From: Anisus vortex
Lineage: Eukaryota; Mollusca; Gastropoda; Planorbidae
Assembly: GCA_949126835.1 (NCBI GenBank)
Contig: OX421497.1
Span: forward strand, 26,515,612 to 26,579,611
Direction: 5' to 3'
Length of the DNA: 64,000 nucleotides
In this document: in pieces, positions 1 to 64,000 of the stretch
Layout: every line of letters begins with the position of its first letter
Numbering within the stretch: position 1 is the stretch's first letter
The notes under the pieces: model-generated
The model's database searches: none
Told to the model about the DNA's origin: nothing
Seen by the model: the letters and a program-made list of their open reading frames with translations, nothing else
Program-made: the position numbers and the translations under genes

Positions 1-450
1 TGTATGAGTCAATTTCGACGTTGATACAGTATTCTTCAACAGTAGAGATATATCAGCACCGGAGTCACGTAGAATTTTAATCTTCCGTTCTCTAGCTTGA
101 TTATCTATAGGTGACACATAGCCCTCGCTAACATCCGATAGCATGCACTCGGGTAGTTCTCTACCTACTGAGTTTCTTGCTACACTACTGCCTCCATAAG
201 TAAACGTTTTATTTACTGATTGTTCATCTGTCACACTCCCTTTGGAGTTGAAACTAGAATGTTCAATAAACTCGGTCTTCATTTCAAAGACTTTTTCCGA
301 CTTTGAGCAACTTGGACATGTGTGTTTCGCCATCTCTTCATAACTAACATCAGATGTCTTTCTTTCAGCTTTAATTCTTTTGTGGGCAGTTTTGTTTATT
401 TGAGTTTCAGTTTGTACGGCGATGTGTGATAAAACCACGTTGTTCTTGTT
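1..450 (-). CDS. pol: Retrotransposon pol, N-terminal part with aspartic protease (partial at window edge)
   Basis: Start of the pol polyprotein of a Ty3/gypsy-type LTR retrotransposon, read on the minus strand and cut by the window edge. The frame is open from about 450 to 1 with no internal stop. It contains the retropepsin catalytic triplet DSG followed by A (DSGADISLL, codons for DSGA at 55-66), preceded by a charged linker with a CPSC Cys pair. It lies in the -1 frame relative to the upstream gag frame and overlaps it by about 55 nt (396-450), the usual gag-pol arrangement. I do not see a canonical heptameric slippery site in the overlap, so a frameshift mutation is also possible. Reverse transcriptase, RNase H and integrase would lie beyond position 1. 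Confidence 0.75.
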
Positions 451-1673
451 TTAATGGGTCTTTTCTCTTTATGTAGACTCCAACATTTCTCTTTTATATG
501 TCCATCTTTCTTACAGAATGTACAGGTAATTCTCTTTTGTACAAAACTTGAATTCTCTTGTTTATCGGCTTTTTGTTTACCTTTATCTTCTGTCGATCTT
601 AACTTCCTCTCTGTATTACTGTTTTGAGTCCTTAAACTTGTTCTGTCATTTTTAACATAATGGCTATGCGGGTGAATAATGACGTATTCATCGGCTTTAA
701 CTGCTGCTTGTTCTGCTATTTCAATACCACGATCAGCCAAATGAACTTTTATATCAGTGCGAATCTTCTCAGTAAAATCCTCCATCAGTATGAGATTATA
801 TAGTTTTTCATAATCTTTATTCACATTCTTAGAACGTAACCATCGATCAAGATACTTTTTCTCTAATCTCAGGAAGTCAACATGTGAAACTTCTGGTTCC
901 TTCTTGTACTCACGATATAACTTTCGATACTTTTCTGGAGTTAGAACATAACTCAATAGTACTCTGCTCTTTATTAGTTCATAATCATTGCATTCCTCTG
1001 GAGTCAAATTCAATACAACATCTAGAGCCTTGCCTTTTGTTAGAGCTGAACGTAAAAGTACTGCTTTCTTATCTTCAGGAAATTTATAATCGATTGACTT
1101 TCTCTCGAAGACCATAAAGAACTCATCAATCTCTATGTTCTCCATGCTTGGAACATGCTTTTTAAACTTATATAGTTCTACATTATTTGTTTCCTGAATC
1201 GTATGAGTTGACGAACGAGACTTTGCCGATTCAATCCTTTCATTACTAGCGATTCTTTCTTTTTCCAATTCCTTCTCTTTCTCTGCTTCTATTCTTTTAC
1301 CCTCCAATTGTAATTGTAGTTGTAATTGAATTTCTAACTTCTTCATTTCTAACTGAAATTTCATGTCCGCACTTAGTTCATTTCCATTCATTTTAAATTC
1401 ATGGTTATTTATGTCTGTTTTCAGGGTTTCTGATACATTGAGAACCACTGATTCTTCATTATTCATAGTATTTTCTTCAAGCATTCTACCATGTCTTTTC
1501 AAACAGTCCCTTATATCTTGAATCAATTTACTCCTTACTGGTGTAACTTCAGTAATGTCTATTCCCAGAGAATTTGCCATCTCTTTTAACTGGGTTAGTG
1601 ACATGCTATTTAACTGTTCTGACGTGATAGCAAAAATATTCAATTGCTCCAACGTAAGATTAGCTTCCGCCAT
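396..1673 (-). CDS. gag: Gag-like polyprotein of a Ty3/gypsy (Gmr1-like) retrotransposon
   Basis: 425-aa intact frame. Residues about 25-60 resemble a SAP-like helix-turn-helix start. Residues about 100-150 form a Glu/Lys/Gln-rich coiled coil. Residues about 170-335 match the SCAN-like capsid fold of Gmr1-type gag proteins, with an LTPEKY...DF...LE...WL...YE.L pattern. Residues 384-397 form a CCHC zinc knuckle (CTFCKKDGHIKEKC) for RNA packaging. Gag assembles the virus-like particle in the cytoplasm. The Met at 1673 is the first in frame and is followed by a normal hydrophilic start. The protease frame follows in the -1 frame. No stop interrupts gag, so the copy looks fairly young. It could instead be a domesticated gag, but the adjacent protease argues for a transposon. 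Confidence 0.8.
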   Translation of the reverse strand: MAEANLTLEQLNIFAITSEQLNSMSLTQLKEMANSLGIDITEVTPVRSKLIQDIRDCLKRHGRMLEENTMNNEESVVLNVSETLKTDINNHEFKMNGNELSADMKFQLEMKKLEIQLQLQLQLEGKRIEAEKEKELEKERIASNERIESAKSRSSTHTIQETNNVELYKFKKHVPSMENIEIDEFFMVFERKSIDYKFPEDKKAVLLRSALTKGKALDVVLNLTPEECNDYELIKSRVLLSYVLTPEKYRKLYREYKKEPEVSHVDFLRLEKKYLDRWLRSKNVNKDYEKLYNLILMEDFTEKIRTDIKVHLADRGIEIAEQAAVKADEYVIIHPHSHYVKNDRTSLRTQNSNTERKLRSTEDKGKQKADKQENSSFVQKRITCTFCKKDGHIKEKCWSLHKEKRPIKTRTTWFYHTSPYKLKLK

Positions 1674-1927
1674 GTTTTATATTAATGACGTAAATAGAAG
1701 ATAAAAAATTTCAACTTTACCTTTTATAAAGTCCTTTGAAATATTTTACACCACTGTTAATTTGTAGAAGATATATTTTAAGGATGATTGTGTACAAAAC
1801 TGAAAACAGTATGTCCGAACACAGACAGTGCCTCCCACGTAGACAGAATTTGAATAAATATTTGTTGTAAATCGTTTTCACTAAAACAGTTGTATATTCT
1901 CAATTTCTTATACATACAAACTTTAGA

Positions 1928-1947
1928 TCCAGGACGCTAGCCCCCAA
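1928..1947 (-). promoter_or_regulatory. Candidate tRNA-Pro primer-binding site of the gag-pol element
   Basis: On the minus strand this reads TGGGGGCT, two extra bases, then CGTCC and GGAT. That is the tRNA-Pro type primer-binding site with a 2-nt bulge and one mismatch. It lies about 255 bp upstream of the gag start, where a PBS belongs. If it is real, the 5' LTR begins just to the right. A TGTC...GACA-bounded stretch at about 1956-2440 is a possible LTR, but no second LTR is in the window to test it. Confidence 0.35.
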
Positions 1948-1956
1948 TCTTTTTGT

Positions 1957-3418
1957 CACGTGCGAAATCAGCTACTGACGTATGATGATATTTTTAGTAA
2001 TGTATTATTATACATTCTTTTGATTCACATCCCTCTTGGATCTCACAAGGTTGTATAAGAATTAGTATTGATGTTATTGAAGTAGATTTGATATTTATTT
2101 GGCTCGTATGATGTGAATCTTTTGTGTATGAGGTGATTTAGATAAACTGTACCTTAATATAGAGGAAATCCACAATCCTGTTTGAATGATTAAACATAAT
2201 TTTATTCCAACAAGTTGAGATGATAAATATAACAGTAACACAGAATACATGTACCAATATTATATGATGAAACTTAATCAGTTGAGATTCTTCTATATCG
2301 TACTAAGCCGTAATCCTATCTTTAAGAAAGCGGTCCATAACAGTCCTCACACATTAGCGCCCAAGCTAGAACTAAACTAACGGTCTAAAACCCTCGTGCT
2401 GACCTATGACGCATTTTAATGCTATGACGTAGTGTCTAGACATATACATGTTTTATTCCTAACACGGAAACATTTCGGGTTTAAGATTATTTCATTTTAA
2501 CTTTAGTTAATAATAATAGAACCAATATAATTATGGAAATAAAACTACTTTTGTAACATTAGGCTATGCTATAAGGCACATTTAGCTACAAATATCTTGT
2601 AAGTTATCGACGTTTCTATGTCAAATATAGCCAACTATATGTATTGTTGTAGGCTTATATGTCTAAGTAATGTATACTTGTATCGTTATAACATAGAAGG
2701 TACAAGGTTTAAAACTGGTACACGGTTTAAAACTACAAAGACTAAAGGTAGCCTACTGATTGACGGCAAATGGAATGTGATAAAATGTTTTATGGTGGCC
2801 ATTTGTCCCCCCCCCCCCACACACACACTCAACAACCCGTGTTGAGAGAATAGGCCTAGAGGTCAGCAAAGTAATTCTTTAACTCTCCCTGACGTAACCG
2901 GTCAAGAAAATTCGCGTGTCTCGGGAGAGGGGAATAGGGACTGTGTTCGTTTCTGATAGATATATAAAGTAGGAGGGTTGCAATGTGTTTGCAATGTTTC
3001 CCGACGTAAAGGACTTAGTATGGTCGTGCTTGAAAGAAGAGTCTGGTCGGGGGCGGTAGGGGAGGGGGCATTCTACGTTTGCTCTTATTTACACAACCAG
3101 TATCACACTATGTAGGGGTGGCGGTCAGGTAGTCAGAGTTACGTAATATCGTAGGGGAGACAAACGTATGCTTTGATGCGTAAAGTTAGTTTGGATACCT
3201 TACACACATAGGCCTACCTTTACATTTGCCAAGGCGTAACTTAAGGAGCGAGAGAGAATCGCCGGGGCTGGGGAAGGGGTACATTTGGCGCCTATTTAAA
3301 ATGTTTGTCTTTGATCATTAGATGACGTTAAATTAAATAACGTGAAAAGTGCTCCTTAATGTTATCATGCTCTTTTCATCAATTTGGTGGTCTTTTATGT
3401 GCCATTTAAAAACACTCA
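1957..3418. other. Intergenic or possible LTR sequence, no gene seen
   Basis: AT-rich at the left, with GC-rich and C-homopolymer patches (C-run at about 2807-2819 followed by CA repeats). The left 0.5 kb may be the LTR of the neighbouring gag-pol element. Short open frames here show no recognisable domain and are treated as chance. Confidence 0.4.
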
Positions 3419-3470
3419 GTGTGCCAAGTATGGCACGCATTGCATAGGTTGCCTATCCATGGACTAGAGT
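3419..3470 (-). mobile_element. hAT-like terminal fragment
   Basis: Read on the minus strand, this stretch starts CCATGGATAGGCAACCT and continues with GCGTGCC and TTGGCAC. This is the same terminal pattern (GGCAACCT...GCGTGCC...GGCAC) as the hAT elements at 4224 and 62818. No partner end was found to the left, so this is probably a truncated copy. Confidence 0.45.
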
Positions 3471-3518
3471 GTAGTCTAGCCCATACTTTTAATAAAAACA
3501 GTGTATATTATATGATTG

Positions 3519-3645
3519 CCAATTTTACCGTTGCCAATTTTACCGCTTTGCGTGTTTTGCCGAATTTACCTATTCCGAAATTACCTTTGCCAAAATCACC
3601 TTTCCTAAAATACCGGTTCCGAATTAAACATTGCCAAATTTACCG
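3519..3645 (+). repeat. Degenerate ~15-bp tandem repeat
   Basis: About eight diverged copies of a unit like TTGCCAAATTTACC, ranging from TTGCCAATTTTACC to TTTGCCAAAATCACC. Because the unit is 15 bp, one frame reads as a Leu-Pro pentapeptide repeat, but there is no other sign of a gene. A 21-bp stretch inside it is shared exactly with 7150-7170. Confidence 0.55.
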
Positions 3646-4223
3646 AGCACCGTTTTCTACTGTAGGGGATGAATTAAAATCAATTATGGGAAAGCAAGTA
3701 TTGAATGAAATCACTGCACAACTAATGCAATTCAAAACTTTAAAAAAATGTAAAATATTTTAACAAAAAAACAGCAACACGCACACAACCACAAACATGA
3801 AATAAAACAGAAGTAATTAACATAAGTAACATAACTAATTCAAGCTCAGATCAGAATGAATCACAAAGACTGTAGCGGGCATGTATTTATCAGAGTCAGA
3901 TAGAGACCGAATTGAACTAGAAAATACTGCAACAAATAGATCTACTCTGAATGAGAAATGGCATTTGATTGTTAACTGACACTGACACACTGAAGGCCTA
4001 CATGGCTGTTCATGTTAGAGTGTTCAAACGAGCAACTGAAGTTAAATTTAATGAAATGCTAATTTGCTCGCCAAATCGGCAGAGTCAGACAGAGTGGGTT
4101 ACCGGTAATCAGGGCCCTCGAGAGAAAAAAAAGATTCCGGTACGAGATCTTTTCTGCCCCGCCCCCCCCCCCCCCACACACTTATTTTCTAACACTAGTC
4201 ATATTTAGATGATTTATTTATAT

Positions 4224-5092
4224 CAGGGTTCGGCAACCTAAGGTACGCGTGCCAATCTTGGCGATTTTCAATGGCACGCGAGAGACCTCCAAGATATGTT
4301 GTTGCTTTTTTTATAATAAGACAACATTTTGCGGTCCTGAATGAGGAAAACTGACTGTGAAAGCCGATGTTTCTTAATGACATAGCGATACATTTCAGTG
4401 AGTTGCATTTACAAACATAACTTTTTTTTTGCCATCACTATTGAATCAAATGTGGCATTTTTTTATATTAAAGGCAGATGATTAATCCGTTTTATTTGAG
4501 CTAATATTTTTAATATATTTTTTTTTTTTTTAAATATGGCTTACAATTTACAAACTTTGACATGATCAAACTGTAAAAAGTATTTGAAAATTATATAAAT
4601 ATTTAAAGACTAAAGAATTTATATGTATATTTTTAAACATTACATTAACTACCCAGAGTGTATGATTACTACGTATCTCTTCAACTTGTATAATTGCTAC
4701 AATGTACGAGACCATTCACAATATAATTGACAATTGACATTAAATTTGCAAGTGTTAGATCCTCATCTTGACTACCAAATAATAATGATTAGACAATATT
4801 TACCATAATGTGAAAGTATTGTAGTATTAAATTATTGTATTTAACATAAATGCAAATACAAAGGATGATAATCTAAAGCACGTTAATTAAATGTAAAATG
4901 CCTTTACGATTTTCTGTATAAATAATCTCCTTTGCTGTTGACCTTGGTCTTGCTACGGAGTTAAAATAATTTTCCTATAAAAATACTTTTTTAAAAGTAT
5001 AAGGGAGCAGTTTGACTTTGAGGCTGTTGGCACGCTGAATGATTTAGAAATCCTACTTTGGCACACTGTTAGCAAAAGGTAGCCGACCCGTG
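4224..5092. mobile_element. Non-autonomous hAT transposon with 8-bp TSD
   Basis: An 869-bp element flanked by perfect 8-bp target-site duplications ATTTATAT (4216-4223 and 5093-5100), the TSD length of the hAT superfamily. The termini are imperfect inverted repeats: left CAGGGTTCGGCAACCT, right (complement) CACGGGTCGGCTACCT. Both are followed by GTGCC/TTGGCAC-type subterminal motifs. The interior is AT-rich with no transposase. Related copies are at 62818-64000 and, by interior sequence, 35149-36454. Confidence 0.9.
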
Positions 5093-5589
5093 ATTTATAT
5101 TACATACGTTTGAAAAATCAGGAATCTTTTTAATAGGTCTGTGGACCATTTTGTGAGTGTAAACATTTCAATCACAGCCTTACAGGTCTATTACAAAAAT
5201 AAAAATACTTTAATCAAGTACATAGTTCTTAGTTTAAATTATTGTAATTGTTCCTCCGCTTCAGTATTTATCTTGCAAATAATATTACAAAGATGCTTGA
5301 AATGGGAAAAGTGACTCGCACTGGTGATTGATGATTAATTTGGTTAAAAAGAACTTGATAGAGAGCATACCGTTACCCAGATAGGTACATCCTAAATAGT
5401 AGGCCTAGAAGTCGACCACATGGTGGAAGCTTAAAAAAAACAGTGATGCTAAGAAACGGTTAACTAGTGGTCAGCATGGGATACGTTGTTTATATGATTG
5501 TATAGATGACATACACCCAAAAACTGCCGATAATGTATGGTTATAATGGTTTACCATGTCTGATCAATGTAGCCTACCTATTATCTTAT

Positions 5590-5990
5590 TCATTACATAA
5601 GCTCCTTCTATAAAGAATATTATTGAAATTATTGCGTCATACGCACGTCCATGGTTTGAGTTTAGTCCTGCATTTCTATTAATACTGGTTTTCCTGGTTT
5701 GTTCAGGCAACCCATTCCATGCCCGGATGCCACTCGGGATGAAAAAGTACTTGTGTGCGTTTGTTATCGTATAAGCATAAGGGATAAGGAAAGTGTCTTT
5801 GTCCTTATGTTTATCTGAGCATCGTAACAGATTGTTTTTGAGTTGTATTTCTAAATTTGAGTTAAATGCCTTATGTATTAATACTACTTTACTCTTTGTC
5901 CTTCTGTCCTCTAGTGTTTCTAGGCTTAGTGATTTAACTATTGGTGTTACTCTTGTCAGTTGTAAATATTCACTAGTAATGTAGGCCCTA
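5590..5990 (-). mobile_element. LINE (non-LTR retrotransposon) ORF2 C-terminal remnant
   Basis: The minus strand translates as a typical non-LTR reverse-transcriptase C-terminus: SLETLEDRRTKSKVVLIHKA, later HKYFFIPSGIRAWNGLPEQT. This is the family pattern of an 'LE.RR.K..L...K' segment followed by 'HKY.FFP...R.WN.LP'. About 100 codons stay open, then the end decays. The 3' part is shared with fragments inside both arms of the giant inverted repeat (22385-22545 and 32229-32389). Confidence 0.75.
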
Positions 5991-7030
5991 TAAGGTCCTA
6001 TGTTGTGTAGTCAAATGTAAGGCTAGATCTGCTGCGGCATTTCACTAAACACATACATTTTCTTTTGTAAAGACTCTTCTTAAAATACATTTTGTTAAAT
6101 GACAACAAAAAATGTCTTTTAAATTCTCAATATATTTGTCTGAAACTATGCTAACTTCATTAGGAAATCATTAAAGTGTAAAAGGCTCGATTAACTAGCT
6201 TTGACTGCCGTACTTGTATGCAGCGACATATAGTATTTACTCCTAGACTACTAAGCTAACAGGGAGAACTGTAAGCCTGTAAGGCTCATAGGTCTATATT
6301 TGTAAGTGTCTCTGGGGAAAACTAATAATAAAAAGAGATCCTAAATGATATCGAAAATAATTAGGCCCTATATTACAGCTAGAGGAATCTTTGCATATTT
6401 AACTAAAAGTTCAACTAGGCCTACACATTCAAAGAAAATCAAAATGAAGGGCCCCCAGCGCCACGTGATATTGTAGGAGGTTTTGGGGCATCTCCTCTTA
6501 GCATAATAGCAACAATTAAAAAATACTAGCGTAATTGCCAATTTATTTTTTAATTGTAATATTTATGGGCCCCCTAAACTCTTATGGGCCCCGGCTTACC
6601 GGCTGTACCCCCCTCTCGTGAGCCCGCCGGTAATGGTTATCATACAGCATCAACAACTCTGTACAAAGGCTAACACAGCAACTTCGGAGGGCAGGGGCGG
6701 GGTCAAGAGGGGCCTCCACACTAATTTGGGAACAATCCTAAATACGGCTCTGTTCTATGGTATTTGTTGGAATGTACTCTTTGATAAAGTCATGAAGAGA
6801 TTGTGTGATACTTTGAACTATTGGATTAATTTTACAAAGTGTTAACGACTACTTTAATAACTATGTTTGTGTGTAGTAATTTGTAGTAAATAAACTATAT
6901 ATCTTCGGCTCCATAGTCTAGGAAGAACTTTAGATTTGCGCTCCTGTGACATCGCCAGCCCCGCAGCATTAACTGTGTCTGTGGGGACCTATCATTGAGA
7001 GACCAGCTCTGTCGCATCTCTGGCACTTGA
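5991..7030. other. Intergenic; GC-rich repeat-like patches, no gene seen
   Basis: Mostly AT-rich. The stretch 6440-6735 has several GGGCCCC blocks and ends near CAGGGGCGGGGTCAAGAG at 6690-6710. That resembles a hAT-type terminus on a decayed element, but I found no matching TSD. Confidence 0.3.
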
Positions 7031-7310
7031 AAGCGAACCGTTGGAGCTGGTCAGGGTCAGTATATGTTCTTTACATTTCTTCGCTGCTCTTCCAGCCTAT
7101 TCGATAGGGCGAAGTCTGCCCTCTGCAGCAGATGGCTTATACCCCGTATCTGCCGCTTTGCGTGTTTTGCCGACGCTAAATAGCAAAGCTGGAGAGTCAT
7201 CTCCAAAGCCTGTGCGTTGTGATAAGGAGAGGCTGATGTTGCCCATGCATTAATTCCCCTCTCTCCACGCATCAAATGTAGACAAGGAGACGGCGTAGTC
7301 AATACAGCTT
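7030..7310. repeat. GC-richer repeat-like segment, unclassified
   Basis: Base composition rises sharply relative to both flanks. Open frames exist on both strands (minus strand about 7057-7302), but neither shows a domain I recognise. It shares an exact 21-bp stretch with 3543-3563. It is probably an old dispersed element. Confidence 0.3.
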
Positions 7311-10219
7311 GGCATCTACAATCTGACTTGTTCTATAGATATGAAGTAGGTCATTTAAGTGCATCCCGGGGTTGATGTAGGAGCTATTGCTAAATTGCTG
7401 ATAGGAAGAAATAATATAAGTTACACATTAAGGATGTTACAACACTGTAACTGTAAGGGGAAACACGAGTTCTTATAACCCGCCCCCCCCCCCGCCCCCA
7501 TTCCTGAGTTCTGACTCTACGCCCTGTAGGAAGGGAAAGCATCCGGTATAATCAGTAATTCGTTATATGTAACCTAGAACGAGGATCGTCTACCAAACAT
7601 CGCGCACATGTAATCTGTACTACCAAAAATACCACAACGAGTCATGCACACTTTAGAGCGTATGTAGACCAACTGATTTGTGGACTGCTAATTGTTGTGT
7701 TACTTTTATAAATTTATTAACATAATTTTATAGTAAGAACCCTCTGTTTAATTGAGACTCGCAGATAAAGATAAAAATAAAAAATAATGTAAGAAATGTT
7801 TTTTTGTTTCTTTATTCCCTATAGTTGTTGGTTTTGTCCTCTCTTTATTATTATTACTCCCTTTCTCTTAGCTCGTACTGTCTGTCTGTCTACTTGCTTG
7901 TAAAACTTTGCATCGATTTTTCGACCACTTCCCGTCGTCCAATCGAGCTGAAACTTGGGCAGCAGATTTATGGCGACTAACAATACATTTTATTAAATTT
8001 TCAGTTAAAAAAAACTTAATTATGATTTTTTTTTAAATTTAACGCTTCGTTTTGGTTTCACGTTGAAAATGCCGGTCCAACTTTTTATGGTTTTTCGTCG
8101 CGCTGAGATTATTTTAATTACGTCATGAAACTTTACGCTCTAGCTTTGTGAATGAAGGGAAAAAATTAATTCATGTTTACATTCGTGTCGTATTATAAAA
8201 TTTGCGGCAATGTTTTATACGGAGTATGGAGATATTTTTGAGATTTGTGACACAGATATTTTTCTGTACATGTTTCATTTCCAGTAGTCAATCAATTATT
8301 TAATTGCATGATGGTAAACTTAGTTTATAAAGAAAGGGAGTATAATACAAACTTTAGTGTTAGTTTTCTTTTTGTTTGTTTTTTCTTGACTGGCGCTCAA
8401 GAAAACTCCTCCTATTTACTTCTGAGGCCTCGTTTACGCCACTGCACGCCCTCCAGGTTGACACATGCATATTGAATGACGTCGAAACGGTGAACTGTTT
8501 GTGATCGGATATCTCCTGTCTCTCGTGTCACGTGAGTAGTCTACATTCCTTCACTCTGTATTTCTGAGGTTGTTGGTTTGTTTCTATCTTGTCACTAGGT
8601 CAAAATGACATTTATTCATTACCTACAACCTCCCCCATCCTCCTCCGAGTTCCCCCCATCCACTCGATCAAACATATACTCAGTATATACTTCAATTTAT
8701 CGACACGACAACCCAACATTCAACACAATCCAGGTCACGAAATAGGCTGTCAATGTTGGCTTTCCTATGATTATTTTATTTGAATCTATTGGGGGCAGCC
8801 TTTTTCATTTTTAGTAGCCAATTGTAAAAAAATAAATAAATGCGTAGCATGCAATATTATTGTTTTAAAAGTCTTTAAACAAATATAATTTGACAATGGA
8901 AGAAAATGGATGACATGACCCACACGGAGATCTTCTTAAGGTGAATGTGACTAAAGCGTCTTCGACTTTGCACCATTATAAGATAATATTTATTTATTGA
9001 TAAAAAAAAATGGATATTTGTCTTAATTAGAGAAGTTTTGTCTTTCAGCATATTTAAAACAATATAAAATAGCTATTTGTACTCAAGCACAGATATATAC
9101 TTATAAAAACAGACATGCACTCACACAACAACACAGTTTATCATACAAGAAAAATTTCAATAGTAGTCAGCTATCGTTATGTTTGAAGCATGCTTACGTC
9201 TCTTTGTGCATTCTTGTGTGTTAGCTTATGACTAAATCGTCCACATGTGTGTTCAATGGCCTTTCTCCGTGTGTCGTAAACACCCCTCCTCCGCTCATAG
9301 AGATGGCTTGTAAGTTTGAATATTTTTCTACTCGCCTCCTGTGTTCTACATAACATGAATGTGCAGATGCTCAGGCGCTTACTGAACTTTAGTAGCTTGT
9401 AACGCATCAGACATTAAGTATGCCGCCGTTTGGAGTTTTCACTATTTTGGCATGGTCTGAAAAGGGAGAGCAACATGAAATGAAAAATCGCTTTGCGTGC
9501 CAAGTCTGCATGAGTTTTGGTTTGGATGTTACCGTCCTTTTAACTAGATAACAATTAAATATGTCTTGCTCCAGGTATGGCGGGGAAACTTGAGGCACTC
9601 CTTTCAATTATAAAATAACGGATGCCCAGATGGTTTGGTCATACTGTAAGGCATAACTTTTTGGCCAAAGGACGAAAGTCAAGGTTCTGATGACGATGAT
9701 AATGATGATCGTTTAGTATTTATGTTTTTACCTGCGCCGACCAAGAAGCGTTCCGACACCGGCCAACATAACTCGAACTGTAAGACGATATCTCAGTAAA
9801 CAAGCACTAAAAGCAGTATATCATGCACTTATAAACCAACCTATCCCGGTAAGTCACTCCCTGTCGCAATGGTGCAATGAGTCATCAAGTATTACGCCAC
9901 TACCACGCTATGTATGCCACCACACCGCGTTTTTTTATATAACGTCATGCTTGTTTATTCAGCGACAGTTAACAACATTAAAAAAACAACAACAATAGGA
10001 TGCAATGTTTTTCTGTTACTATTGACAAGTCTTAATTAGGCGTGACCTTTTCCAATGGAAGAGATCACAACTTCCGGTTCTATTTTTTGGAAAGTTCTCA
10101 AATTTATCTTACTGACAATTAGATTAGCTCAGGTGCTTACACCTGTGTTACACAACAAGTGTGGATCTTTTGGGGTATTCTATGGATGAGTGACAATGAT
10201 TGCATTAAGTCTTACTCTC

Positions 10220-10225
<6 letters not shown>
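7311..10225. other. Intergenic AT-rich sequence, no gene seen
   Basis: Contains a C-run at 7480-7500 and a stretch at 7860-8170 that looks like transposon-derived non-coding sequence. Several short frames (for example minus strand 9177-9407) show no domain or splice context and are treated as noise. Confidence 0.4.
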
Positions 10226-10316
<91 letters not shown>

Positions 10317-10329
10317 CTCTCTCTCTCTG
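10221..10329. repeat. (CT)n microsatellite
   Basis: More than 50 CT dinucleotides, nearly pure, with one interruption (TCG) near 10313. Long Ser-Leu or Glu-Arg frames on the two strands are products of the repeat. Confidence 0.95.
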
Positions 10330-10699
10330 TCCTTTTCGTTCTACATCTGTTGAAATGACTTGATTGTCTGTAGAAGCAATCTCAAATTTCTGAGTAGTCT
10401 CAATAGCCTGAGCCTGAGTGTTTTTGTTAGCTCTCAGGTAAATATTACGATCTTTGTCTGGCGCAGCTAATGTCGTGCTAGATGACAATTATGCATTCTC
10501 TTTTGCCTATTAGATTACTCTTTTGCACGATCTTCAACTACTGTTTTTTTGTCCCATCCAGACTGTTTGGAGCCTTCCCATTTTTTATTTCTTTTCTTGA
10601 AAATGCCCCATTTTTCCAAGATAGAGCCTTAATGTGAAGTCGTTTTTCTCAAAAATGAAGCACTTTTTATCATTTTAATAGCCTTACAAAAAAAAAAGG

Positions 10700-10955
10700 A
10701 AATTAGAATGGTTTGGCCACATAACCAGAACCAACGGGCTTGCCAAAACCATTTTACCGGGCACCACCAGAGGAGGGAGAAAGAGAGGAGGACAAAAGAA
10801 AACGATTGGAGGATAACATCAGGGAGTGGACAGGAATAAAACTGTGCCACGCATTGAAAAAGGCTTAAAGACGGGAGGAATGGAGTAGGCTGGTGTACAT
10901 GTCATCTCTGGCGCCCCAACGGTGCAACAGACTACGGGATATGTAGGATGTGGGT
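10700..10955 (+). mobile_element. LINE ORF C-terminal remnant (frameshifted)
   Basis: The plus strand encodes WFGHITRTNGLAKTILPGTT followed by a basic Gly/Arg/Lys stretch. After a one-base frame change it reads EDNIREWTGIKLCHALKKA, then a stop, then RREEWSRLVYMSSLAPQR. This is the well-known end of many invertebrate non-LTR retrotransposon polyproteins: WxGHxxR, then GxRxxGRxxKRWxDNIxEWTG, then R..WR.LV. One frameshift and one stop show it is dead. Confidence 0.8.
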
Positions 10956-11240
10956 AGGAAAAGTCCAATATTTGGTTTGGTTTCCACTTGCTGTCTGAGC
11001 TACTGGTGTTTGTTAAAAATATGTATTAATTGTTGAGACAAGTGGGCCTATGCTCTTACGAACATGCAATGTCATTGTATCATTTCTTGCTGGCGTCCTT
11101 TTTAAAGGACATTTTTAAAAATCTCAATATTTCAATTAATTTTTTTTTTTTTTTTAAATAACTATCATTTTTTTTATTACATCATGACTTAACAAAAAGA
11201 GAAAAAACAATTTACATCCTCGACGGCTCTAACAAAACAC

Positions 11241-11276
11241 TATATAAACCCAGCACACCGCGCCATATGTCAGTTA
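11241..11276 (+). promoter_or_regulatory. TATA box plus initiator
   Basis: TATATAAA at 11241-11248 is followed about 30 bp later by TCAGTT at 11270-11275, an initiator-like element with its A at 11272. The spacing is ideal for a core promoter. It feeds a 5'UTR exon ending at a GT donor (11330/11331), in line with the Ig-domain gene below. Confidence 0.6.
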
Positions 11277-11427
11277 CAAAGAGTTGTCCGTAGAACACTG
11301 GATAACTTATCAGACATCTTATATAGGCAAGTATATTGACTACAGAATGTCTAATATTTTAAAAGTTAAACCTTAGGTCAACATTTCTAAGATTTCAGCT
11401 TTTTATTAAATATAACATTACAAACCA

Positions 11428-11610
11428 GGCGGCTGGTTAGCAAAGTCGACAGTGAGCTCGACTCCCAAGCGTCGCATCAGGGGTTCGACCCTCGGTGCAG
11501 TCAGCCATAAATCCACCGCCGACTTGGAGAGGAGATGGGCGCCGCCAAGTCTACCAAGCCCAAGAAAGGACTAATGGACACCCAAAGACCCGTGACCTTA
11601 TTGCCTCATA
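11428..11610 (+). mobile_element. tRNA-derived SINE
   Basis: The head contains an A-box-like TGGTTAGCAAAG and a B box GGGGTTCGACCC at tRNA-like spacing, followed by a non-tRNA body (GACTTGGAGAGGAGATGGGC and onward). A second tRNA-like end (CCCGGGTTCGATT) follows at about 11650-11710. Both lie in intron 1 of the Ig-domain gene. Confidence 0.6.
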
Positions 11611-12362
11611 TTTCACCTTTGCAATTTGACTTCGCACATGCGTCCTCACTAGCGCAAGAATAACGTATCCGACTGCCATGCGGAAGGCCCGGGTTCGATT
11701 TACCAGTTAGTCTATAGGCCTACCTTTTTTTCTTTCTAATTTTTTTTCAATTAATATTACTTACAAAAAAAAAACACCATTGTAAATCCACGTGCAACAC
11801 CAGGCACTGTAGCTATTTTTAAATTAAAAGACTTGCCTATTTTTAATCCGATTGCAATGTTTATTTTAAATAACTACCGTAAATGTCTTCAGTAAATTTT
11901 TTTTTTTTTTAAATTATTAGATCTATAGCTTTCTGTCTATTGTAGTTAATACAATATTTATCTTTAGCATTTACAGGCCTGTTTTAATTTTCCTGGCGAA
12001 ACGCCGGGGAATTTAGCTTGTATTAAAAAAATTATATAAATAACCTATTATTTTTCATCCTTTTTAAAATTTGAAATTCTTACCTTTCAGCATTTATAAA
12101 ATTAAATACGTCTTACTTTCCAGTGTTTTCTAAATTACATCGTTTTATAGCTATCTTTGTTACAAATGTTAAATTGAATCTTTTTGTGTGTCTCAATATA
12201 GACAATATTCAAAGATGTGCTTCTAGGCAGAACTATATTTTATGCTTCTGAAATAAATTGTACTCACTGTTACATTTAAATGTGCTTCACCAATGAAATT
12301 GTTTATAGCTAAAATCAATATATAAAGTTATTTTAATATTTCTACTTCCAGACAAATTCAAA

Positions 12363-15300
12363 ATGTTTGAACAAAAGAAAATGAACAAAATCTATTTAAT
12401 GCTCAGTATCTATATCGGTCTTACCACAGGTATGTTCTAAGATTTTTAAATCTTAATTTCCTATTGAAAGCACACAAAAAAAACCCCAAAAAAACAAACA
12501 TTGCAAAACATATAAGACCTTTCAACTTCAAAACAGAAGAGTAAGAATAATGATTACGTGTGATTAAGGTATAATGGTTTAGCGTTAGGTTGACATCACT
12601 ATCATTTTAGTCGAACGTTGTAATGGTGTCTTATACATGGTGAATTACTCACAATGAAACAAAGAGATTTTCAATGATGGAAGTAAGAGAATTACATAGA
12701 TGGAAGTAAAGAGAATTACATAGATGGAAGTAAAGAGAATTACATAGGTGGAAGTAAAGAGAATTACATAGATGGAAGTAAAGAGAATTACATAGGTGGA
12801 AGTAAAGAGAATTACATAGGTGGAAGTAAAGAGAATTACATAGGTGGAAGTAACGAGAATTACATAGGTGGAAGTAAAGAGAATTACATAGGTGGAAGTA
12901 ACGAGAATGACATAGATGGAAGTAAAGAGAATGACATAGGATGAAGTAAAGAGAATTATATAGATGGAAGTAAAGAGAATTACATAGATGGAAGTAAAGA
13001 GAATTACATAGATGGAAGTAAGAGAATTACATAGATGGAAGTAACGAGAATGACATAGATGGAAGTAAAAAGAATGACATAGGATGAAGTAAAGAGAATT
13101 ACATAGATGGAAGTAAAGAGAATTACATAGATGGAAGTAAGAGAATTACATAGATGGAAGTAACGAGAATGACATAGATGGAAGTAAAAAGAATGACATA
13201 GGATGAAGTAAAGAGAATTACATAGGTGGAAGTAAAGAGAATAACATAGATGGAAGTAAGAGAATTACATAGATGGAAGTAAAGAGAATTACATAGGTGG
13301 AAGTAAAGAGAATAACATAGATGGAAGTAAAGAGAATTACATAGGTGGAAGTAAAGAGAATTACATAGATGGAAGTAAGAGAATTACATAGATGGAAGTA
13401 ACGAGAATGACATAGATGGAAGTAAGAGAATTACATAGATGGAAGTAACGAGAATGACATAGATGGAAGTAAAGATAATTACATAGATGGAAGTAACGAG
13501 AATGACATAGGATGAAGTAAAGAGAATTACATAGGTGGAAGTAAAGATAATTAAAAAGATGGAAGTAAAGAGAATTACATTGGAAGTAAAGAGAATGGCA
13601 TAGGTGGAAGAAAAGAGCATTACATAGATGGAAGTAAAGAGAATAACATAGGTGGCAGTAAAGAGAATTACATAGGTGGAAGTAACGAGAATTACATAGG
13701 TGGCAGTAAAGAAAATTACATAGATGGAAGTAAGAGAATTACATAGATGGAAGTAACGAGAATGACATAGATGGAAGTAAAGAGAATGACATAGGATGAA
13801 GTAAAGAGAATTACATAGATGGAAGTAAGAGAATTACATAGATGTAAGTAAAGAGAATGACATAGGATGAAGTAAAGAGAATTACATAGATGGAAGTAAA
13901 GAGAATTACATAGATGGAAGTAAGAGAATTACATAGATGGAAGTAAAGAGAATTACATAGATGGAAGTAAGAGAATTACATAGATGGAAGTAACGAGAAT
14001 GACATAGATGGAAGTAAAGAGAATGACATAGGATGAAGTAAAGAGAATAACATAGGTGGAAGTAAAGAGAATAACATAGATGGAAGTAAGAGAATTACAT
14101 AGATGGAAGTAAAGAGAATTACATAGGTGGAAGTAAAGAGAATAACATAGATGGAAGTAAAGAGAATTACATAGGTGGAAGTAAAGAGAATAACATAGAT
14201 GTAAGTAAGAGAATTACATAGATGGAAGTAACGAGAATGACATAGATGGAAGTAAGAGAATTACATAGATGGAAGTAACGAGAATGACATAGATGGAAGT
14301 AAAGAGAATTACATAGATGGAAGTAACGAGAATGACATAGGATGAAGTAAAGAGAATTACATAGGTGGAAGTAAAGAGAATTACATAGGTGGAAGTAAAG
14401 AGAATTACATAGATGGAAGTAACGAGAATTACATAGATGGAAGTAACGAGAATTACATAGATGGAAGTAACGAGAATTACATAGGTGGAAGTAAAGAGAA
14501 TTACATAGATGGAAGTAACGAGAATTACATAGATGGAAGTAAAGAGAATGACATAGGATGAAGTAAAGAGAATTATATAGATGGAAGTAAAGAGAATTAC
14601 ATAGATGGAAGTAAGAGAATTACATAGATGGAAGTAAGAGAATTACATAGATGGAAGTAAGAGAATTACATAGATGGAAGTAAGAGTATTACATAGATGG
14701 AAGTAAGAGAATTACATAGGTGGAAGTAAAGAGAATTACATAGGTGGAAGTAAAGATAATTACATAAATGTATGTAAAGAGAATTACGTAGATGGACGTA
14801 AATAGAACTACATAGGTGGAAGAAAAAAAATATTTTTTTTCAATAAGTGTATTTTATGATAATTTATCGTTTATTAGTCCCCGCCAAATAGACCTATATT
14901 TCTAAGTTGTCCAGAAAACTTTGATGTTCTATTTGGAAGTCTGAAAAATTTATTAGTATTATTATTTATTAATTATATGACGTATTTTATGATCATATTT
15001 AAATTTGAACGTTTCATTATTTAAAGATATATTTTCATTTATTCTATCCAGATCCTGTCAGTTGCATAGCAGGAGGTAAGTTTGAACAAACATTTCTTTC
15101 TACCTTTGTGTCTGCTGGCAGATAAGGATACATGTATGCTCCTCTAAAACAGGATGTTATAGTCGAATTCAGAGGAACATGCACAATACTTTTTTTTGCG
15201 TACGGGGGGGGGGGGGGGGGGGAGTATTTATGTTAACCTCTCTGCTCTATTTTTTTGTTACATATAAACAGCTACCCCACCACACCCCTTGCAAACGTAT

Positions 15301-17427
15301 GTCCACAGGCTGCTGTTGATTCACAAACAATGTATACAATATCCATAAATCAGCTAAAATAAAATATCTTGGTGTATGTTTAGATGAAACAAAGAGCAAA
15401 TAAAAAACAAATGTAAATATACAATATGGAATCAACAAAGATTAAAAAGTTTCAGAAATATTCTTTAAAAAGTGGCATGTGAGACATTAGGCCTATATGT
15501 AGGCGTAATAATCTCTCATCTAGACTTCGCGAACTGTCTATACATTGGACTGCCAGAGTGTGATTTGAAAAAAACTACAAAGGGTCCAAAATATGGCTGC
15601 GAAAATTGTTCAGAACAATAAAGACAACTCAACAATCTGTCTAAGAAAAACTGCACTGGCTACCTAAAACACTAAGGATAAAAGTCAAAGTTTTGTCAAT
15701 GCTCTATAAAAGCCTTCATGATCAATCTCCACAGTACATGAGATCCATGGTCGAGCTACACACATCAGAGAAAAGGGGACTGCGTTCAAACAAAATCCAT
15801 CTACAGCTCAAGATACCAAGTGTAAAAAGAGAAACATTTGAAGCTCGCTCCTACAGCGTCGTAGCACCTCTGTGGTGGAATGAACTTCCGAACACAATTA
15901 AACAAGCTGACAATATGGACACTTTTAAAATGAAATTAAAGACACACTTTTTCGATTTATTTTAATAACATAGGTAAATGTAAAGCGCATTCGAAGAATA
16001 AGTTATGAAAAGCGCTATATCAATATGTCATTTGTTTTGTGACTTTAAAAGATGACCTTTTAATGTCAGCCTACGTCATGATTTTCTTGCAGTTCCATTC
16101 CAATGATTTAAATATGGAACTATTCAGCCATTACATGCTTCCTTATCAATCCCACCCACACATTTTTCTGGTTTAAAGGTGTGGTTGGAGAAATTCTCGC
16201 ATTATTTGCAGATAATTTTTGTTTTTGTTTCAGTTAGTTTATAACTTAATGGACACACAAAAGAAAGAAAAAACTTTTAAGTTTTCAATTGATGTCAATA
16301 TTTTCTTTCGGTTCATTTTTAGTATTAGAAAAAGTATATTTACAAAAGACTAAATATCGAAATAATAGAATGAAAAGCACCAGATTGTAAGTATTTTCTT
16401 TTGATGGCTTCTGCAATTTCAGACTTGATTAAAAGTTTCACTGTGAATGGAGCATCCAACACGATTGTGGTTGAAGGTGACGAGGTGTTTTTCCAGTGCA
16501 ACAAAAAGGATGGCGTACCTAATCTATCGTGGGCAATACAGGCACCGTATTCAGGTATTCACCGTATTCAGGTACTCACCGTATTCAGGTATTCACCGTA
16601 TTCAGGTATTCACCGTATTCAGGTATTCACCGTATTCAGGTATTCACCGTATTCAGGTATTCACCGTATTCAGGTATTCGCCGTATTCAGGTATTCACCG
16701 TATTCAGGTATTCACCGTATTCAGGTATTCACCGTATTCAGGTATTCACCGTATTCAGGTATTCACCGTATTCAGGTATTCACCGTATTCAGGTATTCAC
16801 CGTATTCAGGTATTCACCGTATTCAGGTATTCACCGTATTCAGGTATTCACCGTATTCAGGTATTCACCGTATTCAGGTATTCACCGTATTAAGGTATTC
16901 ACCGTATTCAGGTATTCGCCGTATTCAGGTATTCACCGTATTCAGGTATTCGCCGTATTCAGGTATTCACCGTATTCAGGTATTCACCGTATTAAGGTAT
17001 TCACCGTATTCAGGTAGAACTAAACAGAAATAAAAGTAATGAACTGCACTCGTCGAGTGTAGCCAAGCCCCGCCCAACCCCCTCCCACTCAAGCTTTTCG
17101 ATTGCATTTTGACCTTTATTAAAAGTCGCAAACAGTGTAGACTAATACAATTTTACAGATTCAAGTTGTCCTATATGTTGTCCTGTTCGGTGGACTAGAG
17201 CAACTGACAGCCACGGCGCTGTTCATTACAACTATCGGACTTTTTGTCTGAATCCTCCCAATCATAATATTAATTTTGAGAACGAAGAAGAAGAAGAAGA
17301 AGTCATATATTTAATGTTTCTTCGTTTTACTCAAAGAACAACTTGGCTTCCAAAAACTTTACTAAATTTAGTGACAGTGTTTTCTGAAAGGTGTCCCAGA
17401 GTAAAACACAATTCCGATGTGTTTTGA
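12363..17427 (+). CDS. Secreted Ig-domain protein, spliced gene model (incomplete or degenerate)
   Basis: Gene model with consistent phase-1 junctions. 5'UTR exon 11272-11330 (donor GTATAT). Exon 2 12352-12429, ATG at 12363, encodes a signal peptide ending LMLSIYIGLTT. Microexon 15052-15075 encodes DPVSCIAG. Exon 4 starts at 16423 and encodes an Ig-like first half with VVEGDEVFFQCNKKDG and LSWAIQA (Cys then Trp, as in strands B and C). Candidate exon 5 17159-17427 has a TTTTACAG acceptor and stays open in the predicted phase to a TGA. The Ig exon runs into a 17-bp minisatellite at 16544-17016, so its true donor is ambiguous. Molluscan secreted Ig proteins of this shape (FREP-like and relatives) act in haemolymph defence. 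That role is inference: I see no fibrinogen domain here. Intron 2 holds a 2.1-kb minisatellite and intron 3 a LINE remnant, so it may be a decaying copy. Confidence 0.5.
12675..14825 (+). repeat. 24-bp minisatellite in an intron (~2.15 kb)
   Basis: About 90 tandem copies of a 24-bp unit (GAATTACATAG, ATGGAAGT, AAAGA). Variants recur: a 23-bp form with GTAAGAGAAT, a GTAACGAGAAT form, ATAGGTGG for ATAGATGG, and a GACATAGGATGAAGT form. The variants recur in blocks, suggesting multi-unit duplication. It lies between the signal-peptide exon and the microexon of the Ig-domain gene. Confidence 0.95.
15330..16030 (+). mobile_element. LINE ORF2 3' fragment (dead)
   Basis: Begins with the reverse-transcriptase motif YLGVCLD at about 15368. 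It continues through a frame-broken 'SHLDFANCLYIGLPE' region to a 90-codon open stretch (15693-15965): SMLYKSLHDQSPQYM, then GLRSN, then FEARSYSVVAPLWWNELPN and FKMKLKTHFF. This is the canonical non-LTR C-terminus. The 3'UTR holds two AAGCGC blocks and ends AAAAGCGCTATATCAAT. It sits in an intron of the Ig-domain gene. Confidence 0.85.
16544..17016 (+). repeat. 17-bp coding-frame minisatellite over a splice donor
   Basis: 28 tandem copies of ACCGTATTCAGGTATTC with few variants (two copies have TAAGG for CAGGT). None of the three plus-strand frames has a stop. Because 17 is not a multiple of 3, all frames give the same 17-residue periodic peptide in rotation. 26 copies contain CAG|GTA, a good donor-like sequence, at the expected 3' end of the Ig exon. 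Confidence 0.95.
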
Positions 17428-18137
17428 AAGTAAAGGTAGATGGACACTTAATAACGAAAATGTGCTAGATCCCTAAGAACTAATAAAATGGTCTTTAAGA
17501 GACATTTTACAAGCTCAGCCCAAGTTAGTAAATGTATGTGTATGCCATTCTATTTATTTTAAAGGAAGACTAGACCAGGCCTCCATCGCTGCCTCTTTTG
17601 TGCGGGCTTTCAAATGTTCACTAAAGGGCTGGACTAAAAATATAAATTGAAACTCTGTTTAGAATTATTGTTTGTGATGTTTTTTTTTAAATTTTATATG
17701 TATATAAATGTGAACTCTTTCTACGGTCCTAATGGGGTCTCCGTATTAATATGAAGAAGAAGACTGGTCACACAGGAATATTACGTCAAGTGATTTGTAA
17801 GTTTTGCATTTGTTTTGGAGCCAATGAAGTGTTACTCTACAGACTCTAGACCCAGTTCCTTTCCGAAATCTAGACATTTTTTTTCCATTTGTTCTGTCAT
17901 TTAACTTAACTTGGTAAATAAGATAAAATAAATGTTAGCAAAAATAATCTTCTCCCGCTTTCCTTTCTATATTGTACATTTTCATCTCAATTTAACTGTC
18001 AGCGTAAAACTATGTTGTGTTTTTATGGGAGGGAGGGAGATTGGATATTTTATAATTTATTTCTTTTCTTGTTCTACAGGTTGCAAATGCTGTATTACAT
18101 TTTGGCCTGAGAATAAATAAAATCAATCAATAAATTG

Positions 18138-18139
<2 letters not shown>
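17428..18139. other. AT-rich sequence with possible polyadenylation signals, no gene seen
   Basis: Follows the last candidate exon of the Ig-domain gene. Overlapping AATAAA motifs lie at about 18111-18135, but they are far from the stop codon. No further coding exon is evident. Confidence 0.35.

Positions 18140-18207
<68 letters not shown>
18140..18207. repeat. (TA)n microsatellite
   Basis: An uninterrupted run of about 33 TA dinucleotides. Confidence 0.97.
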
Positions 18208-18210
<3 letters not shown>

Positions 18211-19134
18211 TATCGCGATGAGACAACCCCTGCTGCTTTCCAGCTTTTTTTTTATAGATTTTGTATGGAATAAAATTATTAGTTTAGTTTACAACAATTA
18301 TTTTGCTTCAAGGCTGTTCGTTTTTTAATGAAGATTCGTGAATATTTCCACAATATGCTTTTTCAGTTAATGACATAATGACTAAACAGAAACGATACTT
18401 ATTTTGTGCAATGGTTTCATTTGTATCAATGTTTTTATTTGATGGTTTATTTTTCAGTTGCAGTTTTTTTAAACTACTGGTCTAAATGCCTTGTGAGTTT
18501 AGAATAAATGTATTTTGATTTAGATTTAATTTTTGAACGCTGTTTTAATGATAAGTAATATTTTCAATCAAGTAGATAGATTTTTAAATAGACGTATTGA
18601 TTAAATATATTTTGTACATGAAATAATTTATTATTTAAAAAACATAAAATGACAAATAGACCTAGTTCACGATAAGTAGGCTAAACTAAAATTACCATTT
18701 TGGGCCAATTTGAGTTATATCACAGTAAGCACATAGGCCTATAAGGTGGACATTTTAGAATAGTGTAGAGTGTATGTGTCTGTGTGCGGAGGGAGATGGT
18801 CTAAAAACAAAAATTTAACATAATACTTTCTATTCGCAAATTTACAAAGAAACTTTTTTAATGTACCACATTTATATATTTATAAGCTTATATATAGTCT
18901 CTGACATGATATTGGGCTGTCCCACTCGCCTTGATCTACCCATCGTTACTTGGGATGTTAATATCGTGTGTTTTTTTTTTTTTTCAAAAACAATTTTTGG
19001 TTCAAGAATTTAACCGCTTTTTCGGTTGCCCCCTTCTTCTTCTTTCCGCCATTTGTATTATGTATGTGCGTCCTTCGTGATCGACGATTTTTGTCATCCT
19101 AGGAAGTTTGGGCTGCGGCTGTTTGATTGGTTTT
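18208..19134. other. AT-rich intergenic, no gene seen
   Basis: Low-complexity AT-rich DNA with homopolymer runs. No open frame with a recognisable domain and no repeat boundary was found. Confidence 0.4.
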
Positions 19135-19405
19135 CATGTTGCTAATGAGTTACGTCGGTAATCCGTAAAGGGTAGGTCGGTAGGTCAGCAGTTATGTTTA
19201 GGGCACGGTCTTTTCTGGCTTTCCTCCTATACTCAGCTGCTCTCTGTTTGTCCGCTTCGCATAATGTTGCTCCGTTATGGACTGCTGAGCGCCAGTAGGC
19301 ATTGTCTGTGGCCGCCAACTCACATGAATCGTTTTTAATATAAAAACGCTTTAAGTGTTGCCTTGATGGTGTCATTGTAACTTTTATTATACTTCAACGA
19401 TCTCG
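19135..19405 (-). mobile_element. LINE ORF2 C-terminal remnant
   Basis: The minus strand reads YNDTIKATLKAF, then after a frame change LAATDNAYWRSAVHNGA and AEYRRKARKDRAL. This matches a common non-LTR polyprotein end: (R)(Y/F)KDTLKxxLK, then DRxxWRxxVHxGA, then a basic RRKxR tail. One frameshift makes it non-functional. Confidence 0.7.
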
Positions 19406-20066
19406 CTTGTATAGGTAGAAAATAATCTATATTGCTTATCAGTGCATTGAACGTCCGAACGATAAAACACTGCATACCTTTGCCAGGTAGCAACCCTTGA
19501 TGATTGGAATCACACACACACATACAAACATGAATAGAATAGTCATAGAAAATAAATAAAAATCTAAACAATATTGACACTTACTATAATACAAATGTCG
19601 TGTCGTGTTCAGGGAACTCTGACATTTGTTTTAGTAATGAATTACTATTGAAACAAAATATCTTGCCTATTTCAAATACTGTTGTACTAAGCACTAAACT
19701 AAAAAAAACATGAGAAAATATTTTTCTATTATTAAAATAAGGCCAATGACTTACAATATTACAACTCATATATGTAGTTGTTTTACTTTCAAAGTGTTCA
19801 AATTTCAAAAGTATAAAAATAAAAATTAGAACTTTTTAAAAAGTAAAATTAGTTCGTTGTTAATTTAGATAAGATAAAAAAACAACTTTTAAAAAAGATG
19901 AACAATAGAAAGGCTGGCTAAATTAGACCAGGTCTCAAATATAATTTTTAACCTACCTAGGTACATTTTTACCCGAGATTAAGTAGCAATGTCTCGTAAA
20001 AAAAAAGTATTATATAAACAAATGGCATAATAATTAAAGGACTTCAGTAAATTAATATTCGATGCA

Positions 20067-20072
20067 GACAGG
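20067..20072. repeat. 6-bp target-site duplication, left copy (GACAGG)
   Basis: GACAGG directly abuts the outer end of the left inverted arm. The same hexamer in direct orientation abuts the outer end of the right arm at 34700-34705. This is the expected footprint of a transposition event with a 6-bp staggered cut. Confidence 0.75.
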
Positions 20073-20099
20073 AGTAGTATATTAAGTCACATTTAGGTC

Positions 20100-20300
20100 G
20101 CATTCCCCCGCTCATTCCCCCGCTCCCCCGCTCCCCCGCTCATTCCCCCGCTCCCCCGCTCATGCCCCCGCTCCCCCGCCCCCTCCCCCGCTCATTCCCC
20201 CGCTCCCCCACCTTCTCTCCCCACCCCCACCCATTCCCCGCTCCCCCACCTTCTCTCCCCACCCCCACCCATTCCCCCGCTCCCCCGCCCCCTCTAAGGG
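20100..20300. repeat. G-run-rich terminus of left arm (C-rich on + strand)
   Basis: Irregular tandem array of CCCCCGCT and CATTCCCCCGCTC units starting about 30 bp inside the element. The minus strand carries dozens of G-runs of 4-5 at short spacing, so it has strong G-quadruplex potential. Confidence 0.85.
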
Positions 20301-20333
20301 TAAGGAGGGTTGTGACGTCAGCCCCCGCTCCCC

Positions 20334-20598
20334 CTCCCGACATGTAGCACACGTGACATTTCGTGACCTCCCCCTCTCGACACATGTTTATTTTTTTTTC
20401 CGTTCTCTCCCCCCTCCCTACCCCTGTAATGTCAACTATCCATGGGTAAGGTTGGGTAAGGTTGGGTAAAGCATTTTTTACCCACCCCCTCAGCATTTTT
20501 ACCCACCCCCTAGCGACATGTGGCATGACCTCCCCCTCTCGACACGTGTTTATTGTTTTTTTTTCCCGTTCTCTCCCCCCTCCCTACCCCTGTAATGT
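20334..20598. repeat. Subterminal duplicated block (left arm)
   Basis: Two diverged copies (about 20334-20425 and 20512-20598) share GACATGT, ACCTCCCCCTCTCGACAC, TGTTTATT and CCCTCCCTACCCCTGTAATG. A decamer GGGTAAGGTT is repeated between them (about 20445-20470). The mirror copy is at about 34174-34438. It is a candidate protein-binding subterminal region. Confidence 0.6.
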
Positions 20599-21269
20599 AT
20601 AGTTAAAAATATACTTATGTATGTAAAAGAGATGACCCACATCAGCAATACATGAACAATGACATGTGTTCAGTACATTTTTAAATAGTTTTTTTCCCCT
20701 TAGTAATTTAGTTATCTTTATATTTATGTATGTAAAAGAGATGTAGGCTATCGAACTTTTAGTTTCGGCTTGTCGTCCTAGGTTATTGAACTTTTGCCCT
20801 GGCTTGTACATACTTAAAACACCAACACTGGCTCAATAATGTATAATTAATTAGATGAAAAGATTCATCCTCTCGACATCCTTCCTCCCCACACCCACCA
20901 TACATTCACCCCACCCACTCGATCAATAATAATTTGAATGTATAATGTCGCATATGTTTACAGCTAAACTCAAGCCCACATCTATAATTAAGATGTAATT
21001 TCGGATTATTGATCTTTTGCCTCTCGTGCAAAACAACTCGAAAAGTCCCCTCTTACTTCTAAAAACAGGTGTTGTTTTCTAAATATATAATTGATTTGAG
21101 CAATAAACTCAACTGCAGATCAATAGAATATTCACATTTTGTCACTCTTCACACACATTCATATATATACACACACACACACACGTATCTCACACACACA
21201 CACACTCATTTCTTTTTCCCCTATACAGACATCTGTTTATGGTTTATCTATGCACTGTCGGTTATTTAC

Positions 21270-21442
21270 CTTTTTTTGTACTATCATTTTCTTTTCTTCC
21301 ATTCAGACATATCTATGCAGTGTAGTTATTAACCTTTTTTTTTGTACTATCATTTTCTTTTCTTCCATTCAGACATATCTATGCAGTGTAGTTATTAACC
21401 TTTTTTGTACTATCATTTTCTTTTCTTCCATTCAGACAGCTG
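21270..21442. repeat. ~60-bp tandem repeat x3 (left arm)
   Basis: Three copies of a unit with TGTACTATCATTTTCTTTTC, TTCCATTCAGACA and ATGCAGTGTAGTTATTAACC. A fourth copy recurs at about 21935-22000. The mirror is at about 33330-33502. Confidence 0.85.
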
Positions 21443-21801
21443 TTTAATTCAATCCTCCCACCCAATCGATAATGCCAACATTTCACTTACTATTTTCACG
21501 TTTTCCCAAAGGCTATAGTAGTATTGCTGCCATTTTGTCACCACTAGACAAAGTAAACAAACAGCACGCCCGCTATAATTATTTTAAGCGCTTTAGTATT
21601 CTTTTATAGTTCTTAATAAAGGGTACCATTAAAATATTTTAGAACCAGTGTATTCACATTTCATTCATACCTACAGCCTAACCACTGGATCAATAATAAT
21701 TTGAATGTATAATGTCACATGTGTTTATATAGTAGAATATTCACATTTTGTCACTCTTCACACACACATACACACACACATACACACACACAATATTTGT
21801 A

Positions 21802-21802
<1 letters not shown>

Positions 21803-21834
<32 letters not shown>
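21803..21834. repeat. (CA)16 microsatellite, the only arm-to-arm difference found
   Basis: 16 CA units here against 15 at the mirror position (32940-32969). This accounts for the entire 2-bp length difference between the arms. Confidence 0.9.
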
Positions 21835-21835
<1 letters not shown>

Positions 21836-22065
21836 TTCCATACAGATATCTGTTTATTTACCCAATCGATAAACATACAGACATCTGTTTATTTCAAACA
21901 TCCCAACCCAATCAATAAACTATTGTACTGGTTTATCTATGCAGTGTAGTTATTAACCTTTTTTGTACTATCATTTTCTTTTCTTCCATTCAGACATCTG
22001 TTTAATTCAATCCTCCCACCCAATCGATAATGCCAACATTTCACTTACTATTTTCACGTTTTCCC

Positions 22066-22320
22066 TACACACACACACACATACATACAGACAATCACAT
22101 TTACAAACGCACACACACACACACATACAGACAATCACATTTACAAACGCACACACACACACATACATACAGACAATCACATTTACAAACGCACGCACAT
22201 ACATACAGACAATCACATTTACAAACGCACACACACACACAGTATTTTTATCTCTCACACACACACATACAGACAATCACATTTACAAACGCACACACAC
22301 ATACATACAGACACTCACAT
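22066..22320. repeat. CA-rich minisatellite, ~40-bp unit (left arm)
   Basis: About six copies of a unit made of a CA run, ATACAGACAATCACATTTAC and AAACGC. The mirror is at about 32454-32708. The Thr/His-rich and Val/Cys-rich frames here are repeat products. Confidence 0.9.
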
Positions 22321-22384
22321 TACTCATACTGGCATACAAATACGCACACAGGCCCGTCAGACCATATTTACATTGTCACAGCTG

Positions 22385-22545
22385 TCTCTCTGCAAACGCT
22401 CCTTCTATAAAGAAACTTATTGCTTCCTACGTTCATCCGTGGTCCAAGGCCAGTCTAGTTGCATTTTTTTATTAATGTTTTAAATTATGTTACTGGTTTG
22501 TTCAGGCAACCCATTCCATATGAACCTTGCAGCTCGTTTTATTTT
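22385..22545 (-). mobile_element. LINE 3' scrap (left arm)
   Basis: The minus strand reads RAARFIWNGLPEQT, the same retrotransposon C-terminus as at 5590-5990. The two copies share TGTTCAGGCAACCCATTCCA and a CTCCTTCTATAAAGAA end. The mirror copy is at 32229-32389 on the plus strand. Confidence 0.65.
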
Positions 22546-23461
22546 TTTTTGTAATTTTTTTGTTTAATGTTTTCGTAAAAGTATTCAGGCAATTTTAAAA
22601 TTTTAATAGTTAACACATGCATCAGTCTAAACTAAAATATTCAACGTGTCTCTGATGGCATCCTTTTTAACTTTCTGTTATACAGAAGTCATAGTCATAG
22701 TCCCATGGTTCTTTTAGGAACACGTGGTATCCAATATGGCGGAAGGGATGTATCCAAGGGGAGTAATCGTGTAATTATTATTTTTTGTCATTATTACCAT
22801 TGTATTTTTTTTTCTTTTTGTTGTAGTAAGACAGGGTTAAGCATTTTTATTCTAAACTTAAAATGTTTCAGCTATTAGTATATATATTACGAGCTCTAAA
22901 TTTTCACATAATAGTGAAGGGTGATATTCTTTTATAGAATTATTATACACTAATGCAATTTTGTTTTCTCTTTTTGATATTATAAGACATGTAAATCTTG
23001 AGTAATTTTTAATTTTAACTTTAAGAGTTCGCATGTTATTTTCTTTACGATTGCACTAGATGTATAAACTTTTATATACTGTATTTAATCAAGTAATTAT
23101 TTTCTTTAGCACAATTAAGGGAGCCAGAAATATTGAATAGATTAAAATCAAGGGTAGCAATCGTGTAATTAGTTGTTTTAATTTTTGTAAAATTTATATT
23201 AATCTTGTCTTAAGTTAATGGATTTTCAGGGCGATTTGCAGCTCGTTGTTTTCAACTAAAGAGTTACCAGATAGTAGATACGCTTCTAGAATCTTCAACA
23301 TATATTGATACACATCTGTCGAGCTTTATGAATAGTCATAATAACTGGGTGAGTAACAGGTTCACAATAGTAACAAGACAGTCTTTGTTAAACAAAAAAT
23401 CACCATATACACAGTTAAATATAAAAGAGTATATTAAACTAGCTTCCATCTTTCTTTTCGT

Positions 23462-23640
23462 CACAGAGGTGTCCCTGAGTCTGCCCAGCTCTGATGGGTA
23501 CCTGACATTAGTTGGGGTAAAGTAAAGTCGGCTGGGCATTGTGCTGACCACACATCCCCTTTTATGCCGTGGCCACAGAAACTGGTGAACGCTGCTTCAC
23601 TAGCCCTATGATCAGGTTGGTCCGAAGGGTACTTTACTAA
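23462..23640 (+). mobile_element. Truncated SINE body (left arm)
   Basis: Matches the body of the SINEs at 45863 and 60943, from 'CCCAGCTCTGATGGGTACCT' through 'GTTGGGGTAAAGTAAAG' to 'AAGGGTACTTTACT'. The tRNA-like head is missing. It lies just 3' of the ICAD-like gene. The mirror is at 31134-31312 (minus). Confidence 0.85.
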
Positions 23641-23857
23641 GTCATGTTTTGTTTGTTATTATTATTGTAAACGTGTAACGTTAGTATGAAAACATGGGTG
23701 TCATTTATTTATTGCATTCAATTCATTAAAGAATAAAAGTGGGGAAAAAGAAATGTTTGTTTCCTTTGTCTTTATTTCATCTAGTACATCTAAGTCCAAT
23801 GTTTTCATTGCCCTAGTATGTATAAAATAGTTGTAATTTTAAAGTTATTTTGAAATA

Positions 23858-25035
23858 TTAAGTTAACCCAATAGATTCGTTGTAAAAACAAATAAGCTCC
23901 AGAAGATCTTTTACGTCTGCTTGCTCATCAATTAGGCGCTGACAAGATTCTTGCAGAGATATGATGACTTTCGTAGACCTACCAAGTATCTGAGCTAGCC
24001 CTTCAGTATCCGCTTCCACAAGTTGCTAGATAAGACATTGAAAATAAAAATTATATTTATTATTTATTTATTTTGTCTATACCTGCAAGATGTAATAATT
24101 TGGTAGTATCTTACATGCATTTCATCTTCATTCAATAATACAACACAAGCGAGGTCTACTTTGATTTTCTCAATGACTGAAGATAAATCACAGTCTTTAC
24201 GGCCACATTCTAATACAGCGCCATCTGGGTGATCGTAACTCGTAATGGCTACACAGGGAAAAAATAATGGAAAATTGAATTTTTTACTGTATCATGACTA
24301 CACTGTGGGTTTCTGTGATCTAGCTACATGACTTTAGGTGACCAAGACTATCATGGCTTTAGGTTGACCTCACCCAAGACTATTAAAACTGTTAGGGAAA
24401 TATTTTTTTAAAATTTTTTTTTCTCCCAAGAGTCCAGAGGGAAGAGTTTACAATGCTATCACTCGCATTTAAGCAGGGGAAGTAATTGGGAAAGTAAAGG
24501 TGTTGAGGCGCTTTGCTGACCACACTATCCCCACATTAATGTAAAGGATTTAAAATATAAAAATAATCTACATATTGTAAAAGTAGATTGGATGGATACT
24601 TTAAACAAAACAATTTTGACTTTGACTTTAAAACATAAAAAATCGATAGAAAATATATTAAACTACACCTACAAGAGTGTGGAGGCATCCATTCGCTTCG
24701 ACCGGGTAGCAACATGAACACTGTGTTGTCTGGCAAGAAGGAGAAATATTCCTCATCAATTTCTGTTCCATCCTCTGCAAGAACGACTGTGACAGGAGGA
24801 TCAATTTGGAGTTTTTCACAACCTTCAAACGTAAAAAACAACAAATACCAAACAACAACAAACAAACAAAACAACAAGAATAAAATAATTGATAGCTTTT
24901 AATTTACTTTATTTATTTATTTTTTATTTTTTTACCTTTGTTTTTAAGCTCTTGAAATGATGAGACAGTAAATCCTTTTGTGACAATTCTTTCTTTATCC
25001 CAGACTTTAAACGGTCTATACTTAGGTTCACACAT
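23858..25035 (-). CDS. ICAD/DFF45-like protein, left-arm copy (4 exons)
   Basis: Mirror image of the right-arm gene. Exons on the minus strand: 25035-24936, 24822-24673, 24248-24115, 24025-23858. It encodes the same 183-aa product: CIDE-N domain (residues about 7-76), linker with DHPD|G (89-93), DFF45 middle domain (about 98-175). All splice sites and the stop are intact. ICAD/DFF45 is the inhibitor and folding chaperone of the apoptotic nuclease CAD/DFF40. The product lacks the C-terminal nuclease-binding domain and nuclear-localisation tail of full-length DFF45 (331 aa in human), so it resembles a short isoform. See the right-arm entry for details. Confidence 0.85.
24473..24540 (+). mobile_element. 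SINE-body scrap inside ICAD-like intron (left arm)
   Basis: GGGAAAGTAAAGGTGTTGAG followed by CTGACCACACTATCCCCACA resembles the middle of the SINE body (GTAAAGTAAAGGCGGCTGGG and onward). The mirror is at 30234-30301. Confidence 0.5.
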
Positions 25036-25099
25036 TTTTAAAAAATGTGATAATCCTTTAAAAATAAATATAAAAATAGTCAAACTTGGTTACCTACCC

Positions 25100-25118
25100 T
25101 TGCCAATAATATTGGCAA
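25100..25118. promoter_or_regulatory. Inverted CCAAT palindrome upstream of left ICAD-like gene
   Basis: TTGCCAAT and ATTGGCAA arms separated by 3 nt, about 70 bp upstream of the ATG. The two opposed CCAAT motifs could bind NF-Y or NF1-like factors. Function is inference. The mirror is at 29656-29674. Confidence 0.35.
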
Positions 25119-25440
25119 TATAATATTTGTTGACTACGCCTAGTTTTCTTTTTATCGGTCCCTCTTTCTAACTCCCACTCTATCAAATCTTATAGAACTA
25201 CAAACTCTTATCTTCAACTCCCTTGTCAGCTGTTACATTCGCATTATTTGTGCCTCATTTCTTTATTATAGCTCCAGATCGTTCTCACTACTATCTTTCT
25301 CACCCAAAACTGTTAGTTACTCTACTTTCAATAATGTTCCCTCTCTACAACGTGCGTCAGACATACATTGTTTTTCTGCCTAGAAAGTTTTTTAGTACAC
25401 TTGTCTATGGACACCTTTTTTTTTTCTCCAACTCTCTTGT

Positions 25441-26252
25441 TATTTTTTTCTCCCTCTCGAAAAAAAGTCTCCCTCTCGAAAAGAAATATTTCCTTCCAAT
25501 AAGGAAATAGAGACCGGCTTGTAATTTTTTTTCTCCCTCTTCGAAAAAAAAAGTCTCCCTCTTGAAAAGAAATATTTCCTTCCACGAAGGAAATAGAGAC
25601 CGGCTTGTAATTTTTTTTCTCCCTCTTCGAAAAAAAAGTCTCCCTCTCGAAAAAATTTCTTCCCTGGCATCCTTCTTTCTCCAATCATCTTGTAATTTTT
25701 TTTCTCCCTCTTCGAAAAAAAAGTCTCCCTCTCGAAAAAATTTCTTCCCTGGCATCCTTCTTTCTCCAATCATCTTGTAATTTTTTTCTCCCTCTTCGAA
25801 AAAAAAGTCTCCCTCTCGAAAAAATTTCTTCCCTGGCATCCTTCTTTCTCCAATCATCTTGTAATTTTTTTTCTCCCTCTTCGAAAAAAAAGTCTCCCTC
25901 TCGAAAAAATTTCTTCCCTGGCATCCTTCTTTCTCCAATCATCTTGTAATTTTTTTCTCCCTCTTCGAAAAAAAAGTCTCCCTCTCGAAAAAATTTCTTC
26001 CCTGGCATCCTTCTTTCTCCAATCATCTTGTAATTTTTTTCTCCCTCTTCGAAAAAAAAGTCTCCCTCTTCGAAAAAAAGTCTCCCTCTCGAAAAAATTT
26101 CTTCCCTGGCATCCTTCTTTCTCCAATCATCTTGTAATTTTTTTCTCCCTCTTCGAAAAAAAAGTCTCCCTCTCGAAAAAATGTCTTCCCTGGCACCCTT
26201 CTTTCTCCAATCATCTTGTAATTTTTTTCTCTCTCTCTTCGAAAAAATGGTC
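25441..26252. repeat. ~84-bp minisatellite (left arm, inner end)
   Basis: About nine tandem copies of a unit containing TCTCCCTCTTCGAAAAAAAA, GTCTCCCTCTCGAAAAAA and TTCTTCCCTGGCATCCTTC. Three minus-strand frames are open across it and give Lys/Arg/Glu/Phe-rich 28-residue repeats. It lies upstream of the ICAD-like gene and ends about 170 bp from the spacer. The mirror is at 28522-29333. Confidence 0.95.
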
Positions 26253-26422
26253 TTCCCTGCCATGTCTTTATAACAGGCAAATCGTTTAGCATATCTACAC
26301 TCCTAACTCTAAAACGGTGTGTACATTACACGTCACCAAGGTTTTTGCAAGTAACGTTCTTTAGAGATATCAAAGGCCAAGTTGTAAACCTAAAGTTATC
26401 CCGACTGACCCTCATGTGAATT

Positions 26423-28351
26423 GGGGAAAAGTAAGGCATAAAAAAAAAAAATTAGTTTTATCTAGTTTGGGGTTGATAGTATTGTAAAGAGCTTTGTAAA
26501 TCGCTAAAATTAGTTTGAAGGAATTGTGATAAGTTTTAGGATGTGTATTTATGATTATAATAAATTACTACTATAAATTGGATAAGGCAGAAAAAAGCAC
26601 TAGTCTTAGACTGAAATGTGTGGTGTTTTAAATGTGTTTTGTATAGTCTTATCCCTAAAAGTATTCTAAGGGTTTTTCAGTCATGCAAATTGCATTATGT
26701 ATGGTGTGGTTTATCTGGTGGTGGTAATATTTATTTTGTCAAGAGATTTTTTTATTGTAAAAGTTAGACATCGTTCATGGTACGAATAAAATAAGTGTGA
26801 TGTTAAAAAGTGTTGATGATATGTATTTTGTAAAGATGGTGTTTTGTAAATGGCAGAAATAGTCTAAGGCCAAACAAGTGATCGGAGTTCGAGCGTGAAG
26901 TTGTGTAGGGTTGTTTCTCCTATTACTAGGGTTGAAAGCCCCTTTGAACTTAGGAAGAGGAAATTCTAGATACACGTTTATCGAGGAAACAAAGAATAGG
27001 TCTAAATTTTTGTCTATCTTGTAAATGTATTCATTGAAACACAAGATTACCTATAAAGATAGTTATATAAGGATAAGTCTCTAGGAACTCTATGTCCTGG
27101 GGAGAAAGTCTGAAACAATAAGTGTTGTATCAACTGGTGAATGGTAGTATATGTTACAAAGGTTCTGACAACTATTAATAAATGTTGGTAATTAAAGGTT
27201 CCATAGCTAGTTTGGTAATATTCTGTAAACTTTATAACAGTGAAAGTTAGGGAGAGATATGGGAGGGTTTTCTTCAAACTGACACCTGGGTCAGTTGGAG
27301 AAAAGGGAGAAGCTGAAAGTAATTAGTTTGATCTTGTGTGGAGGTGATAGTGATGAGTTACAAGTATAGGGAGGTAATGAAAAGTCTGTGAAAAGTCATT
27401 AGAAGGCATATTTTTAAGTCGTAGGAGGTATTTGGCATGGGTAATGCCACATCCCTAGTATTAGACTTTTGAAAGGTGTTATTGAAATGTGTGTGTTTTT
27501 TAAAAAGCTTTTGTTGTGGTATGAGTCAAGCAAGATTGTCTAATGTTATACTAGTGTTGGGATAGGGTTATACATAAAGTTGGAGTGTCAGATATATTTC
27601 ATGACATGACTAGGGGCATACAAATGTTAAGTTATACTTATTTGATGAAGATATGCTATGTGTTTTTGTAAAGTTAGTGTTTTGGACAGGGCTATCTATA
27701 AAGGTATTCTAAAGGTTTGAGCCACGCAACATTGCCTAAGTGGGAAGGTATACTTGGGTGTTGTCGATATGTGTTTTGTAAAGTTAGTGTTTTGAACAGG
27801 GCTATTTATAAATGTAGACTATCAGAATAAAAGTATTCTAATGGTTTGAGTCAAGCAAGATTGCCCTAGTGGGAAGGTGATGTAGCTATGTGTTTTGTAA
27901 AGTTGGTGTTTTGAACAGGGCTATATCAGAAATCTTTCGTGACACGAGACAAGCAAGATTACCTAAGTGGTAAGATATACTTGGGTGTTGTAGATATGTG
28001 TTTTGGGTTGTGTTTTGGCTATGTTCGCTAATAGTAAAAAATCTTTCGTGGTATGACTGTAGTCATACGGGGCTGTTTAACCTATTACTAGAGTTGAAAG
28101 TCTTAGTGAACTAAGGAAAATGAAATGTAGAGCTATCTTAAAACAACTATACCTACTTGATATGTATTTTGATTTGAGAAGTCCTGAGACGGTAGTAAGA
28201 GTGCTAAGGCTTTTATAGGGTATTGAGTGGTCATATGTGTTCCAAAGGTTTTGACCACTACTATTAAATGTCGGTTTGGTAATTAAAGTTTTCCATAGCT
28301 AGTTTAGTAATATTTGGTAAACTTTACATAGTGATAGATAGGGAAAGGAAA
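26423..28351. other. Spacer between the inverted arms: C-poor, internally repeated, no gene
   Basis: 1,929 bp of unique spacer, G/T-rich and C-poor on the plus strand. It contains diverged direct repeats. A ~120-bp unit with TATGTGTTTTGTAAAGTTAG, TGTTTTG, ACAGGGCTAT and GCAAGATT recurs about four times at 27650-28010. A larger block around 26920-27250 recurs at about 28080-28345, sharing CTATTACTAG(G/A)GTTGAAAG and CCATAGCTAGTTT. No frame above 90 codons shows a domain. It is not similar to the arms. Confidence 0.8.
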
Positions 28352-28521
28352 AATTCACATGAGGGTCAGTCGGGATAACTTTAGGTTTACAACTTGGCCT
28401 TTGATATCTCTAAAGAACGTTACTTGCAAAAACCTTGGTGACGTGTAATGTACACACCGTTTTAGAGTTAGGAGTGTAGATATGCTAAACGATTTGCCTG
28501 TTATAAAGACATGGCAGGGAA

Positions 28522-29333
28522 GACCATTTTTTCGAAGAGAGAGAGAAAAAAATTACAAGATGATTGGAGAAAGAAGGGTGCCAGGGAAGACATTTTTTCG
28601 AGAGGGAGACTTTTTTTTCGAAGAGGGAGAAAAAAATTACAAGATGATTGGAGAAAGAAGGATGCCAGGGAAGAAATTTTTTCGAGAGGGAGACTTTTTT
28701 TCGAAGAGGGAGACTTTTTTTTCGAAGAGGGAGAAAAAAATTACAAGATGATTGGAGAAAGAAGGATGCCAGGGAAGAAATTTTTTCGAGAGGGAGACTT
28801 TTTTTTCGAAGAGGGAGAAAAAAATTACAAGATGATTGGAGAAAGAAGGATGCCAGGGAAGAAATTTTTTCGAGAGGGAGACTTTTTTTTCGAAGAGGGA
28901 GAAAAAAAATTACAAGATGATTGGAGAAAGAAGGATGCCAGGGAAGAAATTTTTTCGAGAGGGAGACTTTTTTTTCGAAGAGGGAGAAAAAAATTACAAG
29001 ATGATTGGAGAAAGAAGGATGCCAGGGAAGAAATTTTTTCGAGAGGGAGACTTTTTTTTCGAAGAGGGAGAAAAAAAATTACAAGATGATTGGAGAAAGA
29101 AGGATGCCAGGGAAGAAATTTTTTCGAGAGGGAGACTTTTTTTTCGAAGAGGGAGAAAAAAAATTACAAGCCGGTCTCTATTTCCTTCGTGGAAGGAAAT
29201 ATTTCTTTTCAAGAGGGAGACTTTTTTTTTCGAAGAGGGAGAAAAAAAATTACAAGCCGGTCTCTATTTCCTTATTGGAAGGAAATATTTCTTTTCGAGA
29301 GGGAGACTTTTTTTCGAGAGGGAGAAAAAAATA
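28522..29333. repeat. ~84-bp minisatellite (right arm, inner end)
   Basis: Mirror of 25441-26252, with the same copy number and variant order, including one unit with a duplicated TTCGAAGAGGGAGACTTTTT segment near 28697-28730. Confidence 0.95.
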
Positions 29334-29655
29334 ACAAGAGAGTTGGAGAAAAAAAAAAGGTGTCCATAGACAAGTGTACTAAAAAACTTTCTAGGCAGAA
29401 AAACAATGTATGTCTGACGCACGTTGTAGAGAGGGAACATTATTGAAAGTAGAGTAACTAACAGTTTTGGGTGAGAAAGATAGTAGTGAGAACGATCTGG
29501 AGCTATAATAAAGAAATGAGGCACAAATAATGCGAATGTAACAGCTGACAAGGGAGTTGAAGATAAGAGTTTGTAGTTCTATAAGATTTGATAGAGTGGG
29601 AGTTAGAAAGAGGGACCGATAAAAAGAAAACTAGGCGTAGTCAACAAATATTATA

Positions 29656-29674
29656 TTGCCAATATTATTGGCAA
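29656..29674. promoter_or_regulatory. Inverted CCAAT palindrome upstream of right ICAD-like gene
   Basis: TTGCCAATATTATTGGCAA: opposed CCAAT motifs 65-83 bp upstream of the ATG at 29739. No clear TATA box is visible, so this is the only promoter-like element I can point to. Confidence 0.35.
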
Positions 29675-29738
29675 GGGTAGGTAACCAAGTTTGACTATTT
29701 TTATATTTATTTTTAAAGGATTATCACATTTTTTAAAA

Positions 29739-30916
29739 ATGTGTGAACCTAAGTATAGACCGTTTAAAGTCTGGGATAAAGAAAGAATTGTCACAAAAGG
29801 ATTTACTGTCTCATCATTTCAAGAGCTTAAAAACAAAGGTAAAAAAATAAAAAATAAATAAATAAAGTAAATTAAAAGCTATCAATTATTTTATTCTTGT
29901 TGTTTTGTTTGTTTGTTGTTGTTTGGTATTTGTTGTTTTTTACGTTTGAAGGTTGTGAAAAACTCCAAATTGATCCTCCTGTCACAGTCGTTCTTGCAGA
30001 GGATGGAACAGAAATTGATGAGGAATATTTCTCCTTCTTGCCAGACAACACAGTGTTCATGTTGCTACCCGGTCGAAGCGAATGGATGCCTCCACACTCT
30101 TGTAGGTGTAGTTTAATATATTTTCTATCGATTTTTTATGTTTTAAAGTCAAAGTCAAAATTGTTTTGTTTAAAGTATCCATCCAATCTACTTTTACAAT
30201 ATGTAGATTATTTTTATATTTTAAATCCTTTACATTAATGTGGGGATAGTGTGGTCAGCAAAGCGCCTCAACACCTTTACTTTCCCAATTACTTCCCCTG
30301 CTTAAATGCGAGTGATAGCATTGTAAACTCTTCCCTCTGGACTCTTGGGAGAAAAAAAAATTTTAAAAAAATATTTCCCTAACAGTTTTAATAGTCTTGG
30401 GTGAGGTCAACCTAAAGCCATGATAGTCTTGGTCACCTAAAGTCATGTAGCTAGATCACAGAAACCCACAGTGTAGTCATGATACAGTAAAAAATTCAAT
30501 TTTCCATTATTTTTTCCCTGTGTAGCCATTACGAGTTACGATCACCCAGATGGCGCTGTATTAGAATGTGGCCGTAAAGACTGTGATTTATCTTCAGTCA
30601 TTGAGAAAATCAAAGTAGACCTCGCTTGTGTTGTATTATTGAATGAAGATGAAATGCATGTAAGATACTACCAAATTATTACATCTTGCAGGTATAGACA
30701 AAATAAATAAATAATAAATATAATTTTTATTTTCAATGTCTTATCTAGCAACTTGTGGAAGCGGATACTGAAGGGCTAGCTCAGATACTTGGTAGGTCTA
30801 CGAAAGTCATCATATCTCTGCAAGAATCTTGTCAGCGCCTAATTGATGAGCAAGCAGACGTAAAAGATCTTCTGGAGCTTATTTGTTTTTACAACGAATC
30901 TATTGGGTTAACTTAA
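29739..30916 (+). CDS. ICAD/DFF45-like protein, right-arm copy (4 exons)
   Basis: Exons 29739-29838, 29952-30101, 30526-30659 and 30749-30916 join through GT-AG introns in phases 1, 1 and 0 and give 183 aa. Residues about 7-76 form a CIDE-N domain (RPFKVWDKERIVTKGF, later VTVVLAEDGTEIDEEYFSFL and PDNTVFMLL), the module by which ICAD and CAD pair. Residues about 98-175 match the DFF45 middle domain (DLSSVIEKIKVDLACVVLLN, then DEMHQLVEADTEGLAQIL and LQESCQRLIDEQ). The linker contains DHPD|G at 89-93, a DXXD-G effector-caspase pattern placed like the first cleavage site of vertebrate ICAD. Known family role: chaperone and inhibitor of caspase-activated DNase, released when caspases cut ICAD. The 183-aa length lacks the C-terminal domain. 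The ATG is the only Met upstream of the domain. An intact twin sits in the other arm. Retained introns show it was captured as genomic DNA, not by retroposition. Confidence 0.88.
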
Positions 30917-31133
30917 TATTTCAAAATAACTTTAAAATTACAACTATTTTATACATACTAGGGCAATGAAAACATTGGACTTAGATGTACTAGATGAAAT
31001 AAAGACAAAGGAAACAAACATTTCTTTTTCCCCACTTTTATTCTTTAATGAATTGAATGCAATAAATAAATGACACCCATGTTTTCATACTAACGTTACA
31101 CGTTTACAATAATAATAACAAACAAAACATGAC

Positions 31134-31312
31134 TTAGTAAAGTACCCTTCGGACCAACCTGATCATAGGGCTAGTGAAGCAGCGTTCACCAGTTTCTGTG
31201 GCCACGGCATAAAAGGGGATGTGTGGTCAGCACAATGCCCAGCCGACTTTACTTTACCCCAACTAATGTCAGGTACCCATCAGAGCTGGGCAGACTCAGG
31301 GACACCTCTGTG
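31134..31312 (-). mobile_element. Truncated SINE body (right arm)
   Basis: Mirror of 23462-23640, the same headless SINE fragment just downstream of the ICAD-like stop codon. Confidence 0.85.
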
Positions 31313-32228
31313 ACGAAAAGAAAGATGGAAGCTAGTTTAATATACTCTTTTATATTTAACTGTGTATATGGTGATTTTTTGTTTAACAAAGACTGTCTTG
31401 TTACTATTGTGAACCTGTTACTCACCCAGTTATTATGACTATTCATAAAGCTCGACAGATGTGTATCAATATATGTTGAAGATTCTAGAAGCGTATCTAC
31501 TATCTGGTAACTCTTTAGTTGAAAACAACGAGCTGCAAATCGCCCTGAAAATCCATTAACTTAAGACAAGATTAATATAAATTTTACAAAAATTAAAACA
31601 ACTAATTACACGATTGCTACCCTTGATTTTAATCTATTCAATATTTCTGGCTCCCTTAATTGTGCTAAAGAAAATAATTACTTGATTAAATACAGTATAT
31701 AAAAGTTTATACATCTAGTGCAATCGTAAAGAAAATAACATGCGAACTCTTAAAGTTAAAATTAAAAATTACTCAAGATTTACATGTCTTATAATATCAA
31801 AAAGAGAAAACAAAATTGCATTAGTGTATAATAATTCTATAAAAGAATATCACCCTTCACTATTATGTGAAAATTTAGAGCTCGTAATATATATACTAAT
31901 AGCTGAAACATTTTAAGTTTAGAATAAAAATGCTTAACCCTGTCTTACTACAACAAAAAGAAAAAAAAATACAATGGTAATAATGACAAAAAAAAATAAT
32001 TACACGATTACTCCCCTTGGATACATCCCTTCCGCCATATTGGATACCACGTGTTCCTAAAAGAACCATGGGACTATGACTATGACTTCTGTATAACAGA
32101 AAGTTAAAAAGGATGCCATCAGAGACACGTTGAATATTTTAGTTTAGACTGATGCATGTGTTAACTATTAAAATTTTAAAATTGCCTGAATACTTTTACG
32201 AAAACATTAAACAAAAAAATTACAAAAA

Positions 32229-32389
32229 AAAATAAAACGAGCTGCAAGGTTCATATGGAATGGGTTGCCTGAACAAACCAGTAACATAATTTAAAACATT
32301 AATAAAAAAATGCAACTAGACTGGCCTTGGACCACGGATGAACGTAGGAAGCAATAAGTTTCTTTATAGAAGGAGCGTTTGCAGAGAGA
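32229..32389 (+). mobile_element. LINE 3' scrap (right arm)
   Basis: Mirror of 22385-22545. The plus strand reads RAARFIWNGLPEQT and then decays. Confidence 0.65.
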
Positions 32390-32938
32390 CAGCTGTGACA
32401 ATGTAAATATGGTCTGACGGGCCTGTGTGCGTATTTGTATGCCAGTATGAGTAATGTGAGTGTCTGTATGTATGTGTGTGTGCGTTTGTAAATGTGATTG
32501 TCTGTATGTGTGTGTGTGAGAGATAAAAATACTGTGTGTGTGTGTGCGTTTGTAAATGTGATTGTCTGTATGTATGTGCGTGCGTTTGTAAATGTGATTG
32601 TCTGTATGTATGTGTGTGTGTGTGCGTTTGTAAATGTGATTGTCTGTATGTGTGTGTGTGTGTGCGTTTGTAAATGTGATTGTCTGTATGTATGTGTGTG
32701 TGTGTGTAGGGAAAACGTGAAAATAGTAAGTGAAATGTTGGCATTATCGATTGGGTGGGAGGATTGAATTAAACAGATGTCTGAATGGAAGAAAAGAAAA
32801 TGATAGTACAAAAAAGGTTAATAACTACACTGCATAGATAAACCAGTACAATAGTTTATTGATTGGGTTGGGATGTTTGAAATAAACAGATGTCTGTATG
32901 TTTATCGATTGGGTAAATAAACAGATATCTGTATGGAA

Positions 32939-32970
<32 letters not shown>

Positions 32971-34471
32971 TACAAATATTGTGTGTGTGTATGTGTGTGT
33001 GTATGTGTGTGTGAAGAGTGACAAAATGTGAATATTCTACTATATAAACACATGTGACATTATACATTCAAATTATTATTGATCCAGTGGTTAGGCTGTA
33101 GGTATGAATGAAATGTGAATACACTGGTTCTAAAATATTTTAATGGTACCCTTTATTAAGAACTATAAAAGAATACTAAAGCGCTTAAAATAATTATAGC
33201 GGGCGTGCTGTTTGTTTACTTTGTCTAGTGGTGACAAAATGGCAGCAATACTACTATAGCCTTTGGGAAAACGTGAAAATAGTAAGTGAAATGTTGGCAT
33301 TATCGATTGGGTGGGAGGATTGAATTAAACAGCTGTCTGAATGGAAGAAAAGAAAATGATAGTACAAAAAAGGTTAATAACTACACTGCATAGATATGTC
33401 TGAATGGAAGAAAAGAAAATGATAGTACAAAAAAAAAGGTTAATAACTACACTGCATAGATATGTCTGAATGGAAGAAAAGAAAATGATAGTACAAAAAA
33501 AGGTAAATAACCGACAGTGCATAGATAAACCATAAACAGATGTCTGTATAGGGGAAAAAGAAATGAGTGTGTGTGTGTGTGAGATACGTGTGTGTGTGTG
33601 TGTATATATATGAATGTGTGTGAAGAGTGACAAAATGTGAATATTCTATTGATCTGCAGTTGAGTTTATTGCTCAAATCAATTATATATTTAGAAAACAA
33701 CACCTGTTTTTAGAAGTAAGAGGGGACTTTTCGAGTTGTTTTGCACGAGAGGCAAAAGATCAATAATCCGAAATTACATCTTAATTATAGATGTGGGCTT
33801 GAGTTTAGCTGTAAACATATGCGACATTATACATTCAAATTATTATTGATCGAGTGGGTGGGGTGAATGTATGGTGGGTGTGGGGAGGAAGGATGTCGAG
33901 AGGATGAATCTTTTCATCTAATTAATTATACATTATTGAGCCAGTGTTGGTGTTTTAAGTATGTACAAGCCAGGGCAAAAGTTCAATAACCTAGGACGAC
34001 AAGCCGAAACTAAAAGTTCGATAGCCTACATCTCTTTTACATACATAAATATAAAGATAACTAAATTACTAAGGGGAAAAAAACTATTTAAAAATGTACT
34101 GAACACATGTCATTGTTCATGTATTGCTGATGTGGGTCATCTCTTTTACATACATAAGTATATTTTTAACTATACATTACAGGGGTAGGGAGGGGGGAGA
34201 GAACGGGAAAAAAAAACAATAAACACGTGTCGAGAGGGGGAGGTCATGCCACATGTCGCTAGGGGGTGGGTAAAAATGCTGAGGGGGTGGGTAAAAAATG
34301 CTTTACCCAACCTTACCCAACCTTACCCATGGATAGTTGACATTACAGGGGTAGGGAGGGGGGAGAGAACGGAAAAAAAAATAAACATGTGTCGAGAGGG
34401 GGAGGTCACGAAATGTCACGTGTGCTACATGTCGGGAGGGGGAGCGGGGGCTGACGTCACAACCCTCCTTA

Positions 34472-34672
34472 CCCTTAGAGGGGGCGGGGGAGCGGGGGAA
34501 TGGGTGGGGGTGGGGAGAGAAGGTGGGGGAGCGGGGAATGGGTGGGGGTGGGGAGAGAAGGTGGGGGAGCGGGGGAATGAGCGGGGGAGGGGGCGGGGGA
34601 GCGGGGGCATGAGCGGGGGAGCGGGGGAATGAGCGGGGGAGCGGGGGAGCGGGGGAATGAGCGGGGGAATGC
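34472..34672. repeat. G-run-rich terminus of right arm (G-rich on + strand)
   Basis: Mirror copy of the left terminus: GGGGGAGC and GGGGGAATGAGC units, ending about 30 bp from the outer end. Confidence 0.85.
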
Positions 34673-34699
34673 GACCTAAATGTGACTTAATATACTACT

Positions 34700-34705
34700 G
34701 ACAGG
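34700..34705. repeat. 6-bp target-site duplication, right copy (GACAGG)
   Basis: Exact direct repeat of 20067-20072, directly abutting the outer end of the right arm. Confidence 0.75.
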
Positions 34706-35140
34706 CAGTTATGAGCAAATATATTTAAGTTTTATCTTGCATATATTTGTGTATGTTTACGTGTGTTTTGTGTGTATGTATGTGTGAGTGAGGCAGATAG
34801 AAAGTGGGAGAATCTATTTAAAATGCTAAAGTTTAAAGACTCTCTTCAAAACTAAAAGTCACAAACGACGCCGGGGACATGGAACCTAGCTCGAAGTAAT
34901 GATACCGTGAAAAGATGAGCACCCGCATAAGTGTTTCAGCTTAGATTCAATAGCATAATCAAGAAAGTTATATGTGTGGGTGTCTGTCATATCCCTCAAT
35001 ATGCAATTAGTGTATACTCATTGTAAGGTTTATTGTGTACTCATTCCGATAGCTGAGACTCGAAGAAAGTAACAATTTTATTGTCACTACCAACCTTCCT
35101 TGGAGTGTTGCATGCCAATCAGATATCTATCGTTTTGTTT
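34706..35140. other. Intergenic, no gene seen
   Basis: AT-rich with a short TG-rich stretch at 34745-34790. It is not homologous to the left flank of the giant element, as expected for genuine flanking DNA. Confidence 0.5.
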
Positions 35141-35404
35141 ATCTACTCCATAGGTTCTCAACCTTTTTCGGCACACTGCCCCCTTTTACCATTTTTTTTC
35201 CGCTCACCGCCCACCCCCTAACTTTTTTTAGCACCCACTTCCCCCACATTTCTGGAAGTTGAAGGGTCAATATAGTTTCCGAAATTTACAGACAATAACC
35301 AAGACTTTTAGGGAAAGGGAAGAGGGGTTCTATAAGCTGCGTGAAGTAAAATTTAAGAAGGGTTTTAAAATACTTTTAGAAACTAAATGTTGTCACACCA
35401 AAGA

Positions 35405-35670
35405 CTGCCGGCTGGCCTAGCGGTTAGCTCACCAGACTGTCAACCAAAAACCACTTGACACGTCGCGGGTTCGAGCCCCGCCACCGGCAGATCCCTGTCG
35501 CCCTACAGGAGTTTTGGGACTAGATGACGTTAATATTGAGTTGTTATCACATGCGCTTAACCGGCAGCAGTGAAACCTCTCACAGATTAATAGTCTTCTA
35601 GAGCGCACTGAGCATGCTAATATAGCATGGATAGAAGCGCTATATAAATTACCATTACCATTACAATATA
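35405..35670 (+). mobile_element. tRNA-derived SINE (family 2) nested in the hAT element
   Basis: The tRNA-like head has A-box TGGCCTAGCGGTTAGCTC and B-box GGGTTCGAGCCC. The body is about 150 bp and the 3' end is AGAAGCGCTATATAAATTACC followed by short ATTACC repeats. The AGCGC...AAGCGCTATAT end resembles the 3' end of the LINE at 15330-16030. Confidence 0.85.
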
Positions 35671-36084
35671 CATGGAACAGACTACTTTTTATTAACTACA
35701 ACATCAATCCACTATACGCCATACGATCGGTCCATCGCCGCTGGGAAATATTCCTTTGACACTAAAAAAACTTTTAATTAAAGGGAAATAATTAACCCGT
35801 TTTATTTGAACTAATATTTCTAATATGTTTTCTTTTTTTTTTTTTTAAATATTAATAGCTTAATTGGCTTTGTAAATCTTTGATAAAACTGTAAAAAATT
35901 ATTTGAAAATTATATAAATATTATATGAATTTATATGGATATTTTTTAACATTACTTTAACTACTTAGTCTGTCTCAATACTACGTATTTATTTCCATAA
36001 CGTACAGTTCAGCTCGTGGTAAACTTATCCCAGACTCATTAAATTAAAAACTGGAGATCCACAATGTAATGAATATTAGCAGAT

Positions 36085-36170
36085 GTTTGGGCTGGTGGCA
36101 GGGATAAAACCCGCGACGTGTCGGTTGACAGTCCGGCAAACCAACCACAGGATCAGCCGGCCGCATTGAC
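36085..36170 (-). mobile_element. Partial SINE head (family 2), reverse orientation
   Basis: The complement reads GGCCGGCTGATCCTGTGGTT, then GACTGTCAACCGACACGTCG, then CGGGTTTTATCCCTGCC. This is the same tRNA-like head as the SINE at 35405 with a damaged B box. Confidence 0.65.
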
Positions 36171-36462
36171 TATACTTACTTATCTAATAATGACAATTAA
36201 TTCTTAGAAAACTCATTGCGATTCCTATTTTTATTAGTATAATAATATGTAGGCCTACGGTTGGGAGATATCAGATATTTAGTAGCACTTGCGTTTACAT
36301 CACATTTCATCAAAAAACTAATCAACTAATCAATTCAAATAGCTGAGGTGTTTAAATTATATCAGGCTTTTGTACCACCCACATGCTTTTCACCGCTCCC
36401 CAATCGCCCCCGGGAACGTCAGCGCCCCCATAACGCCCCCGCTGAGAACCCATGATCTACTC

Positions 36463-36825
36463 CAACCGACGGCCTAGAGTCGTTCAGTCAGTTAGACTAC
36501 TCGCTCGGGACAGGATTCACGCCGCTCTAAATAGAGAGAATACCGTGATCTCCGTTTTTAACAAAACCTTCTGCATGGATGCGTCACAGGAGAACAAGGC
36601 TCGACCACATTAGGCGTATCTGTAAGACGCCCGTCTTGATAAACATATTTTTGTTTTGTTTTACCAACTCTGGCTCCCGTTTCAATGGCTGGGTTTTGAG
36701 CCGCACGGACTATCGTAAAAGCGTCCCAAGCGAGTCTCAAACATCTTTGTAAACGTAAGATGAATACTTTTTTAAAGTTTCACTTATTACACTCACTTCT
36801 CACACAGCCTCTGACAACCAAGTCC
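36463..36825. other. Intergenic, no gene seen
   Basis: Moderate GC content, with a tRNA-like TTCAGTCAGTTAGACTACTC stretch near 36482 that lacks a full B box. It may be a decayed SINE. A 60-codon minus-strand frame shows no domain. Confidence 0.3.
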
Positions 36826-37255
36826 AGCACCTGGCCTGCTCGAGTGGCTTAGGTACTAATCCCGGCGAAACTGCTTAACCAACAGGTGAAGGGGCGAAGG
36901 CGGACCCCAGCGCCTCAAAACTGGGTGCTTCGGGCAGACGGAGTTCGTTAGAATAGAAAGGCAGTCCATTTAGGAGAGGGGACACTCAGACATCAAACCC
37001 CCGTTGCCTAGCGGTAACAAATAGGCTTCATGAGTAAACTTCGAGGAAAAATTAGGAGTGGTGCCCCTTAGGCGTTTGGATTACCAACTATGGTCTTCCA
37101 TCCGGCAGCCCCTGCAGCCGAGCCAATGCCAAATGTAATGCCTAGCATTTTTTGTTATCACACTGGTCAGCAGAGTGAGGGATTATGACGCATGGGCAAC
37201 CCATGATCTCTTTACTCAAGGCCCAGGTACGCGCCCCGGAGAGGAAACTCTGGTG
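36826..37255 (+). repeat. GC-rich repeat-like segment, unclassified
   Basis: A compositional island (GGCGAAGGCGGACCCCAGCG, CTTCCATCCGGCAGCCCCTG) between AT-rich flanks, with gene-like complexity but no open frame. The style (conserved GC-rich blocks, no coding) matches the three dispersed repeats near the LGR gene, though I could not align it to them. Confidence 0.35.
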
Positions 37256-38368
37256 CTGTTACCCTTACACTCATATAATATGATATTAAAAGTAAGTATT
37301 AGTAAGTAAAATTTGTCCTAGCGTACTATTACAGGTTCAACACATAGAAATCGAAGTCCCAAGAAGTCGTAAGTGGATTGAGATTCCGGCTTGAATCTCT
37401 AATATGTAGTAATTAGAAGGTTAGACGTTATCTATTTTAAACAGTGTCTTGGCTTGTTGTCTAGAAGTATGGTCCTGATGGGCTTTAGATTTCTATGTTT
37501 ATTGGTTGAACAAATGTATGTGATAAATTATTGGCTCGTTAAATAAAATAAGGTCACTAATAACATATAACTCCACATATAAGTTCACGTGACATTTATT
37601 ATTCAATAAATGCAAACAGGTTAGATAATCTTCGAAGGTTTATTTCAAGAAATATTTCAACATAAAGCTTGAGTAGATAAATAGGCCTACTTACATATAA
37701 ACAGATTCATTTAAAGATGAACATATCAATGAAACGATATTAAGCTTAGATATCTCTAATATAGATATATAGATACATATCTACAAAACCAAACTGTTTC
37801 ACTCCATTTTGTAAAACCGAAAAGCCAGAGGCTTAATCAGTTCTGCTTTATAGTTTAATACTAGATACACAGGAAGACCAGCTTTAATAAAATGATATAC
37901 AATCATTGGCTGGTGCTTATGTTTGAGCATTAGCTAATATTGATTTGATACGCAAAATTCAGACTAAACTCATTTAATTAAATGTATCTTTATGGAAAAT
38001 GCATGGCAAATATATAATATTAATATTAATCATTGTAATAGTGTTATAATTAGTAATAAAAAGACATTAATAATAGAAATTCAAAAAATTACATTCACTC
38101 CCACTCCTTGTCTATAAGTGCCAGTTGAGTCCGAAACTGAGATATGCCAAAGTCTGCAAAAGAGACATGAAACAAATCCATTTTTTACCCCAACAGTTGG
38201 GAGGATAGGGCATATGATAGGACCACCTGTAGGACAGTGATCTAAGAAGTGTCAAGGCTCGCTGGAGAGGATCGTACAAGGAACGAGAAATGGTGGAATA
38301 TATGGTCCCCTCCGTTGTATTCACCTGCACCCAGTGTAAATGTGATTGTACTTCCAGAATTGGCCTCT
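37256..38368. other. 3' flank of the LGR gene, AT-rich
   Basis: Contains several AATAAA/TTTATT motifs on both strands that could end the LGR transcript (minus strand). No other gene evident. Minus-strand frames at 38112-38460 overlap the LGR tail exon in other phases and do not join in frame. Confidence 0.4.
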
Positions 38369-41300
38369 TTAGCAACAAGACGGTCTGCAAGTGAAATATA
38401 TCGTATCTCGAGATGTAAAATGCCGACGATATAAACACGGAAACTTATTATCTTTCCCATGCTCTAAAAGTCTAAATATGATAACAAAACTAGATCTAAT
38501 ATTGATAATATTCTATATTAATTGATATATTATTTCGACTCAGTGTATACTTGAATTAATACAATAAACATACATTTAATCAAGTTAAACAACGTGATAT
38601 ATCAGCTTACTAATAACAATAATGTATTATTTACACTTACTGTACAATGCTGGCAAAGTGTATATAATCGGATTCAAAGCAGAGTTTATAGGTAATACAA
38701 AAACGGCAACCCAAGCGTACACCTCACGGTCAAAGATATGGCCCTGAATTGAAAGAATTCCAAGTATTCCCACAGGAAACCAGCAGCAGAAATCTGTTAA
38801 AGCAACAAAAGCCAGTTTTTTTGCCACAGTCAGTTCTTCAGATCTTCTTTGTGGATTTTGACTGATACCTTCTATCGATTTCTTATTTTTTCTCAAGTTT
38901 ACAAATATAGTCACTTGACCAATTGCTATTAACAAAAATAAGATAGAATTTAGACCAATAAAGACAGTGAATGAAAATATCCATCCTTTGAAATGTTTGG
39001 AACTAAACGGTAGAGGCAGACACAAACCATTAGAGGAATAAATCTCCCAATCTAAAAAGACTGCTGGGAGTATGGCCAATACAAAACTAAGAATCCAGAC
39101 CATTGAAAATGATAATAGTTTACCAGTTTTAGAAAATCTATGTTCACCAAATGGGTAAGTTATAATTAAATAACGATCCACAGTAATCAAACAAATAAAA
39201 AAGATTGAAGCTTCACTAGAAAATGTTGAAAGAAATCCCAAGAAATGACACGGGATACCTTTCCTCCAGTTATAATCTTTTAATACATAGACTTCTGAGT
39301 AGTGTTTGTCAATGAAAGCAATAACTAGAAGATAAATTCCCATTGTCAAATCAGATATTGCCAAACCCGTTATAAAATATCCATATGCTTTCGTTAGAAT
39401 ACTCCTATTCCAACCAATTCTGTAAACCAATACTAAACTATTTCCCAGTATGGTTGATATAACAACTATCCAGATAACAATTCTCTTGAGCATGTCACCA
39501 ACAAGATATTTACAGGAAGAGATCAGATCAGCCGGAGCATGACATTTTTCAACATCAATGTTGGAGTTTAAAACTAGTGGACAACACATTACATAGTCGC
39601 TGGCACGTATTTCCAAATGAATGGTTAAACCTCTGAAAAAGTCAGTTTCTATGTTCTTAGTAAAAATACCTTCAATATCCAAAGTGTGAAGTTTAAAGTA
39701 TTTAGGAATCCCCATGTCGTGAAAGTTATTAATTAATGTGTAGCTTAAGTTTAAATGTTTCAAATATTTCAAACCTTGAAAAGCGCCATGTTTCAATGCA
39801 GAAATTGTTGTGTAAGACAAGTCAATTAATTCTAAAGAACTTGGAAATGAAAACTTTGCATCTATTGTAAAGTTTTCGTTGTATGAAAGGTTTAAGTATT
39901 TCAATTTTGTTAATTTGCTTATCGATAATAGATTATCACTGTGAACTATATTATTTTTACTCAGATCAAGTATTATAAGCTCATCCAGTGTCCAGTATTG
40001 AAACGCTTTGTCAAAATCCCGTATCTGTGGCCAACAAGCGCTTCCGTAAAATGCGACTAAAGTAATAAACGGCAAACACTTGTTAAAGTCTTCACTGGGA
40101 TAAAAAACATTTTCTATGTTATTGAAATGATCATTTTCAATGTTAAATAAATGCACCGTGGTCTCTTGGCTTGTCATATTATTACCAATTTTGGCATTTG
40201 ATTTGCTCGACAGACAATTGTAGTTTGCAGGACAAACCTTGTTGCAAACAAAGTCTTTCTCATCAATTAACCTAAAAAGTGTACGGAACAACTTTGAATG
40301 AATACATATTTCCCGCAAGAGAAAAATAAATTTGTCAAAAAGGATAACATCATTAAGGATATTTTCTTCTATATCAAGCCGAAGATCTTCACCTAAAGGA
40401 CAATCAACTTGTTTATCGTTCAGCATGGAAGGATCAATACAATAGGAGCTGGGACATTTCACAAGAGGCTTTGGGCAGATAAATTGTTCACAATAAAGTA
40501 AATTGATATTATCCTCACATTGATGTTCAGGAATTCTATCTTTAAAACATTTATAAGTGTTCTTGTTGTCTTGTGTTTCACATTCAACACGTTTAATAGT
40601 ATTTTTTAAATAAACACTGTATGCTGAGCAAGAATCATTTTCGTATGGGTCTTCAGTTTCAAGCTCACAGTAAATAGTTATATTTGTATCGCTGTTCATG
40701 TTATCTTTTTCATAGTCGACATTTTGTTGACAGGCATTATAGTTTTTGCAGAACTTTGGAATGTCCATATTTCGTAATGTGTAAAAGTTATCAAATTCTT
40801 TTGATAAAATATGAATCAATCTATTTTCGTCAGTAGTGAATTTATTTCCTACAGTATTCATGAAATCTTTACTACAAAAAAAAACCTTAAATTCATTAGG
40901 TGTAGTATTATTAACAAAGTTTTCACTGCAATGCTTATGATTTATAATTAAAGAATAACTTAAAGGTTTCATAAAGTCTTTTAATATTTTTGGTTTTGGA
41001 AAAAGGCTTGTGATAAAAAAAAATAAAAACTCACTTTCAATTATAGAGCTGTCTTCGTGTGAATTATATTTTTGAGGATTAGGAATCTTATACACATTTT
41101 GGCCAATTTTGTTTTCACAAACCACTAATGAATGTTGTAGTTTTTTACCACAGTTTATTCTTTCTATAAAGCTCCCTAATTTGTAAATATCTTTTACAAG
41201 TAACTCAAAAATTTCTTTTTTGTCTTCAGATAGGTTTATATAAAAACAGTCTTGCCATGAATGTGTAAACGGTTTAGAAAAAGAAAATGGATTCTGACTT

Positions 41301-44300
41301 AACCACAAAAGACTATTCGCTCTATCCCTGAGACCAAGATGAAGATTTATTTCCGTTGTATTATATTTTGAGAAAATGTTTTTAAGAATTTTAAATACAT
41401 GTATGCCTTCGTCATTTGTCTCAATTGAAATCAGATCACTGCCATGGTACGTTTCACAATAACACTGCGCCTCATTATGATTTAAATCTAACAATTGTTT
41501 ACCGATAAAATATGTTGAGTTTAACTGGTCTATACTAACATATGAAAAAGAAAAATATTCAAGACTGTTATCACAAATTTTAGGGAAAATATAATCCATG
41601 TTTAGATCCTGGAATGTCGATGTACTGTAAATATAGTCATTGGAAATATTTTCTGAAGAGTGTATGATAAAAAATGCATGATCATCATTTTGCTCATATA
41701 CTGTCGTATTCTCTGCACTAGTTAAATTGTAAATAAAAATAATTGCCATATAGAATATATTACAATCAATAGTCTTCTGTTTCATTTCCCAACCATTGTA
41801 AGAATCCAGTAGGCCTACAAAAGGTATATTTCGTGTATCTGTACATTTCATAGCAGCTATGGAATCAACTTTAAATGTACCGATTCGTCCATCCTCCATA
41901 ACTGTGTATGTTCTAAGAGTCTTGCCCTCTGTTATATGTGATTTAAAATATTGCATTGCAGTTATCACAAAGTTCACTTGTTCTTCAAATCCACCTCGAC
42001 AATCAAACATAAATAAAAACGATTTACTTTTACTGTTGCAGTACTTTGAAGGAAATAAAGAAACGAAATCTGTGGGGAAAATATGAAAGTAACATTTCTT
42101 AGAAGAAATAGTTCAGAGCTTCTTAACGATGGTTTAGCCTAGATTGTAAGCCCTGAATCAAAAAGACTTATTCTAAATAGATGTATGTTAGAATAATGTT
42201 ACAATAAGCCTTTCGTAAATTAGCTAATTTGTTAAAAGATGACCATCCCAAAATCGTGAGATTTTCCGGTAAGGACTTTTGCTATCTTCCTTTCCATTTC
42301 CTAAAGCATTATAAAGGGAAAGCAATCCAGCAAGGATTGAATCTACACAAACACTATTATACCCATGGTCCTCATCGCTGGCGAAGTGTGGAAACCACCG
42401 ATACGCTTACATTATAAGCACCCCTGTGGGCTAACGCTTAAAGGACATCCCCTATTGCACATCTGTGGATCATTGCACAGTTTAGAGGCTTCGAGACTGG
42501 GTGATGAGGTAGAAATTAATTAGCGCAATAGCTAGTCTCCCGCCCCCCCCCCCCTTGCGCTTGGATGTGCTACCTAGCGGCAGTGCAGGTATACGAGCGA
42601 GCCAGCATAATCCATCCCTTTTCTTTTGCATCGTTACGCCTTTGACTCGCGTCACTTATATTAAGAGACGCTTATGAATAGTACACATTACAATATTATT
42701 TAGTACATACATGTATTTCTTGTGTTATTAATATGCCATAAATCAAGTCATAAATAAAAGCCAAAATATACACTGCCATGTTTATACAACAGCCCATTTC
42801 TTTACCCAAGGGTCTTAAGGTGAGGAATTCCAGTAGAAAGGGATTTTTTTTATTTCTTATCCAATATGTATAATATTTGGACCATATATAGTACTAGTGA
42901 CTAAACTTATAAAAAACGGGGAGAAAAGTTAAAAAAATATGGTTGCCGTGGAGATGGCGGCCATTTTTTTTTTATTAATATATTTAACTTTAATTAAAAA
43001 CGATTTATTTATCAATATAATTTATTTAAATTTTGCAAAAATATACATTAGCATCATTTGTGCAAGGCTGACCGAGAGAATTTTAAATTTAACTAAAATT
43101 TAATTTGTTATGAATTTTTTTGTCAGGCATTTAATATGAACATGGAAAAAACATGTTTATAGTTACTAAAATATTTATGTAAAAAAAAACACTTATTATT
43201 TTCAAAATGGCTCTGGGACTTTTGAAAGCACCAATGTATTGAACATCTGGGAAAACTTGCATGATAATTGGTTGGTAAATAAGAAACTTGTAGGGAATCA
43301 TATATAAGGAAACAAGGTTTTGAGAAAAACCGGAAAAACTGACGATACTAGAAAAAACAATTTTTTTTTAGGCAAATGGTAAATTCAATTTTTTCAATAA
43401 TCTTTTAATGGTTTGTTGTAAGATTTTTTCCCCAAAAAGACAAGATGTTAACCTTTTATTTGATGTATATAAATATATAATTAAACTCATTTTTTTATAT
43501 TACTGTAGTGTAAATATGTTTTTAAAAAATATATAAAAATTCTAACATATACCCATTTCAAATGCAATTTTACATTGAAATAGTGAAATAATGTTACCCA
43601 AACTATGCATTTTAGATTTGGGGATAGTTAAAGTATACAAATAAGCCAAAAGTAAAAATGCTATGTTTTTGTCATTTAGGTCATTTTTCACTGGAATTCC
43701 TCCCCTTAAGGCGGCGAAGTGTGGATACCACCAGTACGCTTGCATGTAGAGCACACCGGTGGGCTGACGCATTGGAGACAGCCCCTGCTGTGCGTCCGAG
43801 ACTCACTCTACTGCCGAGAGTCACGAGGCTCGGTGGGGAGGTATCAATGAGCACAGCGTTCACGTCTTAACCCTGCCATGGTGCCTGGATGCCCATACCT
43901 ATAGTATGGGATTTGCGCTACTGGGCGACATTACAGGTATACAGGCGAGCTACCTCGATAATGATCCGAGGGGAATTTCGCAGTCGTAGAAATTCGAGCA
44001 TATGGCTGCTAAAAGTGTACCCTAATTTACACGGCCATGCGGTGGCCGGCACCCGGATAGAATCTTAATCTGCCCCTCCTCCCGGTTCACTAGTAACCGC
44101 CTTTACGCCCTGGACGAAAGAGCCCAAATGTTCTTCCAGTTATTTTTAGGCAATTATAGTATAGTATAAAACAGCCATTTCCAATTGATCAGCATATTAA
44201 AGTTACGTCAATTACAATAACACGAGCTAAGCTCCAATTAATGTTTAAAACTGTATGAAAATACAATAATTTTGGATACTATGTTGAATTTTTCGAAATA

Positions 44301-44448
44301 AAATAAAATAATTCATAAACAAACTACTTAAGTTTTTATTCAATGTATTTAAGCTTATTTATCATATAAAGATATAGATAGTAGTGTTTTATATATATAT
44401 ATTTTACTTACCAAGAAATATACAAATGAGAAGACTGAGAAAACGCAT
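38369..44448 (-). CDS. Leucine-rich-repeat GPCR (GRL101/relaxin-receptor type) with N-terminal C-type lectin domain
   Basis: Three exons on the minus strand: 44448-44412 (signal peptide MRFLSLLICIFLG, GTAAGT donor), 41994-38641 (TCGAG acceptor, GTAAGT donor) and 38463-38369 (tail ending TAA), all phase 1, 1,161 aa. The Met at 42010 is an intronic read-through. Domains in spliced numbering: C-type lectin 174-307 (EAQCYC, LHLGLRD, SWQDC, VVCE; no EPN or WND calcium motif); Cys-rich region to about 500; LDLa-like 515-552 with DCPLGED; four to five LRRs 683-790; Cys hinge 815-840; seven helices from about 848 with DRY at 952-954, CWFP in TM6 and NPIIY at 1120-1124. Family role: plasma-membrane receptor coupling an extracellular ligand to G proteins. 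The ligand is unknown. The short Cys-rich tail could be palmitoylated. The last exon is the least certain part. Confidence 0.85.
42376..42655 (+). repeat. Dispersed GC-rich repeat, copy A (unclassified, SINE-like)
   Basis: Shares GGCGAAGTGTGGA.ACCACC near its start and GCTACC..GC...GTGCAGGTATACGAGCGAG near its end with the copies at 43705 and 45405. A C-run interrupts it at about 42541-42554. Confidence 0.65.
43705..44125 (+). repeat. Dispersed GC-rich repeat, copy B (longest)
   Basis: About 420 bp, starting GGCGGCGAAGTGTGGATACC and including GGGATTTGCGCTACTGGGCG, ACAGGTATACAGGCGAG and AATGATCCGAGGGGAATTTC. No long open frame survives. The class is unknown. It has no clear tRNA head. Confidence 0.65.
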
Positions 44449-44449
44449 A

Positions 44450-45404
44450 TTGAAATCTCAATAGAGAATGTAATGCAATAAAAGAAAAACGCAAGCTGTT
44501 GAAGTAGCGAGATAAAATGTGTAAAGACTTAACAATGAGCCTCTGTTTATATTAAGTGACAATGAATGAGTTAGAGGTATTGTTCTGCCAACTGAAAACT
44601 AATTCCATCCATCTCTTTTTCACTTTCATTTTACGTCTGTATTCACTTTTTTTGCAGACTGGTCGATTTTTAGCGTAAATTGATAATTTGCTTTACTAAT
44701 TTATATTTAAGGATTATGTAGTTGATCGGTGTTTTTAATTTAAACAATATATAGGATATCACTTGTTAAAGGTGTATGACCTATATTTTAGTATTTGTCA
44801 TAAATTCATATACTAGACTTTTTGTTTTAATTTTCGCAATCGTGTTCATGTTTAAAATTTGACTACGTCTTTGATTACCTTTTTATAATTCGTTATTTAA
44901 AATTGTAATAATCAAAACTAAAATAAGGAATTGGGCGACAATTTATTTATTTTCTTATGATGTTAATTTGACTTGTGCTTTATTTGTCGTATAAAAGTTC
45001 AATGACCAATATATATGTATAGTTTATGACATTGAATCTTATATTTTGTATATGTAACATAAGCACCTTATTAGTGTCAAGTATAGTTACCTGCTTCAAG
45101 TCTACCTTCGTTAGAGCTACGAACTCATCTATATATATACATATATATAAATATATATAATACGATGATTTTGTCTATTCCGACTCCCATCGGATAATTT
45201 AAAGACACGTGATCTTATTGTTTCATAGTTAACTAATCCGATCTCGATAGACGTGTCCTCCTTCAGCTGAGTGATTAGTGTCCCAGACTGCCACGCGGAT
45301 GACCTTTTTCCTCACTGAAAACTTAAAAAAAAATAATATTTTACTGATATAGCAATAGGCAGGCTACTTTTTAAAATTCACATTATATTGTTTATTGATA
45401 TTCA
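44450..45404. other. 5' flank of the LGR gene, AT-rich
   Basis: Presumed promoter side of the minus-strand LGR gene. AT-rich with TATA-like tracts (for example 45130-45165), but no core promoter can be assigned confidently. A tRNA-like scrap lies at 45262-45305 (CAGACTGCCACGCGGATGAC). Confidence 0.35.
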
Positions 45405-45670
45405 AGCATATAGTCTGGAATATGCGCTACCGGGTGACAGTGCAGGTATACGAGAGAAGCCCCCATGTTAATGATCCAATGGGATTCCCGCAGGTGGAGA
45501 GAAGAAGTATAGTGTATGTACTGCGTAGACCGTTCCCTTTGTTACGCTTCACGATGATTGGGCTAGTCTTAATACGGGGTGGCTAGCCTCTGACAGGATC
45601 TTGGAAAACCAATGCCAACCTTGTTACTCTTCTCTACATCGTTACGCCAATCGCGTAAGAGCTGGAAGGC
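45405..45670 (+). repeat. Dispersed GC-rich repeat, copy C (5'-truncated)
   Basis: Matches copies A and B from GCTACCGGGTGACAGTGCAG through GGTATACGAG and AATGATCCAATGGGATTCCC to ATCGTTACGCC. Confidence 0.65.
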
Positions 45671-45862
45671 TCGTCAATTGTTTTTTTTTTAGATTATAAA
45701 TCAGTAAAATACACCTGACAATTGACGTCACTGTGATTGCTGGTGACCTGGGCAATCTGCAAATCGGTGCCCTTTTTTAATTAAAATTATACTCCCTATC
45801 GTCTTAGGGATCACCGGCGCCCTTTTTTAACAATTTCCTTAGCGCCCAGAGGAGATTAAATT

Positions 45863-46145
45863 GTCGGTAGCCGAGCGGCAGCGCGTTCGACTGTCGATCC
45901 AAGGGTCCTGGGTTCGAATCCAGGTGCAGGCTAGGATTTTTTTCCCAGGATTTGAGGGTGTCATTAAGTCTACCCAAGTCTGATGGAAGTCTGATGGGTA
46001 CCTAACCTTAGTTGGGGTAAAGTAAAGGCGGCTGTGCATAGTGCTGGCCACACAATCACCTAGTATGCCGTGGCTACGGAAACTGGTGGACGCTGCCACA
46101 CCGGACCAATGGATCAATTTGGTCCGACGGATACTTTACTTTTAC
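45863..46145 (+). mobile_element. tRNA-derived SINE (family 1), full length
   Basis: The head has an A-box-like GTAGCCGAGCGGCAGCGCG and B box GGGTTCGAATCC, then a ~200-bp body with GTTGGGGTAAAGTAAAGGCG and a 3' end GACGGATACTTTACTTTTAC. Other copies are at 60943 (full) and 23462/31134 (truncated, in the giant element). Confidence 0.92.
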
Positions 46146-46299
46146 TTACTTACTATTACTAGCAGCAAAAATCACACCGAAAAATAAATGTAAAAAAAAA
46201 TAATTAAAGAAAATATTACGAATCGTACACAATAATAATTAAAATTAATAACAATAATTCGAAAACGTTTCATTTATCTCTCCCTTAGAAATTAGATTG

Positions 46300-46405
46300 T
46301 CTCAGGAAGATTAATTCACCAGTCACGCTGAGATTAACGCTACGCGTAATTATTGAGTAATTTCCCTTTGGTTTCCGTTATACTAGAGCTGTGGTGTTTT
46401 CTCGA
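46300..46405 (+). repeat. Conserved block downstream of SINE, copy 1
   Basis: CTGAGATTAACGCTACGCGT, ATTGAGTAATTTCCCTTTGG and TTTCCGTTATACTAGA recur with a few changes at 61215-61320, again downstream of a SINE in the same orientation. Confidence 0.8.
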
Positions 46406-46419
46406 CAAGTTGAGTGACA

Positions 46420-47411
46420 TGTGTTGTTAATTATATATAACTGCAAATATTTGTGTAGGTCAGTGACTTGAATTAAATGTGTGATCAATTGCTTTGTGCT
46501 GTATAAATGGTCGGGTTTTGAATGTTGAATATTTTGTATTTGAAGTGTGCTAGTATTTGTGAGAATGTAAGTAGGCCTAATTGACTTTTAATTTAATTAT
46601 GTTTTATTAGTTGTAATATAGCTAAATAAACCTACTTGTGTGACTGTTTGATATAAAAATAATGTATGTAAATATTGTTTTATATTTTGTAAAAGCACCG
46701 AAACGAAGTTTAGTGGCTAGGCCACGCGTCACTTTTTAGAATTCGTTTTCCGATGATTTTAAATTGGGTTTTTATCAGTTTAGTTTAATTAAAGTAATAG
46801 GTAGGATTTTCTTCGTAGTTTTATTTAATATAGCGTGAGAGTTAGGTTAGAATTGTAGATATTTAGCTATTAGAGATTTAAAATAAGGATTAGCAATTAG
46901 GTCAACAGGAAATAGTCATTTTACTATTTGCTAGAAAAAGATTTTCTACTGCTATCCGATATATTCAGACAAGGCCTATAAATAAGAGTAATCAAATCAC
47001 TTCTGAAACGGCCCTTGTGTGTAGTGACCACTGGTCAGTGAATGGCCTAGCTGTGCGTGGCTTGTTCGGATATAACGTGTGTAGGTTTATTGTTGGGGTT
47101 TAACTTGCTTATAATATGATTTTTGATTTCCCTTAAATGGTATGAGTTGATTTCCATGAATAAACAGTAATTTGTAATTTTAATATAATTTTAGTGTCTC
47201 TTATGTTTAGTGCTCAGTGTTGTTGGTCTGTTTAGGTTGTTATAACCTCTCTATCCAAATGCAGATGTCACGGAAGCCCAAAGTCCCCTCGTGCCCTAGT
47301 TTAGATGTATTTAGTTAACCATTGCTGTCCCGTGCCCACAACCCTCTTGCCTAGACCTAGTGTGAATAAAACAAATCCTTACCGCCTTGCCCCCGCCCCC
47401 ACCCTGTTACA
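46420..47411 (+). other. LTR-like or promoter-bearing intergenic stretch
   Basis: About 1 kb ending CACCCTGTTACA followed by TTTGGTTAAG, with TATA-like CCTATAAATAAG at about 46976 and AATAAACAG at about 47159. This order (TATA, AATAAA, C-rich, ...TGTTACA|TTTGG) resembles a solo LTR. I could not fix a left end or a TSD, so it remains unproven. Confidence 0.25.
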
Positions 47412-47575
47412 TTTGGTTAAGCAGATATATATTTAAAAAAATTATAAGAGTTATATAAATTAAATGTATTTGTTTTTAATATCATTCTTTGCAACATTAA
47501 CTAGCATATTTTAAAATCGTCATGTCTTTTTTTTAATGGACAGACATATAACAAAACACAAGCATGAAAAACAAA

Positions 47576-50500
47576 TACTTAATACTATAAAATACTGAAT
47601 ACTATAAAATACTGAATTCTATAAAATACTGAATACTATAAAATACTGAATACTATAAAATACTGAATACTATAAAATACTGAATACTATAAAATACTGA
47701 ATACTATGAAATACTAAATACTATGAAATACTGAATACTATAAAATACTGAATACTATAAAATACTGAATACTACAAAATACTGAATACTACAAAATACT
47801 GAATACTATAAAATACTGAATACTATAAAATACTGAATACTATAAAATACTGAATACTATAAAATACTGAATACTATAAAATACTGAATACTATAAAATA
47901 CTGAATACTATAAAATACTGAATACTATAAAATACTGAATACTATAAAATACTGAATACTATAAAATACTAAATACTATAAAATACTGAATACTATAAAA
48001 TACTGAATACTATAAAATACTGAATACTATAAAATACTGAATACTATAAAATACTGAATACTATAAAATACTGAATACTATAAAATACTGAATACTATAA
48101 AATACTGAAAACTATAAAATACTGAATACTATAAAATACTGAATACTATAAAATACTGAATACTATAAAATACTGAATTCTATAAAATACTGAATACTAT
48201 AAAATACTGAATACTATAAAATACTGAATACTATAAAATACTGAATACTATAAAATACTGAATACTATAAAATACTGAATACTATGAAATACTAAATACT
48301 ATGAAATACTGAATACTATAAAATACTGAATACTATAAAATACTGAATACTATAAAATACTGAATACTACAAAATACTGAATACTATAAAATACTGAATA
48401 CTATAAAATACTGAATACTATAAAATACTGAATACTATAAAATACTGAATACTATAAAATACTGAATACTATAAAATACTGAATACTATAAAATACTGAA
48501 TACTATAAAATACTGAATACTATAAAATACTGAATACTATAAAATACTAAATACTATAAAATACTGAATACTATAAAATACTGAATACTATAAAATACTG
48601 AATACTATAAAATACTGAATACTATAAAATACTGAATACTATAAAATACTGAATACTATAAAATACTGAATACTATAAAATACTGAATACTATAAAATAC
48701 TGAAAACTATAAAATACTGAATACTATAAAATACTGAATACTATAAAATACTGAATACTATAAAATACTGAATACTATAAAATACTGAATACTATAAAAT
48801 ACTGTATACTATAAAATACTGAATACTATAAAATACTGAATACTATAAAATACTGAATACTATAAAATACTGAATACTATAAAATACTCAAAACGATAAA
48901 ATACTGAATACTATAAAATACTGAATACTATAAAATACTGAATACTATAAAATACTGAATACTATAAAATACTGAATACTATAAAATACTGAATACTATA
49001 AAATACTGAAAACTATAAAATACTGAATACTATAAAATACTGAATACTATAAAATACTGAATACTATAAAATACTGAATTCTATAAAATACTGAATACTA
49101 TAAAATACTGAATACTATAAAATACTGAATACTATAAAATACTGAATACTATAAAATACTGAATACTATGAAATACTAAATACTATGAAATACTGAATAC
49201 TATAAAATACTGAATACTATAAAATACTGAATACTATAAAATACTGAATACTACAAAATACTGAATACTATAAAATACTGAATACTATAAAATACTGAAT
49301 ACTATAAAATACTGAATACTATAAAATACTGAATACTATAAAATACTGAATACTATAAAATACTGAATACTATAAAATACTGAATACTATAAAATACTGA
49401 ATACTATAAAATACTGAATACTATAAAATACTAAATACTATAAAATACTGAATACTATAAAATACTGAATACTATAAAATACTGAATACTATAAAATACT
49501 GAATACTATAAAATACTGAATACTATAAAATACTGAATACTATAAAATACTGAATACTATAAAATACTGAATACTATAAAATACTGAAAACTATAAAATA
49601 CTGAATACTATAAAATACTGAATACTATAAAATACTGAATACTATAAAATACTGAATACTATAAAATACTGAATACTATAAAATACTGTATACTATAAAA
49701 TACTGAATACTATAAAATACTGAATACTATAAAATACTGAATACTATAAAATACTGAATACTATAAAATACTCAAAACTATAAAATACTGAATACTATAA
49801 AATACTGAATACTATAAAATACTGAATACTATAAAATACTGAATACTATAAAATACTGAATACTATAAAATACTGAATACTATAAAATACTGAAAACTAT
49901 AAAATACTGAATACTATAAAATACTGAATACTATAAAATACTGAATACTATAAAATATTGAATACTATAAAATACTTAATACTATAAAATACTGAATACT
50001 ATAAAATACTGAATACTATAAAATATTGAATACTATAAAATATTTAATACTATGAAATACTGAATACTATGAAATATTGAATACTATAAAATATTTAATA
50101 CTATGAAATACTGAATACTATGAAATATTGAATACTATAAAATACTGAATACTATAAAATACTGAATACTATAAAATACTGAATACTATAAAATACTGAA
50201 TACTATAAAATATTGAATAAGGTAAAATACTGAATACTATAAAATATTGAATACTATAAAATACTGAATACTATAAAATATTGAATACTATAAAATACTG
50301 AATACTATAAAATACTGAATACTATAAAATACTAAATACTATAAAATACTGAATATTATAAAATACTAAATACTATAAAATACTGAATACTATAAAATAC
50401 TGAATACTATAAAATACTGAATACTATAAAATACTGAATACTATAAAATACTGAATACTATAAAATACTGAATACTATAAAATACTGAATACTATAAAAT

Positions 50501-53500
50501 ACTGAATTCTATAAAATACTGAATACTATAAAATACTGAATACTATAAAATACTGAATACTATAAAATACTGAATACTATAAAATACTGAATACTATAAA
50601 ATACTGAATACTATGAAATACTAAATACTATGAAATACTGAATACTATAAAATACTGAATACTATAAAATACTGAATACTATAAAATACTGAATACTACA
50701 AAATACTGAATACTATAAAATACTGAATACTATAAAATACTGAATACTATAAAATACTGAATACTATAAAATACTGAATACTATAAAATACTGAATACTA
50801 TAAAATACTGAATACTATAAAATACTGAATACTATAAAATACTGAATACTATAAAATACTGAATACTATAAAATACTAAATACTATAAAATACTGAATAC
50901 TATAAAATACTGAATACTATAAAATACTGAATACTATAAAATACTGAATACTATAAAATACTGAATACTATAAAATACTGAATACTATAAAATACTGAAT
51001 ACTATAAAATACTGAATACTATAAAATACTGAATACTATAAAATACTGAAAACTATAAAATACTGAATACTATAAAATACTGAATACTATAAAATACTGA
51101 ATACTATAAAATACTGAATACTATAAAATACTGAATACTATAAAATACTGTATACTATAAAATACTGAATACTATAAAATACTGAATACTATAAAATACT
51201 GAATACTATAAAATACTGAATACTATAAAATACTCAAAACTATAAAATACTGAATACTATAAAATACTGAATACTATAAAATACTGAATACTATAAAATA
51301 CTGAATACTATAAAATACTGAATACTATAAAATACTGAAAACTATAAAATACTGAATACTATAAAATACTGAATACTATAAAATACTGAATACTATAAAA
51401 TACTGAATTCTATAAAATACTGAATACTATAAAATACTGAATACTATAAAATACTGAATACTATAAAATACTGAATACTATAAAATACTGAATACTATGA
51501 AATACTAAATACTATGAAATACTGAATACTATAAAATACTGAATACTATAAAATACTGAATACTATAAAATACTGAATACTACAAAATACTGAATACTAT
51601 AAAATACTGAATACTATAAAATACTGAATACTATAAAATACTGAATACTATAAAATACTGAATACTATAAAATACTGAATACTATAAAATACTGAATACT
51701 ATAAAATACTGAATACTATAAAATACTGAAAACTATAAAATACTGAATACTATAAAATACTGAATACTATAAAATACTGAATACTATAAAATACTGAATA
51801 CTATAAAATACTGAATACTATAAAATACTGTATACTATAAAATACTGAATACTATAAAATACTGAATACTATAAAATACTGAATACTATAAAATACTGAA
51901 TACTATAAAATACTCAAAACTATAAAATACTGAATACTATAAAATACTGAATACTATAAAATACTGAATACTATAAAATACTGAATACTATAAAATACTG
52001 AATACTATAAAATACTGAATGCTATAAAATACTGAATACTATAAAATACTGAATACTATAAAATACTGAATACTATAAAATACTGAATACTATAAAATAC
52101 TGAATACTATAAAATACTGAATACTATAAAATATTGAATACTATAAAATACTTAATACTATAAAATACTGAATACTATAAAATACTGAATACTATAAAAT
52201 ATTGAATACTATAAAATATTGAATACTATGAAATACTGAATACTATGAAATTTTGAATACTATAAAATACTGAATACTATAAAATACTGAATACTATAAA
52301 ATACTGAATACTATAAAATACTGAATACTATAAAATATTGAATAAGGTAAAATACTGAATACTATAAAATATTGAATACTATAAAATATTGAATACTATA
52401 AAACATTGAATACTATAAAATATTGAATACTATAAAATATTGAATACTATAAAATACTGAATACTATAAAATACTGAATACTATAAAATACTGAATACTA
52501 TAAAATACTGAATACTATAAAATACTGAATACTATAAAATACTGAATACTATAAAATACTGAATACTATAAAATACTGAATACTATAAAATACTGAAAAC
52601 TATAAAATACTGAATACTATAAAATACTGAATACTATAAAATACTGAATACTATAAAATACTGAATACTATAAAATACTGAATACTATAAAATACTGTAT
52701 ACTATAAAATACTGAATACTATAAAATACTGAATACTATAAAATACTGAATACTATAAAATACTGAATACTATAAAATACTCAAAACGATAAAATACTGA
52801 ATACTATAAAATACTGAATACTATAAAATACTGAATACTATAAAATACTGAATACTATAAAATACTGAATACTATAAAATACTGAATACTATAAAATACT
52901 GAAAACTATAAAATACTGAATACTATAAAATACTGAATACTATAAAATACTGAATACTATAAAATACTGAATTCTATAAAATACTGAATACTATAAAATA
53001 CTGAATACTATAAAATACTGAATACTATAAAATACTGAATACTATAAAATACTGAATACTATGAAATACTAAATACTATGAAATACTGAATACTATAAAA
53101 TACTGAATACTATAAAATACTGAATACTATAAAATACTGAATACTACAAAATACTGAATACTATAAAATACTGAATACTATAAAATACTGAATACTATAA
53201 AATACTGAATACTATAAAATACTGAATACTATAAAATACTGAATACTATAAAATACTGAATACTATAAAATACTGAATACTATAAAATACTGAATACTAT
53301 AAAATACTGAATACTATAAAATACTAAATACTATAAAATACTGAATACTATAAAATACTGAATACTATAAAATACTGAATACTATAAAATACTGAATACT
53401 ATAAAATACTGAATACTATAAAATACTGAATACTATAAAATACTGAATACTATAAAATACTGAATACTATAAAATACTGAAAACTATAAAATACTGAATA

Positions 53501-56500
53501 CTATAAAATACTGAATACTATAAAATACTGAATACTATAAAATACTGAATACTATAAAATACTGAATACTATAAAATACTGTATACTATAAAATACTGAA
53601 TACTATAAAATACTGAATACTATAAAATACTGAATACTATAAAATACTGAATACTATAAAATACTCAAAACTATAAAATACTGAATACTATAAAATACTG
53701 AATACTATAAAATACTGAATACTATAAAATACTGAATACTATAAAATACTGAATACTATAAAATACTGAATACTATAAAATACTGAAAACTATAAAATAC
53801 TGAATACTATAAAATACTGAATACTATAAAATACTGAATACTATAAAATATTGAATACTATAAAATACTTAATACTATAAAATACTGAATACTATAAAAT
53901 ACTGAATACTATAAAATATTGAATACTATAAAATATTTAATACTATGAAATACTGAATACTATGAAATATTGAATACTATAAAATATTTAATACTATGAA
54001 ATACTGAATACTATGAAATATTGAATACTATAAAATACTGAATACTATAAAATACTGAATACTATAAAATACTGAATACTATAAAATACTGAATACTATA
54101 AAATATTGAATAAGGTAAAATACTGAATACTATAAAATATTGAATACTATAAAATACTGAATACTATAAAATATTGAATACTATAAAATACTGAATACTA
54201 TAAAATACTGAATACTATAAAATACTAAATACTATAAAATACTGAATATTATAAAATACTAAATACTATAAAATACTGAATACTATAAAATACTGAATAC
54301 TATAAAATACTGAATACTATAAAATACTGAATACTATAAAATACTGAATACTATAAAATACTGAATACTATAAAATACTGAATACTATAAAATACTGAAT
54401 TCTATAAAATACTGAATACTATAAAATACTGAATACTATAAAATACTGAATACTATAAAATACTGAATACTATAAAATACTGAATACTATAAAATACTGA
54501 ATACTATGAAATACTAAATACTATGAAATACTGAATACTATAAAATACTGAATACTATAAAATACTGAATACTATAAAATACTGAATACTACAAAATACT
54601 GAATACTATAAAATACTGAATACTATAAAATACTGAATACTATAAAATACTGAATACTATAAAATACTGAATACTATAAAATACTGAATACTATAAAATA
54701 CTGAATACTATAAAATACTGAATACTATAAAATACTGAATACTATAAAATACTGAATACTATAAAATACTAAATACTATAAAATACTGAATACTATAAAA
54801 TACTGAATACTATAAAATACTGAATACTATAAAATACTGAATACTATAAAATACTGAATACTATAAAATACTGAATACTATAAAATACTGAATACTATAA
54901 AATACTGAATACTATAAAATACTGAATACTATAAAATACTGAAAACTATAAAATACTGAATACTATAAAATACTGAATACTATAAAATACTGAATACTAT
55001 AAAATACTGAATACTATAAAATACTGAATACTATAAAATACTGTATACTATAAAATACTGAATACTATAAAATACTGAATACTATAAAATACTGAATACT
55101 ATAAAATACTGAATACTATAAAATACTCAAAACTATAAAATACTGAATACTATAAAATACTGAATACTATAAAATACTGAATACTATAAAATACTGAATA
55201 CTATAAAATACTGAATACTATAAAATACTGAAAACTATAAAATACTGAATACTATAAAATACTGAATACTATAAAATACTGAATACTATAAAATACTGAA
55301 TTCTATAAAATACTGAATACTATAAAATACTGAATACTATAAAATACTGAATACTATAAAATACTGAATACTATAAAATACTGAATACTATGAAATACTA
55401 AATACTATGAAATACTGAATACTATAAAATACTGAATACTATAAAATACTGAATACTATAAAATACTGAATACTACAAAATACTGAATACTATAAAATAC
55501 TGAATACTATAAAATACTGAATACTATAAAATACTGAATACTATAAAATACTGAATACTATAAAATACTGAATACTATAAAATACTGAATACTATAAAAT
55601 ACTGAATACTATAAAATACTAAATACTATGAAATACTGAATACTATAAAATACTGAATACTATAAAATACTGAATACTATAAAATACTGAATACTACAAA
55701 ATACTGAATACTATAAAATACTGAATACTATAAAATACTGAATACTATAAAATACTGAATACTATAAAATACTGAATACTATAAAATACTGAATACTATA
55801 AAATACTGAATACTATAAAATACTGAATACTATAAAATACTGAAAACTATAAAATACTGAATACTATAAAATACTGAATACTATAAAATACTGAATACTA
55901 TAAAATACTGAATACTATAAAATACTGAATACTATAAAATACTGTATACTATAAAATACTGAATACTATAAAATACTGAATACTATAAAATACTGAATAC
56001 TATAAAATACTGAATACTATAAAATACTCAAAACTATAAAATACTGAATACTATAAAATACTGAATACTATAAAATACTGAATACTATAAAATACTGAAT
56101 ACTATAAAATACTGAATACTATAAAATACTGAATGCTATAAAATACTGAATACTATAAAATACTGAATACTATAAAATACTGAATACTATAAAATACTGA
56201 ATACTATAAAATACTGAATACTATAAAATACTGAATACTATAAAATATTGAATACTATAAAATACTTAATACTATAAAATACTGAATACTATAAAATACT
56301 GAATACTATAAAATATTGAATACTATAAAATATTGAATACTATGAAATACTGAATACTATGAAATTTTGAATACTATAAAATACTGAATACTATAAAATA
56401 CTGAATACTATAAAATACTGAATACTATAAAATACTGAATACTATAAAATATTGAATAAGGTAAAATACTGAATACTATAAAATATTGAATACTATAAAA

Positions 56501-59500
56501 TATTGAATACTATAAAACATTGAATACTATAAAATATTGAATACTATAAAATATTGAATACTATAAAATACTGAATACTATAAAATACTGAATACTATAA
56601 AATACTGAATTCTATAAAATACTGAATACTATAAAATACTGAATACTATAAAATACTGAATACTGTAAAATACTGAATACTGTAAAATACTGAATACTAT
56701 AAAATACTGAATACTATAAAATATTGAATACTATAAAATACTGAATACTATAAAATACTGAATACTATAAAATACTAAATACTATAAAATACTGAATATT
56801 ATAAAATACTGAATACTATAAAATACTGAATACTATAAAATACTGAATACTATAAAATACTGAATACTATAAAATACTGAATACTATAAAATACTGAATA
56901 CTATAAAATACTGAATACTATAAAATACTGAATACTCTAAAATACTGAATACTATAAAATACTAAATACTATAAAATACTGAATACTATAAAATACTGAA
57001 TACTATAAAATACTGAATACTATAAAATACTGAATTCTATAAAATACTGAATACTTTAAAATACTGAATACTGTAAAATACTGAATACTGTAAAATACTG
57101 AATACTATAAAATACTGAATACTATAAAATATTGAATACTATAAAATACTGAATACTATAAAATACTGAATACTATAAAATACTGAATACTATAAAATAC
57201 TAAATACTATAAAATACTGAATATTATAAAATACTGAATACTATAAAATACTGAATACTATAAAATACTGAATACTATAAAATACTGAATACTATAAAAT
57301 ACTGAATACTATAAAATACTGAATACTATAAAATACTGAATACTATAAAATACTGAATACTATAAAATACTGAATACTATAAAATACTAAATACTATAAA
57401 ATACTGAATACTATAAAATACTGAATACTATAAAATACTGAATAATATAAAATACTGAATACTATAAAATACTGAATACTATAAAATACTGAATACTATA
57501 AAATACTGAATACTATAAAATACTGAATACTATAAAATACTGAAAACTATAAAATACTGAATACTATAAAATACTGAATACTATAAAATACTGAATACTA
57601 TAAAATACTGAATACTATAAAATACTGAATACTATAAAATACTGTATACTATAAAATACTGAATACTATAAAATACTGAATACTATAAAATACTGAATAC
57701 TATAAAATACTGAATACTATAAAATACTCAAAACTATAAAATACTGAATACTATAAAATACTGAATACTATAAAATACTGAATACTATAAAATACTGAAT
57801 ACTATAAAATACTGAATACTATAAAATACTGAATACTATAAAATACTGAAAACTATAAAATACTGAATACTATAAAATACTGAATACTATAAAATACTGA
57901 ATACTATAAAATACTGAATACTATAAAATACTGAATACTATAAAATACTGAATACTATAAAATATTGAATACTATAAAATACTTAATACTATAAAATACT
58001 GAATACTATAAAATACTGAATACTATAAAATATTGAATACTATAAAATACTGAATACTGTGAAATACTGAATACTGTGAAATATTGAATACTATAAAATA
58101 CTGAATACTATAAAATACTGAATACTATAAAATACTGAATACTATAAAATACTGAATACTATAAAATATTGAATACTGTAAAATACTGAATACTATAAAA
58201 TATTGAATACTATAAAATACTGAATACTATAAAATACTGAATACTATAAAATACTAAATACTATAAAATACTGAATATTATAAAATACTGAATACTATAA
58301 AATACTGAATACTATAAAATACTGAATACTATAAAATACTGAATACTATAAAATACTGAATACTATAAAATACTGAATACTATAAAATACTGAATACTAT
58401 AAAATACTGAATACTCTAAAATACTGAATACTATAAAATACTAAATACTATAAAATACTGAATACTATAAAATACTGAATACTATAAAATACTGAATACT
58501 ATAAAATACTGAATTCTATAAAATACTGAATACTATAAAATACTGAATACTATAAAATACTGAATACTGTAAAATACTGAATACTGTAAAATACTGAATA
58601 CTATAAAATACTGAATACTATAAAATATTGAATACTATAAAATACTGAATACTATAAAATACTGAATACTATAAAATACTAAATACTATAAAATACTGAA
58701 TATTATAAAATACTGAATACTATAAAATACTGAATACTATAAAATACTGAATACTATAAAATACTGAATACTATAAAATACTGAATACTATAAAATACTG
58801 AATACTATAAAATACTGAATACTATAAAATACTGAATACTATAAAATACTGAATACTATAAAATACTAAATACTATAAAATACTGAATACTATAAAATAC
58901 TGAATACTATAAAATACTGAATACTATAAAATACTGAATACTATAAAATACTGAATACTATAAAATACTGAATACTATAAAATACTGAATACTATAAAAT
59001 ACTGAATACTATAAAATACTGAAAACTATAAAATACTGAATACTATAAAATACTGAATACTATAAAATACTGAATACTATAAAATACTGAATACTATAAA
59101 ATACTGAATACTATAAAATACTGTATACTATAAAATACTGAATACTATAAAATACTGAATACTATAAAATACTGAATACTATAAAATACTGAATACTATA
59201 AAATACTCAAAACTATAAAATACTGAATACTATAAAATACTGAATACTATAAAATACTGAATACTATAAAATACTGAATACTATAAAATACTGAATACTA
59301 TAAAATACTGAATACTATAAAATACTGAAAACTATAAAATACTGAATACTATAAAATACTGAATACTATAAAATACTGAATACTATAAAATACTGAATAC
59401 TATAAAATACTGAATACTATAAAATACTGAATACTATAAAATATTGAATACTATAAAATACTTAATACTATAAAATACTGAATACTATAAAATACTGAAT

Positions 59501-60225
59501 ACTATAAAATATTGAATACTATAAAATATTGAATACTATGAAATACTGAATACTGTGAAATATTGAATACTATAAAATACTGAATACTATAAAATACTGA
59601 ATACTATAAAATACTGAATACTATAAAATACTGAATACTATAAAATATTGAATACTGTAAAATACTGAATACTATAAAATATTGAATACTATAAAATACT
59701 GAATACTATAAAATATTGAATACTATAAAATATTGAATACTATAAAATATTGAATACTATAAAATATTGAATACTATAAAATACTGAATACTATAAAATA
59801 CTGAATACTATAAAATACTGAATTCTATAAAATACTGAATACTATAAAATACTGAATACTATAAAATACTGAATACTGTAAAATACTGAATACTGTAAAA
59901 TACTGAATACTATAAAATACTGAATACTATAAAATATTGAATACTATAAAATACTGAATACTATAAAATACTGAATACTATAAAATACTAAATACTATAA
60001 AATACTGAATATTATAAAATACTGAATACTATAAAATACTGAATACTATAAAATACTGAATACTATAAAATACTGAATACTATAAAATACTGAATACTAT
60101 AAAATACTGAATACTATAAAATACTGAATACTATAAAATACTGAATACTATAAAATATTGAATACTATAAAATATTGAATACTATAAAATACTGAATACT
60201 ATAAAATACTGAATACTATAAAATA
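47576..60225 (+). repeat. 12.65-kb satellite array, 17-bp monomer with higher-order structure
   Basis: About 744 tandem copies of GAATACTATAAAATACT (18% GC). Rare variants (CTCAAAAC, GTATAC, AATAAGGTAAAA, TATGAAATACTAAATAC) mark a higher-order period. For instance CTCAAAACGATAAA occurs at 48887 and 52780 (3,893 bp = 229 x 17) and AATAAGGTAAAA at 50221 and 54114 (3,893 bp). All marker spacings I measured (884, 1462, 680, 867, 884, 1462, 901, 1700, 1479 bp) are exact multiples of 17, so there are essentially no indels. Stops occur in every frame: non-coding. Confidence 0.97.
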
Positions 60226-60942
60226 TACCCCCCCCCCAACACACACACACACACCTTCCACTTTTCTGGTAAGTTTTAAGGAAATCAAATTATAAAACAT
60301 AAAAAAAAATTACATTATTAAATTGTGACTTGCAACAATAAAAATATAAAGATTTGTATTTGTAGAGAATACACAAAGCCGAGATAGCAAAAGTGTGTAC
60401 ATCCACACTAGGAACTCTAAGGATTGAGGAGCGCAGTACCTTTGATGGCGCGTGCTTTTATATGTGTTCTGGAAGGTAGGAAGGTGCAGAGTCACCCATG
60501 CATCCATAAATATGGGACATAATTTTGTGATCAATGCACTTTATCACAGAGAGCTAGAGGAGATATTGTAGAAGTGGAGAGATATGGTCCACCAGCCCCG
60601 TACATATATTTTTAGTTTCCAATGAAATGACATGTGAGCTAATAATTGAATATGCTAATTTTAAAATAGTTTTCAGTCAACAACTTCAGTAGACATAACA
60701 ACATAGATTCGTAAAGATACTTGAATAATATAGAACAAGGTAAAGTACACAAATATGGATCTAAATAAAGCGAAAACTTGATTTAAAACAACAGAAAGTG
60801 TAATAATGAAACAATGCATACAAGAAGGAAGAAATATAGAGGGAATGGCAAATAAAGACAAAGGGGGGGGGGGGGGGTCCGTATACAACTAATGAAAACA
60901 TTTATATTGTTCAGATTTTTTACCAGCACCGATATCTCGGAG
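60226..60942. other. Satellite edge and intergenic, no gene seen
   Basis: Starts with a C-run and (CA)n (60227-60254) that ends the satellite abruptly. A G-run lies at 60862-60878. Short frames have no domain. Confidence 0.45.
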
Positions 60943-61205
60943 CATGGTGGCCGATCGGAAGAGCGTTCGGCTTGCGTAACGAAGGTCCTGGGTTCGTATC
61001 CTGGTAAAGGTTAGGATATGTTCCCGAGACTTGAGGGTGTCTCTCAGTCTACCCAGCTCTTATGGGTCACTGACATTAGTTGGGGTAAAGTAAAGGCGGC
61101 TGGGCATGGTGCTGGCCACACATCCCCTAGTGTGCCGTGGCAATAGAAACTGGTGAACGCTGCATCACCGGCCCCATGATCAATTTGGTTAGAAGGGTAC
61201 TTTAC
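60943..61205 (+). mobile_element. tRNA-derived SINE (family 1), second full copy
   Basis: Head GTGGCCGATCGGAAGAGCG with B box GGGTTCGTATCC, body with TTGGGGTAAAGTAAAGGCGG and end AGAAGGGTACTTTACTTC. Same orientation as the 45863 copy on the other side of the satellite. Confidence 0.92.
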
Positions 61206-61214
61206 TTCTTTATG

Positions 61215-61320
61215 TCTCAGAAAAATGCACCAGTCATATTGAGATTAACGCTACTCGTATTTATTGAGTAATGTCCCTTTAGTTTCCGCTATACTAGATT
61301 TGTGTTGTTTTCATAAAAGA
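61215..61320 (+). repeat. Conserved block downstream of SINE, copy 2
   Basis: TTGAGATTAACGCTACTCGT, TATTGAGTAATGTCCCTTTA and TTTCCGCTATACTAGA correspond to 46300-46405. The homology extends over 80 bp beyond the SINE 3' end. Confidence 0.8.
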
Positions 61321-62035
61321 GTTCTACACTACATGCTGTAAAAATATAACTTATAGTAGAAACAATGGCATAATTATATTTTTGGTATTTCTTTTTCCTG
61401 TTACGAAATTAATTTGATATAATAAAATTGAACACGGGCGCCGAAGTTTGCCTTGCATGGGGTTGCGGCAGCCTTAGGGCTGGCCTTGGAAGTGCAGCCA
61501 GTGTCGGCCCGCCTAACCACCCTCCTCCTACAAATTGGATAAGGTAAAATTATACAATGATGTTGCTTGGGTTATAGGCAGTTGAAAATTACTGAGTTTG
61601 GAATGGAGTCTAGTGAAGGTGTGTCCAGTTGGCAGCCATTCAACAATGGAAACTTTAAACTTATTTACATTTTGTTTTCTTTGACCTTTGTTTTCCTTTT
61701 TTTCACGAGGTATTTTACACACCGGTCAGTGCGTGTTGATAACTGTCTGAAGAGATTCTGTTCTAATTACATTTTGCTGTAGGTGTTGTTTCAAGTATAG
61801 ACAAACAAAACATAAATTTATACATTGTGAAACTAGGCTAATAGATTTCCCCTAGCCTTGTAGTGTTATCATTGTAACACGAGGAATTTGTCATTTAATC
61901 TTTTCATTGCCTATTTTTCCCTCTCCATTGTAACATAAACAATGAATTTAAATTCAAAAGATAGTTTCATCGCACATTGGGGAAGTGTTAAATTTAATAT
62001 AATAAAGAAAAAAATACATCTTATATTTATCCCCC
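61321..62035. other. Intergenic, no gene seen
   Basis: AT-rich apart from a GC-rich patch at 61430-61520. A 71-codon plus-strand frame and a 64-codon minus-strand frame overlap each other and show no domain. Confidence 0.4.
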
Positions 62036-62240
62036 CACCACACACACATACACACACACACACATACACACACACACATACACAAACACACACACACACA
62101 TACACACATACACACATACACACACATACACATACACAAACACACACACACATACACAAACACACACACACACACACATACACACATACACACATACACA
62201 CACACATACACACATACACACATACACACACATACACACA
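62036..62240. repeat. (CA)n/(CATA) microsatellite
   Basis: CA repeat with regularly placed TACACA and AAACACA interruptions. Thr/His-rich and Val/Cys-rich frames are repeat products. Confidence 0.95.
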
Positions 62241-62293
62241 AACCTTCTTTTCACTTTGATATTTAATCTTTCTCCTCATGTTTTTGTGTTTCA

Positions 62294-62631
62294 GCTATAC
62301 GTTTTATTTATATATCTTTCTAACTGATGACACGCTAAACGATTCTAATCTCGGGATTCGGAGAGTGTCCATTATCGTAGATGAGGTTTTAATTATATTT
62401 AGAAAAGTAGATCATTCTCATATAACATCGCCCTCAACTCAAGTGAGAACTAGAACTGTTGCACATAGAATTGAAAACACAAGACGACAATTGAATCCTT
62501 CTTTAGATACAAAACATAGAAATCACATAATTAGACGGAGAAGTATAAGTTGTATTAAAACAACTTACATGCAACGATGGTCTCCAGTTGACAGACTAAT
62601 TCACCTCACTGGGAGAAAGACCGCTCTCTAG
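62294..62631 (+). CDS. Possible orphan exon of an unrecognised gene
   Basis: A strong acceptor-like TTTTTGTGTTTCAG precedes an open frame of more than 100 codons that ends in TAG at 62629-62631. The peptide starts with an aromatic stretch (YTFYLYIFL), then is basic and Arg/His/Thr-rich (RRVSIIVDEVLIIFRK, later RRQLNP and RRRSISC). I recognise no domain. It could be the terminal exon of a gene to the left or an old transposon piece. No partner exon was identified. Confidence 0.25.
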
Positions 62632-62817
62632 CCATCCGGTGATCGTTCTGACCAATTGGACATGGCTAGAGTTTTTAAAAACCCATAAACAAATGAACAT
62701 GGGTTCCTAAAGAATGTGAAATAAAGGGGAGATAACTTACGTCACGACATAATTCACTCAATGTTTAGTTTTTAATGCAAAGTGAATCCAAAGCATGGAA
62801 AACACCATGTTCTAGTG

Positions 62818-64000
62818 CAGGGGTAGGCAGCCTAAGACACGCGTGCCACCCTGGCACGCATAACGATTTTCAGTGGCACACGAGAGACCTCCAAGACAAA
62901 ACAACGTATGTTAGCATAATTAATGGGTGCTGAGTGGTGAACTACTTGGGAATCACACTGGAAGTCATTAAGATAAATGCGCTTTTTAGAAGTAAATTGA
63001 GACACTCAATGAGGAGTTTTCTAAACAAAGGCAAAATTTTGAAATTCTTGTAATCATTTTTCCATAAAACACCAAGCCTTACTGGCTTAATCTTACTAAA
63101 AACTACTTAGATCTGGATCTTTTTATAGTAGAGGGATATTGATTATTTTTTCATTTTAATCATCCGATAAATTAGGCATAGAAATGTTACGATTTGCGGG
63201 AAAATCTTATAAGAAGCTGCTTAGGAAAGTCATCTGCTATTGTCAACTGCAACGCGTTCGCTCTACTTTCAGCTTTTGCTTTAATGTATACTAGTAAACA
63301 TATTTTATCGCACATGCAAACTGTTTTAAGCATACAAAGAGGTCATTTACACTTCACAATTCAGTAGTGAGTAAATATGTACCTGACATTGAACAATTAG
63401 CAAAGTGCATTCAAGAACAAGGCGCTCATTAATTGATACATGCTAATTAAATTTAAATAGTTTGTATGCTTATTTCTCTTAATTAATAAGCATTAATATA
63501 TATAATTCTAAAACTCCTTAAATCGACTTTATGAATGGAGAAAAAGTTTATTTACTGCGTAAATTAATTTTATAAATATAATTGCGCATTGAAATAAGAG
63601 CATAATGCTGAATGGGTAGAAAGAAATAATAATTTATAAGTAACACTAGTTATATTACAAAAATTACTCGTTTGGCATCACTAGCATCAAATTGGGTGAC
63701 TTTTATTAAAGGAAGATAATAACCCGTTTTCTTTGCGTTCATATTTCAAATATGTTTATTTTCTGTATTTGTTAAAAAATTACATTAATGTCTAACAATT
63801 TTAAATTATAAAATGATTAAACAATACAAAAAAAATAGAAATGTATATAAATATTATATGACAAAATAACTTTTATTTACATTTCAAAACACCACAATAA
63901 CTACCCAGGCTTTATAACTATATTGTATCTATTCCGTTCAACTTTAATATAATAGTTCATCCTAATAAAAATATTATTAGTGAAGATTTCAGTTAGTTTG
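62818..64000. mobile_element. hAT element, left end only (runs off window)
   Basis: Terminus CAGGGGTAGGCAGCCT followed by ACGCGTGCC, CCTGGCACGC and GAGAGACCTCCAAGA, closely matching the left end of the element at 4224 (GAGAGACCTCCAAGA is identical). Interior AT-rich stretches (ATAATAACCCGTTTTCTTTG at about 63716) also match. The candidate TSD on the left is TTCTAGTG (62810-62817). The right end is outside the window. Confidence 0.75.

Follow-up and report, generated by a model that had tools for sequence, protein, structure and literature searches.

A near-perfect palindrome with Polinton ends and a captured ICAD-like gene in the genome of Anisus vortex

The element at the locus

The window analysed here, 64,000 nucleotides of Anisus vortex DNA, contains an element of 14,627 bp (20073–34699) which self-alignment resolves into two long inverted arms. 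The left arm (20073–26422, plus strand, 6,350 bp) and the right arm (28352–34699, minus strand, 6,348 bp) pair across 6,350 bp with 99.95% identity and account for 86.8% of the element length. Pairing ends at 26423/28351, the limits of a spacer (loop) of 1,929 bp (26423–28351) that was delineated by self-alignment and genome matches. Reading of the flanks revealed a perfect 6-bp target-site duplication (TSD), GACAGG, at 20067–20072 and 34700–34705. A first-pass annotation had described a giant inverted-repeat transposon with such a TSD, which self-alignment and the paired copies elsewhere confirm. It had also noted a single CA dinucleotide as the only difference that it could trace between the arms; this 2-bp indel exists (21833/32939) but is accompanied by one substitution (22780/31994).

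The termini of the element read AGTAGTATATTAAG...CTTAATATACTACT, with AG...CT terminal inverted repeats. By sequence comparison, the outermost part of each arm (arm positions 1–302; 20073–20374 on the plus strand and 34398–34699 on the minus strand) corresponds to a Polinton terminal inverted repeat. Further inside, a Polinton PolB-side subterminal sequence (arm positions 704–930) is found at 20776–21002 (plus strand) and, mirrored, at 33770–33996 (minus strand).

Each arm carries one four-exon gene for a 183-aa CIDE-N/DFF-C protein (ICAD/DFFA-like), hence two per element. The right copy lies on the plus strand: exon 1 (29739–29838) starts with ATG and is followed by a GT donor, exon 2 (29952–30101, AG...GT) contains the remainder of the CIDE-N domain, exon 3 (30526–30659) is again bounded by AG...GT, and exon 4 (30749–30916) includes the stop codon, the DFF-C match running on into it. 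The four exons of the left copy (23858–25035, minus strand) were placed by mirroring the right one. Both domain matches exceed the cut-off (CIDE-N, E 3.6e-26; DFF-C, E 8.3e-9), and the only relative that turned up in the database is a DFFA-like protein from Myxine glutinosa (31%). Ten further frames in the arms and spacer gave no Pfam match.

A family sharing its ends with coding Polintons

Paired copies of the left end are present elsewhere in the genome (341-base query over that end; 40 of 108 candidates scored). A 25-bp end pattern allowing up to two mismatches detected 69 sites, compared to none for the backward control; five are single, while 64 form 32 facing pairs, that is, complete elements. 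These comprise 28 with the same mirrored gene, three coding Polintons and one 2.35-kb miniature. The genome contains 67 mirrored gene pairs, and the arms are 5.2–6.35 kb long in all eight palindromes aligned. The 40 spacer matches checked all lie between paired CIDE-N exons, 28 in plus and 12 in minus orientation. Nothing was concluded from the inverted spacer of copy C14b, as insertion of a palindrome in the opposite orientation would give an identical picture.

In each of the 18 full-length copies for which both ends were read, the two 6-bp flanks are equal. Setting aside coding copy C9, whose flank is a TA repeat, the 17 informative copies (15 palindromes, window included, and two coding copies) carry 17 different TSDs. 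Further termini with different TSDs, which the first-pass annotation had envisaged, therefore exist. Single-TSD empty sites, likewise envisaged there, turned up as paralogous sequences for three of the eight palindromes searched, namely C15 (three of 12 spanning matches listed were examined), C14a (three of five) and C1b (one of seven), whereas the 40 of 1,083 candidates scored included no spanning match for the window element, C16, C17 or C14b. A candidate empty site for C2 was rejected because an alignment without a TSD scores better.

The start of the window arm matches both ends of the coding copies C4 and C9 at 98.7–99.7%: positions 1–302 are 99.7% identical to the PolB-side end of C9, and positions 1–310 are 99.4% identical to the protease-side end of C4. 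The subterminal stretch is 90.3% identical to positions 322–537 of the PolB-side end. Beyond the termini and these 227 bp of subterminal sequence the arm has no match longer than 150 bp to C4 or C9, so that Polinton descent of the arm body is at most putative. C4 encodes a 1,492-aa frame with C2H2 fingers and a PF03175 PolB match, an rve+chromo integrase, an A32/IVa2-like ATPase and a Peptidase_C5 protease. With 114 of 4,849 candidates scored, the integrase frames of C4, C9 and a third coding copy, C1a, are 100% identical, and four more occur at 97–98%, of which one contains a stop and another is partial; the best named relative comes from Littorina saxatilis (58%). In the search for capsid genes, three other C4 frames (173, 258 and 448 aa) gave no Pfam match, their one weak PHROGs match was to a family of unknown function, and the 448-aa frame had no match in the PDB; two of the three may be structural proteins.

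In a tblastn search at E 1e-3, in which every query recovered itself, none of seven C4 frames, including PolB, rve integrase, ATPase and protease, matched the window element. Since these four gave no match, we file the element as a non-autonomous relative and not as a Polinton proper. The first-pass annotation was right about the non-autonomous status, and its hint at Polintons (6-bp TSD, 5′-AG start) proved the correct lead, as ends and TSD length match those of the coding copies. The missing transposase that it reported is a property of the window copy; coding copies with the same ends reside in this genome.

The captured gene was compared in 20 aligned copies, window included. The 29 other sequences tried were our own, non-random choice; one of them gave no match at the DNA level, and nine were omitted (four lacking the 3′ part, three partial or with a disrupted exon 1, and two old relics). 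Frame and splice sites are intact in 16 of the 20, the damage in the remainder consisting of a lost exon-2 acceptor (two copies), a stop and a frameshift. Variable sites are less frequent in exons (28/552) than in introns (53/626; p = 0.028). The coding changes (shared, S5/N9; single, S4/N10) do not depart significantly from neutrality, and selection on the gene is suggestive only. An earlier pooled pN/pS of 0.66 was discarded, because that alignment still contained four of the left-out sequences, misaligned. The copies C16, C1b, C11b and C15 lack exons 3–4, yet were inserted with TSDs. A host-like CIDE-N exon at C16:15107173 does not match the captured gene at the DNA level. A DFF-C search for a host donor gene gave zero in this genome but also in every control genome and hence has no power.

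Arms of one copy change together

Within a copy, the arms differ by only 0.016–0.174% substitutions in all eight palindromes aligned. Between copies, C14a and C14b differ by 0.67% and C15 differs from the rest by 1.0–3.7%. The five young copies (window, C2, C16, C1b and C17) are uninformative on this point, since their between-copy differences (0.02–0.22%) are as few as those within copies. Over the outer 1.25 kb the own partner arm is strictly the nearest sequence in 13 of 15 palindromes and tied in one; the exception is C1b, whose left arm resembles C16 more closely than it does its partner. Larger changes also affect both arms. C16 and C1b, at separate sites, lack the same 646 bp from both arms of each, C14a and C14b, at separate sites with different TSDs, have one terminus type common to both arms, and in C15 each arm bears about 1 kb of protease-side end sequence. 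Judged from the alignments, deletions and replaced termini thus reach both arms of a copy in concert.

The coding copy C1a (15,123 bp) displays this process on a smaller scale. Its terminal repeats measure about 1.3 kb, those of C4 and C9 about 300 bp, and the 1.3-kb PolB-side end is present at both extremities, joined at the second to protease-side sequence from position 1138 onward. As far as the sequence tells, the protease-side end has been replaced by a copy of the PolB-side end.

Chromosomal gene conversion after insertion, as in sex-chromosome palindromes, could also keep the arms of such a Polinton derivative alike, in place of a process acting while the mobile form replicates. Inverted repeats of 6 kb separated by about 2 kb are indeed expected to undergo conversion, and the arms of C15, which still differ by a 521-bp indel and several smaller ones, have the appearance of partly resolved differences. 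However, the common deletion of C16 and C1b and the common terminus of C14a and C14b, each pair at different sites with different TSDs, indicate that these palindromes moved with both arms already changed, and we consider conversion after insertion an unlikely explanation.

The first-pass annotation had suggested that this may be a fold-back element of a novel kind; in one form of this reading, the element would have its own transposase, unrelated to Polintons. The failure of C4 frames to match the window element and the ten frames devoid of Pfam matches would suit such an element, but a terminus of about 300 bp (99% identity) and the TSD length are common to it and the coding Polintons, and this proposal is largely refuted. 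Drosophila FB, sea-urchin TU and Galileo do resemble the element in their limited coding capacity and in long inverted arms that contain tandem repeats; they differ in TSD length and transposase, whereas the element has Polinton termini and a 6-bp TSD. Although long palindromes are a classic misassembly and the locus is known from the assembly alone, an assembly fold-back has a negligible probability given the many mirrored gene pairs and complete elements, the different TSDs and the three empty sites, and is excluded short of long reads since such an artefact makes neither TSDs nor differing left and right flanks.

Propagation of the palindrome

We propose, with a probability of roughly 0.8, that the element is a non-autonomous Polinton (Maverick) which turned into a near-perfect palindrome and may be mobilised in trans by the coding Polintons of the same genome. 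This reading is based on the shared ends, the TSDs, the three empty sites, the coding copies and the concerted arms. Dependence on a helper is suggested by the shared ends, and the replication step and any packaging are likewise inferred. The ends that it has kept are those at which the proteins for Polinton replication and integration would be expected to act. The element would be copied by the protein-primed PolB of the helper, and the displaced single strand could fold back on itself, giving a panhandle of about 6.3 kb whose loop is the 1.9-kb spacer. Within this panhandle, one arm may be corrected by or copied from the other, such that both new ends would descend from a single end. The palindrome itself probably arose once, as the same spacer is present in all matches checked, possibly by copy-back at the end of a Polinton. 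The captured gene, of which each element has two copies, may shield the replicating DNA from the apoptotic nuclease CAD, a guess prompted by its homology to ICAD/DFFA.

Defective adenovirus genomes with duplicated ends offer a close parallel. They are symmetric derivatives of a protein-primed linear replicon, with the same end at both termini and panhandles formed by displaced strands, but they are not integrated and are not known to constitute an inherited family with TSDs. Poxvirus genomes have hairpin ends and differ in telomere and replication type, and are not known to include a helper-dependent palindromic family. The geometry of end replacement in C1a is nevertheless that of poxvirus terminal duplications, described for MVA-CR19, where an inverted copy of one genome end replaced the other and the repeat grew from 10 to 27 kb (PMC11680203). 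A Polinton derivative dependent on others has been proposed before, in the form of the Tlr elements of Tetrahymena. PMC4028283 argues against this status on the ground that the Tlr capsid protein falls outside those of Polintons, and a palindrome goes unmentioned in its passages on Tlr. Vertebrate Mavericks are described as having (AGT)2//(ACT)2 end motifs and 6-bp TSDs, and terminal inverted repeats of 46–1,447 bp (mean 402) when intact (PMC8097293). With Polintons the element shares the 5′-AGTAGT...ACTACT-3′ ends, the 6-bp TSD, the terminal inverted repeats and the presence of coding copies with the same ends; it differs from them in that no Polinton gene was found in the window copy and in its 6.35-kb arms in place of repeats of hundreds of bp.

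A more far-reaching reading, which we regard as tentative and somewhat short of an even chance, is that of a palindromic satellite of an animal Polinton. The element would then be a defective genome, similar in length to its 15-kb helper and perhaps packaged in helper capsids, in which the panhandle renews both ends from one arm each cycle, and arm divergence could be read as a clock as in LTR elements. The doubled, captured inhibitor of an apoptosis nuclease might keep the DNA of the element, or the cell, intact.

Replication of Polintons is assumed to begin at protein-primed ends, as in adenoviruses, a stage that is hard to see. In this single genome a series appears frozen, from coding copies whose repeats span about 300 bp through a coding copy with one end overwritten to dozens of mirrored copies, those aligned being near-complete palindromes with concerted arms. 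The series makes end-copying in Polintons testable from sequence and arm-against-arm comparison a dating tool, and it provides a case of a Polinton-ended element spreading an ICAD-like gene through a genome. If the palindromic satellite is real, the family would constitute an inherited record of copy-back defective genomes.

The palindromic element and its captured gene

Self-alignment of the window element pairs its two arms (20073-26422 and 28352-34699) over 6,350 bp at 99.95% identity around a spacer of 1,929 bp, with GACAGG adjoining the element at both ends. The giant inverted-repeat element with a 6-bp target-site duplication (TSD) described in the first-pass annotation is thus real. The arms were thought to differ by a single CA dinucleotide; the 2-bp indel is present but there is one substitution as well. 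Each arm carries an ICAD/DFFA-like gene, whose four exons in the right arm (29739-29838, 29952-30101, 30526-30659 and 30749-30916, plus strand), separated by GT-AG introns, encode 183 aa with CIDE-N and DFF-C domains. Twelve sequences of solved structures match this protein, human CIDE-B being the best and the ICAD CIDE-N domain among them, while the sole database relative found is a hagfish DFFA-like protein (31%). The presence of introns suggests that the gene was captured as DNA and not via an mRNA. It is intact in 16 of 20 aligned copies, and its sequences suggest that it may be under selection.

Elsewhere the window contains a 17-bp minisatellite repeated ~744 times over 12.65 kb (47573-60225, 96% match), a second 17-bp tandem array (16543-17016, 28 copies) and a 24-bp array (12661-14826, 91 copies). 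On the minus strand, an intronless 1,127-aa frame (38627-42010) combines leucine-rich repeats with a rhodopsin-type 7TM domain and had only two weak partial relatives in a protein search; a 425-aa frame (396-1673) has a SCAN match under the curated cut-off. Together with the spliced captured gene, the 7TM (GPCR) gene suggests a eukaryotic genome.

Copies and target sites in the genome

A 341-base left-end query against the genome (863 Mb, 159 contigs) detected paired copies at many places (best 40 of 108 candidates). The 25-bp end pattern, allowing up to two mismatches, occurs at 69 sites (36 forward, 33 reverse; backward control 0), five of them single and 64 pairing into 32 elements: 28 with a mirrored CIDE-N pair (11.7-20.5 kb), three coding copies and a 2.35-kb miniature. 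The latter (G000:C6:17020271-17022619, locus L078) has the same ends, arms of ~0.8 kb (96% with gaps) and TATGTA on both sides; in its longer alignments with the window arm, identity is 94-98%.

At least 145 CIDE-N matches were obtained (best 150 of 281 candidates), of which 134 form 67 mirrored, outward-pointing pairs and 11 are unpaired; four neighbouring pairs less than 15 kb apart have another orientation. The spacer gave at least 44 match rows (best 40 of 211 candidates), and in all 40 that were checked, the other four being short pieces of the same elements, it lies inside a mirrored CIDE-N pair, within ~310 bp of the centre in 39 and 3.5 kb off in one. Since the copies have this spacer in common, the palindrome probably arose once. 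Three same-strand CIDE-N exons ~4.95 kb apart (G000:C4:43009942-43019976) are unlike the mirrored pairs elsewhere. Two mirrored pairs (G000:C12:2970022-2990550 and C18:25466575-25478260) have unusually wide centres, with ~11 kb between CIDE-N exons, which may represent extra cargo or nested insertions.

Both ends were read in 18 full-length copies (10 + 8), here named after their contigs, and all 18 have equal 6-bp flanks. The TATATA flank of the coding copy C9, which lies within a TA repeat, is uninformative; the remaining 17 TSDs are all distinct, so that the copies with different TSDs envisaged earlier do exist. Joined flanks of eight palindromes were used to search for empty sites (best 40 of 1,083 candidates). 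Junction-spanning matches were listed for copies C15 (12), C14a (5), C1b (7) and C2 (1), of which 3, 3, 1 and 1 were examined. A single TSD gave the best alignment in 7/7 matches of C15, C14a and C1b, but for the window copy, as for C16, C17 and C14b, no spanning match was listed among these 40. With the C2 candidate, the single-TSD alignment was not the best.

Coding copies as putative helpers

The first-pass annotation proposed a new type of fold-back element. Coding Polinton copies (C4, C9 and C1a) have the same ends, and we replace this proposal by a palindromic Polinton derivative, which is probably helper-dependent. In C4 (15,092 bp, TIRs of ~300 bp), a 1,492-aa frame contains C2H2 fingers and matches PF03175 (PolB). 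This copy also encodes an integrase that combines rve and chromo domains, together with an A32/IVa2-like ATPase and an adenovirus-type protease; we refer to the ends of C4 as PolB-side and protease-side. As to capsid genes, three further frames had no match of known function in Pfam or PHROGs. A tblastn search detected none of seven C4 frames in the window element.

Among the integrase matches listed (best 114 of 4,849 candidates), frames at 100% occur in C4, C1a and C9 and four more at 97-98%, of which one is interrupted by a stop and another is partial; the list also holds split fragments and members of other Polinton families (~86% and ~76%). These other families have many stop-free integrase frames, mostly at ~76% identity to C4 among the matches listed. 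PF03175 matches occur at seven places: three within elements with these ends, three elsewhere and one on C5, ~7 kb from an end match. Compared with C4, C9 (G000:C9:17661990-17682274, L019-L021) has two extra stretches of ~2.6 kb (C9 positions 4647-7222 and 12052-14638), possibly another transposon inserted twice; the first coincides with a split in the PolB frame.

Concerted change of the arms and a possible mechanism

In eight palindromes aligned in full, the two arms of a copy are set apart by 0.016-0.174% substitutions and 0-5 gaps; between copies, substitutions range from 0.02% in a young group, which by itself says nothing on concert, to 3.7% for C15. When the outer 1.25 kb is compared, the left arm is nearest to its own right arm in 13 of 15 palindromes and tied in one, the exception being C1b, whose left arm is closer to C16. 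Larger changes show the pattern more plainly. The same 646 bp are missing from both arms of C16 and C1b, at different sites, and ~1.5 kb from both arms of C15. C14a and C14b have positions 1-531 of the PolB-side end on both arms (98-99%), and C15 has the protease-side end on both (99%; positions 1-1047 left, 52-1047 right), with a 20-bp indel near the tip. At C4:4133046-4138156, each side has the CIDE-N exon twice. It follows from such shared changes that palindromes moved with both arms already altered. Against this, a 521-bp indel still separates the C15 arms.

In intact vertebrate Mavericks the TIRs measure 46-1,447 bp (PMC8097293). A cryptophyte survey of Polinton-like viruses with a TIR filter of 100 bp-8 kb gives them as hundreds to thousands of bp (PMC12220804), so that long repeats alone have precedent. 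That Tlr is a non-autonomous Polinton derivative was once proposed and is contested in PMC4028283. In the listed titles and abstract openings and in passages of the open literature we found no description of a palindromic or ICAD-carrying Polinton derivative, which is no proof of absence.

Polintons are described in PMC6431247 as having a retroviral-type integrase and replicating with a protein-primed family-B polymerase. Strand displacement could release a single strand whose 6-kb arms would anneal into a panhandle; its repair or re-copying would make a single arm the source of both, and the restored duplex ends might prime anew. The median length of the mirrored copies (14.0 kb) is near that of C4 and C1a (15.1 kb), a correlation only, which would fit packaging. 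C1a has the PolB-side end at both termini: at its far end, ~1.3 kb of PolB-side sequence is joined, with microhomology of a few bases at most, to protease-side sequence beginning at position 1138, which template switching at one end could explain. The growth of poxvirus ITRs through terminal duplication (PMC11680203) is a parallel case. Described as a structure only, C1a looks like a first step towards the state that is extreme in the palindromes.
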